A program made the position numbers and the translations under genes. A stretch of 64,000 bases of DNA from Diphasiastrum complanatum (lineage: Eukaryota; Streptophyta; Lycopodiopsida; Lycopodiales; Lycopodiaceae), in the NCBI GenBank assembly GCA_029204225.1, contig CM055112.1:28980703-29044702 (forward strand), in the 5' to 3' direction. The notes beneath the pieces were generated by a model that saw nothing but the letters and a program-made list of their open reading frames with translations, did no database searches and had not been told where the DNA came from. Below, piece by piece: positions 1 through 64,000 of the stretch (its first letter is position 1; each line of letters starts with the position of its first letter).

Positions 1-338
1 GGCTAGGTAATCTTCGTTGCAATCGATTTTGAATTCGTGAATTCTTCCTCTCCAATGGTGCTCCATGGTCACATTTTCTCTTTGCAGTTCTATAAATTCC
101 TTTAATAGAGGGTTGCATATATACCCAATCAAGAGTCAAAAATGTTGTAGGCACCCAATGGTCATTGGAGTCTTTGATTGGTGCAACAACGGAGTTTAAT
201 TGAATCTTTGTTCTTCTTGGTTGACTAGAAGTCATGATCTATGAAAAGACAATGTGTCCGGTCTTGAGTTAGAGAGTGTATAATACAGTGGAAAGATTGC
301 TATGTCAATATGGAAAATGAGTAGAGTGGGAGGTCGTT

Positions 339-438
<100 letters not shown>

Positions 439-475
439 GTTGTATAGGTTGAGTATTTTGAATGAGTAGATAAAC

Positions 476-545
476 TAGCCATTAGGTGTAGGTATGTTGG
501 GTCTAGTTAATAGCCATTAGGTCCAGGTATGTTGGGTCTAGTTAA
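476..545. repeat. 35-bp tandem duplication (2 copies)
   Basis: Two adjacent 35-bp units starting TAGCCATTAGGT differ at two positions. The start of a third unit follows and then diverges. No coding role is seen. Confidence 0.85.
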
Positions 546-1837
546 TAGCTATGTGATAGGTGTAGTTAGCCTCCCATGTAGAGTTAATGTAGGGTTAATG
601 CTAGAGGTGTACTTAGTGGTCCCACACTTGATTTAATCTACACCATGCGATTTGCCATGTCATATGGGCCATTGCTGCTCAATTGTCATTCTTTTATTGG
701 CACACGTGTCATCATTAACACTAATCATGATTAGTGAAGAGGCCCTTTTTGAGTCCAAAAAGGGCCCTAATGCCTACACTAGAGATCGAGAGAGAAGGAG
801 TGAGAACATGCATGAATTGCCTTCAACCATCGTTGTCCATAGCAAAAGGCCTGGAGGCACTCCACACATAGCTCATTTTTTCAAACTTGGTTCCATTTCC
901 ATTACACCATCGTGCTGGAAATCAACTGCCAGTCAACCATCGTTGCATGGCTGCTGCAAACGTTCTTGCTGCACTCAACGACATCTACCATCAATGAATT
1001 AAATTCATTGCTTTCCAATGGCCCTAAATCCATCTAATGATACTTCAGTAGGGCGGCATGACACATATACAAGTCTTTTCTCTTCTTTTTCATCCAGATG
1101 GACGTCCTTGTTGCTTATACACAAGCAGTGGTAAGGTTAACACACCCACCAAGCAACATCAAATAGGAAACCTGGAACCAGAATCAAAGTTTTCTGACAG
1201 TCATTCATTTCCATCAAGAACTATATTGATTCAAAAGGACAGGGTTACTGCTCTTCTTCTAGCTTTCAAGCTATTCACATCCAGAATTTCAAGAGAAGAG
1301 TTTCATACTTTTATTCCAAACATATAATTTTGATCCTACCATCAGTAGGATATACTCCTCCAATCAGTGTTCTTAAACATGCAGATTTACTGGAGGATTT
1401 GAGTAAAGGAACTTTTAATCCTCAGCATGCAATCCCTGGAATCATTTTCTTACTTTGCATACAATTCATCTTAGTTAGGAGAAATTGATTACAATGAATC
1501 TTTCAATGAAACAAGTAGTCAATGATTCAGAACCTTATGGAGTTATGCTAGTTACCAAAATCCTAAATCCAGCAGAAGCTAACAATAAAACAAGCAAGGA
1601 GATCTGTCCATGCATATCATTCTACCACAAAAGAAACCTTCCATAAAACACTAGAAATTTAGGAATGAATTCTTTACTCATTCACAACATCTTTATCAAA
1701 ATCATAAAAGTAGAAGAGCACTTTACCACCAAATCTTGAAAAGCATAATTTCATCGGAATTTAGTAAATCCCACTCCATAATTCCCTTGAGAATATAGCA
1801 CTTGAATCCCATCCAAGACCGCATCTTAGTTGGGCAT
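546..1837. other. No recognisable gene
   Basis: About 1.3 kb without a supportable gene. The reading frames at 652-1002 and 1058-1327 on the plus strand show no domain, no signal peptide and no convincing composition. Part of it may be internal sequence of a minus-strand LTR element whose primer site lies at about 1838 (next entry), but no gag or pol motif is visible. Confidence 0.5.
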
Positions 1838-2165
1838 TGATACCAATGTAAAGACCCTAAAGGATTACCCCTAAGATGAGGATAGGAGAACACAATAAGA
1901 GAGACAATGGAGCCAAACCGCCCAACCAATCTTAGATCAACTAGCCCCCAAGCCATGCCATGTAAAGCAAGAGGAGAAGAGAGAAACTGGTAACCTAAAC
2001 CCAATATGTTGACGGGAGAATCCCCACCTCATTATATAGAGAGTAGAGTCATGTGCATGAAACCATGCAACTCCCATGCAGGTCAACTATAAATAGATCA
2101 CATCTCTTCATGCAGTCCTCCTGCCTATATCCATCACACAGACATGCAATGCTCCATATGTCTCC
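1838..2165 (-). mobile_element. LTR-like fragment with primer-site-like motif
   Basis: On the minus strand a stretch ending in TTTACA is followed directly by TGGTATCAATGCCC, close to the initiator-Met primer site TGGTATCAGAGCC. Read on the plus strand this gives a terminus beginning TGTAAAGACC at about 1847. Parts of 1860-1980 loosely resemble 24,652-24,760. No partner LTR or coding remnant was found, and the right end is a guess. It could be an old LTR fragment or coincidence. Confidence 0.3.
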
Positions 2166-2409
2166 ATTAGAGTGTCTGGGTCTTCTCAAACTAGCCTTGA
2201 CATGGAATTAAATCATGGCATGACCAACAATTTCAAATACTGGAGGGCTGGTCTACCATATCAAGACTATTCCAGGTCCTTAACCGAATATGGCCATAAC
2301 ACTTTTTTAAAGTTTTTCAACTTTAGATGTACAAAGGGAGGTCGGAACAGCAAGGTGGAGAAAAGAAGACTTGGGTGAGATGCATACGAGATGGGCACAT
2401 AGTTGATAC

Positions 2410-5400
2410 GTGTCGGCTCAATCCAAAACTTTTGAATGTATCCACTGCCACAAGAAGGGTCATGCAGCCATGGATTGTCGCCTGAACCCAAGAAACAAAT
2501 TAGCATTAACTGATAGGAGAACAACAACAGTTCATTCTATGTCGAGGAGCCTGAGAGCTCAAAAATGGGCAAAGAGAGATCGAACAAAAATGGTTCGATC
2601 ACCTACATTTGTGCAGATGTGTGTGCAGCGTCAACACCTGACACACAGGAGGTGATCCTAGACTCAAGAGCTATCGCACACTTCATGACATCAAGATGAG
2701 TTATATCTGATTTTTGAAGTGCAGATCCATCAAGATTCATTGTTCTTGGAGATGGATCCAAACACCAAGTGAACGGTATTGGTTCACTCTAGCTGAACAC
2801 AAATGACAAAGACAGACGACTCGAAGACGTTCTATCTGTGCCTACACTACAACATGACTTGCTTTTTGTGGCAAGAATAGCTAATGCAGGGATGTGTGTG
2901 ATGTTTTTTGATGAAACATGCAATGTTATTGATGTCAGTACCAGTACCTTGATCACTCAAGGTAGAAGAAAAGGTAATCTATATCACCTGAAGATATGCC
3001 TACCTGCAGATCAAGTGCATCATACTCGTGATGATTCGCCAGACACTCTGTGACACAGGAGACTATGCCACATGAACTCACACTTTACCAAACAAGCCAT
3101 CATGGAGCAATAACAGGGGTCAACATCTCGAATGCAAACAATTCGACTGCCTGTGATGCATGTCTGAAGGGTAAGATGTCTCGCACTCCATTTGTCAAAG
3201 ACTCCTACAAAGCGACTAAGATTCTGAAGCTAGTGCATTCAGACATCTGTGGGCCTTTCAATGTCTCAGTACGAGGCTCAAAATATTACATAATCTTCAT
3301 TGATAATTATAGTAAATTTGCCAGAGTATATTTTATTTAGAATAAATCAGAAGCACTTGACAAATTTACAGAGTATGTGAATTGGACAGAGAGATGCACT
3401 GGCAACAAAGTGAAGCAGATTAGAACAAATCGAGGTGGTGAATACATCTTGAATCGCTTCACTGACTTCTGCAATGATTATGGTATCATTCACAGAAGGA
3501 CTACAACTTACACCCCACAACACAACGGTGTTGCAGAGAGAAAGAATAGGACTCTGATGGAAGCTGTCAGATGCATGATGGCCTACTTGAAAGCTCCAAG
3601 AGTACTATGGGCTGAAACAGTAGCTACAGCTGCATACATCCAAAACAAGATAGGGAAGTCTGGTGTCCCTCACACGACACGACACAAATTATGGTGGAGA
3701 AGAAAGCCCAACCTATCTCACATCAGAATATTTGGCTATGCACCTTATGCACATATCCCTGATAAGCTTCGTAAGAAGCTTGACGAGAAAGTTGAACCGG
3801 GACTTCTAGTAGGATATGACAACAATTTGTCATACTATAGAGTCTACATGCCAGACACAAACATTGTGAAGACAGTGAGAGATGTCAGATTTGATGAGAG
3901 CAGGACAATGGACAGTGACGATTTTGTCAGCCATGAAGTTTTGGAAAGATAGTACTATGATCTACCACCAATGACAGAGAAAGTAGAAGATGAACATGAA
4001 GACAAAGATTTTTGAGTCGCTTTCCATTCGAGTGACGAATCAGAAGACAAAAGATTTGAGAGACAGCCTTCTACTACACTACTTGTGAACCAAGATGGTT
4101 CCGAACCAAGCAGAGCAGACAAAGACTAAGGCATTGTTGTCCCAGGAGGATCTCCTAGAAGGTCGACAAGACAACAAAGAGCACCAACAAGATATGTGCC
4201 AGGTAGCTCTACTTCCACATTATAAGAATTATGTAGATTCAGTGACGAACCACAGACTTTCAAAAAAACAATTGAATGTCCAGAGAAGGACAAATGGATC
4301 CAAGCCATGAACGAGGAGATGGAATCCATGAGGAAGAACCAGGTATAGACGTTGGAGCCATTACCAGATAAGCGAAAGGCTGTGAAATACAAATGGGTTT
4401 ACAAGCTCAAGTATGGACCAGATGGGGATGCCTCGAAATATAAGGCAAGACTAGTAGCGAAGGGATGCACTCAAAGATATGGTATTGATTATTCTGAAAC
4501 CTCTCTCCTATGATGAAGCATTCGTTCCTACATTTGTTATTTGCATATGCAGCTGCTTATGACCTCAAGATCCACATTGTGAACGAGAAGACAGCCTTCT
4601 TGCATGGTGAGTTAGACGAAGAGGTCTACATGGATCAACCCCCAGGTTATGTCTCAATTTCACTTCTTGATTATGCATGCAGAATGCATAGGAGTATCTA
4701 TGGTTTGAAGCAGTCAGCTCAGCAGTGGTACAAGAAGAAAGATCAAGCCCTGAAATCTTTGGGATTCAAGCCACTAATGGCTGATTCCAATGTATATGTG
4801 AGGATTACAGATGAGAAGATTATCATCGTGGCTGTGTATGTGGATGACACTCTGATACTCTGCAAGAGTGAGAAGTCGATTGTTGAAGTGAAGAAAGACA
4901 TCTCGAAACATTTCGAGATTGTGGATCTGGGAGAGGCCAGGTGTTACCTTGGCTTATAAATTAAAAGAAAATATGAGGGAGGTAAGTTGTACCTTCATCA
5001 GTCTAGATACACCCAGAAAATCCTAGAGGATTTCAGGATGTTGAATCGCAAAGGAGCAAATACTCCAATCCTCGTAGGAACAGTGTTGACAAACAAAAAT
5101 TGTTCGAGGACTGAAGCAGAGAGAGAATTGATGCAGCTCACACCTTACAAGAAACTAATAGAATCGCTGATGTACCTTGCAGACAACACACGTTTTGACA
5201 TTATGCAGTGTTCAAAATGAGCCAATTCTGCACGAATCCTGGCCCGACACATTGGAAGATTGCAAAATGAATTTTGTAATATCTTCAATTAACAAAGGAC
5301 TATGGTCTGTGTTATTATCATGATGCAGATTTTCAAATGCTTTCCTACAATGATGCTAGCTGGGCATTCCTCAAAGACGACTATAAAAGTGTCTCAGGAG

Positions 5401-5892
5401 GATTCACCATTGTGTCTGGAGTGGCAATTCTCTAGGTCAGCAAGAAGTAGACCATTGTGGCTCACTCATCCTGCGAAGCAGAGTATGTCACAACAGTAAA
5501 GATGGCCAATGACATAATTTGGCTCAAATAGTTCTTGGACGAAACACATTGCAATTAAGTACCACTTGATCAGGGATCTGATTGGCAAGAAGATATTGTA
5601 GACCACCTTCATTGGAACAAAAGACATGGTTGCTAACATTTTCACAAAGGCCCTAGACAAAGGTCTATTCGAGAGACAGAGGGACAACCTTGGAGTCTTC
5701 AAGCTATCATGCTTTGAGAGGGAGCTGAAGAAATATTTTGTTTCTAATGCCAAAGCTTTTCTAGCTTTCAATTTTGAACCTTTGACAAAAGACGACATGA
5801 CACGATACGACATGAAATCAGTCGTGCCCCATGAACAGCCAAGAAGATCAGCCAAGTACCAAGGGGTTCAATTATTTGATCTGATGTCATGA
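2410..5892 (+). mobile_element. Ty1/copia retrotransposon, heavily decayed
   Basis: Parts of a copia polyprotein appear in the right order on the plus strand. They are a gag zinc knuckle with CCHC spacing (about 2450), the GAG-pre-integrase region (about 2840-3200), the integrase core with its RGGEY and QHNGVAERKNRT motifs (3377-3700), reverse transcriptase with YVDD (about 4840), and RNase H / C-terminal remnants up to 5892. It is broken many times (ten or more) and no flanking LTR pair could be recognised, so it is a fossil, clearly older than the two copia copies further right. A second piece of the same family lies reversed at 7.66-8.39 kb. Confidence 0.9.
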
Positions 5893-6590
5893 CATCATCA
5901 AAAGTATTCTAGATCGTGGCTAATCTGCCACTCTTGTAATTCGTGAATTAGTTGTAGACATTTAATCTTTCTAATATGTTTGACATTTGTCCACACTCGT
6001 ACAGAGGAGTGGATGCCAAGCCACACATCATCTCTTCTTCCCTTGTCAATGTGGCCTCGGATGGGTTCATGAAGAATGAATCCATCATATCATGCATGTC
6101 CCCCTCGTGATCATGCACTGTGAATGGCAAGGGTTTGGCATTTTGCGAGTAAATCATCTACGAGTTTTGCGACTTTAGTGTTTTTAAATTATGTCAAATT
6201 GATAGCACATGGCATGCTATATTGTTTTTAGGTTTTTAAAATTTATTCTACTTCGCTTTTGGGGGTGAAATCTATTTGTATACTTCATTATTATGTTGTT
6301 TATTTTCTTACTAGCTAAAAGATATGTCTGCAAATCATGTTGCCTACAAATTGTACATAATATGCTATATCATTGAGAACGTAGAAAACTTAGTCACTTT
6401 AATTTTACATTTATCAAGCTAAAACATTTTTGTCTACTACCAAGGATTGATGTACGACCATGCAATAAAAGACATGATGGTATGTGGCCAAGCCTATGAT
6501 AGGTATCATAAAATCAACGTTGGTAAAAAAACATTTTTATTGTATGTTCTAGATGGAGGCTATAACTTAACTTTCAAATTTGATTGAAAC
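5893..6590. other. No recognisable gene
   Basis: AT-rich spacer between the decayed copia element and the foldback element. The 69-codon minus-strand frame at 5948-6157 has no recognisable domain. A short palindrome built on GATAGCACATGGCATGCTAT lies near 6201 and resembles the GGTAGC-type hairpins further right. Confidence 0.5.
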
Positions 6591-6593
6591 AAT

Positions 6594-6923
6594 TTATTCT
6601 ACATGAAAAATGGAGCATTTTTTCTTTTTGGATCATCTCAATCCGAGCAATATTAAAAAAGTTATCGCTCTTCAGAATTTTTTAGGCTCATTTTTTTTTT
6701 CTCTTGGAGCTTGAAAGGGGTAGCACGTCGGCGTGCTACCAATTTAAGCTTTTAGTCTTTAACTCAAATTGATAGCATGCCGACATGCTACCCCTTGTAG
6801 GTTCCAAGGAAAAGATGTTTTCTAGTTTAAAAAACTTTTGAACTGTCCTAACTTTCTTACTATTGCTCAAATTGAGATGGTCCAAAAAGCAAAAGTGCTC
6901 CATTTTTTATGTAGAATCCATTG
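6594..6923. mobile_element. Foldback (long inverted repeat) element
   Basis: The left arm (about 6594-6745) begins ATTCTACATGAAAAATGGAG. The right arm (about 6770-6922) ends with the imperfect reverse complement, CTCCATTTTTTATGTAGAAT. The arms match along most of their roughly 150 bp, leaving about 25 bp between them, so the DNA can fold into one long hairpin. Inside are the palindromes GGTAGCACG..CGTGCTACC and a diverged partner. There is no coding capacity. It fits a foldback or Mutator-like MITE. Target-site duplications were not resolved. Confidence 0.75.
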
Positions 6924-7659
6924 GTAAATCAAAGTTAGTTTTTATCTAATATAAAATGAGTATATTTAAAGCGTATACATCTGATAGCATACCATGTGCC
7001 ATCCTCGTGTATTGTGTCTCCTTGGGACATATCTTCGTGCAAGTCTATGGGTGGCGTATACGAGAAAAGTGGTGGCTCTCGTGCACTTGCACTCTTGTGG
7101 ATTGCATGACAACATCTGGTTGAATTCTCCGATAGTCATGTGAGTGCAAGTCATCATCCTACACAATATAAGTGCAACAACAGTCAAGAACAACAGAATA
7201 TTCTTCCAATCATGAAGATTGCCAAAATACATACATGGTAAAGGTGCATGCAATCGTGTTTTTTAGCAATACAAAGTGCTTTGCAAATCAGAACTCACCG
7301 AAGAACTGACTTCAGGCTGCACAAATAATGATTCTCTCTCAATCTGTCCATGCATGCGAATGTGTGATATACTAATATGTTGCTCTCGTCATAGTGCATA
7401 CTTACATCATGTACATGGGCATGGTATTCTCTTGTATAGCCAAGCCTCTGATCCAAGATGTGATGGTCCTACCTCATCATCTGAAGAAGAGGAACGTGAA
7501 TTCGCCATTTGCATCAGTGCACCTTGATGATTGACAATGGACAGAACACAAAATTAGAAATGATCAGCAATACATAAAACAAACTAATTGAATACACTGA
7601 GACGAATTCAAGACATGTTTATAATTACTGATTTTGAGTCTAGTACAACTAGTCTCTTG
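6924..7659. other. No recognisable gene
   Basis: The frames at 6966-7253 (minus) and 7276-7527 (plus) have no recognisable domain. This is probably transposon-derived or plain spacer DNA. Confidence 0.5.
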
Positions 7660-8390
7660 AATTTAGCATCTTTAAGCCCAATTCACATATATTTTGAACC
7701 TCCTACTGAGATCACATTGAATGGTCCACAGATGTAAGAATGCACTAACTCCAGAATCTTAGTCGTTTGGTAGGAGTCTTTGATGAATGGAGTGCGTGAC
7801 ATCTTGCCCTTCAAACATGCATCACAGGTGGTCGAACTGGTTGCATTCGAGATGCTGACTCCTATTATTGCTCCATGATGGCTTGCTTGGTAAAGTGTCA
7901 TTGAGTTCATGTGACAGAGTCTTTTGTGCCACAGAGTGTCTGGTGAGTCATCATGAGTTTGATGGACCTGATCTGTAGGTAGGCATACCTTCAGATGATA
8001 TGAATTTTCTTTCTTTCTGCCTTGAGCGATCAATGTACTAGTACTGGCATCAATCGCGTTGCATGCTTCGTCTGAAAACGTCACACGCATCCCTGAATCT
8101 GCTATTCTTGTTACAGAAAGCAAGTCTTGCTGCAGGTAGGCACGAATAGAACGTCTTCGAGCCGTCTATCTCTGCCATGCTGGTCCCCTCTGCTTGTTGA
8201 TCACGATCCTGGCTCTGATTCGACTCCCTCTTAGGCTTAAATTGTTTCTTGGATTTTTCTTTGTTGCCGTAGAGGGCCTGGTCAGAACCATCCTTGTGAT
8301 CAAGGTGTTCTCTGGCCTCGAGTTCCTCTCGAATCTCGATAATCACCTTGTTTTCTTTTCTCTCTTTCTCACACTTTTTACAAAATAAAC
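7660..8390 (-). mobile_element. Ty1/copia fragment (gag end to integrase start)
   Basis: The minus-strand frame at 7683-8123 is closely similar to the GAG-pre-integrase stretch of the element at 2.4-5.9 kb. It shares CDACLKGKMSRTPF, the SPDTLWHKRLCHMN-type motif and the start of integrase (LVHSYICGPF). The frame at 8050-8346 carries a Lys/Glu-rich gag C-terminal segment. It is a broken partial copy in the opposite orientation to its relative 2 kb away. No LTRs were seen. Confidence 0.85.
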
Positions 8391-8734
8391 ATAGTATTTT
8401 GCTGATTTTTTTTCGTGAGAAAGGATGGCATTCAAAGGTTTTTTAATCTCAAATCAAAATACTAATCTAAAATATTGAAAATCAAATTCATCATCAAAAT
8501 TATTGTCCCTTGAGCTTCATTTACTAGTTTAGTAATTGTCATTTGGGCTCATACTTGACAGGTGGCAGATTTTTATTGGATCAGATCAAAGAAGTTTAAA
8601 CCCATATTCGTTTGGGCCTTTCAATTGAAAGGCCCAAACTTCAGTTACGACAGGTAGTAGGCTTGAGCAGGCCTGCTACCATGTAGCATGCAACCTCGCC
8701 GCAAGGAGGCTCCTGCATTGAAGGATGCATCATG

Positions 8735-8942
8735 CAGCGTTCGGGAAAGTCGGCATAGTTCAAGAATAGAACTGGCATTTTTTCTCAAAAACCGGCATGG
8801 CGAAAATTGTACATAATTTTTTATGTCATAAATCTTGGGTTTTTTTAAGAGAAAACCGGCAAGTAAAAGATTGTCACTTTAATATAGGCATAAGAACCTT
8901 TTCACATATCGGTTTTTGAGGGAAAAGGTTTCCCGAACGCTG
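8735..8942. mobile_element. Short TIR element (MITE), hAT-like ends
   Basis: A 208-bp segment starts CAGCGTTCGGGAAA and ends with its exact reverse complement TTTCCCGAACGCTG. The inverted similarity continues inside (CTCAAAAACCGG versus its complement). It has no coding capacity. CAG..CTG ends and size suit an hAT-type MITE. The 8-bp flanks (GCATCATG and ACGTTGGT) do not match, so a target-site duplication is not shown. Confidence 0.7.
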
Positions 8943-9000
8943 ACGTTGGTTGCATACTACACCAGGTAGCGGGCCTGCTCACGCCCGCTACGTAGTCCGT

Positions 9001-9062
9001 ATCTCTCTCGCTCTCGCTCTCTCTCTATATATATATCTATCTATCTCTCTCTCTCTCTCGCT
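9001..9062. repeat. Pyrimidine-rich CT/TA microsatellite upstream of BTB gene
   Basis: A CT-repeat tract with a short TATATATATAT core, about 60-120 bp upstream of the BTB start codon. Such Y-rich tracts are common in plant core promoters and 5'-UTRs, so it may belong to the BTB gene's promoter or leader. That is inference from position only. Confidence 0.7.
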
Positions 9063-9118
9063 TTCACTCATCGCTCCTCTCTTTCACCGGCTGCTGATGC
9101 TCCTACGAATCCGAAACC

Positions 9119-10665
9119 ATGAACAGAATTCCTGGAGTTCCATGGAAATGTGAGAGATGTAACGAGCCAATGTGCGCTGTGCAACATCCTACGGGCGGCA
9201 TCTTTGAGAGACCCATCTGTGAAGACTGCCGTATATGGATGCCACAGCAAGTCCAGCACCTTATCGATTTGCAGCCACCTGGCACCGATGTTGTCCTTCA
9301 CTCTTCTGATGGTGGCACGATTCCAGCGCACAAGGCTATACTAGTACGTTTTCCTTTCAAATTTATGTTAAAGCGATAATATTCAGATCATGAACCATAA
9401 TATAAGTTACATAAATAGCTTCTGGAAAATGTGTTTATGAAATCAGTACATAGATTGGATACAAGTCAACAAATAAAGCCAGAAAGTTGATTGACATTTA
9501 AGCTACAGAAAGATGAAATCATGAATACACCAAACCAGTAGGGATGTCCTCTGACTGGTGGGTGTCTATATTTATCTCAGAAAGGACGCATTAAAATCAT
9601 GCACTACACAAATTTGCAATCCGTATATAGATAATTTTCTGAGCAACTTATGATTATGCAGTTGTTAGCATATATGTAAATGATATCAAAATCCTTCGTG
9701 CTAAACAGCTTGATCTCATTGGTGGCGTTTTATAGTAAATGATTCTCTGTAAATCTGGTGCTATCGAAATTAACTCGATGAAAATATCAAACTGATCGAA
9801 GGAGTCGCAATCTGATGTTTTCAGCAGAATGTTCAATTCAAGTTTCAAGGAGTCATTGTCAAACAAGGTTAATAAGACCGACATGACTTTGAATGAGCTG
9901 CGTTGCCTCATCCAGTTCGTATGCACTAACAACCTCCCTGATGACGATTTGAAGCACGATGCATACACTTTGCTTAACTCAGCAGAGACATGCAACTTGC
10001 AGAATTTGAAGTCACGTTGTGAGGATTATATCTCCAAGAAAATCTCAATGAAAAATTTTGCGGAAACGTTGAAAAGTGCAGAACTATAGAGATCTGTAGC
10101 ACTACGGGACGTTCTCATGAGCTTTGTTTTGAGCGTGGATTTCATGTTGGAAAACAGTCTCACATTAATTACGGGAGCTTTCAGGGCAATGCCAGCTTTG
10201 AAAGGATACGAATCATTCACTAAAGTCTATTCTGAACTTATGTTCAAGTTAATAGACCTACTTTTCCAACGTGAACGCTCAGGTGAAGACTTTCCTCTAC
10301 ATTATTAAGACGCTTGTGCTGCTGGTTTGCTTCCTCTGTTCTATAGAAGTGTCGTAACCCACTGCGCTTGTGTGCTTATTTTATTCAGTAGCTCAAGCTC
10401 TGGCTCTGTTACGCGCTCCTTCAAATCATCTGATACATACATACTTTATGTAGCCACATATATATATATATATATAAGTATATATACGTGCACATTCATA
10501 TATGTGTATATGTTGCTTGCAGGTGAAGAGTTGGATTCAGAAGAAGCAGAAAGAATAACCACACTCATAGTATCTAGCTTGAGTACGTTACCTCCTACTC
10601 GTTGGCGCTTAAAGGGCTTAAAGAAACGATTGCGAATTACCCCGGATGTGCCCGGAGTCACATGA
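9119..10665 (+). pseudogene. BTB/POZ-domain protein gene, three exons, in-frame TAG
   Basis: Three exons can be placed. Exon 1 is 9119-9343 (75 codons, donor GTACGT). Exon 2 is 9802-10282, its acceptor chosen because it joins AHKAIL to ESQSDVFSRMF, the expected BTB sequence. Exon 3 is 10523-10665 (acceptor TGCAG), ending in TGA. The frame stays open across both junctions. Residues 11-37 hold a small zinc-site candidate (CxxC, then CxxC). A BTB fold starts about residue 55 (GTDVVLHSSDGG) and runs to about 170, with the later LLNSAETCNLQNLKSRCEDY helix pair. BTB proteins dimerise and commonly act as cullin-3 ubiquitin-ligase adaptors. A TAG at 10087-10089 (codon 171) interrupts the frame just after the BTB domain, with matching sequence (RSVALRDVLMSF) continuing in frame. 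It is either a recent pseudogene, a gene making a short BTB-only protein of 170 residues, or a base error. Intron 2 holds a TA microsatellite. Confidence 0.8.
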
Positions 10666-12267
10666 TTGTTAAAAGGTCAAGCAAACTGCATGACAGAAGG
10701 CTGAATAATAGCTGATTTCCTACATTTTAGAAGACAGTAGAAGGCACCAAACACCTGTTAATGGCTGATTTTTAGGGCCTGTCATTGCAGCAATAAGTTA
10801 GCCTTTGCTTCCAGCTAATTTTTAGCTTTCTTTTGAAGTAGTGTAAGGTAGATGGTAAGAAGATAAATAGGACAGACCTGTAGAACGTTTTTGTAATCAA
10901 TCTAATGCATATTTTGCTTGTGTTCAGCCTTATTTTCAGATCTTGCTTTTGAGTTTGAAGCCTTGTATGTGTGCCCATTGAGTGTGTGTCTGGGTAAGCT
11001 TATTTTCTGATTTGTGAAAAAGAGAGAAAAGAAAGCAATGTTTATAATGATGTGAGTGTTTTTGCAAGTATTTTGTGTGATATAGATGGTTTGCCTTTTC
11101 TTCTTTTTTTAAGTTGTGGTTATTTTAACTTATGTCATGATACTCAAAACAATTGTAATTAGCAATTACATGATTTTGGATGATTTGATAGCTTCAAAAA
11201 CCAATGTAGCAATATATTCAAATGATGTTTTGAGCATAAGTTACATGGAGACCGACATTTTAGTGATAAGTTACATGGAGACAAACTTTTTAGTGATAGG
11301 TTATATGGAGACAAACTTTTTAGCGATAAGGTACATGGAGATAGACTTTTTAGCGATAAATATCAGTTTTTATTAAAATAAGTCATAAAAAATTGAATAT
11401 AATTGTAACAATGATGCAATAAAATTAACAAAATTTTATTTGTAAAATTGTATGATTAATATTTATTCATAATCATCTATAAGACTTCCATAATAATTAT
11501 CTATAACAATTGTATAATAACAACTTATTTAAAATTTACTTACTAAACATTGTTTAGTGATTGAATTAGGTGTGCCAAAACTATAAAAAAAATTAGTATT
11601 AAATGTTTGTAAACTTAATATAAATTTACAACCAATTTTGGGATATAAGCTTTTTTTAAATTGCTTTTGAATATTGTGATATTTATAACAATAAATAAAT
11701 AGTTAGACAATTATAAATATTTTCATGTATGTCGATAATTTGTAGTAAAAGTATAAAATACAATAATAAATATTTTGTTGTCTAAATCGACTTTTGTTGA
11801 ATAATATTTTGATATATATTAAAAATTTAATCTATTTGTTTAGTTATATTTCATATATTCAAACTAAAAAGTTTTTTATTTTAAGAAATATGAATTAAAA
11901 ATAAAATTAGCTATCAAAAAAACTTTGCTATATTATAAATAAACATTTGATCTAAATTGTAATACTTGATATCAAAATAATGTATCAAATAATATATATG
12001 AAAATTTAACATAAAAAAATTATAAAAGACAAGAAATTATGTGTAATTTATATTATATCATACTTTGATTTTAATAAAAATAGATTTGAGATATCTAAAA
12101 ATTAAAATGTCATTCCATCTTGTGTAATTTGAAACTTATTTATCTAAAAAAATAGACATGAATTCAAGAATATAAAACAGCTAAATTTATGTTTTTGTTT
12201 TAATTTCGTTATGAAAATCAATACTTTTTTTATTGACTTGGATTACACTCTAAAATATTATATCTTT
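10666..12267. other. BTB 3' region and AT-rich spacer
   Basis: Up to about 11,000 this is probably the BTB 3'-UTR and flank. Beyond 11,380 the DNA is very AT-rich with no recognisable gene. It directly abuts the start of the duplicated unit at about 12,268. It may contain unshared remains of the Helitron, but no motif proves that. Confidence 0.5.
11233..11360. repeat. 30-bp minisatellite, about 4 copies
   Basis: Four tandem 30-bp units of the form GTTACATGGAGACnnACTTTTTAGtGATAA, each differing at a few bases. Because 30 is a multiple of three the frame stays open and gives a repeated SYMETNFLVI-like peptide, which is a by-product. There are no spacers, so it is not a CRISPR array. Confidence 0.9.
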
Positions 12268-15206
12268 TATATGTTTTTGTTTTATAAAAATTTATATAGA
12301 ATTTTTCTAATCTATTTGTTTTATTTTTGCAAATTTTAATATTTCTTTTCTAAAATATTTTTCAAATGAATTAAAAATAGATATATCTTTTAACATTTTT
12401 TTGGGCGATTTTTTTCTATGTTGTGATATTCTTTTTTGTAAGTTTTTTGTTTGTCCTATATAGATTCTATTATTTACTAAACATTCTATCTTGTATGTAG
12501 GTATTTTTTTTTCATGTTCACTGTCTTCTTTTTATTTTTGAACTTGTTGCAAAAAAACATGGTCATAATCAGTAAATGTTTTTAAAAAATATTGTTTTAA
12601 ATACCAGATATCTAAACCATTATATTAATTATGATTACCTTTATTGTTCTTATTTTTTATGTTGATGTTGATGCTTAATCAATTTTTTCATATGTGATCA
12701 TTGAATTCTTTATTGTTTTCAAATCCATTTCCATAACTTGAAGGATCAACTCCACAAATATTTAGTAGAAACATTTGTTTTGTTGTTGGAAATATTGTTT
12801 TCATTTTTATCACTTTGGTCAAAATTGTTTTTTCTTTTATTTTCGAAACAGTTGTGATTGTAGAGCAAATATTAGAATCTAAAAATAAAGATAATATATA
12901 TGTAATTGTTTATTTTATATTATGTCAATATTAATAAAAATAATTATCATTATGATTATTAGTTGGATTTATAAATTTTCATAATAAATTTACCTCAATT
13001 ATGTAATTAGAGTCTTTCATGTCTTATTTTCTAAAAGTATATTATATATATTTGTTTGTTCTTGATTTAAAGTTGAATTTGCTAGATTTTGAAACTCATG
13101 TTCAAATTCTAGAATTCTTATTTTATTATTTGATAATACTATAGGTGTGTTATCTTGTTCATTATTTGTATTCATTGTTAGAATTTCGTTTGTCAATGTT
13201 TTCTTTTGTAGTAATACGTTAATTATTTGTTGTCTTTGTTCATTCTCAATATATTATCTATTTGCATATTCTTGTATATAAAAATTAATGTCTTCTTCCG
13301 AGTTAACAAGATTTTTTAGTATGCATTCACAAAAATATGTATTTTCTTTGTTTTCGTTAGATATCAAATCTTTCTCTAACCTAGAATGTATTTTTTTAAG
13401 TAATACATTAAAAAAAACAAAAGCCTTCTTACTAATCGATCTGTTTCATATGTGTAATTACCTAGATGATCTATAAAATTATATTTTCTTTTCTTTTCTT
13501 CTGTTTTTACTATATTATATTTGCACCAATACTCATAAAATGTCATTTGTTCAGTTGTTATTGATCGATATATATATAATACATATATATATATATATAT
13601 TTGTTGATTGGATGTAATAATATAAAATCATTATAACCTATAATTTTTTTTCTGAAATTCGGTGGATAAAATGGACTGCTTCACTACGTTTTATAATCAG
13701 TATTTGCAGGCATGTAAAAGTAACTTCTGCTAAGCATATTGGTTTAGTTAATATGGAAGCAATTATTAGTTTTAACATATTTTGATTTACATGATCTAAT
13801 TTTAGTCGTTTTGTATCATTGATATCTAGATTTATGTGTCCTATAGGTTTCGATTTCATGGCATATTTTAGTATATAATATGACCAATTCGTACTAGTTA
13901 TTCTTTGTAGATTCATGTGTGCTTTCCACAACATTAATATTGTTGGATGGTATGGTACTATATTACGATCTTCATATCTTGGACGAAAATATGTCCAACA
14001 TGATCAGTATCATCCAAGTATGTTTAGTAGTATTTAGTTTTGAAAAACTTAAAGGAGATTACAACAATTAGAAGCAATCGCATTCAATACGTATAATCAT
14101 CACTCATGTAATCCATTAACCACTGAACTAGTCTCACAACAAAGAAATCAGACATGAAGAATAAGATACAGCATAGTCGTTACAATCTTCTTCACTTCTC
14201 TCATTATGAATGAATAAGACAATGAATACAAAACTATGTATAGGGGTATCAAACATGACATTTAGGTATGTTACCATTATTAAATATTGTGAACACACAA
14301 TACTCGACAAATAACAATTCAAAGTAATTGTACAACAATATAAACTTGACATTAATGTTTTAATATTTAGATGGTGAAAAGGAAAATTCATATTTACATT
14401 TTTTTTAATTTAGTTTTTGGTAATCTGTAAGCACAAAAAACTCTACAATAATGGACTTATTTTCGTTGTACTAAATTAAGTAATTTTTTTGATTTTTTTT
14501 CATTAGGTTCGATAAATTGTTTAATTTGTCAATCAAATTTAGCTGGTACATAAGCAACTATTTCGTTTGATATCTTATTGACATCTTCGTTATTTATCCA
14601 TAACATTATGTGTGCATATACTGAATCTCGATTTTGAAATTCATAACATACAACATCATAATATTGCACTCTTCCAAGTATTGCCTTGGGTGATAAGATA
14701 TATTTTTTCATAAAGATTTTTAATCTTGATACAAATAAATTTGAACATTCAACAAAGCAATTTATTCAATCATATTTGTTATTTATATTTTTAACGATTT
14801 TTTTGATTTCATTTATTTCTAGCCATCGAGTATTTGTTGTTTCATCTGATGTTAAATTTAAAACAAATGTGGTAAACCTCATTTTTCTAACATCGTCATT
14901 TAAGTTTCGACAATGCCATGTTGGAGTACTAGGAATGGCCAAGGGTATATTTTATTACATTTTTTAATATATCTTGTTCTGTTGCATTTTGATTTTTTGA
15001 AAGAAAATCAATAATATCTTTTTTTTAAATTATAGTTTTTGTATTTTTTAATATATATAGTATTGCTTGTTGTAATTCATACATAATAATCAAGTATGGA
15101 GGATATAGGGTATATATTGGAAAAAAATAAAGAACTTCCTATTCTCATTTTTATATAACTTATAAAATCAATTTTTGTGTCATAATATCCATGACCAAAG
15201 AAAAAT
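12268..15206 (-). mobile_element. Helitron H1, partial (Rep region)
   Basis: The minus strand carries pieces of a Helitron Rep protein. The part with AHIMLWINNEDVNKIS (14,529-14,711) corresponds to the PHAHILLWL catalytic neighbourhood of Helitron_like_N. The part at 13,638-14,000 has PRYEDRNIVPYHPTILMLWKA-type sequence and the later LTCLQILIIKRSEAVHFIH stretch. The helicase region fades out near 13,020 after an LNQEQ motif. A non-coding stretch (about 14,000-14,500), also present in H2, splits the Rep reading frame, so it predates the duplication. The element is non-functional and shorter than H2 at both ends. Helitrons move by rolling-circle replication; no TC or CTRR terminus was fixed. 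Confidence 0.8.
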
Positions 15207-15611
15207 AGTGTAGTCCATGACAATGCACAAGCTATCATAGAGTATGAAGATGTTTATGAATTATTTCTCAAAGAAGAAATATCCTAGGAGAGGACTTTGC
15301 ACATCAAGTATATATAGTAGTCTTTTTGCTTAAAAATCGAATTGATGTTTTATGCTTTGGATATATATCATATAATAATGATTGTCATGTGTGCTAAGTC
15401 AACTAAATAGTTGTTCAACAATTTTGACGAATGTAGACTTTAAAACTTTACTCTACATAACTTTTGGCCAATATTCAACATCTTGTGTAGTTTTATACCC
15501 GATAAATCACCATCCTGATTCTATTACAACACAAATTGATAGAATGAGGCTAGTGCACTTGAGCACAATAGAGTTGAAAACAAAAAATTTGTGAGCATTG
15601 TTCATGACCAT

Positions 15612-15996
15612 CTACGAATCGATAGCATGTTGGCAGGTACGTTGTGCATCTCGAAGGAAATTGTTCATCACTTCATTTCCACAAAAGTTGCAGGAATCAA
15701 AGTCTCCAATCCAATCAGCGTAGCCATCACCACGGACAATTTGCCAACACTGAAAATTATCCCACACATCATTACAAGATTTGTGTCTCTTGGAAAGAAG
15801 TAGCAACTTGACCAGTCATTTAGAAGCCCAACCCATGTAATCATGAATCTTGTTTCATAATTACAACCACCACCTCTTTCGATGACGGAACAAGAAGCAC
15901 CGAAGCCGAGATAGTATATACAACAGTCAAATTTAAAACAACTAATGCCAAGAACAATAATGACAGTACTCCGTTCATTTTTGCCCCCTTGCTCAT
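15612..15996 (-). pseudogene. P1: broken copy of secreted cysteine-rich gene
   Basis: The start codon, hydrophobic signal peptide and most of the coding sequence of the intact gene P2 are recognisable. A 10-base deletion just after the signal peptide shifts the frame, and a further 7-base deletion lies in the middle. The 10-base deletion is shared with P4 at 34.8-35.1 kb, so it predates duplication of the unit. The TATA motif (about 16,441-16,450) and leader are still recognisable, so the locus may be transcribed. P1 and P4 differ at about 4% of positions, the level expected without selection. Confidence 0.85.
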
Positions 15997-17791
15997 TGAA
16001 ATGCCAATGCAGGTTTAAATCAACGTTGACTCACTTCAGCAATGTAATCGCGGAGTGCTACAAGACACAATACTCAACACAAACACTACAAAATTGCAAA
16101 GGAATAGTACATATAGAACACAAACAGTACAAAACTACAAATGAATACTATAAATTTGACACAAACACTACAAAATGGGAAGAAAATAAAAGTATTTTGT
16201 GGAGACTTATACGGATCAATACTAGGATCTGATCAAGAAATGGTGTGGAAAATGCAACACGAGTGAGATTTTGGGCATTCACTAGTCGGTGCTAGAATTT
16301 GGTCTAGGGATGAATCTTGGCTAGAATCAGCATGCTCAAAGCTCCAGAGAAAAGATGATGATGGAGATAAAATTCTAACTATGCATTGAGATATCTATCC
16401 ACTAAGAGAGCGAGAGATATACACTAGCAAGAGGGAGGGGGTTTATATAAAAATGGGCCATACTTCAGCCAATTTCTTCTTCTTTTTTTCAACTTCGAAG
16501 GCTCACATTCCTTTCAAAAATAAGAATACCATCTTCCAATAGCATTACACTTGACATGACAGTTCATCTTTTGACTTTCAAAAACATTTAAAAATAATGA
16601 TCTAGATAATATAGACAATCCAATTTAAAGGGCACATGGTGAAATTTACTATATGTTTGTTTACTTTGAAAGGTAGAGAAAACAATTCAAGGTACTGCAA
16701 CTTGCAAATTCCAGCCCCTATAATAACTATTTCTTGCTTTTCACTAGAAATTTAGATAAATATTTTCAACATTATCTAATAACAAACAAAGGGAAAATTT
16801 GCATTTGTTTACAAAAGCATTGTGGGTAGTTTTGAAATTTGCAAGCTTTCAATCTCATTGGTGATTTTGAGATGCCTTGCTTTTGACGAAAACAAAGCTT
16901 AATACAAAGTTAGCAAATATTAATTAATGTCATTTTGAAAGTCGAGTCATATTGTATTTTAAGGCCTCATCTATATGACGATTGGAGTTACGCTTATGAC
17001 CACAAAGAGAGGATAGAGATTCTAACCTCAAAGAGAGAAATGAAATCCTTAACTACAATTCAATAATTAAATGACAATTTTGGTAGGATGAAAAAACATT
17101 TAAGTAAGATATATCATCTTTTGAAACCCAACCAAATTTGTCATAGAGTGACTAATAATAGAGTAAAACTACAATCAGTAGTTTAGGATGACCAACTTGC
17201 TGTGATATTACATAAATGATTCCATTTTGACTTCTTTTGTCACCAATTAAAGAGATTAGTCTCTTGTATGAACATGATTTTCATATATGAACTTCCATTT
17301 TGAAAATAATGCCAACAAATAGGACATTCATAATAGCATCTCGTGAGTAGAACTATGTACCCCCAAAAAAAAGTACTATTTCAGGTTAATGTAGTCCATG
17401 ACGATGCACAAGCTATCATAGAGTATGAAGATGTTTATGAATTATCACTCGAAGAGGAATATCCTAGCAGAGAACTTTGCACATCAAGTATATAGAATAG
17501 TCTTTTTGCTTAAAAATCGAATTGATGTCTTATGCTTCGGATATATATCATATAATGATGAGTGTCATGTGTGCTAAGTCAGCTAAATAGTTGTTCAACA
17601 GTTTTGACAAAAGTAGACTTTAGACCTTTACTCTACATAACTTTTGGCCATTATTGAACATCTTGTGTAGTTTTATACCTAATGAATAACCATCCTGATT
17701 CTATTACAACACGAGTTGATAGAATGAGGCTAGTGCACTTGAGCACAATAGAGTTGCAAACAAAACAATTGTGAGCATTGCTCGTGACCAT

Positions 17792-18193
17792 CTACGAATC
17801 AGGAGCATATTGGCAGGTGCGTTGTGCATCTTGAAGGAAATTGTTCATCACTTCATTCCCACAAAAGTTGCAGGAATCAAAGTCTCCAGTCCAATCAGCG
17901 TAGCCATCACCACGATCAGTTTGCCAACACTGAAAATTCTCCCACGCATCATTACAACATTTGTGTCTCTTGGCAAGAAGTAGATCATTGCAACTTGACC
18001 AATCATTTAGTTGCCCAACCCATGTAATCATGAATCTTGTTTCATAATTAGAACCACCACCTCTTTCGATGACGGAACAAGAAGCACCAAAGTCGGGATA
18101 GTACTTGCCCGCATGTACAATAGTCAAATTTAAAACAACTAATCCCAATAACAATAATGACAATACTCCATTCATTTTTGCCTCCTTGCTCAT
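17792..18193 (-). CDS. P2: secreted eight-cysteine acidic protein
   Basis: A 133-residue single-exon coding frame. The start at 18,193 is kept in all copies; Met7 is an in-frame alternative. Residues 7-28 form a clear signal peptide (LSLLLLGLVVL, then cleavage expected after VHA), so the mature protein of about 105 residues should be secreted or apoplastic. It has eight cysteines at 39, 68, 79, 80, 89, 108, 111 and 127, including CC and CxxC pairs. It has five tryptophans and is acidic (about 15 Asp/Glu against 8 Lys/Arg). I do not recognise the family: the spacing does not fit the lipid-transfer eight-cysteine motif, which needs CxC, nor GASA or defensins. A TATA box lies about 440 bp upstream and a leader intron is predicted. 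It is 401/402 identical to P5, while flanks differ by 2-4%. Function is unknown; a secreted defence or reproductive peptide is a guess only. Confidence 0.85.
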   Translation of the reverse strand: MSKEAKMNGVLSLLLLGLVVLNLTIVHAGKYYPDFGASCSVIERGGGSNYETRFMITWVGQLNDWSSCNDLLLAKRHKCCNDAWENFQCWQTDRGDGYADWTGDFDSCNFCGNEVMNNFLQDAQRTCQYAPDS

Positions 18194-18254
18194 TGAAATG
18201 CTAATGTAGGTTTAAATCAACGTTGACTCACTGCAGCTATGTAGTCGTGGAGTG

Positions 18255-18398
18255 CTACAAGACACAATACTCAACGCAAACACTAAAAAATTGCAAAGGA
18301 ATAGTACATATAGAACACAAACAGTACAAAACTACAAATGAATACTATAGATTTGACACAAGCACTACAAAATGGGAAGAAAATACAATTATAATTAC
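18255..18398 (-). other. Predicted 5'-UTR intron of P2
   Basis: On the minus strand the leader has a donor CATATAG/GTAATT and an acceptor TTGTGTCTTGTAG/CACTCC, giving a 144-bp T-rich intron between the TATA box and the start codon. The same positions are found at P5 (donor GTCATT). The leader upstream of the intron has its own ATG frames, one beginning MNAQNFTRVAFSTPF and similar in several copies, so translation of the main frame may be tempered by upstream ORFs. No transcript evidence is available. Confidence 0.55.
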
Positions 18399-18630
18399 CT
18401 ATATGGATCGGTAATAGGATCTGATCAAGAAATGGTGTGGAAAATGCAACACGAGTGAAATTTTGGGCATTCATTAGTCGGTGCTAGAATTTGGTCTGGG
18501 GATGCATCTTGGCGAGAATTAGCATGCTCAAAGCTTCAAAGAAAAGATGATGGAGATAAAATTCTAACTATGCACTGAGATATCTATCCACTAAGAGAGC
18601 GAGAGATACCCACAAGCGAGAGGGAGGGAG

Positions 18631-18640
18631 TTTATATAGA
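18631..18640 (-). promoter_or_regulatory. TATA box of P2
   Basis: TCTATATAAA on the minus strand, about 440 bp upstream of the P2 start codon, so transcription would begin near 18,605. The motif and its surroundings are kept at all four same-oriented gene copies (about 16,445, 18,635, 35,573 and 39,098), including the two broken ones. Confidence 0.65.
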
Positions 18641-19608
18641 AAAGGGCCATACTTCAGCCAATTTCTTCTCGTTTTTTCAACCTTGAAGGCTCACATTCCT
18701 TTCAAAAATAAGAATACCATTTTTCAATAGCATTACACTTGACATGACAGTTCATCTTTTGACTTTTAAAAACATTTAAAAATAATGATCTAGATAATAT
18801 AGATAATCCAATTTAAAGGGCACATGGTGAAATTTACTATATGTTTGTTTACTTGGAAAGGTAGAGAAAACAATTCAAGGTACTACTGCAACTTGCAAAC
18901 TCCAGCCCCTATAATAACTATTTCTTGCTTTTCACTAGAAATTTAGATAGATATTATCAACATTATCTAATAACAAACAAAGGGGAAATTTGCATTTGTT
19001 TACAAAATTATTGTGGGTAGTTTTGAAATTTGCAAGCTTTCAATCTCAATGGTGATTTTGAGATGCCTTGCTTTTGAAGAAAACAAAGCTTAATACAAAG
19101 TTACTAAATATTAATTGATGTCATTTTGAAAGTCGAGTCATATTTCAATAATGGTACCTTTTATTGTATCTTATGGCCTCATCTATATGACGATTGGAGT
19201 TGCGCTTATGACCACAAAGAGAGGATAGAGATTCTAACCTCAAAGAGAGATATGAAATCCTAATTCACTAATTGAATGACAATTTTGGTAAAATGAGAAA
19301 ACATTTAAGTAAGATATATCATCTTTGGAAACCCAACCAAGTTTGTCATAGAGTGACAAATGATAGAGTAGAACCACAATCAGTAGCTAAGGATGACCAC
19401 TTGCGATGATATTACACAAATGATTCCATTTTGCCTTCTTTTGTAGCCAAAAAAGAGATAAGTCTTTTGTCTGAACAAAATGTAAAACTTTCTTGACAAA
19501 GAATACAAGCAAAAGAACAACAAAGGGTTGGTTGGCCCATTTAAACTTTTCACCATAGTATCTGAACATAAGAGAATATCCACGACAACCAACGAAAGGT
19601 GAGATTGA

Positions 19609-19774
19609 ATATTTGTGAATGCGCAATTCAAGGTGAAGTTTTGAACCTTGTTAGTTAAACTATTTGTGATATGTAAAGACTTGTGGCAAGACTTTACCAA
19701 AAGCCTGTACCTATCACAAACATTATAACTAACAAGGTGCAAAGGCTCACCATGAATTGCACATTCACAAATAT
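19609..19774. repeat. Long near-perfect hairpin, copy 1
   Basis: A 166-bp imperfect palindrome. An arm of about 82 bp starting ATATTTGTGAATG is followed with almost no loop by its reverse complement (about 80% pairing by eye). Further copies lie at 36,450, 40,068 and 60,805. The 136-residue minus-strand frame over it (19,380-19,790) is best seen as a by-product. It is either a foldback MITE caught in the duplicated module or a hairpin able to give small RNAs. Confidence 0.85.
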
Positions 19775-19794
19775 ACCACGCATCCTTCATTTAG

Positions 19795-20950
19795 ATTCAT
19801 TTGGTTGCTTGGACATGTTATCATGTCATATATTATCTTGAAAAGTGGGTCCCACCCAATCCCTTGTTTTTATACCACTTGGGATCAGAAAAGCATGGGT
19901 CCCACTTGTACCTTCGAACTGATATAAAAATCAAAAGCAAATTTTTTGGTTGAGTCTTTTTTGAACAAGTGTCAACTATGGGTTGGTATATGTTCAAAGC
20001 TCACAGGCTATGCTTCCAAGCATACATGCCATTCAATGCCCTAAAGATGAACCAATAGAATTTGCCTAGATTTTCTTATGAAAGCAACATGTAGTTGATA
20101 GTTTTTTAAAAGAAAGTTGGAAGTCAAGCACATAGAAATTTTGGACATGCAAAGGGAGCTTCTAATATGTGTACGAGTAGTGGGCCTTAGAAGCTCGATG
20201 CTCACTTCTAGTTTGGTCTTTACTCTAGACACTCCTTGCTCTATTGTGTATATTGCCTTTTACCTAATGAATCTTGTTACTTGCCCAATGATTCTTGTGC
20301 AACTAAGGGTTTCTCATCTTTATTTATACTATGTTATTGTCCCACAAATGTGGTTGAGGTAATTTATCAAAATAATATTGAAACTGCTGCTTCATTATCC
20401 AAAAGTTGCAAAATGGTGCCGACAATGGTGACGAAGAAGTGGACATTTAAATAGCTAACATGAATAGAGAGTGGGAATTTGTGGGAGGATGTATCTTTTA
20501 GTAAGAGGCTATTGAATTTCTTATGATTGTGTCCTTTCTCAAAGAGTGTTCAATGGACCCTTTGGGAGAACTATTCTATTGCCAATGGTTTGTGGCCATA
20601 AATGCACCATCATGTCCATTTATTCTAGTCTTTGCATTCAATGGTTGTATCTTGATTACAAATCAAGTTCTCCCGTTAGCAGGGAGGACACATTAGATCC
20701 CTAATGCTTGGGTCCATAAACATGAATTTCATAGAGGATCTTCCTTCTTTAGAATATTGCCAACAAACAGGACATTCATGATAGTTGTTTGAGACTAGAC
20801 CTACATTCAAAAGAAAGAAACAATATTCTTATGGGTTAGTGTAATGTGTGAACATGGAGTGTGAAGATGTGGATGATTGCAAAAATCAAAGAAGAAATTA
20901 TGTATTGGAACACTTTTCATACATAGGAAAGTTGGGGCAAGGGAGTATGG
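19795..20950. repeat. Module Q, copy Q1
   Basis: A non-coding module found at least six times in the window (also about 23.9, 36.6, 40.3 and 50.3 kb, and inverted at 59.3-60.8 kb). It contains short frames kept in several copies (for example minus 20,041-20,232, beginning MSRVKTKLEVSIELL). They have no recognisable domain and persist because the copies are young. Near 20,720-20,780 is a stretch shared with the right ends of the other copies. Confidence 0.8.
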
Positions 20951-22860
20951 AGAACGTGAACAGAGAAGAGATCAGGAATATTTGCGGAACAGCTCTCCCA
21001 CTATAATGGGCTACTAGATGCAAAAACCGTCTAACAGATTGTTTATGCTAAATATAATCACAACTCAAACGTTCTATTGCCCAACAGGATCTTATAAATT
21101 AATTTATACTCAAAAATACAGAATGAGTACAGTCCACCGAAGAGATCAGAAATGGTTTGAGGTATTACTAGATATTAGATTCAATAAAAAGTTCAGTTCT
21201 GAAATACATTGAAAGAGCAGTATGACAGCGCAAGTTTCTCAGTTGTCAAAGACAACCATCTTCTGATCAGAAGTTGAGGGGTCGTAGACATCCGTGTTTT
21301 GATTAGTGTGAGTGAACAAGTGTTATCAAACAGCAATGAAGTGCATCCAAATCACAATAAGCATTCATCTATGTTATACACAAATAGGAAAGCATATTGC
21401 TGCTATATTACACTAAAGCACAACAATGACAGTTACAACCAGTGTGACGGCATAACTGGAAAGCTCAAAATCATTCGTCTCATGGACGGAGCATCACATA
21501 GAGTGTGCCTAGATGATCCATTTATAGATTGCATCCATGTATTAATTACAATAAATGTTTGTCATCTAATTAGGCAAGCCGTTGTACTTGGAAGTATTTG
21601 GCTTGTAATGACAACTATACATTGTGTAATGGTCAACCCACAGGGAATGTTGGCGTGGACAAGGACTCGCAAATTCTCTCACTGAGCATGTCAGGGGAAG
21701 TGGTTTTCTCTCACTTCACATTTTGGGAAGTGGTTGGGAATGTTCCTCATTGAAAATGGAAGGCCTTCGGCATTTTCTCTCTCTTCGGGATTTTGCAAAA
21801 CAGCCAAAGGTAAGTGTCGCATTTTTTTTTGGGAAAGTAAAAAAAATGTGAACTGTGCAACACTTAGTGTATTTCTATAGACTTATTCTAAATGCTAGTT
21901 TGTGGAATTCCTTGAAGATGGCCAAGTCTTCAATGAATTCAAATTATTGAACTTAACATCTGAACTTGAACTTATGATAGGATTGGTTATGTTTTGCTAG
22001 AGATCAGCCAGAAGCCCACTTGTAGACGTTCTTCGAATAGTTTGGCTGTCTAAGTTATGATTCCTGCAGATATCAGATGAGCAGACTTTGAATCCAAAAT
22101 AGGTTTCACCTGACCCTAGATCAAAGATCAATAAACGTGCAGGAAGAATCTTGAAATAGAAGAAATTAGTCATTCACCAAGGAGGCAACTGTGGGCTTAA
22201 TTTCCAACAGTCCGTACTAAGATCTCCTTGGTTGCAAGATTCTTTTTCGTACATGGTCTTGAGATATTGATGACTTCAATCTATTACGACAATATTTGAA
22301 GCTCGTCTATCAAGGGAGCTATATGTACATCCTTATTTTTGGCGTTGTATTATTTTGGTATCAGAAAGTCAAACATGACATGAGCCTTCTTGATGCTTAG
22401 CCAAGGTGCATTGTTTTTGAACAAGTGTCAACTACAATATTTGAAGCTCCTCTATCAAGGGAGCTATATGTACATCCATATTTTTTTTCATTATATTAGT
22501 TTTGGTATCAAAAATTCAAGATGAGATGTGCCTTCTTTATACTGAGTTAAGGTGGAATGTTAAATTCCATTAAAATCACTCACCATGTAGGGCATGATGT
22601 GGACCACAATGCAAATGGATTCACACGATCCATCACCAATCAAAGATGCTAATGTCAAGGCTACTCATGTTTAAACTTAGGCCATGAATCATCTATATGG
22701 TTCATGCTTGACAATTGGGAGGCATTCTCATGGTAGCATTTGTTGAATGTTTGGTCGAGTGTCATTTCATAAGCTATAATCAAGTATACTTGAAGATATT
22801 GCTTACAGAGCACCAAAATGGACAACACTCTAGCGATTGGAAACAAACCTCTCAACCAAA
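20951..22860. repeat. Module R, copy R1 (matches 41,380-43,335)
   Basis: About 1.9 kb repeated in unit B at about 3-4% divergence. A 128-codon plus-strand frame (21,299-21,685) is open in both copies, but by eye the copies differ by 10 replacement and 5 silent changes, which does not show protein selection. A good splice-donor motif (AAAG/GTAAGTG, about 21,808) hints at former exon sequence. The module ends with a tandem repeat of about 145 bp. Confidence 0.7.
22289..22570. repeat. About 145-bp tandem duplication inside module R
   Basis: Two adjacent copies begin ACAATATTTGAAGCTC and share the stretch up to the TTTTGGTATCA motif. The same pair is present at 42,760-43,030 and, partly shortened, at 57,970-58,220, so this small duplication predates duplication of the large unit. 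Confidence 0.8.
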
Positions 22861-22894
22861 TAGAAACTAGAAATCAATACGCAGTTCATTTGTT

Positions 22895-23720
22895 GGCTTG
22901 GACATGTTATCATATCATATATTAACTTGAAAATTGGGGCCCAACCAGCCCCTTCCTTCTATATTAATATGGTTCAAAAATTGCTAGGCCTGACTCTTGT
23001 GGCTTTCACTCGATGTAAAAAATATACGCAAATCTTTTGGTTGAGTGTTTGTAGCTATGGGGTGGTTAATGTTCAAAGCACATGGGCTATGCTCTGAAGC
23101 GTCCATGCCTTATAATGCTTCGAAAAATGAACTAATAGATAGTTGATAGTTACTTAATAAAACTATTCGAGGGTAGTCATGTAGACTTTTTGGACATCCA
23201 AAGGTAGGTTCTTATATGTATATGGGTAGTGGAGGACCTAAGAAGCTTGATGCTCACTTCTCGTATGGTTGTTACTCTAGAGACTCCTATGTATGTGTTT
23301 ATTCTAATATCGTGTTTTACTTATTGAATTGTGCTACTTTCCCAATGATTCTTGCAGAATTGAGACTGTTTCTTTTATGGATGTCTAATACGTTATAGGC
23401 CCACACACATCGTTGAGGTTATTTATCAAAAAGAATTCACAATGCTGCTTGACTCTCTAAAAGTCGCAACATGTTGTGCACCATGGTGATGAAGAGAGAT
23501 TAGACATGTACACAATTCAGATAGCTTACATAAACAAAGAGTGAGAATTTGTGAGAGGATGTGATTGTTATTTGGGAGGCTATTATCTTCTTTACAATGG
23601 TCTCCTTTCTTATGGAGAGGGTCCATGGACTTGGGAGGATGACTCTATTGCTAAAGGTTGGTTGCCATAAATCCACCATTATGTTCATGTCCTTTAGTCT
23701 TGGCATGCAACTTTTGTATT
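22895..23720. repeat. Diverged relative of module Q (Q0), with empty site
   Basis: It follows the order of module Q (GGACATGTTATCAT start, the GGGCTATGCT stretch, the AAGCTTGATGCTCACTTCT stretch) but is clearly more diverged than Q1-Q5, so it reflects an older round of duplication. At 23,146-23,208 it preserves the target region occupied in unit B by the copia element at 43.6-49.6 kb. Confidence 0.65.
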
Positions 23721-23879
23721 TCTAGCACCAAATCAGGTGCTCCCAAATTGCACTCTGTACAGTCACCATCAAAATGTGCATTGGATCTAGTAGATCTTTT
23801 ATCAGAAATCGATTTGAATTAGAAAGATCATGAAACATGGGACAATGTTTTCATACCAAGTGCAAGTTGCTCTAGATCA

Positions 23880-24651
23880 TTGGATCCTTAAGTTTGAAGC
23901 AAATCACACAGGCCCAACCCTTGTACCTTCGAACTGATGTAAAAATCCAGGCAAAAATTTTGGTTGAGTCTTTTTTGGACAAGTGTCAACTATGGGTTGG
24001 TATATGTTCAAAGCACATGGGCTATGCTTCCAAGCATGCATTCCATTCAATGCCCTAAAGATGGACCAATAGAATTTGGCTAGATTTTCTTATGAAAGCA
24101 ACGGGTAGTTGATAGTTTTTGAAAAGAATGTTCGAAGTCAAACACATAGAAATTTTGGACATGCAAAGGGAGCTCCTAATATGTGTATGCGTAGTGGACC
24201 TTAGAAGCTCGATGCTCACTTCTAGTTTGGTCTTTACTCTAGACACTCCTCACTCTATTGTGTATGTGTTAATTTTGAATATTGTCTTTTCCTGATGAAT
24301 CTTGTTAATTGCTCAATGATTCTTGTGCAACTGAGGGTTTCTCATCTTATTATACTATGCTATTGTCCCACAAATGTGATTGAGGCAATTTATCAAATTA
24401 ATATTGAAATTGCTACTTCACTATCCAAAATTTGCAAAATGGTGCCGACAATGGTGATGAAGAGTGTGGACATGTACACGAGTTAAATAGCTAACATGAA
24501 TAGAGACTTGGAATTTGTATCTTTAAGTAAGAGGCTATTGAATTTCTTATGATTGTGTCCTTTCTCAAGGAGAGTGTCCATGGACCCTTTAAGAGAACTA
24601 TTCTATTGCCAATGGTTTGTGGCCATAAATGCACCATCATATCCATTCATT
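23880..24651. repeat. Module Q, copy Q2 (left part)
   Basis: Same module as Q1. Its right part continues at about 26,857-27,078, after the 2.2-kb repeat that sits inside it. The unit-B counterpart is 50,262-51,010. Confidence 0.75.
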
Positions 24652-26848
24652 ATACCCTAAGATCCTACTTACAAGACAAAACACAATGGAAAACACATTG
24701 TGGAGCAACCACCCAACCAAGTAGAAGCAACCAATCAACTCTAGAAGCTTCACCCCCAAGCCAAGGAATAAGAATCATGAAGGTAGAGTGAAATCCTGGC
24801 AATGAATCAATGACCACAATGAGGAGTAGGGCGAGTTTGGCCTCAATATATAGAGCCAAAAACAAACTGGGCACATAGCCATGCATATTGGAAAACGAAT
24901 CATAATGAATCCAAGAATAATAACTGAATTGAATTTCAGCAGGACTTTGGGTATCTAGATGTGATTCTGGATTGTAATCTAAAGTTTTTGTAGTTGAAGA
25001 TTATTGTCATTATCATTTTGGTATGCTTTATGTCTTTAATTACCAATGGTATATAGAACTTAGAAATCTAGCACTTCTGTTAGAGAATTCTGTTTGGGGA
25101 TGTTCCTAAAATCTAGTATTTTCCTGTTGGGAAAGATTTTTTTTGGAGTGATTCTTACTTTTCCTGAGTTATGTTGGACATATACTCTAGTATCCTGTAA
25201 ATGACTAACTATGATTTTTGATTCCAGGAAATTATGATTGATAAATCATATGAATCTAAATATTTATGGTTGTTGGCGGATCATAAATAGATACTTATTT
25301 GTTATCAGAGGATTATAAGGAATTGTGATGATTCCTAAGTATGATGGATTATTTGAGTGAGAATTTAAATTAGTGTTTTGAGTCTCTCTACTCCAGTATT
25401 ATTGAGAACCTATGGATCACAAGATAAGTATTATATTCGTGGAGAATTTAATTTATCTAGTGGATGTTATTCTGCTACAGTTTATGGTCTGTAGATGCTT
25501 GAGTACAGTTCTTCATTTGATTGGATCTCCAATTATCATAGGAGACAGACACGTTTATTAAGATGAATTAATGCTATTTTCTTGTATTTGGTGCTAGAAA
25601 CAGGAGCATTTAACTCAAAAGAGTATGGGATACTCAGAGTTGAGTTTTATTCATTCTATATCTTTATGATTCTCCTAGAGATTCTAATTGAATGAATTAT
25701 CATATCTTGGAATTTGGATTATAAGGATATTTGTACTTGAAAGCTTATGAATTATCTGTCAGAGTTGTGGATAATTTTAGACTGTAATTATAATTATTTT
25801 ATTATTTCTTTAACTTTAGTCTCCTAAGTTAGGTTATTTCACCTAGTGTTTCATGTAAGTGTTTTATAGTCGAATGCAACCCAGATGGAAAATTTATCGC
25901 TTAGTGTACTTTTCAAACTTGAGTTGTACTCCAATGCAGAAATTATCACTTGGAAAATAGGATTATCTTTGAGTACTTGTTTGATGTGAAAGCTAGACTA
26001 AGGATAATGATTTTCTAGGTTGATATTGAGAGTTTAAAGAACTGTTCCTATTATTCTTTCCTGTTTAGAGAGCTTCTAAGGATAGAAGCACTGTAAGGAG
26101 GGAAGAATGTTATGTCCATGACTAGTAAGTAGGATTCAGTATACTCCTAGTCTTGGATACACAGTACAAGCTGTTAGTTATGCCACGTCATACTGGATGT
26201 GACCCGAAAGTAACTAATATCCTTGTGAGCCCCAGAACACACTAAATGGAGATTACACAAGGTATGAGACAGTGTATGCATGTGTAGAGTTATCAATAGC
26301 AATTCTATGAATAGTTGGTCCATGCTTAGGACTCTATTCTAGGTGAATCTATGTGTAGGGGAGCGCTCTGGGATACAATCACAAATGATTTGAGTCTATT
26401 CCTTAACTAAGGAATACTCTATCCCAACAATATTGTATATCCAATGCACATAATTTTAACTGATGAACCCAAATGATTCACTAATCATGCGTCTTACAAG
26501 CTATATAGCTCAAAACCATCAATTTTTGGTGAAACCACATCACACTGATCATTTTACCAATTAACTTCAACCTGGAGTAATCAATTACTCAAGTTAATTG
26601 CCAATGATTTAGAAATCTCAAATGTCTAGGTGCAGATCTTAATTATACTAGCATAACATCCCATTTAGATCCTTATCCAAACCATTTACTAGTTAATCCA
26701 TAAATCTTCTATACATATATTTGTTAACTCTACAAGTATCTGTCAAAACAATACTTGATCATATGCTTATGTTCGCCGACTAGGTTAAGTGCACCAGATA
26801 ACCTTAGTAACTAGGATTACACAATAGATTCATTCAAGATTAATCGTG
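24652..26848. mobile_element. Unidentified 2.2-kb repeat, possibly LTR-derived
   Basis: This segment replaces about 80 bp of module Q relative to Q1 and Q4, and is matched in unit B by 51,010-57,735 (there split by a copia insertion). No gag, pol or transposase motif is readable. At 26,095-26,108 a purine run (AAGGAGGGAAGAA) stands directly before TGTTATGTCC, the arrangement of a polypurine tract and LTR start, which would make about 26,108-26,848 a 3' LTR. No left LTR is seen. The uninterrupted target of the unit-B copia element lies at 25,109-25,113. Confidence 0.45.
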
Positions 26849-27353
26849 CTAGATCCCTAACCCCTAAGTCCATCAACATGAATTTCATAGAGGATCTTCC
26901 TTCTTTAAAATACTGCCAACAAATAGGACATTCATGATAGTTGCTTGTGACTAGACCTTCATTCGAAAGAAAGAAACAATACTCTTATGGGTTAGTGTAA
27001 TATGTGAAGATGCAAAAGTTATCATGGAGTGTGAAGATGTGCACGAATGACAAAATCAAAGAAGAAATTATGTACTCTTCATACATAGGAAAGTTGGGCA
27101 TAAGGTCGTCTGTACAACCCTTTGCCGTTCGGAACAGCAACCCCTTTACCCTTTTCGCCACCTAAAGCTTGCCCTTGTCTCTCCCATTTTGTAGTGTTTG
27201 TGTCAAATCTATAGTATTCCTTTGTAGTTTTGTACTGTTTGCGTTCTATATGTACTATTCCTTTGCAATTTTTTAGTGTTTGTGTTGAGTATTGTGTCTT
27301 GACTACAGAGCCGAAGTGAGTTAACATTGATTTAAACCTACATTGAAATTTCA

Positions 27354-27754
27354 ATGAGCAAGGAGGAAAAAATGAATGGAGTATTGTCATTATTGTTATT
27401 GGCATTAGTTATTGTAAATTTGGCTATTGTATATGTGAGCGAGTACTATCTCAGCTTCGGTGCTTCTTGTTCCGTCATCCAAAGAGGTGGTGGTTCTAAT
27501 CATGAAACAAGATTTTAAGATTACATGGGTTGGGCATCTAAATGACTGGTCAACTTGTAGTGATCTACTTCTTTTCAAGAGACACAAATATTGTAATGAT
27601 GCATGGGAAAATTTTCTGTGTTGGCAAACTGACCGTGGTGATGGCTACGTTGATTCACTAGAGACTTTTATTCTTGCAACTTCTATGGGAATGAAGTGAT
27701 GAACAATTTCCTTTGAGATGTACATACATTTGTCAATATGCTCTTGATTCGTAG
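27354..27754 (+). pseudogene. P3: inverted, broken copy of the cysteine-rich gene
   Basis: The opposite orientation to the other four copies. The start (MSKEEKMNGVLSLLLL), the signal peptide and the first cysteine are readable, then the frame shifts about 56 codons in; the second half keeps the CND, CCW-like and stop regions in decayed form. It does not share the 10-base deletion of P1 and P4, so it is a separate lineage. Its leader is cut within the predicted intron and joined at about 27,105-27,178 to a short GC-richer stretch matching nothing else in the window. It sits exactly at the boundary between units A and B. Confidence 0.85.
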
Positions 27755-29033
27755 ATGCTCATGAGCAATGCTCTCAATTTTTTTGTTTTCAACTCTATTA
27801 TGCTTAAGTGCACAGTCTCATTCTATCAATTTGTGTTGTAATAGAATCAGGAGGGTTATTCATCAGGTATAAAACTACATATGATGTTCAATATTGGCCA
27901 AAAGTTATGTATATAAAGTTCTAAAGTCTACTTTCATGAAATTTGTCAAACAACTATTTAGCCGACTTAGCATACATGACAATTATTATTATATGATATA
28001 TATCTTTTTGTTTTATAAAAATTTATATAGAATTTTTTTAGTCTATTTGTTTTATTTTTGCAATTTTTAATATTTCTTTTCTAAAATATTTTTCAAATGA
28101 ATTAAAAATAGATATATCTTATAACATTTTTTTGGACAACTTTTTTCTATGTTGTGATATTCTTTTTTGTAAGTTTTTTGTTTGTCCTATATAGATTCTA
28201 TCATTTATTAGACATTCTATCTTGTATGTAGGTATTTTTTTTCATGTTCACTGTCTTTTTTTTTTTTTTGAACTTGTTGCAAAAAAACATGGTCATAATC
28301 AGTAAATGTCTATAAAAAATATTGTTTTAAATATTATATATCTAAACCATTATATTAATTATGATTACCTTTATTGTTCTTATTTTTTATGTTGATGTTG
28401 ATGCTTAGTTAATTTTTTCGTCAATAAATATTAAAATTTGTTTATTAAAACTAAATTAGTCTTTTATAATTGTATATTATATGAATTAATAGCATATAAA
28501 AGGTTTATTTGTAGTTTACCAATTTATTTTTCTCAATTGGTGACTTTTTTTTTTTGAATTGATTTTTCTTCTTGATTCATCACCTTCATTGTTGATTTGG
28601 TGATTGGTCCTTTCGTAATCCGCTCTCTAGATTATGAAAGATCTCCTAGTTGTTTTGCAAGACCTGTACAAATTGAATCCGTTTCAAACCTTGTCAAATC
28701 TTTCCAATCTTGTATTGGAATATTATATCCATAATATAAGTTTCGTATTATATAATAATATTTATTTATGTGTGATTTCAAATATTTTGTTGATGTTCTA
28801 TTTGTATTGGAAGTCTTTGAAATTTGTTTGTCGAATTCTTTCGAAAGGTCTTTTACAAATCTTGTAGCAATATATTATTTAAAAGAATTATGATTTTATT
28901 GACTATTTTATATCGATATATATTTATTTTAATTCTATTTTTTATATGAAAATAATATATAGATAATTTTATCTTCAATCGGACTATCATTATATTCTTT
29001 CTCAAATTTTTTCTTTTTTGATTTGTGATCATT

Positions 29034-30730
29034 GAATTCTTTATTGTTTTCAAATCCATTTCCATAACTTGAAGAATCAACTCCACAAATATTTAGTAGA
29101 AACATTTGTTTTGTTGTTGGAAATACTGTTTTCATTTTTATCACTTTGGTCGAAATTATTTTTTCTTTTAATTTTTGAAACAGTTGTGATTGTAGAACAA
29201 ATATTAGAATCTAAATATAAAGATAATATATATGTAATTGTTTATTTTATATTATGTCAATATTAATAAAAATAATTATCATTATAATTATTAGTTGGAT
29301 TTATAAATTTTCATAATAAATTTATCTCAATTATGTAATTAGAGTCTTTAGAAATATCCATGTGTTTTGTTTGTTGTTTTTTGTAAAAACATTTTTTATC
29401 ATATGGTAGATGTTAATTTTAGAGTAATTTCATTTGGATGTACATACATCATTCAAGTATCAAGGATTGCACAACAATTAGATTGATCAAGATCTAAACA
29501 CTTTATGTATGTTGATCTAGATTGATAATTGTCTTTAACCACCATAAGTAATTTATCATCTAATGATCCTCATGGCTTCTCACACGTATGAAAAGTACAT
29601 AATTTTTAACAAGTTCAAATTAATTAGATACACAAAATTTTGCATACATGAAGTATTGAGATTGTCAAAAATAATTTTTTTTTTGTTTAATCTCAAAAGT
29701 TATGTATAAAATTAGCTCTGAATCCATAGCTATATTGTTCGGACCTATGGTTAGTTTTCAATGGTGAATCAATGGATCTTGAATATATTGACTTAATCTA
29801 TTCTTTTGTACCTATCTATATTGAACTTCTTGATAACTCCTAGATCTTGTATTTTATGTGAATAGTGTAAATTGTTTTGTGTGTGTGTAATTCTTCATTG
29901 TTTTCAAATCCATTTATATAACTTGAAGGATCAACTCCAAAAATATTTAATAAAAACATTTGTATTGTTGTTGGAGATACTGTTTTCATTTTTATCACTT
30001 TGGTCAAAATTGTTTCTTCTTTTAATTTTTGAAACAGTTGTGATTGTAGAATAAATATTAGAATCTAAATATAAAAAATAATATATACGTAATTGTTTAT
30101 TTTATATTATGTCAATGTTAATAAAATGAAAATAATTATAATTATTATTTGGATTTACAAATTTTTATAATAAATTTATCTTAATTATGTAATTAGAGTC
30201 TTTAGAAATATCCATGTGTTTTGTTTGTTGTTTTTTGTAGAAACATTTTTTATCATATGTTAGATGTTAAAATCAAAGTATGTAAATCTCATTTAGATGT
30301 ACATACATCATTCAACTATCAAGGATTGCACAATAATTAGATTGATCAATATCTAAACACTTTATATATCTTGATCTAGATTGATAATTGTCTTTAAACA
30401 CTACAAATAATTTATCATTTAATGATCCTCATGGCTTCTCACACATATGAAAAGTACATAACTTTTAGCAAGTTCAAATCAACTCATTAGACACACAAAA
30501 TTTTACATACATGAAGTATTAAAATTGTCAAAAATAACTTTTTTTCTTGTTTTATCTCAAAAGTTATGTATAAAATTAGCTTGGAATCCAAAACTATATT
30601 GCTCGGATCTAAGGTTAGTTTCCAATAGTCAATCAATAGATCTTGAATATATTGACTTAGTCTATTCTTTTGCACCTATCCGCATTGAACTTCTTGATAA
30701 CTCCTAGATTTTGTATAGAATAGTGTAAAT
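29034..30730. repeat. Direct tandem repeat, about 856 bp x 2
   Basis: The stretch beginning ATTGTTTTCAAATCCATTT at about 29,043 recurs at about 29,899 and stays similar to the AATAGTGTAAATTG ends near 29,870 and 30,735. Both copies are AT-rich and non-coding as far as can be read. Unit A has only one shortened copy (12,710-13,010). Confidence 0.8.
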
Positions 30731-30912
30731 TGTGTACACAAGTGGGTCTCACACATGTGAGGCCATGATGCCAATTGAGAAACCAATCCTAGATTAGGTT
30801 AGGTAAAGTCTATAGGGTTGGTCATGTCATTTTGGTAGTGATTCTTAGATTATAGGACCTACACCTAAGTTTAAGGTGAAAATTTGACCAACTAGTCACC
30901 TACCAGGCATGA
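30716..30912 (-). mobile_element. LTR fragment of the 51.5-56.0 kb copia family
   Basis: The reverse complement of this stretch matches the last 200 or so bases of the LTRs at 51,473-52,173 and 55,296-55,996 (shared GTGTACACAATTTACACTAT and CACCTTAAACTTAGGTGTAG), but with more divergence. It is an old, partial LTR lying inside the Helitron. Confidence 0.75.
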
Positions 30913-31075
30913 CTCTAGGGCAGACAAATTTATATGTCATATATTTTATTAAGAATGTTTTTCCACTACCTGGTGTTCTAGAAATAGTAAAAATTCATGT
31001 TTTATTTTCTAAAAGTATATTATATATATTTGTTTGTTCGTGATTTAAAGTTGAATTTGCTAGATTTTGAAACTC

Positions 31076-31348
31076 ATAATAGACACTATATTTTGCTTCT
31101 CATACATGTGGCGCTTCATCGATCCATAATGCCATATGTACATGATCGTGAGGAATGCTGAAGCAATAGCTATTGGTACCCAGCCACCGGAATCCACCTT
31201 GAATAACACAGATGAGAAGTAAACTAGCTCCATGGTTCCGAATACGGCCAGAAATAAGAGCAAAAAGATAAAGTTGCTCTACCAGACAATGAGCATGATT
31301 ATAGCCATGAGGATCATTGTCACTAGCATAACAGCAATAACAGCGATG
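31076..31348 (-). pseudogene. HAK/KUP/KT potassium transporter exon inside Helitron
   Basis: One continuous minus-strand frame reads IAVIAVMLVTMILMAIIMLI, then a TAG at 31,279-31,281 right after VW, then LAVFGTMELVYFSSVLFKVD, GGWVPIAIASAFLTIMYIWH and YGSMKRHMYEKQNIVSI. This is the hydrophobic core ending in the FGT(I/M)E, GGWVP and MYxWHYG signatures of plant HAK/KUP/KT potassium permeases. It corresponds to one internal exon: an AG acceptor after a T-rich tract stands at 31,349-31,350, where exon starts at GIAV are known in this family, and about 140 bp of flanking, intron-like DNA continues to about 31,488. The in-frame stop and single exon mean no transporter is made. Unit A's Helitron is uninterrupted at this place. 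Confidence 0.88.
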
Positions 31349-34300
31349 CTTGAAAAAACAAGGACATGCAACGGAAGACTTCAGAATAGAGATTCTACCA
31401 GTATACTAGGTTTAAGATTATGTCTACACAGCAATCCTTGTTGCTCAGTAACATTCAACGAATTGGAAATGCTAAGTACTGCTTTAGTCAAGTTCTAGGA
31501 TTCTTATCATATTATTTGATAATACTATAGGTGTGTTATCTTGTTCATTATTTGTATTCATTGTTAGAATTTCGTTTGTCAATATTTTTTTTTGTAGTAA
31601 TACGTTAATTATTTGTTGTCTTTGTTCATTTTCAATAAATTGTCTATTCGCATATTCTTGTATATAAAAATTAATGTCTTCTTTCGAGTTAACAAGATTT
31701 TTTAGTATGCATTCAAAAAAATATGTATTTTCTTTGTTTTCGTTAGATATCAAATCTTTCTCTAATCTAAAATGTATGTTTTTAAGTAATACATTAAAAA
31801 AAAAAAAACCTTCTTACTAATTGATCTGTTTCATATGTGTAATTACCTAGTTGATCTATAAAATTATATTTTCTTTTCTTTTCTTCTGTTTTTACTATGT
31901 TATATTTGCACCAATACTTATAAAATGTCATTTGTTCAGTTGCTATTGATCGATATATATATATATTTGTTGATTGGATGTAATAATATAAAATCATTAT
32001 AATCTATAAAAAAATTTCTGAAATTAGGTGGATAAAATGGACTGCTTCACTACGTTTTATAATCAATATTTGCAAGCATGTAAAAGTAACTTCTTCTAAG
32101 CATATTGGTTTAGTTAATATGGAAGCAGTTATTAGTTTTAACATATTTTGATTTACATGATCTAATTTTAGTCGTTTTGTATCATTGATATCTAGATTTA
32201 TGTGTCCTATAGGTTTCGATTTCATGGCATATTTTAGTATATAATATGACCAATTCGTACTAGTTATTCTTTGTAGATTCATGTGTGCTTTCCACAACAT
32301 TAATATTGTTGGATGGTATGATACTATATTACGATCTTTATATCTTGGACGAAAATATGTCCAACATTATCAATATCATCCAAGTATGTTTAGTAGTATT
32401 TAGTTTTGAAAAACTTAAAGGAGATTACAACAATTAGAAACAATCACATTCAATACTTATAATCATCACTCATGTAATCCATTAACCACTGAAATAGGCT
32501 CACAACAAATAAATCAGACATGAAGAATAAGACACAGCATAGTCGTTACAATCTTCTCCACTCTTCTCATTATGAATGAATAAGACAATGAATACAAAAC
32601 TATTTATAGGGGTATCATACATGACATTTAGGTCTGTTACCATTATTAAATATTGTGAACACACAATACTCGACAAATAACAATTCAAAGTAATTGTACA
32701 ACAATATAAACTTGACATTAATATTTTACTATTTAGATGGTGAAAAGGAAAATTCATATTTACATTTTTTTTAATTTAATTTTTGGTAATTTGTAAGCAC
32801 AAGAAACTCTACAGGAATGGACTTATTTTCATTGTACTAAATTAAGTCATTTTTTTTATTTTTTTCTCATTAGGTTCGATAAATTGTTTAATTTGTCGAT
32901 CAAATTTAACTGGTACATAAGCAACTATTTTGCTTGATATCTTATTGACATCTTCATTATTTATCCATAACATTATGTGTGCATGTACTGAATCTCGATT
33001 TTGAAATTCATAACATACAACATCATAATGTTGCACTCTTCCAAGTATTGCCTTGGGTGATAAGATATCTTTTTTCATAAAGATTCTTAATCTTGATACA
33101 AATATATTTGAACATTCAACAAAACAATTTTTTCGATCATATTTGTTATTTATATTTTTAACGATTTTTTTTATTTCATTGATTTTTAGCCATCGAGTAT
33201 TTGTTATTTCATCTGATGTTAAATTTAAAACAAATGTGGTAAATCCCATTTTTCTAACATCGTCATTTAAGTTTCGACAATGTCATGTTGGAGTACTAAG
33301 AATAGCCAAGGGTATATTTTATTACATTTTTTAATATATCTTGTTCTGTTGCATTTTTATTTTTTGAAAAAAAATCAATAATATCTTTTTTTTAAATTAT
33401 AGTTTTTGTATTTTTTGATATTTAGTATTGCTTGTCGTAATTCATACATAATAATCAAGTATGGAGGATATAGGGTATATACTGAAAAAAAAAAATAAAG
33501 AACTTCCTATTCTCATTTTTATATATTTTATAAAATTTATTTTTGTGTCATAATATCCATGACCAAAGAAAAACAGAAATGAAAAAAAGTCTTATTCTAA
33601 TGTAAGTATATTTTTTAATTCATGATTAGTCGGTACATGTATTGAATTTGTGGATTGAAGTACATGGTTCATTTCATTTTTCAAAATAAGATTTGAATAT
33701 TCAAAAATATAATTTCTATTTAAAGGACGTGTACAATTTGGAGTTACATCTTCTAAAATTACATATGTGTGGATATTTGGATCAGATGTCATTGCTTCAT
33801 AAGATTTTTTATTTTTATCTATAAATTCATTACGAGTATTTTTTTTTAAAATATACATAATTCTTTTTTCGTTTTATCTATTTCATATAGGGTTTTAAAT
33901 TTTCATAAGATTAGATTATGATTTATATTTTGTATGAGTATATCGTCTAAGAATAAAATATCATCATTTTGATAATCATCAAAAACATTAAAAGCAATTG
34001 GATTATCAAACAAAAAAAAAAATTTCAATTATTCCTATAATGAAACAATTCATGTTTTTAGATGTTTTAATTGATATATCTATTAATGACATTGTTTGTA
34101 ATTGAATAGGATGTAAACTTAATAGGGCTTGTATATATTTTGGTGACATAAAAACTGAATATACGATTTTGTTTTTTTCTACATACTTTACATACATATC
34201 AATATACCATAGAAGTTTGTTCATATTTATCGAACATGATTTTCATATATGAACTTCCATTTTGAAAATACTACCAACAAATAGGACATTCATAATAGCA

Positions 34301-34754
34301 TCTTCTGAGTAGAACTATGTACCAAAAAAAACAAATATTGTTTTGGGTTAGTGTAGTCCATGACAATGTTCAAGCTATCATAGACTATGAAGATGATTAT
34401 GAATTATTTCTCAAAGAAGAAATATCCTAGCAGAGGACTTTGCACATCAAGTATATACAGTAGTCTTTTTGCTTAAAAATTGAATTGATGTCTTGTGCTT
34501 TGGATATATATCATATAATAATGATTGTCATGTATGCTAAGTCAACTAAATAGTTGTTCAACAATTTTGACGAAAGTAGACTGTAAAACTTTTCTCTACA
34601 TAACTTTTGGCCAATATTCAACATCTTGTGTAGTTTCATACCTAATGAATCACCATCCTGATTCTATTACAACACAAATTGATAGAATGAGGCTAGTGCA
34701 CTTGAGCACAATAGAGTTGAAAACAAAAAATTTGTGAGCATTGCTCATGACCAT

Positions 34755-35145
34755 CTACGAATCGGTAGCATGTTGGCAGGTGCGTTGTGCATCTCGAAAG
34801 AAATTGTTCATCACTTCATTTCCACAAAAGTTGCAGGAATCAAAGTCACCAATCCAATCAGCGTAGCCATCACCACGGTCAATTTGCCAACACTGAAATT
34901 TTTCCACACATCATTACAACATTTGTGTCTCTTGGAAAGAAGTAGATCATTGCAACTTGACCAGTCATTTAGAAGCCCAACCCATGTAATTATTAATCTT
35001 GTTTCATAATTACAACCACCACTTCTTTCGATGATGGAACAAGAAGCACCGAAGCCGAGATAGTATATACAACAGTCAAATTTAAAACAACTAATGCAAA
35101 TAACAATAATGACAGTACTCCGTTCATTTTTGCCCCCTTTCTCAT
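34755..35145 (-). pseudogene. P4: broken copy of secreted cysteine-rich gene
   Basis: The unit-B counterpart of P1. It shares P1's 10-base deletion after the signal peptide and so is out of frame for the cysteine region. It keeps the 7 bases lost in P1. The TATA motif (about 35,569-35,578) and leader remain. It differs from P1 at about 16 of 385 positions plus indels. Confidence 0.85.
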
Positions 35146-36319
35146 TGAAATGCCAATGTAGGTTTAAATCAACGTTGACTCACTTCAGCAATGTAATCGC
35201 GGAGTGCTACAAGACACAATACTCAACACAAACACTACAAAATTGCAAAGGAATAGTACATATAGAACACAAACAATACAAAACTACAAATGAATACTAT
35301 AAATTTGACAAACACTATAAAATGAGAAGAAAATACAAGTATAATGTGGAGACTTATATGGATCAATACTAGGATCTGATCAAGAAATGGTGTGGAAAAT
35401 GCAACACGAGTGAGATTTTGGGCGTTCACTAGTCGGAGAATCTTGGCTAGAATCAGCATGCTCAAAGCTCCAGAGAAAAGATGATGATGGAGATAAAATT
35501 CTAACTATGCATTGAGATATCTATCCACTAAGAGAGCGAGAGATATACACTAGCAAGAGGGAGGGGGTTTATATAAAAATGGGCATACTTCAGCCAATTT
35601 CTTCTTCTTTTTTTCAACTTCGAAGGCTCACATTCCTTTCAAAAATAAGAATACCATCTTCCAATAGCATTACACTTGACATGACAGTTCATCTTTTGAC
35701 TTTCAAAAACATTTAAAAATAATGATCTAGATAATATAGACAATCCAATTTAAAGGGCACATGGTGAAATTTACTATATGTTTGTTTACTTTGAAAAGTA
35801 GAGAAAACAATTCAAGGTACTGCAACTTGCAAATTCCAGCCCCTATAATAACTATTTCTTGCTTTTCACTAGAAATTTAGATAAATATTTTCAACATTAT
35901 CTAATAACAAACAAAGGGAAAATTTGCATTTGTTTACAAAAGCATTGTGGGTAGTTACTAGATATTATTTGATGTCATTTTGAAAGTCGAGTCATATTGT
36001 ATTTTATGGCCTCATCTATATGACGATTGGAGTTGCGCTTATGACCACAAAGAGAGGATAGAGATTCTAACCTCAAAGAGAGATATGAAATCCTTAACTA
36101 CAATTCAATAATTAAATGACAATTTTGGTAGGATGAAAAAACATTTAAGTAAGATATATCATCATTTGAAACCCAACCAAATTTGTCATAGAGTGACTAA
36201 TGATAGAGTAAAACTACAATCAGTAGTTTAGCATGACCAACTTGCTGTGATTTTACATAAATGATTCCATTTTGACTTCTTTTGTAGCCAATTAAAGAGA
36301 TTAGTCTTTTGTATGAACA

Positions 36320-37727
36320 AAATGTAAAACTTTCTTGACAAGAATATAAGCAAAAGAACAACAAATGGTTGGGTGGCCCATTTTAACTTTTCACTATACT
36401 ATCTGAACATAAGAGAATATCAACGACTACCAAGGAAAGGTGTTGTTGAATATTTGTGAATGTGCAATTCATGGTGAAGCTTTGAACCTTGTTAGTTAAA
36501 CTATTTGTGATATGTAAAGGCTTGTGGCAAGACTTTACCAAAAGCCTATACCTATCACAAACAATATAACTTACAAGGTGCAAAGGCTCACATGAATTGC
36601 ACATTCACAAATATGCCACAAATCCTTCATTTAGGTTCATCTGGTTGCTTGGACATGTTATCATGTCATATATTATCTTGAAAAGTGGGTCCCACCCAAT
36701 CCCTTGTTTTTGTATCACTTGGGCTCAAAAAAGCATGGGCGCAACACTTGTACCTTCGAACTGATGTAAAAATCAAAGGCAAAATTTTTGGTTGAGTCTT
36801 TTTTGGACAAGTGTCAACTATGGGTTGGTATATGTTCAAAGCACGTGGGCTATGCTTCCAAGCAGTCATGCCATTCATTGCCTTAAAGATGAACCAATAG
36901 AATTTGCCTATATTTTCTTATGAAATTAGCAACGGGTAGTTGACAGTTTTTTAAAAGAATGTTCGAAGTCAAACACATAGAAATTTTGGACATGCAAAGG
37001 GAGCTTCTAATATGTGTATGGGTAGTGGACCTTAGAAGCTCGATGCTCACTTGTAGTTTGGTCTTTACTCTAGACAATCCTTGCTCTATTGTGTATGTGT
37101 TAATTTTGAACATTGCTTTTTACCTAATGAATCTTGTTACTTGCTTAATGATTCTTGTGCAACTGAGGGTTTCTCATCTTTATTTATAATACGTTATTGT
37201 CCCACAAATGGGGTTGAGGCAATTTATCAAAATAATATTGAAACTGCTGCTTCATTATCCAAAAGTTGCAAAATGGTGCCGACAATGGTGATGATGAGAG
37301 TGGACATGTACACGAGTTAAATAGCTAACATGAATAGAGAGTGGGAATTTGTGAGAGGATGTATCTTTAAGTAAGAGATTGAATTTCTTATGATTGTGTC
37401 CTTTCTCAAGGAGAGTGTCCATGGACCCTTTGGGAGAACTATTCTATTGCCAATGGTTTGTGGCCATAAATGCACCATCATGTCCATTAATTCTAATCGT
37501 TGCATTCAATTTTTGTAATGCGACAATGTTTTAATACCAAGTGTAAGGTGCTCTAGATCATTGGATCTCTAAGTTTGAAGCCAATCACTTGCCTTGAAAA
37601 TAGGAAGCTCTAAAGCAGATGTATAAGCATAGTATAGAGGTCACTAGAGTTGCAAACTTATTCATCAATAATGCTCCACAATGATAAAACTATGCTAAAA
37701 AACATATACCATACAAGTTTTGTCATA
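36320..37727. repeat. Extra Q-module segment (Q3) between P4 and P5
   Basis: Sequence equivalent to 19,440-20,650 (hairpin plus module Q) lies between P4 and P5. In unit A the corresponding place (about 17,272) is a direct junction. So either A lost about 1.4 kb or B gained it. Nothing coding is recognised. Confidence 0.75.
36450..36614. repeat. Long near-perfect hairpin, copy 2
   Basis: The 165-bp palindrome described at 19,609, with better-matched arms here (both carry GTGAATGTGCAATTCATG), about 88% pairing by eye. Confidence 0.85.
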
Positions 37728-38255
37728 TTTATCGAGCATGATTTTCATATATGAACTTCCATTTTGAAAATAATGCCAACAAATAGGACATTCATAATAG
37801 CATCTCGTGAGTAGAACTATGTACCCCCAAAAAAAAGTACTATTTCGGGTTAGTGTAGTCCATGACGATGCACAAGCTATCATAGAGTATGAAGATGTTT
37901 ATGAATTATTACTCAAAGAGGAATATCCTAGCAGAGAACTTTGCACATCAAGTATATAGAATAGTCTTTTTGCTTAAAAATCGAATTGATGTCTTATGCT
38001 TCGGATATATATCATATAATAATGAGTGTCATGTGTGCTAAGTCAGCTAAATAGTTGTTCAATAGTTTTGACAAAAGTAGACTTTAGACCTTTACTCTAC
38101 ATAGCTTTTGGCCAATATTGAACATCTTGTGTAGTTTTATACCTAATGAATAACCATCCTGATTCTATTACAACACGAGTTGATAGAATGAGGCTAGTGC
38201 ACTTGAGCACAATAGAGTTGCAAACAAAAAAATTGTGAGCATTGCTCGTGACCAT

Positions 38256-38657
38256 CTACGAATCAGGAGCATATTGGCAGGTGCGTTGTGCATCTTGAAG
38301 GAAATTGTTCATCACTTCATTCCCACAAAAGTTGCAGGAATCAAAGTCTCCAGTCCAATCAGCGTAGCCATCACCACGATCAGTTTGCCAACACTGAAAA
38401 TTCTCCCACGCATCATTACAACATTTGTGTCTCTTGGCAAGAAGTAGATCATTGCAACTTGACCAATCATTTAGTTGCCCAACCCATGTAATCATGAATC
38501 TTGTTTCATAATTAGAACCACCACCTCTTTCGATGACGGAACAAGAAGCACCAGAGTCGGGATAGTACTTGCCCGCATGTACAATAGTCAAATTTAAAAC
38601 AACTAATCCCAATAACAATAATGACAATACTCCATTCATTTTTGCCTCCTTGCTCAT
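38256..38657 (-). CDS. P5: secreted eight-cysteine acidic protein
   Basis: The unit-B counterpart of P2: 133 residues, same signal peptide (residues 7-28), same eight cysteines (39, 68, 79, 80, 89, 108, 111, 127). The only difference from P2 is one base, changing Phe35 to Ser just before the first cysteine. No silent change is present. The leader differs at about 16 of 447 positions and the 3' flank at about 9 of 410, so the coding part stands out as unusually conserved. The TATA box is at 39,094-39,103 and the leader intron is predicted at 38,719-38,862 with a weaker donor (GTCATT). The family is unknown to me. Location is expected to be extracellular. Confidence 0.85.
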   Translation of the reverse strand: MSKEAKMNGVLSLLLLGLVVLNLTIVHAGKYYPDSGASCSVIERGGGSNYETRFMITWVGQLNDWSSCNDLLLAKRHKCCNDAWENFQCWQTDRGDGYADWTGDFDSCNFCGNEVMNNFLQDAQRTCQYAPDS

Positions 38658-38718
38658 TGAAATGCCAATGTAGGTTTAAATCAACGTTGACTCACTGCAG
38701 CTATGTAGTCGTGGAGTG

Positions 38719-38862
38719 CTACAAGACACAATACTCAACACAAACATTAAAAAATTGCAAAGGAATAGTACATATAGAACACAAACAGTACAAAACTACA
38801 AATGAATACTATAGATTTGACACAAACACTACAAAATGGGAAGAAAATACAAGTATAATGAC
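38719..38862 (-). other. Predicted 5'-UTR intron of P5
   Basis: Same length (144 bp) and ends as in P2, but the donor reads GTCATT rather than GTAATT, so splicing may be weaker here. Confidence 0.45.
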
Positions 38863-39093
38863 CTATATGGATCGGTACTAGGATCTGATCAAGAAATGGT
38901 GTGAGAAATGCAACACGAGTAAATTTTGGGCATTCACTAGTCGGTGCTAGAATTTGGTCTGGGGATGCATCTTGGCTAGAATCAGCATGCTCAAAGCTTC
39001 AGAGAAAAGATGATGGAGATAAAATTCTAACTATGCATTGAGATATCTATCCACTAAGAGAGCGAGAGATACCCACAAGCGAGAGGGAGGTGG

Positions 39094-39103
39094 TTTATAT
39101 AGA
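39094..39103 (-). promoter_or_regulatory. TATA box of P5
   Basis: TCTATATAAA on the minus strand, about 440 bp upstream of the P5 start codon, at the same spacing as in P2. Confidence 0.65.
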
Positions 39104-40067
39104 AAAGGGCCATACTTCAGCCAATTTCTTCTTCTTTTTTCAACTTTGAAGGCTCACATTCCTTTCAAAAATAAGAATACCATCTTCCAATAGCATTACA
39201 CTTGACATGACAGTTCATCTTTTGACTTTCAAAAACATTTAAAAATAATAGATAATATAGATAATCCAATTTCAAGGGCACATGGTGAAATTTACTATAT
39301 GTTTGTTTACTGGGAAAGGTAGAGAAAACAATTCAAGGTACTACTGCAACTTGCAAATTCCAGCCCCTATAATAACTATTTCTTGCTTTTCACTAGAAAT
39401 TTATATTATCAACATTATCTAATAACAAACAAAGGGGAAATTTGCATTTGTTTACAAAAGCATTGTGGGTGGTTTTGAAATTTGCAAGCTTTCAATCTCA
39501 ATGGTGATTTTGAGATGCCTTGCTTTTGAAGAAAACAAACCTTAATACAAAGTTACTAAATATTAATTGATGTCATTTTGAAAGTCGAGTCATATTTCAA
39601 TAATGGTACCTTTTATTGTATCTTATGGCCTCATCTATATGACGATTGGAGTTGCGCTTATGACCACAAAGAGAGGATAGAGATTCTAACCTCAAAGAGA
39701 GATATGAAATCCTTAACTTTAATTCACTAATTGAATGACAATTTTGGTAAAATGAGAAAACATTTAAGTAAGATATATCATCTTTGGAAACCCAACCAAG
39801 TTTGTCATAGAGTGACAAATGATAGAGTAGAACTACAATCAGTAGCTAAGGATGACCACTTGCGATGATATTACACAAATGATTCCATTTTGCCTTCTTT
39901 TGTAGCCAAAAAAGAGATTAGTCTTTTGTATGAACAAAATGTAAAACTTTCTTGACAAAGAATACAAGCAAAAGAACAACAAAGGGTTGGTTGGCCCATT
40001 TAAACTTTTCACCATAGTATCTGAACATAAGAGAATATCCACGACAACCAACGAAAGGTGAGATTGA

Positions 40068-40233
40068 ATATTTGTGAATGCGCAATTCAAGGTGAAGTTT
40101 TGAACCTTGTTAGTTAAACTATTTGTGATATGTAAAGACTTGTGGCAAGACTTTACCAAAAGCCTATACCTATCACAAACATTATAACTAACAAGGTGCA
40201 AAGGCTCACCATGAATTGCACATTCACAAATAT
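40068..40233. repeat. Long near-perfect hairpin, copy 3
   Basis: The unit-B counterpart of the hairpin at 19,609; one base differs over 166 bp. Confidence 0.85.
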
Positions 40234-40253
40234 ACCACGCATCCTTCATTTAG

Positions 40254-41380
40254 ATTCATTTGGTTGCTTGGACATGTTATCATGTCATGTATTATCTTGA
40301 AAATTGGGTCCCACCCAATCCCTTGTTTTTATACCACTTGGGCTCAGAAAAGCACGGGTCCCACTTGTACCTTCGAACTGATATAAAAATCAAAGGCAAA
40401 TTTTTTGGTTGAGTCTTTTTTGAACAAGTGTCAACTATGGGTTGGTATATGTTCAAAGCACATGGGCTATGCTTCCAAGCATGCTTGCCATTCAATGCCC
40501 TAAAGATGAGCCAATAGAATTTGCCTAGATTTTCTTATGAAAGCAACATGTAGTTGATAGTTTTTTAAAAGAACGTTGGAAGTCAAACACATAGAGATTT
40601 TGGACATGCAAAGGGAGCTTCTAATATGTGTACGAGTAGTGGGCCTTAGAAGCTCGATGCTCACTTCTAGTTTGGTCTTTACTCTAGACACTCCTTGCTC
40701 TATTGTGTATATTGCCTTTTACCTAATGAATCTTGTTACTTGCCAAATGATTCTTGTGCAACTAAGGGTTTCTCATCTTTATTTATACTATGTTATTGTC
40801 CCACAAATGTGGTTGAGGCAATTTATCAAAATAATATTGAAACTGCTGCTTCATTATCCAAAAGTTGCAAAATGGTGCCGACAATGGTGATGAAGAAGTG
40901 GACATGTACAGGAGTTAAATAGCTAACATGAATAGAGAGTGCGAATTTGTGAGAGGATGTATCTTTAAGTAAGAGGCTATTGAATTTCTTATGATTGTGT
41001 CCTTTCTCAAAGAGTGTGTCAATGGACCCTTTGGGAGAACTATTCTATTGCCAATGGTATGCGGCCATAAATGCACCATCATGTCCATTAATTCTAGTCT
41101 TTGACTACAAATCGAGTTCTCCCGTTAGCAGGGAGGATACATTAGATCCCTAACGCTTGGGTCCATCAACATGAATTTCATAGAGGATCTTCCTTCTTTA
41201 GAATATTGCCAACAAACAGGACATTCATGATAGTTGTTTGAGACTAGACCTACATTCAAAAGAAAGAAACAATACTTTTATGGGTTATTGTAATGTGTGA
41301 ACATGGAGTGTGAAGATGTGGATGAATGCATAAATCAAAGAAGAAATTATGTATTGGAACACTTTTCATACATAGGAAAG
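40254..41380. repeat. Module Q, copy Q4
   Basis: The unit-B counterpart of Q1 at about 2-3% divergence. No supportable gene. Confidence 0.75.
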
Positions 41381-43611
41381 TTGGGCATAGTCTATGATGG
41401 GGCAAGGGAGTATGGAGAACGTGAACAGAGAAGAGAGCAGGAATATTTGCGGAACATCTCTCCCGCTATAATGGGCTACTAGATGCAAAAACCGTCTAAC
41501 AGATTGTTTATGCTAAATATAATCACAGCTCAAACGTTCTATTGCCCAACAGGATTTATAAATTAATTTATACTCAAAAATACAGAATGAGTACAGTCCA
41601 CCGAAGAGATCAGAAATGGTTTGAGGTATTACTAGATATTAGATTCAATAAAAAGTTCAGTTCTGAAATACATTGAAAGAGCAGTATGACAACGCAAGTT
41701 TCTCAGTTGTCAAAGACAACCATCTTCTGATCAGAAGTTGAGGAGTCGTAGACATCCGTGTTTTGATTAGTGTGAGTGAACAAGTGTTATCAAACAGCAA
41801 TGAAGTGCATTCAAATCACAATAAGCATTCATCTATGTTATACACAAATAGAAAAGCATATTGCTGCTATATTACACTAAAGCACAACAATGACAGTTAC
41901 AACCAGAGTGACGACATAACTGGAAGGGTCAAAATCATTCGTCTCATGGACGGAGCATCACATAGAGTGTGCCTGGATGATCCATTTATAGATTGCATCC
42001 ATGTATTAATTACAATAAATGTTTGTCATCTAATTAGACAAGCCGTTTTACTTGGAAGTATTCGGCTTGTAATGACAACTATACATTGTGTAATGGTCAA
42101 CCCGCAGGGAATGTTGACGCAGACAAGGACTCGCAAATTCTCTCATTGAGCATGTCAGGGGAAGTGGTTTTCTCTCACTTCACATTTTGGGAAGTGGCTG
42201 GGAATGTTCCTCGTTGAAAATGGATGGCCTTCGACATTTTCTCTCTCTTCGAGATTTTGCAAAACAACCAAAGGAGCCGAAGGTAAGTGTCGCATTTTTT
42301 TTGGGAAAGTGAAAAAAATGTGAACTATGCAACACTTAGTGTATTTCTATAGACTTATTCTAGGTGCTAGTTTGTGGAATTCCTTGAAGATGGCCAAGTC
42401 TTCAATAAATTCAAGTTATTGAACTTAACATTTGAACTTGAAATTATGATAGGATTGGTAACCTTTTGCTAGAGATCAGCCAGAAGCCCACTTGTAGACG
42501 TTCTTCAAATAGTTTGGCTATCTAAGTTATGATTCCTGCAGGTATCAGATGAGCAGACTTTGAATCCAAAATAGGTTTCACCTGACCCTAGATCAAAGAT
42601 CAATAAACGTGCAGGAAGAATCTTGAAATAGAAGAAATTAGTCATTCACCAAGGAGGCAACTATGGGCTTAATTTCCAACAGTCCGTACTAAGATCTTCT
42701 TGGTTGCAAGATTCTTTTTCGTACATGGTCTTGAGATATCGATGACTTCAATCTCTTATGACAATATTTGAAGCTCGTCTATCAAGGGAGCTATATGTAC
42801 ATCCTTATTTTTGGCGTTGTATTATTTTGGTATCAGAAAGTCAAGCATGACATGAGCCTTCTTGATGCTTAGCCAAGGTGCATTGTTTTTGAACAAGTGT
42901 CAACTACAATATTTGAAGCTCCTCTATCAAGGGAGCTATATGTACGTCCATATTTGTTTTCATTATATTAGTTTTGGTATCAAAAATTCAAGCATGAGAT
43001 GTGCCTTCTTTATACTGAGTCAAGGTGGAATGTTAAATTTCATTAAAATCACTCACCATGTAGGGCATGATGTAAACCACAATGCAAATGGATCACATGA
43101 TCCATCACCAATCAAAGATGCTAATGTCAAGGCTACTCATGTCTAAACTTAGGCCATGAATCATCTATATGCTTCATGCTTGACAATTGGGAGGCATTCT
43201 CTTGGTAGCATTTGTTGAATGTTTGGTCGAGTGTCATTTTATAAGCTATAATCAAGTATACTTGAAGATATTGCTTACAAAGCACCAAAATGGACAACAC
43301 TCTAGCCATTGGAAACAAACCTCTCAACCAAATAGAAACTAGAAATCAATACGCAGTTCATTTGTTGGCTTGGACATGTTATCATATCATATATTAACTT
43401 GAAAATTGGGGCCCAACTAGCCCCTTCCTTCTATATTAATATGGTTCAAAAACTGCTAGGCCTGACTCTTGTGGCTTTCACTCGATGTAAAAAATATACG
43501 CAAATCTTTTGGTTGAGTGTTTGTAGCTATGGGGTGGTTAATGTTCAGAGCACATGGGCTATGCTATGAAGCGTGCATGCCTTATAATGCTTCGAAAAAT
43601 GAACTAATAGA
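41381..43611. repeat. Module R copy R2 and left part of Q0
   Basis: The unit-B counterpart of 20,951-23,146, including the 128-codon frame (41,763-42,149) and the 145-bp tandem pair. It stops abruptly at the left edge of the copia element. The uninterrupted site of the solo LTR found at 58.4 kb is at 43,216-43,220. Confidence 0.75.
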
Positions 43612-44088
43612 TAGTAAGAGAAAGCTAGAAATCCAATAACTCAAAAAATCCATGAAATCACCAAATCAATTAGATTCAAAATGAGGAGTACAATGATACT
43701 AGTATATCCACGAGCTACCACTATGCTTAGCTATGATTGGATCATATTTTGTCACCTCTTGATCCTATTGGATCATTGATCCATGCACCTCTTAATTCTA
43801 TTGGACTATATTCAAGCACACCTCAATTTTCTATTGGACCTCACAAGGTTCCACCTCTAAATCCTATTGGACCTCTTGGAATTCATCAAACAAAAGCTTT
43901 ACACTTGTCTACACTCTAATTGGCACGTGTTTACTCTATTTTGGCTCAATAGTGGCATTACAAGTGGAAATGCATAATTTGCCATCTATGCCAAATTTAT
44001 TCCTATCAACATCCTACACCTAGATGCTTGATGTAAAAAACATAAGACCCCTATATCTAACATAGATAATCTTTTTCAATTCTTCACA
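43612..44088 (-). repeat. Left (3') LTR of the 43.6-49.6 kb copia element, partial
   Basis: Matches the inner two-thirds of the right LTR and ends TTCTTCACA, next to the purine tract. The outer part of the family's LTR is not present here. Confidence 0.9.
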
Positions 44089-47000
44089 CTCCTCCTAAAA
44101 AATTATCTACGAAGATTTGAGCATTGATCTTGATATAGCTCCAAGATTAGATCTATGCTTGATGAAAGCACTTTTGCTCAAAGGCTTGGTGAGTAGATCG
44201 GCAATACAAGAGGATGAGTTGACATGCTCCAAATAGATTTCACCTCCAATAAGCTTTTCTCTCACAAAATGGTGTGCCACTTCAATGTGCTTGCTTCTTG
44301 CATGAAATATGGGACTATTGGCAAGAGCTTGGGCCGAGATGTTATCACACTTGATCATTGGTAGATCATCCTTCTTGATGCACTTTAGCTCCATTAATAA
44401 CCTCATGATCCAAAGCACTTCTTTGGTAGTTGTAGTGAGTGCTTTGTACTCGGCCTCACATGAAGAGAGAGATATAGTATCTTGCTTTTTGGAAAGCCAA
44501 GATATAAGATTGCCTCCAAGAAAGATAGTGTATGCACTAATAGACTTTCGATCCATCTTGTCACTTGCAAAATCTGAATCCGAGTAGCCAATAATGGATA
44601 GATCTTCACTTTTATAGAGTAGACCATAATCACAAGATGAAGATACATATCTTAAAATCCTCTTGGCCATCTTCCAATGATGGATCTTAGGATCTTGCAT
44701 AAATTGACTCAATTTGTGCACACAAAAACTTAGATCGGGCCTAGTAATTGTAAGCCAAATCAAGGAGCCTACAAGACTCTTAAAAAGTGTGATGTCCTCA
44801 AAGGATCTTTCATCACCTTTATTAGGATCTTTTACAATTTGCTCCATTGGAGTATCTATGCTCTTAGAATTTTCCATATGGAATTTTTTTCAACATAGAG
44901 TGAGCATATCTAGATTGGCATATAAAGACATGATTTTCATAAAAATCAATTTCTAGGCCTAGGATGTAATGCATCTCTTCTAGATCTTGCATTTTAAACT
45001 CACATCCAAGTGCTAGCTTGGTTTCATCAACTAGCTTGATACAACTTCCACAAAGAATAATGTCATCAACATAAACTAGAAGAATGACAATATTGCTATC
45101 AAAAAACTTTAGATACATGGAAGGATCATAGTCACTAAGAGTAAATCCTAGTGAGATAAGAAAAGAGTTAAGTCTTGAATACCATGATCTTGGTGCTTGC
45201 TTGAGTCCATAAAGACTTTTGAAGAGCAAGCACACTTTGGACTCATCCTTGATGAATCCTTGAGGTTGTTCCATATAGATTTCCTCCTCAAGATAGCCAC
45301 TTATAAAAGCATTGGATACATCTAATTGGAACACCTTCCACTTGAAAAAACAAGCAAGAGAAATAAGAATTCTTATTGTCATCATCTTTGCAACGGGTGC
45401 AAAGGTCTTCTCATAATCAAGACCATGGATTTGAGCAAATCCTTTGGCACATAATCTTGCTTTATGCTTGTTGATGGTGCCATCATGATTGAACTTGATC
45501 CAAAATACCCACTTGCAACCAATCACATGCTGTTGGATGAAGGATCCACAAGCTCCCCAAGTATTGTTGGTGATCAATGCATCATACTCTTGCTTCATGG
45601 CATCATACCACTCCTTGGTATTGAGTGCCTCTTGTACATTCTTTGGCTCTTCATGAGAGACATAAAAAACATAATTAGTGGAATCAAGATCCACTTGTTT
45701 GCCTTTGTCATCATATGAGAGCCTCTTAGGCTCAGATCTATCTCTCATGGATCTTCTTGGTGAGAAAATCCGAGGAGAGTCTTCTTCAAATCTCCACCCC
45801 ATCACATCATGATTGTCTTCAAGATCAATAATTGATGATGCATCCATAGATTTCTTGATCTCGGCCTCTTCAAAAGATGAGTGTTGATCTTCATGAAAGA
45901 CAACATCTCTACTTTCAATAACTTGAGAAGTAGAGAGTATAAAGACTCTATAGGCCTTCTTGGTGGATGAGTATCCAACCATGATCCCTTTGCATGCACT
46001 AGGATCTTCCTTCTTCCTTGTTTCCAAGGGAATATGGACAAAACATAAGCATCCAAAAACTCTAAGGTGATCAACCTTAGGCTTCTTCAAAAATAAGATT
46101 TCATATGGTGACTTTCCTCCAAGAGCTATATGTGGGAGCCTATTGCAAAGATAATTCGCACAATTAATAGCTTCTCCCCAAAAATCTTTGGGCAAAGATG
46201 CCTCAATTCTCATAGATCATGCACATTCACATAGAGATCTATTCTTTCTATCGGCCACTCCATTTTGAGATGGAGAGTAGGCACAAGAAAGCTCTCTTTT
46301 AATGCCTTCAAGCTCACAAAAATCTTGAAATTTATTGGAGATATATTCACCACCTCCATCACTTCTAAGAGCTTTAATCTTGAATGAGAATTGCTTCTCT
46401 ACATAAGCTTTGAAAATAAGGAAATGATCAAACACCATAGATTTAGAAGCACGAAGATATATCCAAGTGAATCTTGTGTAATCATCAAAGAAAGTAACAA
46501 AACAAGTGGCTCCTCCCTTGCTTGTAGTTGATGGGAAATGCACATCCGAGTGGATTAACTCCAAAGGATGCTTGCTTTTGATAGAAGATCTTGTAAATGG
46601 CTTTTTGTGAGATTTAGCAATAGCACAAGCCTCACAAGGCTTGATCTTCTTGGAGAGTGACTTTGGCAAGCCAATGGCTTTGGCTTCTTTGATCATGGAG
46701 AGCATGGATTTATAGTTGGGATGTCCCAATGTCCTATGCCATAATTCCTCCATAGAGAGCTTGTTCACAAGAGCAACATTACAAGCATACACATACTCAT
46801 TTGGATCTAGTTTATAGATGCCACCAAATCTAGATCCTAATGCAAGTCTCTCATCATTCTTCTTGATAGTGCAAGTATCAACATTGAATTTTACATCAAG
46901 GCCATTATCAAGCAATTGGCCAACACTAATAAGATTCTTGGTAAGCTTAGGTACATAAAGAACTCTAGAGAGAGAAAGAACTTTAGAGGATGCAAGCTTC

Positions 47001-48836
47001 AAGGGAATGTTCCCTATGCCTTCAATAGATTCAAAATCATTTGCAGTGTATATTGATTTCTTGACTCCATCATAAGGTGCAATAGAAGAGAAAGAGTCCT
47101 TGGAGCTACACATATGTGAAGAGGCTCCACTATCAATATACCATAGGTCGTCCTTCTTGAAAGGAGTAGATGAGAAACTAGAGACCACAAGAGATCCCTC
47201 TCCATCACTTGCAATAGTGTCTTCCTTCTCATTGGTGATATGAGTTGATTCTTCTTTTTGAAGCAATTGACGGCATAATGAACTTTCTTGCCACAATAAA
47301 AGCACTTGATCTTCTTCTTCTTGAGCTTGGATGATGAAGCATTAGAGGAATCATCTTCCTCCTCATCTTTGTCTTTGGATTTGACTTTGTCCTTGCTTGA
47401 GGATTGTTGATGTGGTTCTTGCTCCTCCCTTTGTGCTTATCCTTGGCAAAGAGAGCTTTGCCATCATTATGAGTGAGAGAAAGCTTGTCCATCCTCAAGA
47501 GCTTGTACTCTTGTCTTGATTCTTCCAAAATTAGCACACTTTGGAGAGACTCCAAACTTGGTAGCTCCTCCTTAATGGCATAGGATTGGACAAGGTTATC
47601 AAATTTACTTCTCAAGCCATTGAGAATGACTTGAACTAGCTCATTTTGATTGATGGAATCACCAATGCAAGCAAGCTCTCTATGAATATCTTTTACTCTC
47701 AAAACATAACTAGATGCACTCTCATCACTCTTTTGGCTACTTTGAAAGATTTGATTCCTAAGAGTGAGAAGCCTAGAGGTATTCTTAGCCTCATAGATAA
47801 TCTTGAGACAATCCCAAGCTTCTTTGGCTGTTGTACAAGTACCTATCTCCCTCAATATCTCATTAGAGACATTCATCTTAATGTAGTGGAGAGCCATCCT
47901 AGCTCTCTTTTTGTGTTTTTGAACCTCTTGAAGAACTTGTGGTTCTTCTTCAAGGCCAAGAACTATGTCCATCACGTCTTGAAGGATCAAGATGGACTCC
48001 ATCCTCATTTTCCAAATTGAATATTTTGAAGTGGTCAATCTTTCACTTGGTTCCAACAAGGATGAATCCATTGAAGACATTTGAAGTGAAGAAAACTCAA
48101 ATGATGAACAATAAATGTTGCTAAACACTCTCAATAGGATCCAATAATTGAGTACTATCTCCTCCTATGAAAGATCTTGCAACTATTTGTGAATTGATTC
48201 TCACTAGCTACTCAAATCTCTCTAAAACAAGATCTATTTCACATAAAATGATGGAGTATAGGCAAAGTTAGGATCAAACACTCTTAGCACGTGTGAAGTA
48301 CTCTAAGAAACCAAATTTGACTCAAATACAATGATATTGCATGAAACAAAATGGCTAAGATCTCAAAACAGTGCTTAGATCAATATAGATGAGATTGACA
48401 AGCATACAACTGTGATTTTGGATCAACCAAGCAATCTCTTGACCAAACCAAAGGTTTCCACCCAGGTCTAGGTGCCCTACCTAACCCACTTCAAAAGCTT
48501 ATAACTTTTGATTGGCATAACCAAATGGAATGAAACTGATTGCATCAGAAACTAGACAATAATAGCTTCAAGACAAGCTATCAAGCAAGATAAATGGATC
48601 AAACATGAGAGAGAACTTCCAAACTAAAATTGGATGTTCCTCACACGTGTCTGAACACTTGATTCCATACAGTACCAGGTCAGACCCAATCAATGTTCTT
48701 TTGATCTCTTTTGATCCAAGATTGAACAAGATAGCTAGGAAAATGGGCCTTGACAGCTTCTAGCTCAAGATTGATGAAAAAAATTTCACTTAGATGGATC
48801 AAAATGCATGGGAATCTTAGGTAGGCTCTGATACCA

Positions 48837-49564
48837 TGTTGAGTTTCACACGTGTGGACTGTCCACTACATGTACTTGTGATTTCCTAAGGTTGTAGATG
48901 CACCAAGATCAAGACTAGATTGAGATTCAAGATCAATCTTAGATCCTATGGCAAAAACACACTACTACATGCATTCAATCACTTCCAACTCTCACTCACA
49001 CGTGTGGGAAGTATTCAAAAAATAATCTAAGTTAAAACAAGCTGCTCTCCTTGAGTAGAGAGAGAAAAAGCATCATGAGCTCTCGGGTAGAGAGAGAAAG
49101 CTAGAAATCCAATAACTCACAAAATCCATGAAATCACCAAATCAATTAGATTCAAAATGAGGAGTACAATGATACTAGTAGATCCACGAGCTACCACTAT
49201 GCTTAACTATGATTGGACCATATTTTGTCACCTCTTGATCCTATTGGATCATTGATCCATGCACCTCTTAATTCTATTGGACTATACTCAAGCACACCTC
49301 AATTTTCTATTGGACCTCACAAGGTTCCACCTCTAAATCCTATTGGACATCTTGGAATTCATCAAACAAAAGCTTTACACTTGTCTACACTCTAATTGGC
49401 ACGTGTTTACTCTATTTTGGCTCAATAGTGGCATTACAAGTGGAAATGCATAATTTGCCATCTATGCCAAATTTATTCCTATCGACATCCTACACCTAGA
49501 TGCTTGATGTAAAAAACATAAGACCCCTATATCTAACATAGATAATCTTTTTCAATTCCTCACA
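48837..49564 (-). repeat. Right (5') LTR of the 43.6-49.6 kb copia element
   Basis: 728 bp, TGTTGAG..CTCACA on the plus strand, with TG..CA ends, directly beside the primer site. The right flank resumes module Q0 exactly where the unit-A match continues (23,209). Confidence 0.92.
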
Positions 49565-51472
49565 GTTCTTATATGTATATGGGTAGTGGAGGACCTAAGA
49601 AGCTTGATGCTCACTTCTCGTATGGTTGTTACTCTAGAGACTCCTATGTATGTGTTTATTCTAATATCATGTTTTACTTATTGAATTGTGCTACTTTCCC
49701 AATGATTCTTGCAGAATTGAGGCTGTTTCTTTTATGGATGTCTAATACGTTATAGGCCCACACACATCCTTGAGGTTATTTATCAAAAAGAATTCACAAT
49801 GCTGCTTGACTCTCTAAAAGTCGCAACATGTTGTGCACCATGGTGATGAAGAGAGATTAGACATGTACACAATTCAGATAGCTTACATAAACAAAGAGTG
49901 AGAATTTGTGAGAGGATGTGATTGTTATTTGGGAGGCTATTATCCTCTTTACAATGGTCTCCTTTCTTATGGAGAGGGTCCATGGACTTGGGAGGATGAC
50001 TCTATTGCTAAAGGTTGGTTGCCATAAATCCACCATTATGTTCATGTCCTTTAGTCTTGGCATGCAACTTTTATATTTCTAGCACCAAATCAGGTGCTCC
50101 CAAATTGCACTCTGTACAGTCACCATCAAAATGTGCATTGGATCTAGTAGATCTTTTATTAGAAGTCGATTTGAATTAGAAAGATCATGAAACATGGGAC
50201 AATGTTTTAATACCAAGTGTAAGGTGCTCTAGATCATTGGATCCTTAAGTTTGAAGCAAATCACACGGGCCCAACCCTTGTACCTTCGAACTGATGTAAA
50301 AATCCAAGGCAAAAGTTTTGGTTGAGTCTTTTTTGGACAAGTGTCAACTATGGGTTGGTATATGTTCAAAGCACATGGGCTATGCTTCCAAGCATGCATG
50401 TCATTCAATGCCCTAAAGATGGACCAATAGAATTTGGCTAGATTTTCTTATGAAAGCAACGGGTAGTTGATAGTTTTTGAAAAGAATGTTCGAAGTCAAA
50501 CACATAGAAATTTTGGACATGCAAAGGGAGCTCCTAATATGTGTATGTGTAGTGGACCTTAGAAGCTCGATGCTCACTTCTAGTTTGGTCTTTACTCTAG
50601 ACACTCCTCGCTCTATTGTGTATGTGTTAATTTTGAATATTGTCTTTTCCTGATGAATCTTGTTACTAGCCCAATGATTCTTGTGCAACTGAGGGTTTCT
50701 CATTTTATTTATACTACGCTATTGTCCCACAAATGTGATTGAGGCAATTTATCAAATTAATATTGAAACTGCTACTTCACTATCCAAAATTTGCAAAATG
50801 GTGCCGACAATGGTGATGAAGAGTGTGGACATGTACACGAGTTAAATAGCTAACATGAATAGAGACTTGGAATTTGTATCTTTAAGTAAGAGGCTATTGG
50901 ATTTCTTATGATTGTGTCCTTTCTCAAGGAGAGTGTCCATGGACCCTTTGGGAGAACTATTCTATTGCCAATGGTTTGTGGCCATAAATGCACCATCATG
51001 TCCATTCATTATACCCTAAGATCCTGCTTACAAGACAAAACACAATGGAAAACACATTATGGAGCAACCACCCAACCAAGTAGAAGCAACCAATCAACTC
51101 TAGAAGCTTCACCCCCAAGCCAAGGAATAAGAAGCATGAAGGTAGAGTGAAATCCTGGCAATGAATCAATGACCACAATGAGGAGTAGGGCGAGTTTGGC
51201 CTCAATATATAGAGCCAAAAACAACCTGGGCACATAGCCATGCATATTGGAAAACGAATCATAATGAATCCAAGAATAATAACCGAATTGAATTTCAACA
51301 GGACTTTGGGTATCTAGATGTGATTCTGGATTGTAATCTAAAGTTTTTGTAGTTGAAGATTATTGTCATTCTCATTTTGGTATGCTTTCTGTCTTTAATT
51401 ACCAATGGTATATAGAACTTAGAAATCTAGAACTTCTGTTAGAGAATTTTGTTTGGGGATGTTCCTAAAATC
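49565..51472. repeat. Modules Q0 (right part), Q5 and start of 2.2-kb repeat
   Basis: The unit-B counterpart of 23,209-25,113 at about 2% divergence. No supportable gene. Confidence 0.75.
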
Positions 51473-52173
51473 TGTGAAAGTACTATCCTTTCGGACCATA
51501 AATGGATCTACAAAAGATCCACAAGAGTGATTGGATCCTTGTTTAACAATCTATCAAAAAACTAGACCAGAAAAAGTTGATCTAGATTGACAATTTGACA
51601 AACAACAAGCATTAACAATCAAAAGCATTGATAAACATTGGAATCCAAGCCCACACGTGTGTACTACAGGCTGTAGTACGGCCTTCAACCTGAGAAACAA
51701 GTAGAAATTTATTCGGTTTCATTTGGATCACAAAAACTCAATGTACATAGTGAACTAGCTTGAGATTGCCAATGAGCTCCAAAAATTTTCGATCTTCTCA
51801 CTATGGAGAGAGGGAATACATAGCAAATTCGACTTCCTTCTTGAAATTAGGTGAATTTCCAGCATGTAATAAGGAAGTTAACTCACTCTCCTTGACCTAA
51901 AATGAAACCCTAGCCTAGATCCTAGATTTATGCTTGGTAGGTAGCTAGTTGGTCAAATTTTCACCTTAAACTTAGGTGTAGGTCCTATAAAGTTGGGATG
52001 ACCGCCAAATAGACATGACCAACTCTCTTGACTTGACATAACCTACATTAGGATGGGTTTTCCACGTGAAATCATGGCCTCACATGTGTGGGACCCACTT
52101 GTGTACACAATTTACACTATTCTACATGGTTTTTTATCAAGCTAGATTTGCCAATTTTTGTCAATTCTTCACA
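51473..52173 (-). repeat. Left (3') LTR of the 51.5-56.0 kb element
   Basis: 701 bp, TGTGAAAG..TTCTTCACA on the plus strand. Confidence 0.93.
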
Positions 52174-55100
52174 CTCCTCCTCAAATTATCTCTTCATCTA
52201 TTTACAACTCTCTTAATAGATGAATGAAAGCTTTTAGAAGTGTCTAAAAAATCCAGCTACAAACAAGGAGCTTTTGAGACTCCAATAGAGAATGATGTCC
52301 ATGAAGGATCTTTCACCACCTCTTAGAGGATCCCTTACAAGATGTTCCATAAATGTGTCTATATACATGTAGCACACTTCAAAACTAAACAGCATGCCAA
52401 GCCATGGATTCCAAGGCATTTTGTGCACTTGAAGATACATCAATTAAACTATTAAGTGCATACATAATGTTGCCAAAGACAACTTGCCTTGCTTGATCCA
52501 TATGATTGAGCCTAGATGGCTCCAACTTGATACTCAAGGTTCTTCTTGGAGTCCTCGGGTCTTGAGCTTGATCCTCCACTTGACTTGATTCCAAAACATC
52601 AATGAATTGAATAAGGTGTTGATCCAAAGGTGGTTCTTCAAGTTTACAAATCTTCCACTCTTGGAAGATCACATTTCCACCATTGACAAATTCTTTGGTT
52701 GAAAACAAGTAGATTCTACAATCTCTACTTGAAGAGCAAAACACTACCATTATTCCTATCATTGAAATAGGATAATCTTTGTTCCTTACATTGGAATGAT
52801 CATGCACAAAGCATGTGGACACAAAGATTTCCAAAGCAAATGATATTTCATCTTTTATGACTCTATTCAAACTATTACAAAAATAGTTATCCAATGAAAT
52901 TGCTTTGTCAACAACAAATGTAGATTTCAAAGCATCCCATTTCATTGTCTTGTCATACAAAGTAATAAACACCATGAATCTTAAAAGTAAGAAACAAGTC
53001 ACTTCATGTCTACTAATACTTTCCAAAAAGTATTCAAAGATAGTAGAATCTCCAATGCTCACCACCCTTGCAAGATGCACACTTGAATGGACAATTTGCA
53101 TGCAATTTGATGACTTGACCATTGTCATTGAGGACTCCCTTGGAACTCTCATGCTTTGAGGCTGATCCTCAAGATCTTCCTCCTTTTGATGTTCCTCCTC
53201 AATGCAAGCAGAATCACACTTTGCCAAGATCTCCTCTTGAGTGATCTCCTCCTTTGCCAAGCTCATTCTTTCAAAAGCAACACTAGCTTCCAACTTAAAC
53301 AATCTTCCATGCTTAAATCCCTTTGCAATGCAAACATCATTCTTCAAGATGAAACAAACACCATTCTTAAAGTGGACATCCAAACCACTTTCTAAGAGTA
53401 AACCAACACTAAGCATATTCTTGGTGATTGATGGTACATAAAGGACATTTTCTAGATCCATGTATTTTGAGGATTCTAGACACAAAGAGATGGTGCCAAC
53501 ACCATCTATCCTACACTCTTCATCATTTGTAGTAAAGACAAACTTTTTAGCATCATCTAAAGAGTGTAAGGTTGAGAAAAAGTCCTTTTCACAAGACATG
53601 TGGGAGCTAGCCCCACTATCAATCCACCAAGTGTCTCTTGAATTGTTATTGCTTGTTGGTGAGGATGTAGATGCCATCAAGAATACATCAACTTCATCCT
53701 CCTCCTCCTCATATGCAAGGTCTCCTTGTTTGTCCTCCTCCTCTTGTGCTCTTAGACTCTTGTAGCATTCAGATGCATAATGCCCCTTCTTTCCACAAAA
53801 GAAGCATTTTTGCTTTGACTTGTCCTTTGAGCTTGATTCATCATCCGCTTCTTTGACCTCCTTGGGATGCTTCTTCTTTCCATTGGTCTTCTTTTTGCCC
53901 TTGAATGAGAAATTGGCTTTCTCACCTCCATCCTGCAAAGACAATGAACTCATTCTTGCCTTGGTGTGGATCACCACTATAGTTGGCAAAGTGTCTTGGA
54001 ACTTTGGACCAAATTTGCAAAGTCATCTCCTAGACCATTAAGAACAATTTGTACAAGCTCTCAATTATGAATCTTCTCTCCAATGGAAGCCAACTCCCTA
54101 TCTAGAGACTTGATTTTGAGTACATAATCTTGTGCACTCTCCTCACTTCTCTTCATGGTTTGCAAAATCTGATTTCTAAGCATGAGTACTCTTGAAGGGT
54201 TACTAGATTCATAGATTGATTTTAAAGACTCCCAAGCCTCTTTAGCACTAGTACATGCTGATACTTCTCTCAACAAATCATTGCTCACATTCATCTTCAC
54301 ACAATGAAGTGCAAGCCTAGATCTCTTCTTGTATCTAGCTAACTCCTCTGCACCTAGAGGTTCATCTTCATCTTCAATCAAGAACTCATGAAGGTCTTGG
54401 AGCACCAAGAGTGACTCCATCCTAACCTTCCAAATAGCATAATTTGTAGAATTCAATCTCTCACTAGCTTCTAGAAGGTATGCTCCAACAGATCCCATCT
54501 TACTAGTGACTTCTACAAACAAGAAATAGATTTGATTGACTTGAAACTCACAAAGGTCTCACACTTGCAGTGCTTTTGATTTCTAATCCAAGAAATGAAC
54601 TTATAATCATAGTTCTATCACTCCCTCACAAAGCTGGAATAAAGATAAGATGAAGTCAAAACTACTTTCAAACAAATCTTGCCAAGAAATGGATTTGATT
54701 GTCTCTAAAAACTCACTAAGGTCTCTCTCTTGTAGTTTTTCACTCAAATTAGATTTCTAATCCAACAAATGGACTTATAATCTCAGTCCTAGCACTCCCT
54801 CACAAAGTTGGAATGAAGATAAGATTATGTGAAATCTACTTACAATCAATCTTGCCAATTTTGGCTATTTTTGGACCAAAAAAATGACTTAGTCTCTTTC
54901 TTCCTTCTTGGTGTACTTTCAAGACCTGTTTTTAACCTTAATAGGACTTGAACTCAGCCTAGATTAATTATATTCCATGAAACAAATTCAAATCTAATCA
55001 ATGGCAAATGATCTTGGTAGATTATCCTAGGATCTCCACCAAAAATTACACCAACAGCTCACAAATTGAATTTTTTTTGGATCAAATGAATACCATGCAT

Positions 55101-55295
55101 TAAATGCAGGTTCAGAGGTGCCCACACATGTGGATAGTATGTATTTGGACCCCTACCAATTTTGGGATCAAATCTCCTCACCAAAATCAAGATTCTAGCT
55201 TGCCCTCTCAATACTAGTTTTTAGCACCAAAACTTGCTAAAAATGGATTTGCATTAGATCAATGGCTTATGCTCTTGTACTTGGCTCGGATACCA

Positions 55296-55996
55296 TGTGA
55301 AAGTACTGTACTTTAGGACCATAAATGGATCTACAAAAGATCCACAAGAGTGATTGGATGCTTGCTTAACAATCTATCAAAAAACTAGACCAGAAAAAGT
55401 TGATCTAGATTGGCAATTTGACAAACAACAAGCATTAACAATCAAAAGCATTGATAAACATTGGAATACGAGACCGCACATGTGTACTACAGGCTGTAGT
55501 ACGGCCTTCAACCTGAGAAACAAGTAGAAATTGATTTGGTTTCATTTGGATCACAAAAACTCAATGTACATAGTGAACTAGCTTGAGATTGCCAATGAGC
55601 TCCAAAAATTTTCTATCTTCTCACTATGGAGAGAGGGAATACATAGCAAATTCGACTTCCTTCTTGAAGTTAGGGGGATTTCCAGCATGTAATAAGGAAG
55701 TTAACTCACTCTCCTTGACCTCAAATAAAACCCTAGCCTAGATCCTAGAGTTATGCTTGGTAGGTAGCTAGTTGGTCAAATTTTCACCTTAAACTTAGGT
55801 GTAGGTCCTATAAAGTAGGGATGACCACCAAATAGACATGACCAACTCTCTTGACTTGACCTAACATACATTAGGATGGTTTTACCGCGTGGCATCATGG
55901 CCTCACATGTGTGGGACCCACTTGTGTACACAATTTACACTATTCTACATGGTTATTTATCAAGCTAGATTTGCCAATTTTTGGCAATTCTTCACA
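55296..55996 (-). repeat. Right (5') LTR of the 51.5-56.0 kb element
   Basis: 701 bp, same ends as the left LTR, about 95.6% identical by eye. The primer site lies immediately inside it. Confidence 0.93.
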
Positions 55997-56001
55997 AAAT
56001 G

Positions 56002-57735
56002 TAATATTTTCCTATTGGGAAAGATTTTTTTTGAGTGATTCTTACTTTTCCTAAGTTATGTTGGATATATACTCCAGTATCTTATAAATGACTAACTATG
56101 ATTTTGGATTTCAAAAAATTATGATTGACGAATTATATGAATCGAAATATTTATGGTTGTTGATGGATCATAAATAGATACTTATTTGTTATCAGAAGAT
56201 TATAAGGAATTGTGATGATTCTTAAGTATGATGGATTATTTGAGGGAGAATTCAAATTAGTGTTTTGAGTCTCTCTACTCCAGTATTATTGAGAACCTAT
56301 GGATCACAAGATAAGTATTTTATTCGTGGAGAATTTAATTTATCTAGTGGATGTTATTCTACTACAGTTTATGGTCTGTAGATGCTTGAATACAGTTCTT
56401 CATTTGATTGGATCTCCAATTATCATAGGAGACAGACAAGTCTATTAAGATGAATGAATGTTATTTTCTTGTATTTGGTGCTAGAAACAGGAGCATTTAA
56501 ATCAAAAGAGTATTGGATACTCAGAGTTGAGTTTTATTCATTCTATATCTTTATGATTCTCCTAGAGATTCTAATTGAATGAATTATCATATCTTGGAAT
56601 TTGGATTATAAGGATATTTGTACTTGAAAGCTTATGAATTATCTGTCAGAGTTGTGGATAATTTTAGACTGTAATTATAATTATTTTATTATTTCTTTAA
56701 CTTTAGTCTCCTAAGTTAGGTTATTTCACCTAGTGTTTCATGTAAGTGCTTTATAGTCGAATGCAACCCAGATGGAAAATTTATCGCTTAGTGTACTTTT
56801 CAAACTTGAGTTGTACTCCAATGCAGAGCTTATCACTTGGAAAATAGGATTATCTTTGAGTACTTGTTTGATGTTAAAGCTAGACTAAGGATAATGATTT
56901 TCTAGGTTGATATTGAGAGTTTAAAGAACTGTTCCTATTATTCTTTCCTGTTTAGAGAGCTTCTAAGGATAGAAGCACTGTAAGGAGGGAAGAATGTTAT
57001 GTCCATGACTAGTAAGTAGGATTCAGTATACTCCTAGTCTTGGATACACAGTACAAGCTGTTAGTTATGCCACGTCATACTGGATGTGACCCGAAAGTAA
57101 CTAATATCCTTGTGAGCCCCAGAACACACTAAATGGAGATTACACAAGGTATGAGACAGTGTATGCATGTGTAGAGTTATCAATAGCAATTCTATGAATA
57201 GTTGGTCCATGCTTAGGACTCTATTCTAGGTGAATCTATGTGTAGGGGAGCGCTCTGGGATACAATCACAAATGATTTGAGTCTATTCCTTAACTAAGGA
57301 ATACTCTATCCCAACAATATTGTATATCCAATGCACATAATTTTAACCGATAAACCCAAATGATTCACTAATCATGCGTCTTACAAGCTATATAGCTCAA
57401 AACCATCAATCTTTGGTGAAACCACATCACACTGATTGTTTTACCAATTAACTTCAACCTGGAGTAATCAACTACTCAAGTTAATTGCCAATGATTTAGA
57501 AATCTCAAATGTCTAGGTGCAAATCTTAATTATACTAGCATACCACCCCATTTAGATCCTTATCCAAACCATTTACTAGTTAATCCATAAATCTTCTATA
57601 CATATATTTGTTAACTCTACAAGTATCTGTCAAAACAATACTTGATCATATGCTTATGTTCGCCGACTAGGTTAAGTGCACCAGATAACCTTAGTAACTA
57701 GGATTACACAATAGATTCATTCAAGATTAATCGTG
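56002..57735. repeat. Right part of the unidentified 2.2-kb repeat
   Basis: The unit-B counterpart of 25,114-26,848. The first 530 bp differ from A by about 6%, the remainder by about 1-1.5%, a sharp change near 25,640 / 56,530. The LTR-start-like TGTTATGTCC is at about 56,995. No gene. Confidence 0.6.
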
Positions 57736-58417
57736 CTAGATTCCTAACCCGTAAGTCCATCAACATGAATTTCATAGAGGATCTTCCTTCTTTAAAATAT
57801 TGCCAACAAACAGGACATTCATGATAGTTGCTTGTGACTAGACCTTCATTCGAAAGAAAGAAACAATACTCTTATGGGTTAGTGTAATGTGTGAAGATGC
57901 AAAAGTTCTCCTTGGCTGCGAGATTCCTTTGCATACACGGTTTTGAGATATCGATGACTTCAATCTATTACAACAATATTTGAAGCTCATCTATCAAGGG
58001 AGCTATATGTACATCCATATTTTTTTGCATTGTATTATTTTGGTATCAGAAAGTCAAGCATAAGATGAGCCTTGTTGATACTAAGCCAAGGTGAATTGTT
58101 TTCGAACAAGTGTCAACTACAATATTTGAGGGAGCTATATGTGCATCCATATTTTTTTTCATTGTATTAGTTTTGGTATCAGAAAGTCAAGCATGAGATG
58201 TGCCTTCTTGATACTGAGGCAAGGTGGAATGTTAAATTTCATTGAAATCACTCACCATGTAGGTGCTTGATGTGGACCACAATGCAAATGGATTCAGAAG
58301 ATCCATCACCAATCAAAGATGCTAATGTCAAGGCTACTCATGTTTAAACTTAGGCCATGAATAATCTATATGCATCTATGCTTGACAATCGGGAGGCATT
58401 CTCATGGTAGCATTTGT
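57736..58417. repeat. End of Q5 and third partial copy of module R end
   Basis: The Q tail runs to about 57,905, then the sequence switches abruptly to a copy of 22,230-22,743, which resumes at 59,229-59,322 after the solo LTR. This marks the end of unit B and a third, rearranged set of modules. Confidence 0.75.
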
Positions 58418-58422
58418 TGAAT

Positions 58423-59223
58423 TGTTGGAAGTAAACCTTGTTTGCACGTGTTGGCTAGATCTACTCAGATGCGGTGTAGTATAGAGAGGATCGTCCACTT
58501 TCTAAGTTTCTACCAAGCTTTAAACGGGAATGCAGAAATAAATAACAATGATTAAGCACTAAGGCTTACCCAACTAGTGCTCGGAACGGAAATGAAACTA
58601 CGTAAGATGACAAAATACAAAACCTTACTGAGGCTTACCCAACTAGCAAGGTGATTGAACTAAATCCTAGACTAACACCCAAAGGGATTGAGAATGATAG
58701 AATGTGGCTAAACTAAGCATAAAGCGATTAAAAACATGCCACAATAAAAACCAATGAAAGGAGGCAAGAGGAGGCTCGAGCACCTTCTCTCAAGCTATGC
58801 ACCTTCCAATGGGAACACAAAGAAATAGAATGATTTCTCAAATAGAGAGCAATTTAGCATAATCTCAAAGTGTTATTTACAAGGCAAATACCTCTCCTTT
58901 TATGGCAAGGAGGGTCGTCCATAAGTATCCACTAACTTATGGGACTAATCTATTTCTAGCCTTTCTAGCACTTCTAACTTAGGATTTAGAACTTCAAAGT
59001 GTCTTACTTAGGAAAACTTAAGACAAAATATTTCTAATCTTAAGTTTCCTAAGTCTAAGTTCTAAATCTAAGTTTAAGCTATTTTATTATTATTTAAGCT
59101 TCTACTCATGTGCTTACAAAACACATGCCACGGTGGAAGTTTATTAACAGACACTCATACGTGGACTTACAAAACACATGCCACAGAGTTTTATTTTTCT
59201 CTGTGTTAGCATAGATGCTAGCA
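58423..59223. mobile_element. Solo LTR with perfect 5-bp target duplication
   Basis: 801 bp beginning TGTTGGAAG and ending GCTAGCA (TG..CA ends), flanked by TGAAT on both sides (58,418-58,422 and 59,224-59,228). The uninterrupted site with a single TGAAT is present at 22,744-22,748 and 43,216-43,220. No internal coding region. It is unrelated to the two copia LTR families here. It fits a solo LTR left by recombination, or a tiny non-autonomous element. Confidence 0.88.
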
Positions 59224-59322
59224 TGAATGTTTGGTCGAGTGTCATGTCATAAGCTATAATCAAGTATACTTGAAGATATTGCTTACAAAGCACCAAAATG
59301 GACAACACTCTAGCCATTAGCA

Positions 59323-61840
59323 ACTTCATATGAAAAGTGCTCCAATACATAATTTCTTCTTTAATTTTTTCATTCATGCACATCTTCACACTCCATGATA
59401 ACTTGTGCATCCTCACACATTACACTAACCCATAAGAATATTGTAGGTCTAGTCTCAAGCAACCATCATGAATGTCCTGTTTGTTGGCATATTTATAAAG
59501 AAGGAAGATCCTCTATGAAATTCATGTTGATGGACTTAGGGGTTAGGGATCCAATGTTTCAGAGGTCCTCCTTGCTGATGTTAGTCAGAAAACTTCTATT
59601 GTATAAGCTTTATAGTATACCTGGGATTCTTTGTACAACATTCTTGATAAATAATGCAAGTTTAGTCACATCTTTAAGATACTGTTAGAACTATTTTGGA
59701 ATGTCCTATTTCAAGGGAAGTGGTTGGCTTCGATTTTAGAGATCCAATGTTCTAGAGTGCCTCCCACTTGTTATGAATACATCATCCATAATGCATGATG
59801 TTTTTAATTGGGACTGATTAATGATAAATCATCGATTAGATTCAATGCACATTTTGATTGCGAATGGACAGAGTTTGATATGGGAGAATTTGATTTGTTA
59901 AAGATACAAAAAGTTGAATGCAAAGACTAGAATTAATGGATGATGGTTCATTTAAGGCCACAAACCATTGGCAATAGAACAGTTCTCCCAAAGGGTCATG
60001 GACTCTCTCCTTGAGAAAGGACACAATCAAAAGAAATTCAATAGCCTCTTACTTAAAAAAACATCCTCTCACAAATTCTCACTCTCTATTCATGTAAGCT
60101 ATTTAACTCGTGTACATGTCCACTCTCTTCGTCACCATTGTCGGCACCATTTTGCAACTTTTGGACAATGAAGCAGCAATTTCAATATTACTTTGATAAA
60201 TTGCATCAACCACATTTGTGGGACAATAATCTAGTATAAATAAAGATGAGAAACCATTAATTGCATAAGAATCATTGGGCAAGTAGTAAGATTCGATAAG
60301 TCAAAGACAATATCAAAATTAACACATACACAATAGAGCGAGGAGTGACGAGAGTAACAACCAAACTAGAAGTGAGCATCGAGCTTCTTACGTCCACTAC
60401 CTATACACATATAAGAAGCTCCCTTTGTATGTCCAAAATGTCTATGTTTTTTACTCCAAACAGTTCTTTCAAAAAACTATCAACTATCCCTTGCTTTCAT
60501 AAGATAACCTAGCCGAATTCTATTGGTTCATCTTTAGGGCATTGAATGGCATGCATGGTTGGAAGCATAGTCCACGCGCTTTGAACATATACCAGCCCAT
60601 AGTTGACACTTGTCCAAAAAAGACTATAAAAAATTTTGCCTTTGATTTTACATCAGGTCAAAGGTACAAGGGTTGGGCCCCACACCTTTTTTTAGCCCAA
60701 GTGGTATAAAAACAAGGGATTGGGTGAGATTCACTTTTCAAGATAATATATGACATTATAACATGTCCAAGCAACCATATGAACCTAAATGAAAGATGTG
60801 TGGCATATTTGTGCATGTGCAATTCATGGTGAGCCTTTGCACCTTGTAAGTTATATTGTTTGTGATAGGTATAGGCTTTTGGTAAAGTCTTGCCACAAGC
60901 CTTTACATATCACAAATAGTTTAACTAACAAGGTTCAAAGCTTCACCATGAATTGCACATTCACAAATATTCTTTTAGCACCTTTCCTTGGTTGTCATGG
61001 ATATTCTCTTATGTTTAGATAGTATAGTGAAAAGTTCAAATGGGCCACCCAACCCAATATTGTTCTTTTGCTTATATTCTTTTTCAAGAAAGTTTACATT
61101 TTGTTCATACAAAAAACTAATCTCTTTGATTGGCTACAAAAAAAGTCAAAAACGGATGCATTTGTGCAATATCACCACAAGTTGGTCATCCTAAGCTACT
61201 AATTGTAGTTTTACTCTATCATCAGTCACTCTGTGACAAACTTGGTTGTGTTTCAAAAGATAATATATCTTATTTAAATGTTTTCTCATCCTACCAAAAT
61301 TGTCATCCAATTAGTGAATAGTAGTTAAGGATTTCATATATTTCTTTGAGGTTAGAATCTCTATCATGTCTTTGTGGTTATAAGCGCAACTCCAATCGTC
61401 ATATAGATGAGGCCATACAATACAACAAAAAGTACCAATATTGAAATATGTTGCAACTTTCAAATTGACATCAATTAATATTTAATAACTTTGTATTAAG
61501 CTTTGTTTTCTTCAAAAGCAAGGCATCTCAAAATCACCATTGAGAGTGAAGGCTTGCAAATTTCAAAACTACCCACAATGCTTTTGTAAACAAATGCATA
61601 TTCCCCTCTTGTTTGTTATTAGATATATTGATTCTATTTATCTAATTTGTAGTGAAAAGCAAGAACTAGTTATTATAGGGGCTAGAATTGCAAGTTGCGG
61701 TACCTTTGCATTGTTTTTTCCACCTTTCAAAGTAAACAAACATATAGTAAATTTCACTCGAAGACTACTTTTTACATGTGTCCTTCAAATTAGATTGTCT
61801 ATATTATCTAGATTATCTTTAAATGTTTTTTAAAGTCAAA
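59323..61840. repeat. Inverted modules (Q6, hairpin, gene-upstream region)
   Basis: The reverse complement of the layout at about 18,750-20,950: the Q tail, Q, hairpin, then the region that lies upstream of the P genes. It ends (about 61,840) before the promoter, so this copy carries no cysteine-rich gene. It is more diverged than the A/B copies. Confidence 0.75.
60805..60970. repeat. Long near-perfect hairpin, copy 4 (inverted module)
   Basis: The same 166-bp palindrome, kept in the more diverged inverted module and still about 85-90% self-paired by eye. Confidence 0.85.
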
Positions 61841-63113
61841 GGATGAAGTGTCATGTCAAGTCTAATACTATTGGAACATGATGACCAAACAAAAGATAAA
61901 TGACATGGAGACCCATAATTTTGAAAATTTTAAACATTTTTTAAAAAACGCCAATATTTAATATGCTTTGAAAAAACATATTGTAATACTCAAAAAAAAC
62001 ATCTTACTTTGTTGACAATTTTTATCATGCTAGAAAAATTAAGTAACAATTAGTATATATTTCATAACAATGTTAATTAAAAGAAAATCATTAATTACAT
62101 AGCCACCAAAGTAAGAAAAAATATTATTTGTACTTCTTTTAAAAAAAATTAAAACTTTTTTTTTAAATTTTAACATATCTTAAAATAAAGGTACTTGTAT
62201 TAGTAAAAAAATTTATATTTTTAAAATTAAAGCAACAATTTTAATCACTATTTTCAAAAATTTTATATTTTCAAAAAATAATAAACTGTAAAACTTTTTA
62301 GAGATATTGAGAATCTCAACAAACATTCAAATATTTAGACATAATGAAACAAATAATGATTGCAAAATAAATTAGCTTAAACAAATCAAAATTAAATGAT
62401 TTGCAAAAATATATAAAATTTGTTTTTGAAAAAAAATAGACGTTACCTTTGTCTCATTTTATTATTTTAAGATGTCAAAAAATTGAACTATTTAAAATCT
62501 AATCAATTCAAATAGTATTACTTATTTTTTTAATAATATGAAATGAATGATTTCATACATTTATAAAAATCAAACATGATTTATTGTGCACTATTAAAAA
62601 TCAAAAAATAGGATTGCAAAGAACTATTCAAAGATGTTTTTATGTACCTACAAAGATAAAAATGATCAAGTAAAAATATAAAAAATATATAAATAATTTA
62701 ATCCATGCTAATCATGGAATAGGTAAAAAAATTAAATATGAATAAATTAAACTTATCACACAACATTTTCAGTTCTTACATTGTAGAGAGTTAAAAGAGC
62801 TTTCTAAACCGATGCAGATTGCCAACTTGAATAGAAAATAATAATTCTCCAAATAAAAAAGGTTGTCACTTTCAAAAAGCCATTGTGTATTTCAGTGTAT
62901 TTGAATGAAGAATTATTGTTTCATGATTCTTTCATTTGGAATCCATATGGGATGTTTGCAATACATAGTGCTTAGAGTCTTTTCTTTAATAAATTGTTGA
63001 TTTATTTGCCATCGTCTTTTTCAATAGTATAAAAACATGACAAATCATGGACATTTGTGGAGGGGTAGGTCTCTGTTTGATCTTTCTCCAAAACAATCTT
63101 ACCGCGTGCAATC
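61841..63113. other. AT-rich spacer, no recognisable gene
   Basis: Very AT-rich with many A and T runs. No frame of note, no repeat shared with the rest of the window. Confidence 0.6.
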
Positions 63114-64000
63114 TGTGAAAAATAGAAAAAGTTATCTATGTTGGGTTAGGGGCTATATTGACTTTTTTGTGTCATTACACATGTTAGTAGTGTGAAAAAT
63201 TGGCAAAATCTAACTTGGATATTCCATTATTCTTGCATGAGAGTAAATATCACATGTGTGGAGCATGTTCCCACATGTGGAAAATAGTCAAAAGTAACTT
63301 GGTCATGTTGAGTTAGGGGTACTTGAAGTTTTAGAGGCATTTATCCATGTGTAAGTGGGTGATAGGGCCATTTTTGGCATTATAGGCAAAATAGGCAAGA
63401 ATCACCAAGTCTTAGAAGATCACAAACACACTTTTGGGCTATCTCACATGTGTGAAATTCAACATGGTATCAGAGCCTACCTAAGATATCCATTGATACA
63501 CCAAGAGTGATGTAAAAATTTGCCTTAAAATCAAGATCTAGAGAGTGTAATTGCATCTTTATGGCTATCAAGAGATTTTTTGTGTCAAAATGGATCAAAA
63601 TGACATTGGACTGATCCATGATGGGTAATGTACAGACTATACTACTCAGGCATGTGTGAGAACACCAAAATTTGAATGGTTGGTGTTTCTCCAAGGTAGA
63701 TCCAATTTGATTGCTTGATAGCTTGTTGGAAAGTTAGTGAAGTGCTGTTTCTAGTGCAATTAATTTCATGTCAATTGGATGTGTTTTGAGGAAGTTATAG
63801 GCTTTCAAAGTGATGTGGGTAGGGCACCCAACCTGTATGGATACATCAATTTAGGCTCACATCTAGCTTGTTTGATCTAAAAACTCAAGAAAAAGCTTGC
63901 CAATCTTGTCTATTTGAGATCTAGACAATTTTTTGAGGTCATAGACAGATAGTTTCATGCAATCCAGTTGTATTTGTCATTTGTAGATTTTTTTTAGTGC
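63114..64000 (+). mobile_element. 5' LTR, primer site and leader of a copia element cut by window end
   Basis: A 351-bp LTR (63,114-63,464; TGTGAAAAAT..ATTCAACA) is followed directly by TGGTATCAGAGCC (63,465-63,477), the initiator-Met primer site. Its ends and the leader after it resemble, on the opposite strand, those of the element at 43.6-49.6 kb, but the LTR is half as long, so it is a related subfamily. The element's genes lie beyond the window. Confidence 0.85.

Follow-up and report, generated by a model that had tools for sequence, protein, structure and literature searches.

In a 64,000-nt stretch of the Diphasiastrum complanatum genome (the window), two open reading frames encoding a cysteine-rich protein, P2 and P5, occupy equivalent positions in the two blocks of a segmental duplication (A and B) and have remained nearly identical, whereas their flanks and a broken sister pair, P1/P4, have diverged (Table 1). 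The locus raises the question of what has kept this pair alike. We favor, with a probability of roughly 0.55, the reading that P2 and P5 are working single-exon plant genes, which, judging from sequence comparison, would belong to the intact members of a birth-and-death family kept by ordinary purifying selection.

Table 1. Positions of the duplicated blocks, gene copies, frozen tracts, and putative promoter motifs in the window.
Feature	Coordinates	Strand	Remarks
Block A of the segmental duplication	12256..27023	.	
Block B of the segmental duplication	27987..57910	.	Enlarged largely by two Copia elements
P1, broken sister copy	15615..15996	-	10-nt deletion in common with P4 and C20 L007; own 7-nt deletion
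Frozen tract upstream of P1	16312..16912	.	Differs from block B at 1/524 aligned columns; frozen to the same degree as the P2 coding sequence
P2, intact 133-aa cysteine-rich ORF	17792..18193	-	Signal-peptide-like N terminus; 1/402 bases differ from P5
TATATAA box before P2, 445 nt from its ATG	18632..18638	-	Motif match only
Frozen tract, no open frame >54 codons	25943..26464	.	2/522 columns differ; as frozen as the P2 coding sequence
P3, third broken copy, opposite strand	27354..27725	+	Two 1-nt deletions in common with C20 L008; own 1-nt insertion
P4, broken, block-B counterpart of P1	34758..35145	-	10-nt deletion in common with P1 and C20 L007; own 1-nt deletion
P5, intact 133-aa ORF, block-B counterpart of P2	38256..38657	-	
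TATATAA box before P5, 444 nt from its ATG	39095..39101	-	Motif match only

The conserved reading frame and its surroundings

Alignment of the blocks traced both P2/P5 and P1/P4 to the A/B segmental duplication, as the initial annotation had proposed, and closely reproduced its by-eye counts. The single coding difference that it reported between P2 and P5 was confirmed: an A/G change at position 18090 that exchanges F and S at residue 35, with no silent change anywhere in the frame. The 16 differences in the leader (18194-18640) and 9 in the 3′ flank (17380-17791) equal the earlier estimates, and the P1/P4 count, given as about 16 of 385, became 15/381 (15/384 in a five-way alignment). The coding part is better conserved than its flanks (1/402 versus 25/893; p = 0.001) and than P1/P4 (p = 0.0002).

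Taken as a pre-specified patch within the 5.8-kb unit, the P2 frame yielded a binomial p of 0.0003; once every window of the same size was allowed to compete for the lowest count, the result was only marginal (uniform scan, p = 0.045). Substitutions between A and B are overdispersed (index 3.3; 414 substitutions in 14,482 columns), and at most one substitution was found in 315 of the 14,081 windows of 402 columns and in 1.8% of the 13,479 such windows outside P2. Since substitutions are clumped and other windows are as low, the P2 patch is real yet neither unique nor limited to coding DNA. The earlier argument from the coincidence of conservation with the coding frame is weakened by the equally frozen gene-free tracts. 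From the absence of silent changes, conversion, strong constraint, or both had been deduced: constraint on the family is upheld by outside relatives, whereas the step to conversion is not, as about two silent changes are expected between P2 and P5 and none would be seen with a probability of 10 to 15% (4% at the faster P1/P4 rate).

Relatives in the genome and selection on the family

Relatives were sought in the window's own genome (1.74 Gb) and were found at 92%, 76%, and about 30 to 35% identity. They demonstrate that intact copies exist beside broken ones carrying old, shared lesions: an array, C20, has the lesions of P1 and P3 in common and also retains one intact gene. Conservation of the cysteines is equally plain, all eight being kept in six distant C18-type copies; the relative C17 has lost C108 and one member of the CC pair, two residues that may therefore form a disulfide with each other. 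Neither the tree nor the non-coding distances bore out C20a as the direct counterpart of P2.

C20a and C21b are intact relatives. Between P2 and C20a, pN/pS was 0.21 (10/319 versus 12/80; p = 0.0002), and the ratios for P2-C21b (0.30; p = 5e-7) and C20a-C21b (0.26; p = 2e-9) were similarly low. Non-silent divergence also fell below non-coding divergence in P2-C20a (10/319 versus 35/402; p = 0.002) and P2-C21b (p = 1e-7), whereas the two were equal in close pairs of dead copies (P1-P4, p = 0.70; P1-L007, p = 1.0; P4-L007, p = 0.86; P3-L008, p = 0.12). These tests show selection at the level of the family, and the substitution pattern supports its being purifying. Counted against our reading are pN/pS values below 1 in three of the four close dead pairs (0.33 to 0.47; p = 0.04 to 0.15), the ratio of 0.65 for P2-C20b (p = 0.4), and a C20a-C20b pN equal to the non-coding level (p = 1). 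C20b, with 8 non-silent to 1 silent changes and one cysteine lost, looks decaying; on the C20a branch, which carries much of the P2-C20a signal, the proportion is 2 non-silent to 7 silent.

For P2 and P5 themselves, the one non-silent change seen compares with 7.8 to 9.1 expected at three background rates (p = 0.001 to 0.004), a deficit test that clumped substitutions weaken; set against the 431 non-coding columns of the same alignment, pN reached only p = 0.05. Under the family ratios, 3.6 to 5.0 differences would be expected and at most one would occur with a probability of 0.04 to 0.13, so that conversion is possible but not required. Selection is not visible on the P2/P5 stem (6 non-silent to 3 silent changes, 10/356 in non-coding DNA; 5:3 and 5:2 with other outgroups). 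Polarized with the pseudogene P3, the stem count (7 non-silent to 3 silent) had suggested no constraint, and the relatives changed this reading for the family, not for the stem branch. We infer that P2 and P5 are themselves under selection now. Blocks would duplicate and most nearby copies would break, while purifying selection of the ordinary kind would retain the intact members. The frozen look of the coding patch would then reflect the removal of non-silent changes and the small number of silent ones expected since the A/B duplication, perhaps reinforced by patchy homogenization of the two blocks.

Competing explanations for the frozen pair

The competing account that fares best, although we consider it rather unlikely, is that a recent A/B gene conversion overwrote about 435 to 550 bp that happened to cover the ORF, leaving selection without a special part in the frozen patch. 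Conversion is possible because equally frozen gene-free tracts exist: at most one substitution per 402 columns occurs at three separate places, two of them off the gene. In a run test of six pairs, based on 181 sites that are polymorphic across four units, the longest P2=P5 run lay at 17768-18089 (p = 0.013) and the P1=P4 run upstream of the gene (p = 0.0017), with p values of 0.24 to 0.70 in the remaining four pairs. Furthermore, the long terminal repeats (LTRs) of a Copia element at 51473-55996, absent from block A, are 4.4% apart versus 2.25% for the A/B flanks (31/701 versus 86/3822; p = 0.0017). Such a difference would fit homogenization of the two blocks after insertion of the element, but the excess is smaller without CpG-type changes (p = 0.017). 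Overdispersion can also have causes other than conversion, and selection on the family, shown independently, can suffice.

It is improbable that P2 and P5 are also relics, not yet broken and free of present selection. Both frames stayed open by chance in 8 to 10% of simulations covering stem and daughters and in 27 to 33% of those covering the daughters alone, and the stem counts given above agree with such a view; the post-duplication deficit of non-silent changes, with its caveat of clumping, and the family-wide selection speak against it. Least probable is that A and B are two alleles placed in tandem by the assembler, P2/P5 divergence being heterozygosity: redundant haplotype contigs may exist in the assembly, since small contigs nearly repeat chromosome copies (L005 and L006 are 1 base apart, and one query is matched at 98 to 100% identity by C792/C1043 copies and at 99% by the C18 copies), but the window contains zero N, P3 sits between A and B and within the window matches only other gene copies, and C20 carries the A-P3 junction in one 2,075-column match to 25942-28005 (95.1%).

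The encoded protein and its leader

The P2 protein has its eight cysteines at positions 39, 68, 79, 80, 89, 108, 111, and 127 (C-x28-C-x10-CC-x8-C-x18-CxxC-x15-C), and its mature part, taken from residue 30, comprises 104 aa with five Trp and a pI of 4.35. A hydrophobic N-terminal stretch, a putative signal peptide, was recognized by eye in P2, P5, C20a, C21b, C18a, C1043, and C17, and is absent in the C18b piece. The initial description of an acidic protein with five Trp and eight cysteines including CC and CxxC pairs was accurate. The P2/P5 product is probably secreted, and its mature form is probably held together by disulfides. Its role would most likely be that of an acidic apoplastic protein acting in defense or recognition through binding, not membrane attack.

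The remark that this protein fits no nameable family also holds. Eight family proteins were scanned against Pfam-A. Six of them, namely P2, P5, and four relatives, matched no family up to an E value of 10; the other two, sister C18-type proteins, matched only Amastin (E = 0.034 and 0.028; 14.5 and 14.7 bits versus a cut-off of 27.2), which is not credible. The P2-type protein had no match in PHROGs and only a chance match in NCBIfam (E = 0.18). The best PDB sequence match, VIP receptor 2 (E = 0.02 over 26 residues; 0.02 to 0.04 across searches), was rejected as a short C...C...CW coincidence. A single-sequence structure model was poor (mean pLDDT, 52.5); a second model, whose input alignment also contained fragments of the broken copies, reached 64.3, and a fold search with the latter model returned no matches at E ≤ 0.001 in PDB and BFVD. 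Searches for close prokaryotic or viral relatives found none in GTDB genomes or IMG/VR, and the surrounding Copia elements and K+ transporter fragment are consistent with plant DNA. Rfam and tRNA matches were zero, and no description of the family was found among the papers listed by literature searches.

Non-specific lipid transfer proteins (nsLTPs) with the eight-cysteine motif order their cysteines as C, C, CC, CXC, C, C. The P2/P5 protein is similarly small, probably secreted, and endowed with eight cysteines including an adjacent pair, but it lacks CXC, follows CC with a lone C and then CxxC, is acidic with five Trp, and has no Pfam match; we thus discarded membership. The DUF26 (stress-antifung) motif is C-X8-C-X2-C. 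Resemblance to DUF26/ginkbilobin-type proteins extends to small size, richness in cysteine, and the strands and helices of a low-confidence model, but in P2 the C80-x8-C89 segment has no cysteine three residues further on and no Pfam match was obtained, so this assignment was rejected as well. There are plant secreted cysteine-rich peptide families that undergo birth-and-death evolution. P2/P5 are like them in the signal-peptide-like N terminus, conserved cysteines, local duplication, and broken copies, but differ in a cysteine spacing that no Pfam model matched. Papers on HyPRPs (PMC2216038) and wheat secreted peptides (PMC9532867) provide examples of such families, and a third paper (PMC6368629) concerns the DUF26/ginkbilobin-type secreted proteins.

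Between the TATATAA box and the ORF lie five (P2) or six (P5) ATGs, which count against the preferred reading. A leader intron, as initially suggested, was not borne out by a pattern scan of 520 nt: the candidate intra-leader start GTAATT of P2 reads GTCATT in P5, and an intron from the GTGAGT present in both, 38 nt before the ATG, would enter the ORF. A bacterial-type promoter scan of the leader was set aside as irrelevant to a plant gene.

More tentatively, P2/P5 may represent a family without a Pfam entry whose eight-cysteine pattern, and possibly whose fold, is its own; in plant gene arrays, copying of sequence from repeat to repeat would then keep its working members alive while sister genes decay. 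The equally frozen gene-free tracts indicate that a single frozen ORF in a duplication is weak evidence for selection without outside relatives. By containing both working and dead copies, the duplicated blocks offer a natural contrast that is useful for distinguishing constraint from local mutation rate. Collectively, these findings point to a family of probably secreted plant proteins outside Pfam.

A duplicated array in plant chromosomal DNA

The window (C21:28980703-29044702, in an assembly of 1,744,706,496 bases) is plant chromosomal DNA judged by its contents, which include Copia retrotransposon domains and a K+ transporter fragment. Five copies (P1 to P5) of one gene for a small cysteine-rich, probably secreted protein are distributed in and between two blocks, A and B, of a segmental duplication. 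Two Copia elements within block B account for most of its extra length. A near-palindrome resembling a small inverted-repeat element (166-192 bp, ~80-83% self-complementary) repeats along with the array.

Features of the window
Feature	Position (strand)	Remarks
Block A	12256-27023	repeated as block B
Block B	27987-57910	repeat of block A
P1	15615-15996 (-)	broken; block A
P2	17792-18193 (-)	open, 133 aa; block A
P3	27354-27725 (+)	broken; between blocks
P4	34758-35145 (-)	broken; block B
P5	38256-38657 (-)	open, 133 aa; block B
Low-substitution tract	25943-26464	no frame open >54 codons
Very AT-rich stretches	12001-14000, 28001-34000	inside blocks; GC 0.22-0.28 (2-kb bins)
K+ transporter fragment	31063-31278 (-)	PF02705, E 1.4e-13; in second AT-rich stretch
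Helitron_like_N match	32842-33282 (-)	same stretch; E 6e-6 to 7e-6, sub-threshold (27 vs cut-off 28.9 bits)
Copia element 1	43617-49564	block B; LTRs 1.7% apart (8/472); gag, integrase and reverse transcriptase domains over three ORFs
Copia element 2	51473-55996	block B only; LTRs 4.4% apart (31/701)
Near-palindrome copies	19609-19774, 36437-36627, 40068-40233, 60805-60970

The near-identical P2 and P5 coding sequences

Across the whole A/B duplication, 414 substitutions fall in 14,482 columns, with overdispersed counts (variance/mean 3.3 in 400-column bins). P2 and P5 differ at 1/402 bases, their flanks at 25/893 and the broken pair P1/P4 at 15/381, close to the differences that the initial annotation had counted by eye. 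Taken as a pre-specified patch, P2/P5 stands out from its own 5.8-kb unit (p 0.0003); taken as the best among all equal-size windows under uniform placement, it yields p 0.045. Three places contain windows with at most one substitution: the DNA upstream of P1, P2 itself and the low-substitution tract. P1/P4 is the mirror image of P2/P5, with its upstream DNA frozen and its gene part drifting. In a run test comparing six pairs over 181 polymorphic sites of the four units, the upstream run shared by P1 and P4 (p 0.0017) stood out no less than the coding run shared by P2 and P5 (p 0.013), and p was 0.24-0.70 for the remaining four pairs.

Of the sites in P2, ~79 are silent and ~320 non-silent. 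A divergence of 2.4-2.9% predicts 1.9-2.3 silent changes, and the observed absence of any has a probability of 0.10-0.15 (0.04 at the P1/P4 rate of 3.9%). One non-silent change is seen against 7.8-9.1 expected (p 0.001-0.004, in a Poisson test that ignores clumping of substitutions). The informative part is the non-silent deficit rather than the absence of silent changes. The pair counts are 0/80 silent, 1/319 non-silent and 9/431 non-coding (pN versus non-coding, p 0.05).

The LTRs of Copia element 2 differ more than A and B do around it (86/3,822; 2.25%; p 0.0017, or p 0.017 without CpG-type changes), a hint of either later A/B homogenisation or faster LTR mutation.

Relatives, array history and selection

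Searching the assembly at E <= 0.001 gave 22 matches, among them several fragments of a single copy. Intact relatives include C20a on contig C20 (L003; 92%) and C21b (L005; 76%); the latter differs by 1 base from L006 on a small contig and carries Ile at the P2 start position, so it would begin at an inner Met. Six intact C18-type copies (L015-L020; 149 aa, ~30-35% identity) keep all eight cysteines, and the C17 relative (L032) has six. C20b (L004), L007 and L008 are decaying or broken. With a C18-type protein as query, 11 matches were obtained at E <= 0.01, including two of a 75% type (C18b); these numbers give a minimum size for the family. The distant relatives L015-L028 (contigs C18, C792 and C1043) form their own set, with near-identical copies on C18; small contigs matching these possibly represent the other haplotype.

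Many long stretches of C20:1680000-1717162 align to the window at ~93-97%; there are rearrangements between the two, and the C20 sequence contains 2,500 N. In the alignment, L007 on C20 shares a 10-nt deletion with P1 and P4, and L008 shares two 1-nt deletions with P3. These common lesions, together with the array match, indicate that two of the gene types had already been inactivated by the time the C20 and C21 arrays diverged. Tree support is 100 for P1+P4+L007 and for P3+L008, 99 for P2+P5 and 88 for C20a+C20b, with weak deeper joins (58, 78). One intact type is kept per array, P2/P5 on C21 and C20a on C20. These are probably not nearest counterparts of each other, given their non-coding divergence (P2-C20a 35/402, 8.7%, versus 14/430 for P1-L007 and 21/416 for P3-L008) and a tree that does not join them. 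The arrays may have retained different intact paralogues.

Silent, non-silent and non-coding changes were counted in fourteen pairs. P2-C20a gives pS 12/80 and pN 10/319 (ratio 0.21, p 0.0002), and pN/pS is 0.23 for P5-C20a (p 0.0005), 0.30 for P2-C21b (p 5e-7) and 0.26 for C20a-C21b (p 2e-9). P2-C20b counts against purifying selection (0.65, p 0.4); C20a-C20b gives 0.31 (p 0.014), yet its pN equals non-coding divergence (p 1), and the C20b branch has 8 non-silent changes, 1 silent change and one cysteine gone. In close dead pairs pN equals non-coding divergence (P1-P4, p 0.70; P1-L007, 1.0; P4-L007, 0.86; P3-L008, 0.12). The ratio alone is noisy, because the last three also give 0.33-0.47 (p 0.04-0.15); between dead types it is 0.75 (P1-P3), 0.59 (L007-L008) and 0.79 (P1-L008), with p 0.1-0.4 over these three pairs. 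By branch, non-silent and silent changes number 2 and 7 for C20a, 8 and 3 on the P1-type stem, 20 and 2 on the P3-type stem, and 6 and 3 on the P2/P5 stem (5:3 and 5:2 under other outgroup sets). Purifying selection acts on the family; it is not visible on the P2/P5 stem taken alone. Ratios of 0.21-0.30 predict 3.6-5.0 differences in the P2/P5 coding sequence, with a probability of 0.04-0.13 for at most one. Family selection can suffice for the frozen coding sequence, and no second mechanism is needed, possible though one is.

Leader and putative role of the protein

TATATAA lies upstream of P2 (445 nt), P5 (444 nt), C20a (427 nt) and C21b (580 nt), and TATAAAA 284 nt upstream of a C18 copy; the C1043 copy has no such TATA motif within 700 nt. 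Between TATA box and ORF stand five ATGs in P2 and six in P5, so either the leader is spliced, with a putative intron, or translation is weak.

Judged by eye, the N-terminus of the P2/P5 protein is hydrophobic in the manner of signal peptides; ~104 residues follow, with eight cysteines (mature pI 4.35). A low-confidence structure model has strand-strand-helix twice, with one short helix between. C108 and one cysteine of CC are both missing from the C17 relative, and this joint loss suggests that they pair. Since the protein is acidic, a membrane-lysing peptide role is less likely. Its putative role would be binding in the apoplast, where defence ranks first, at slightly less than even odds, and reproduction or recognition would come next.
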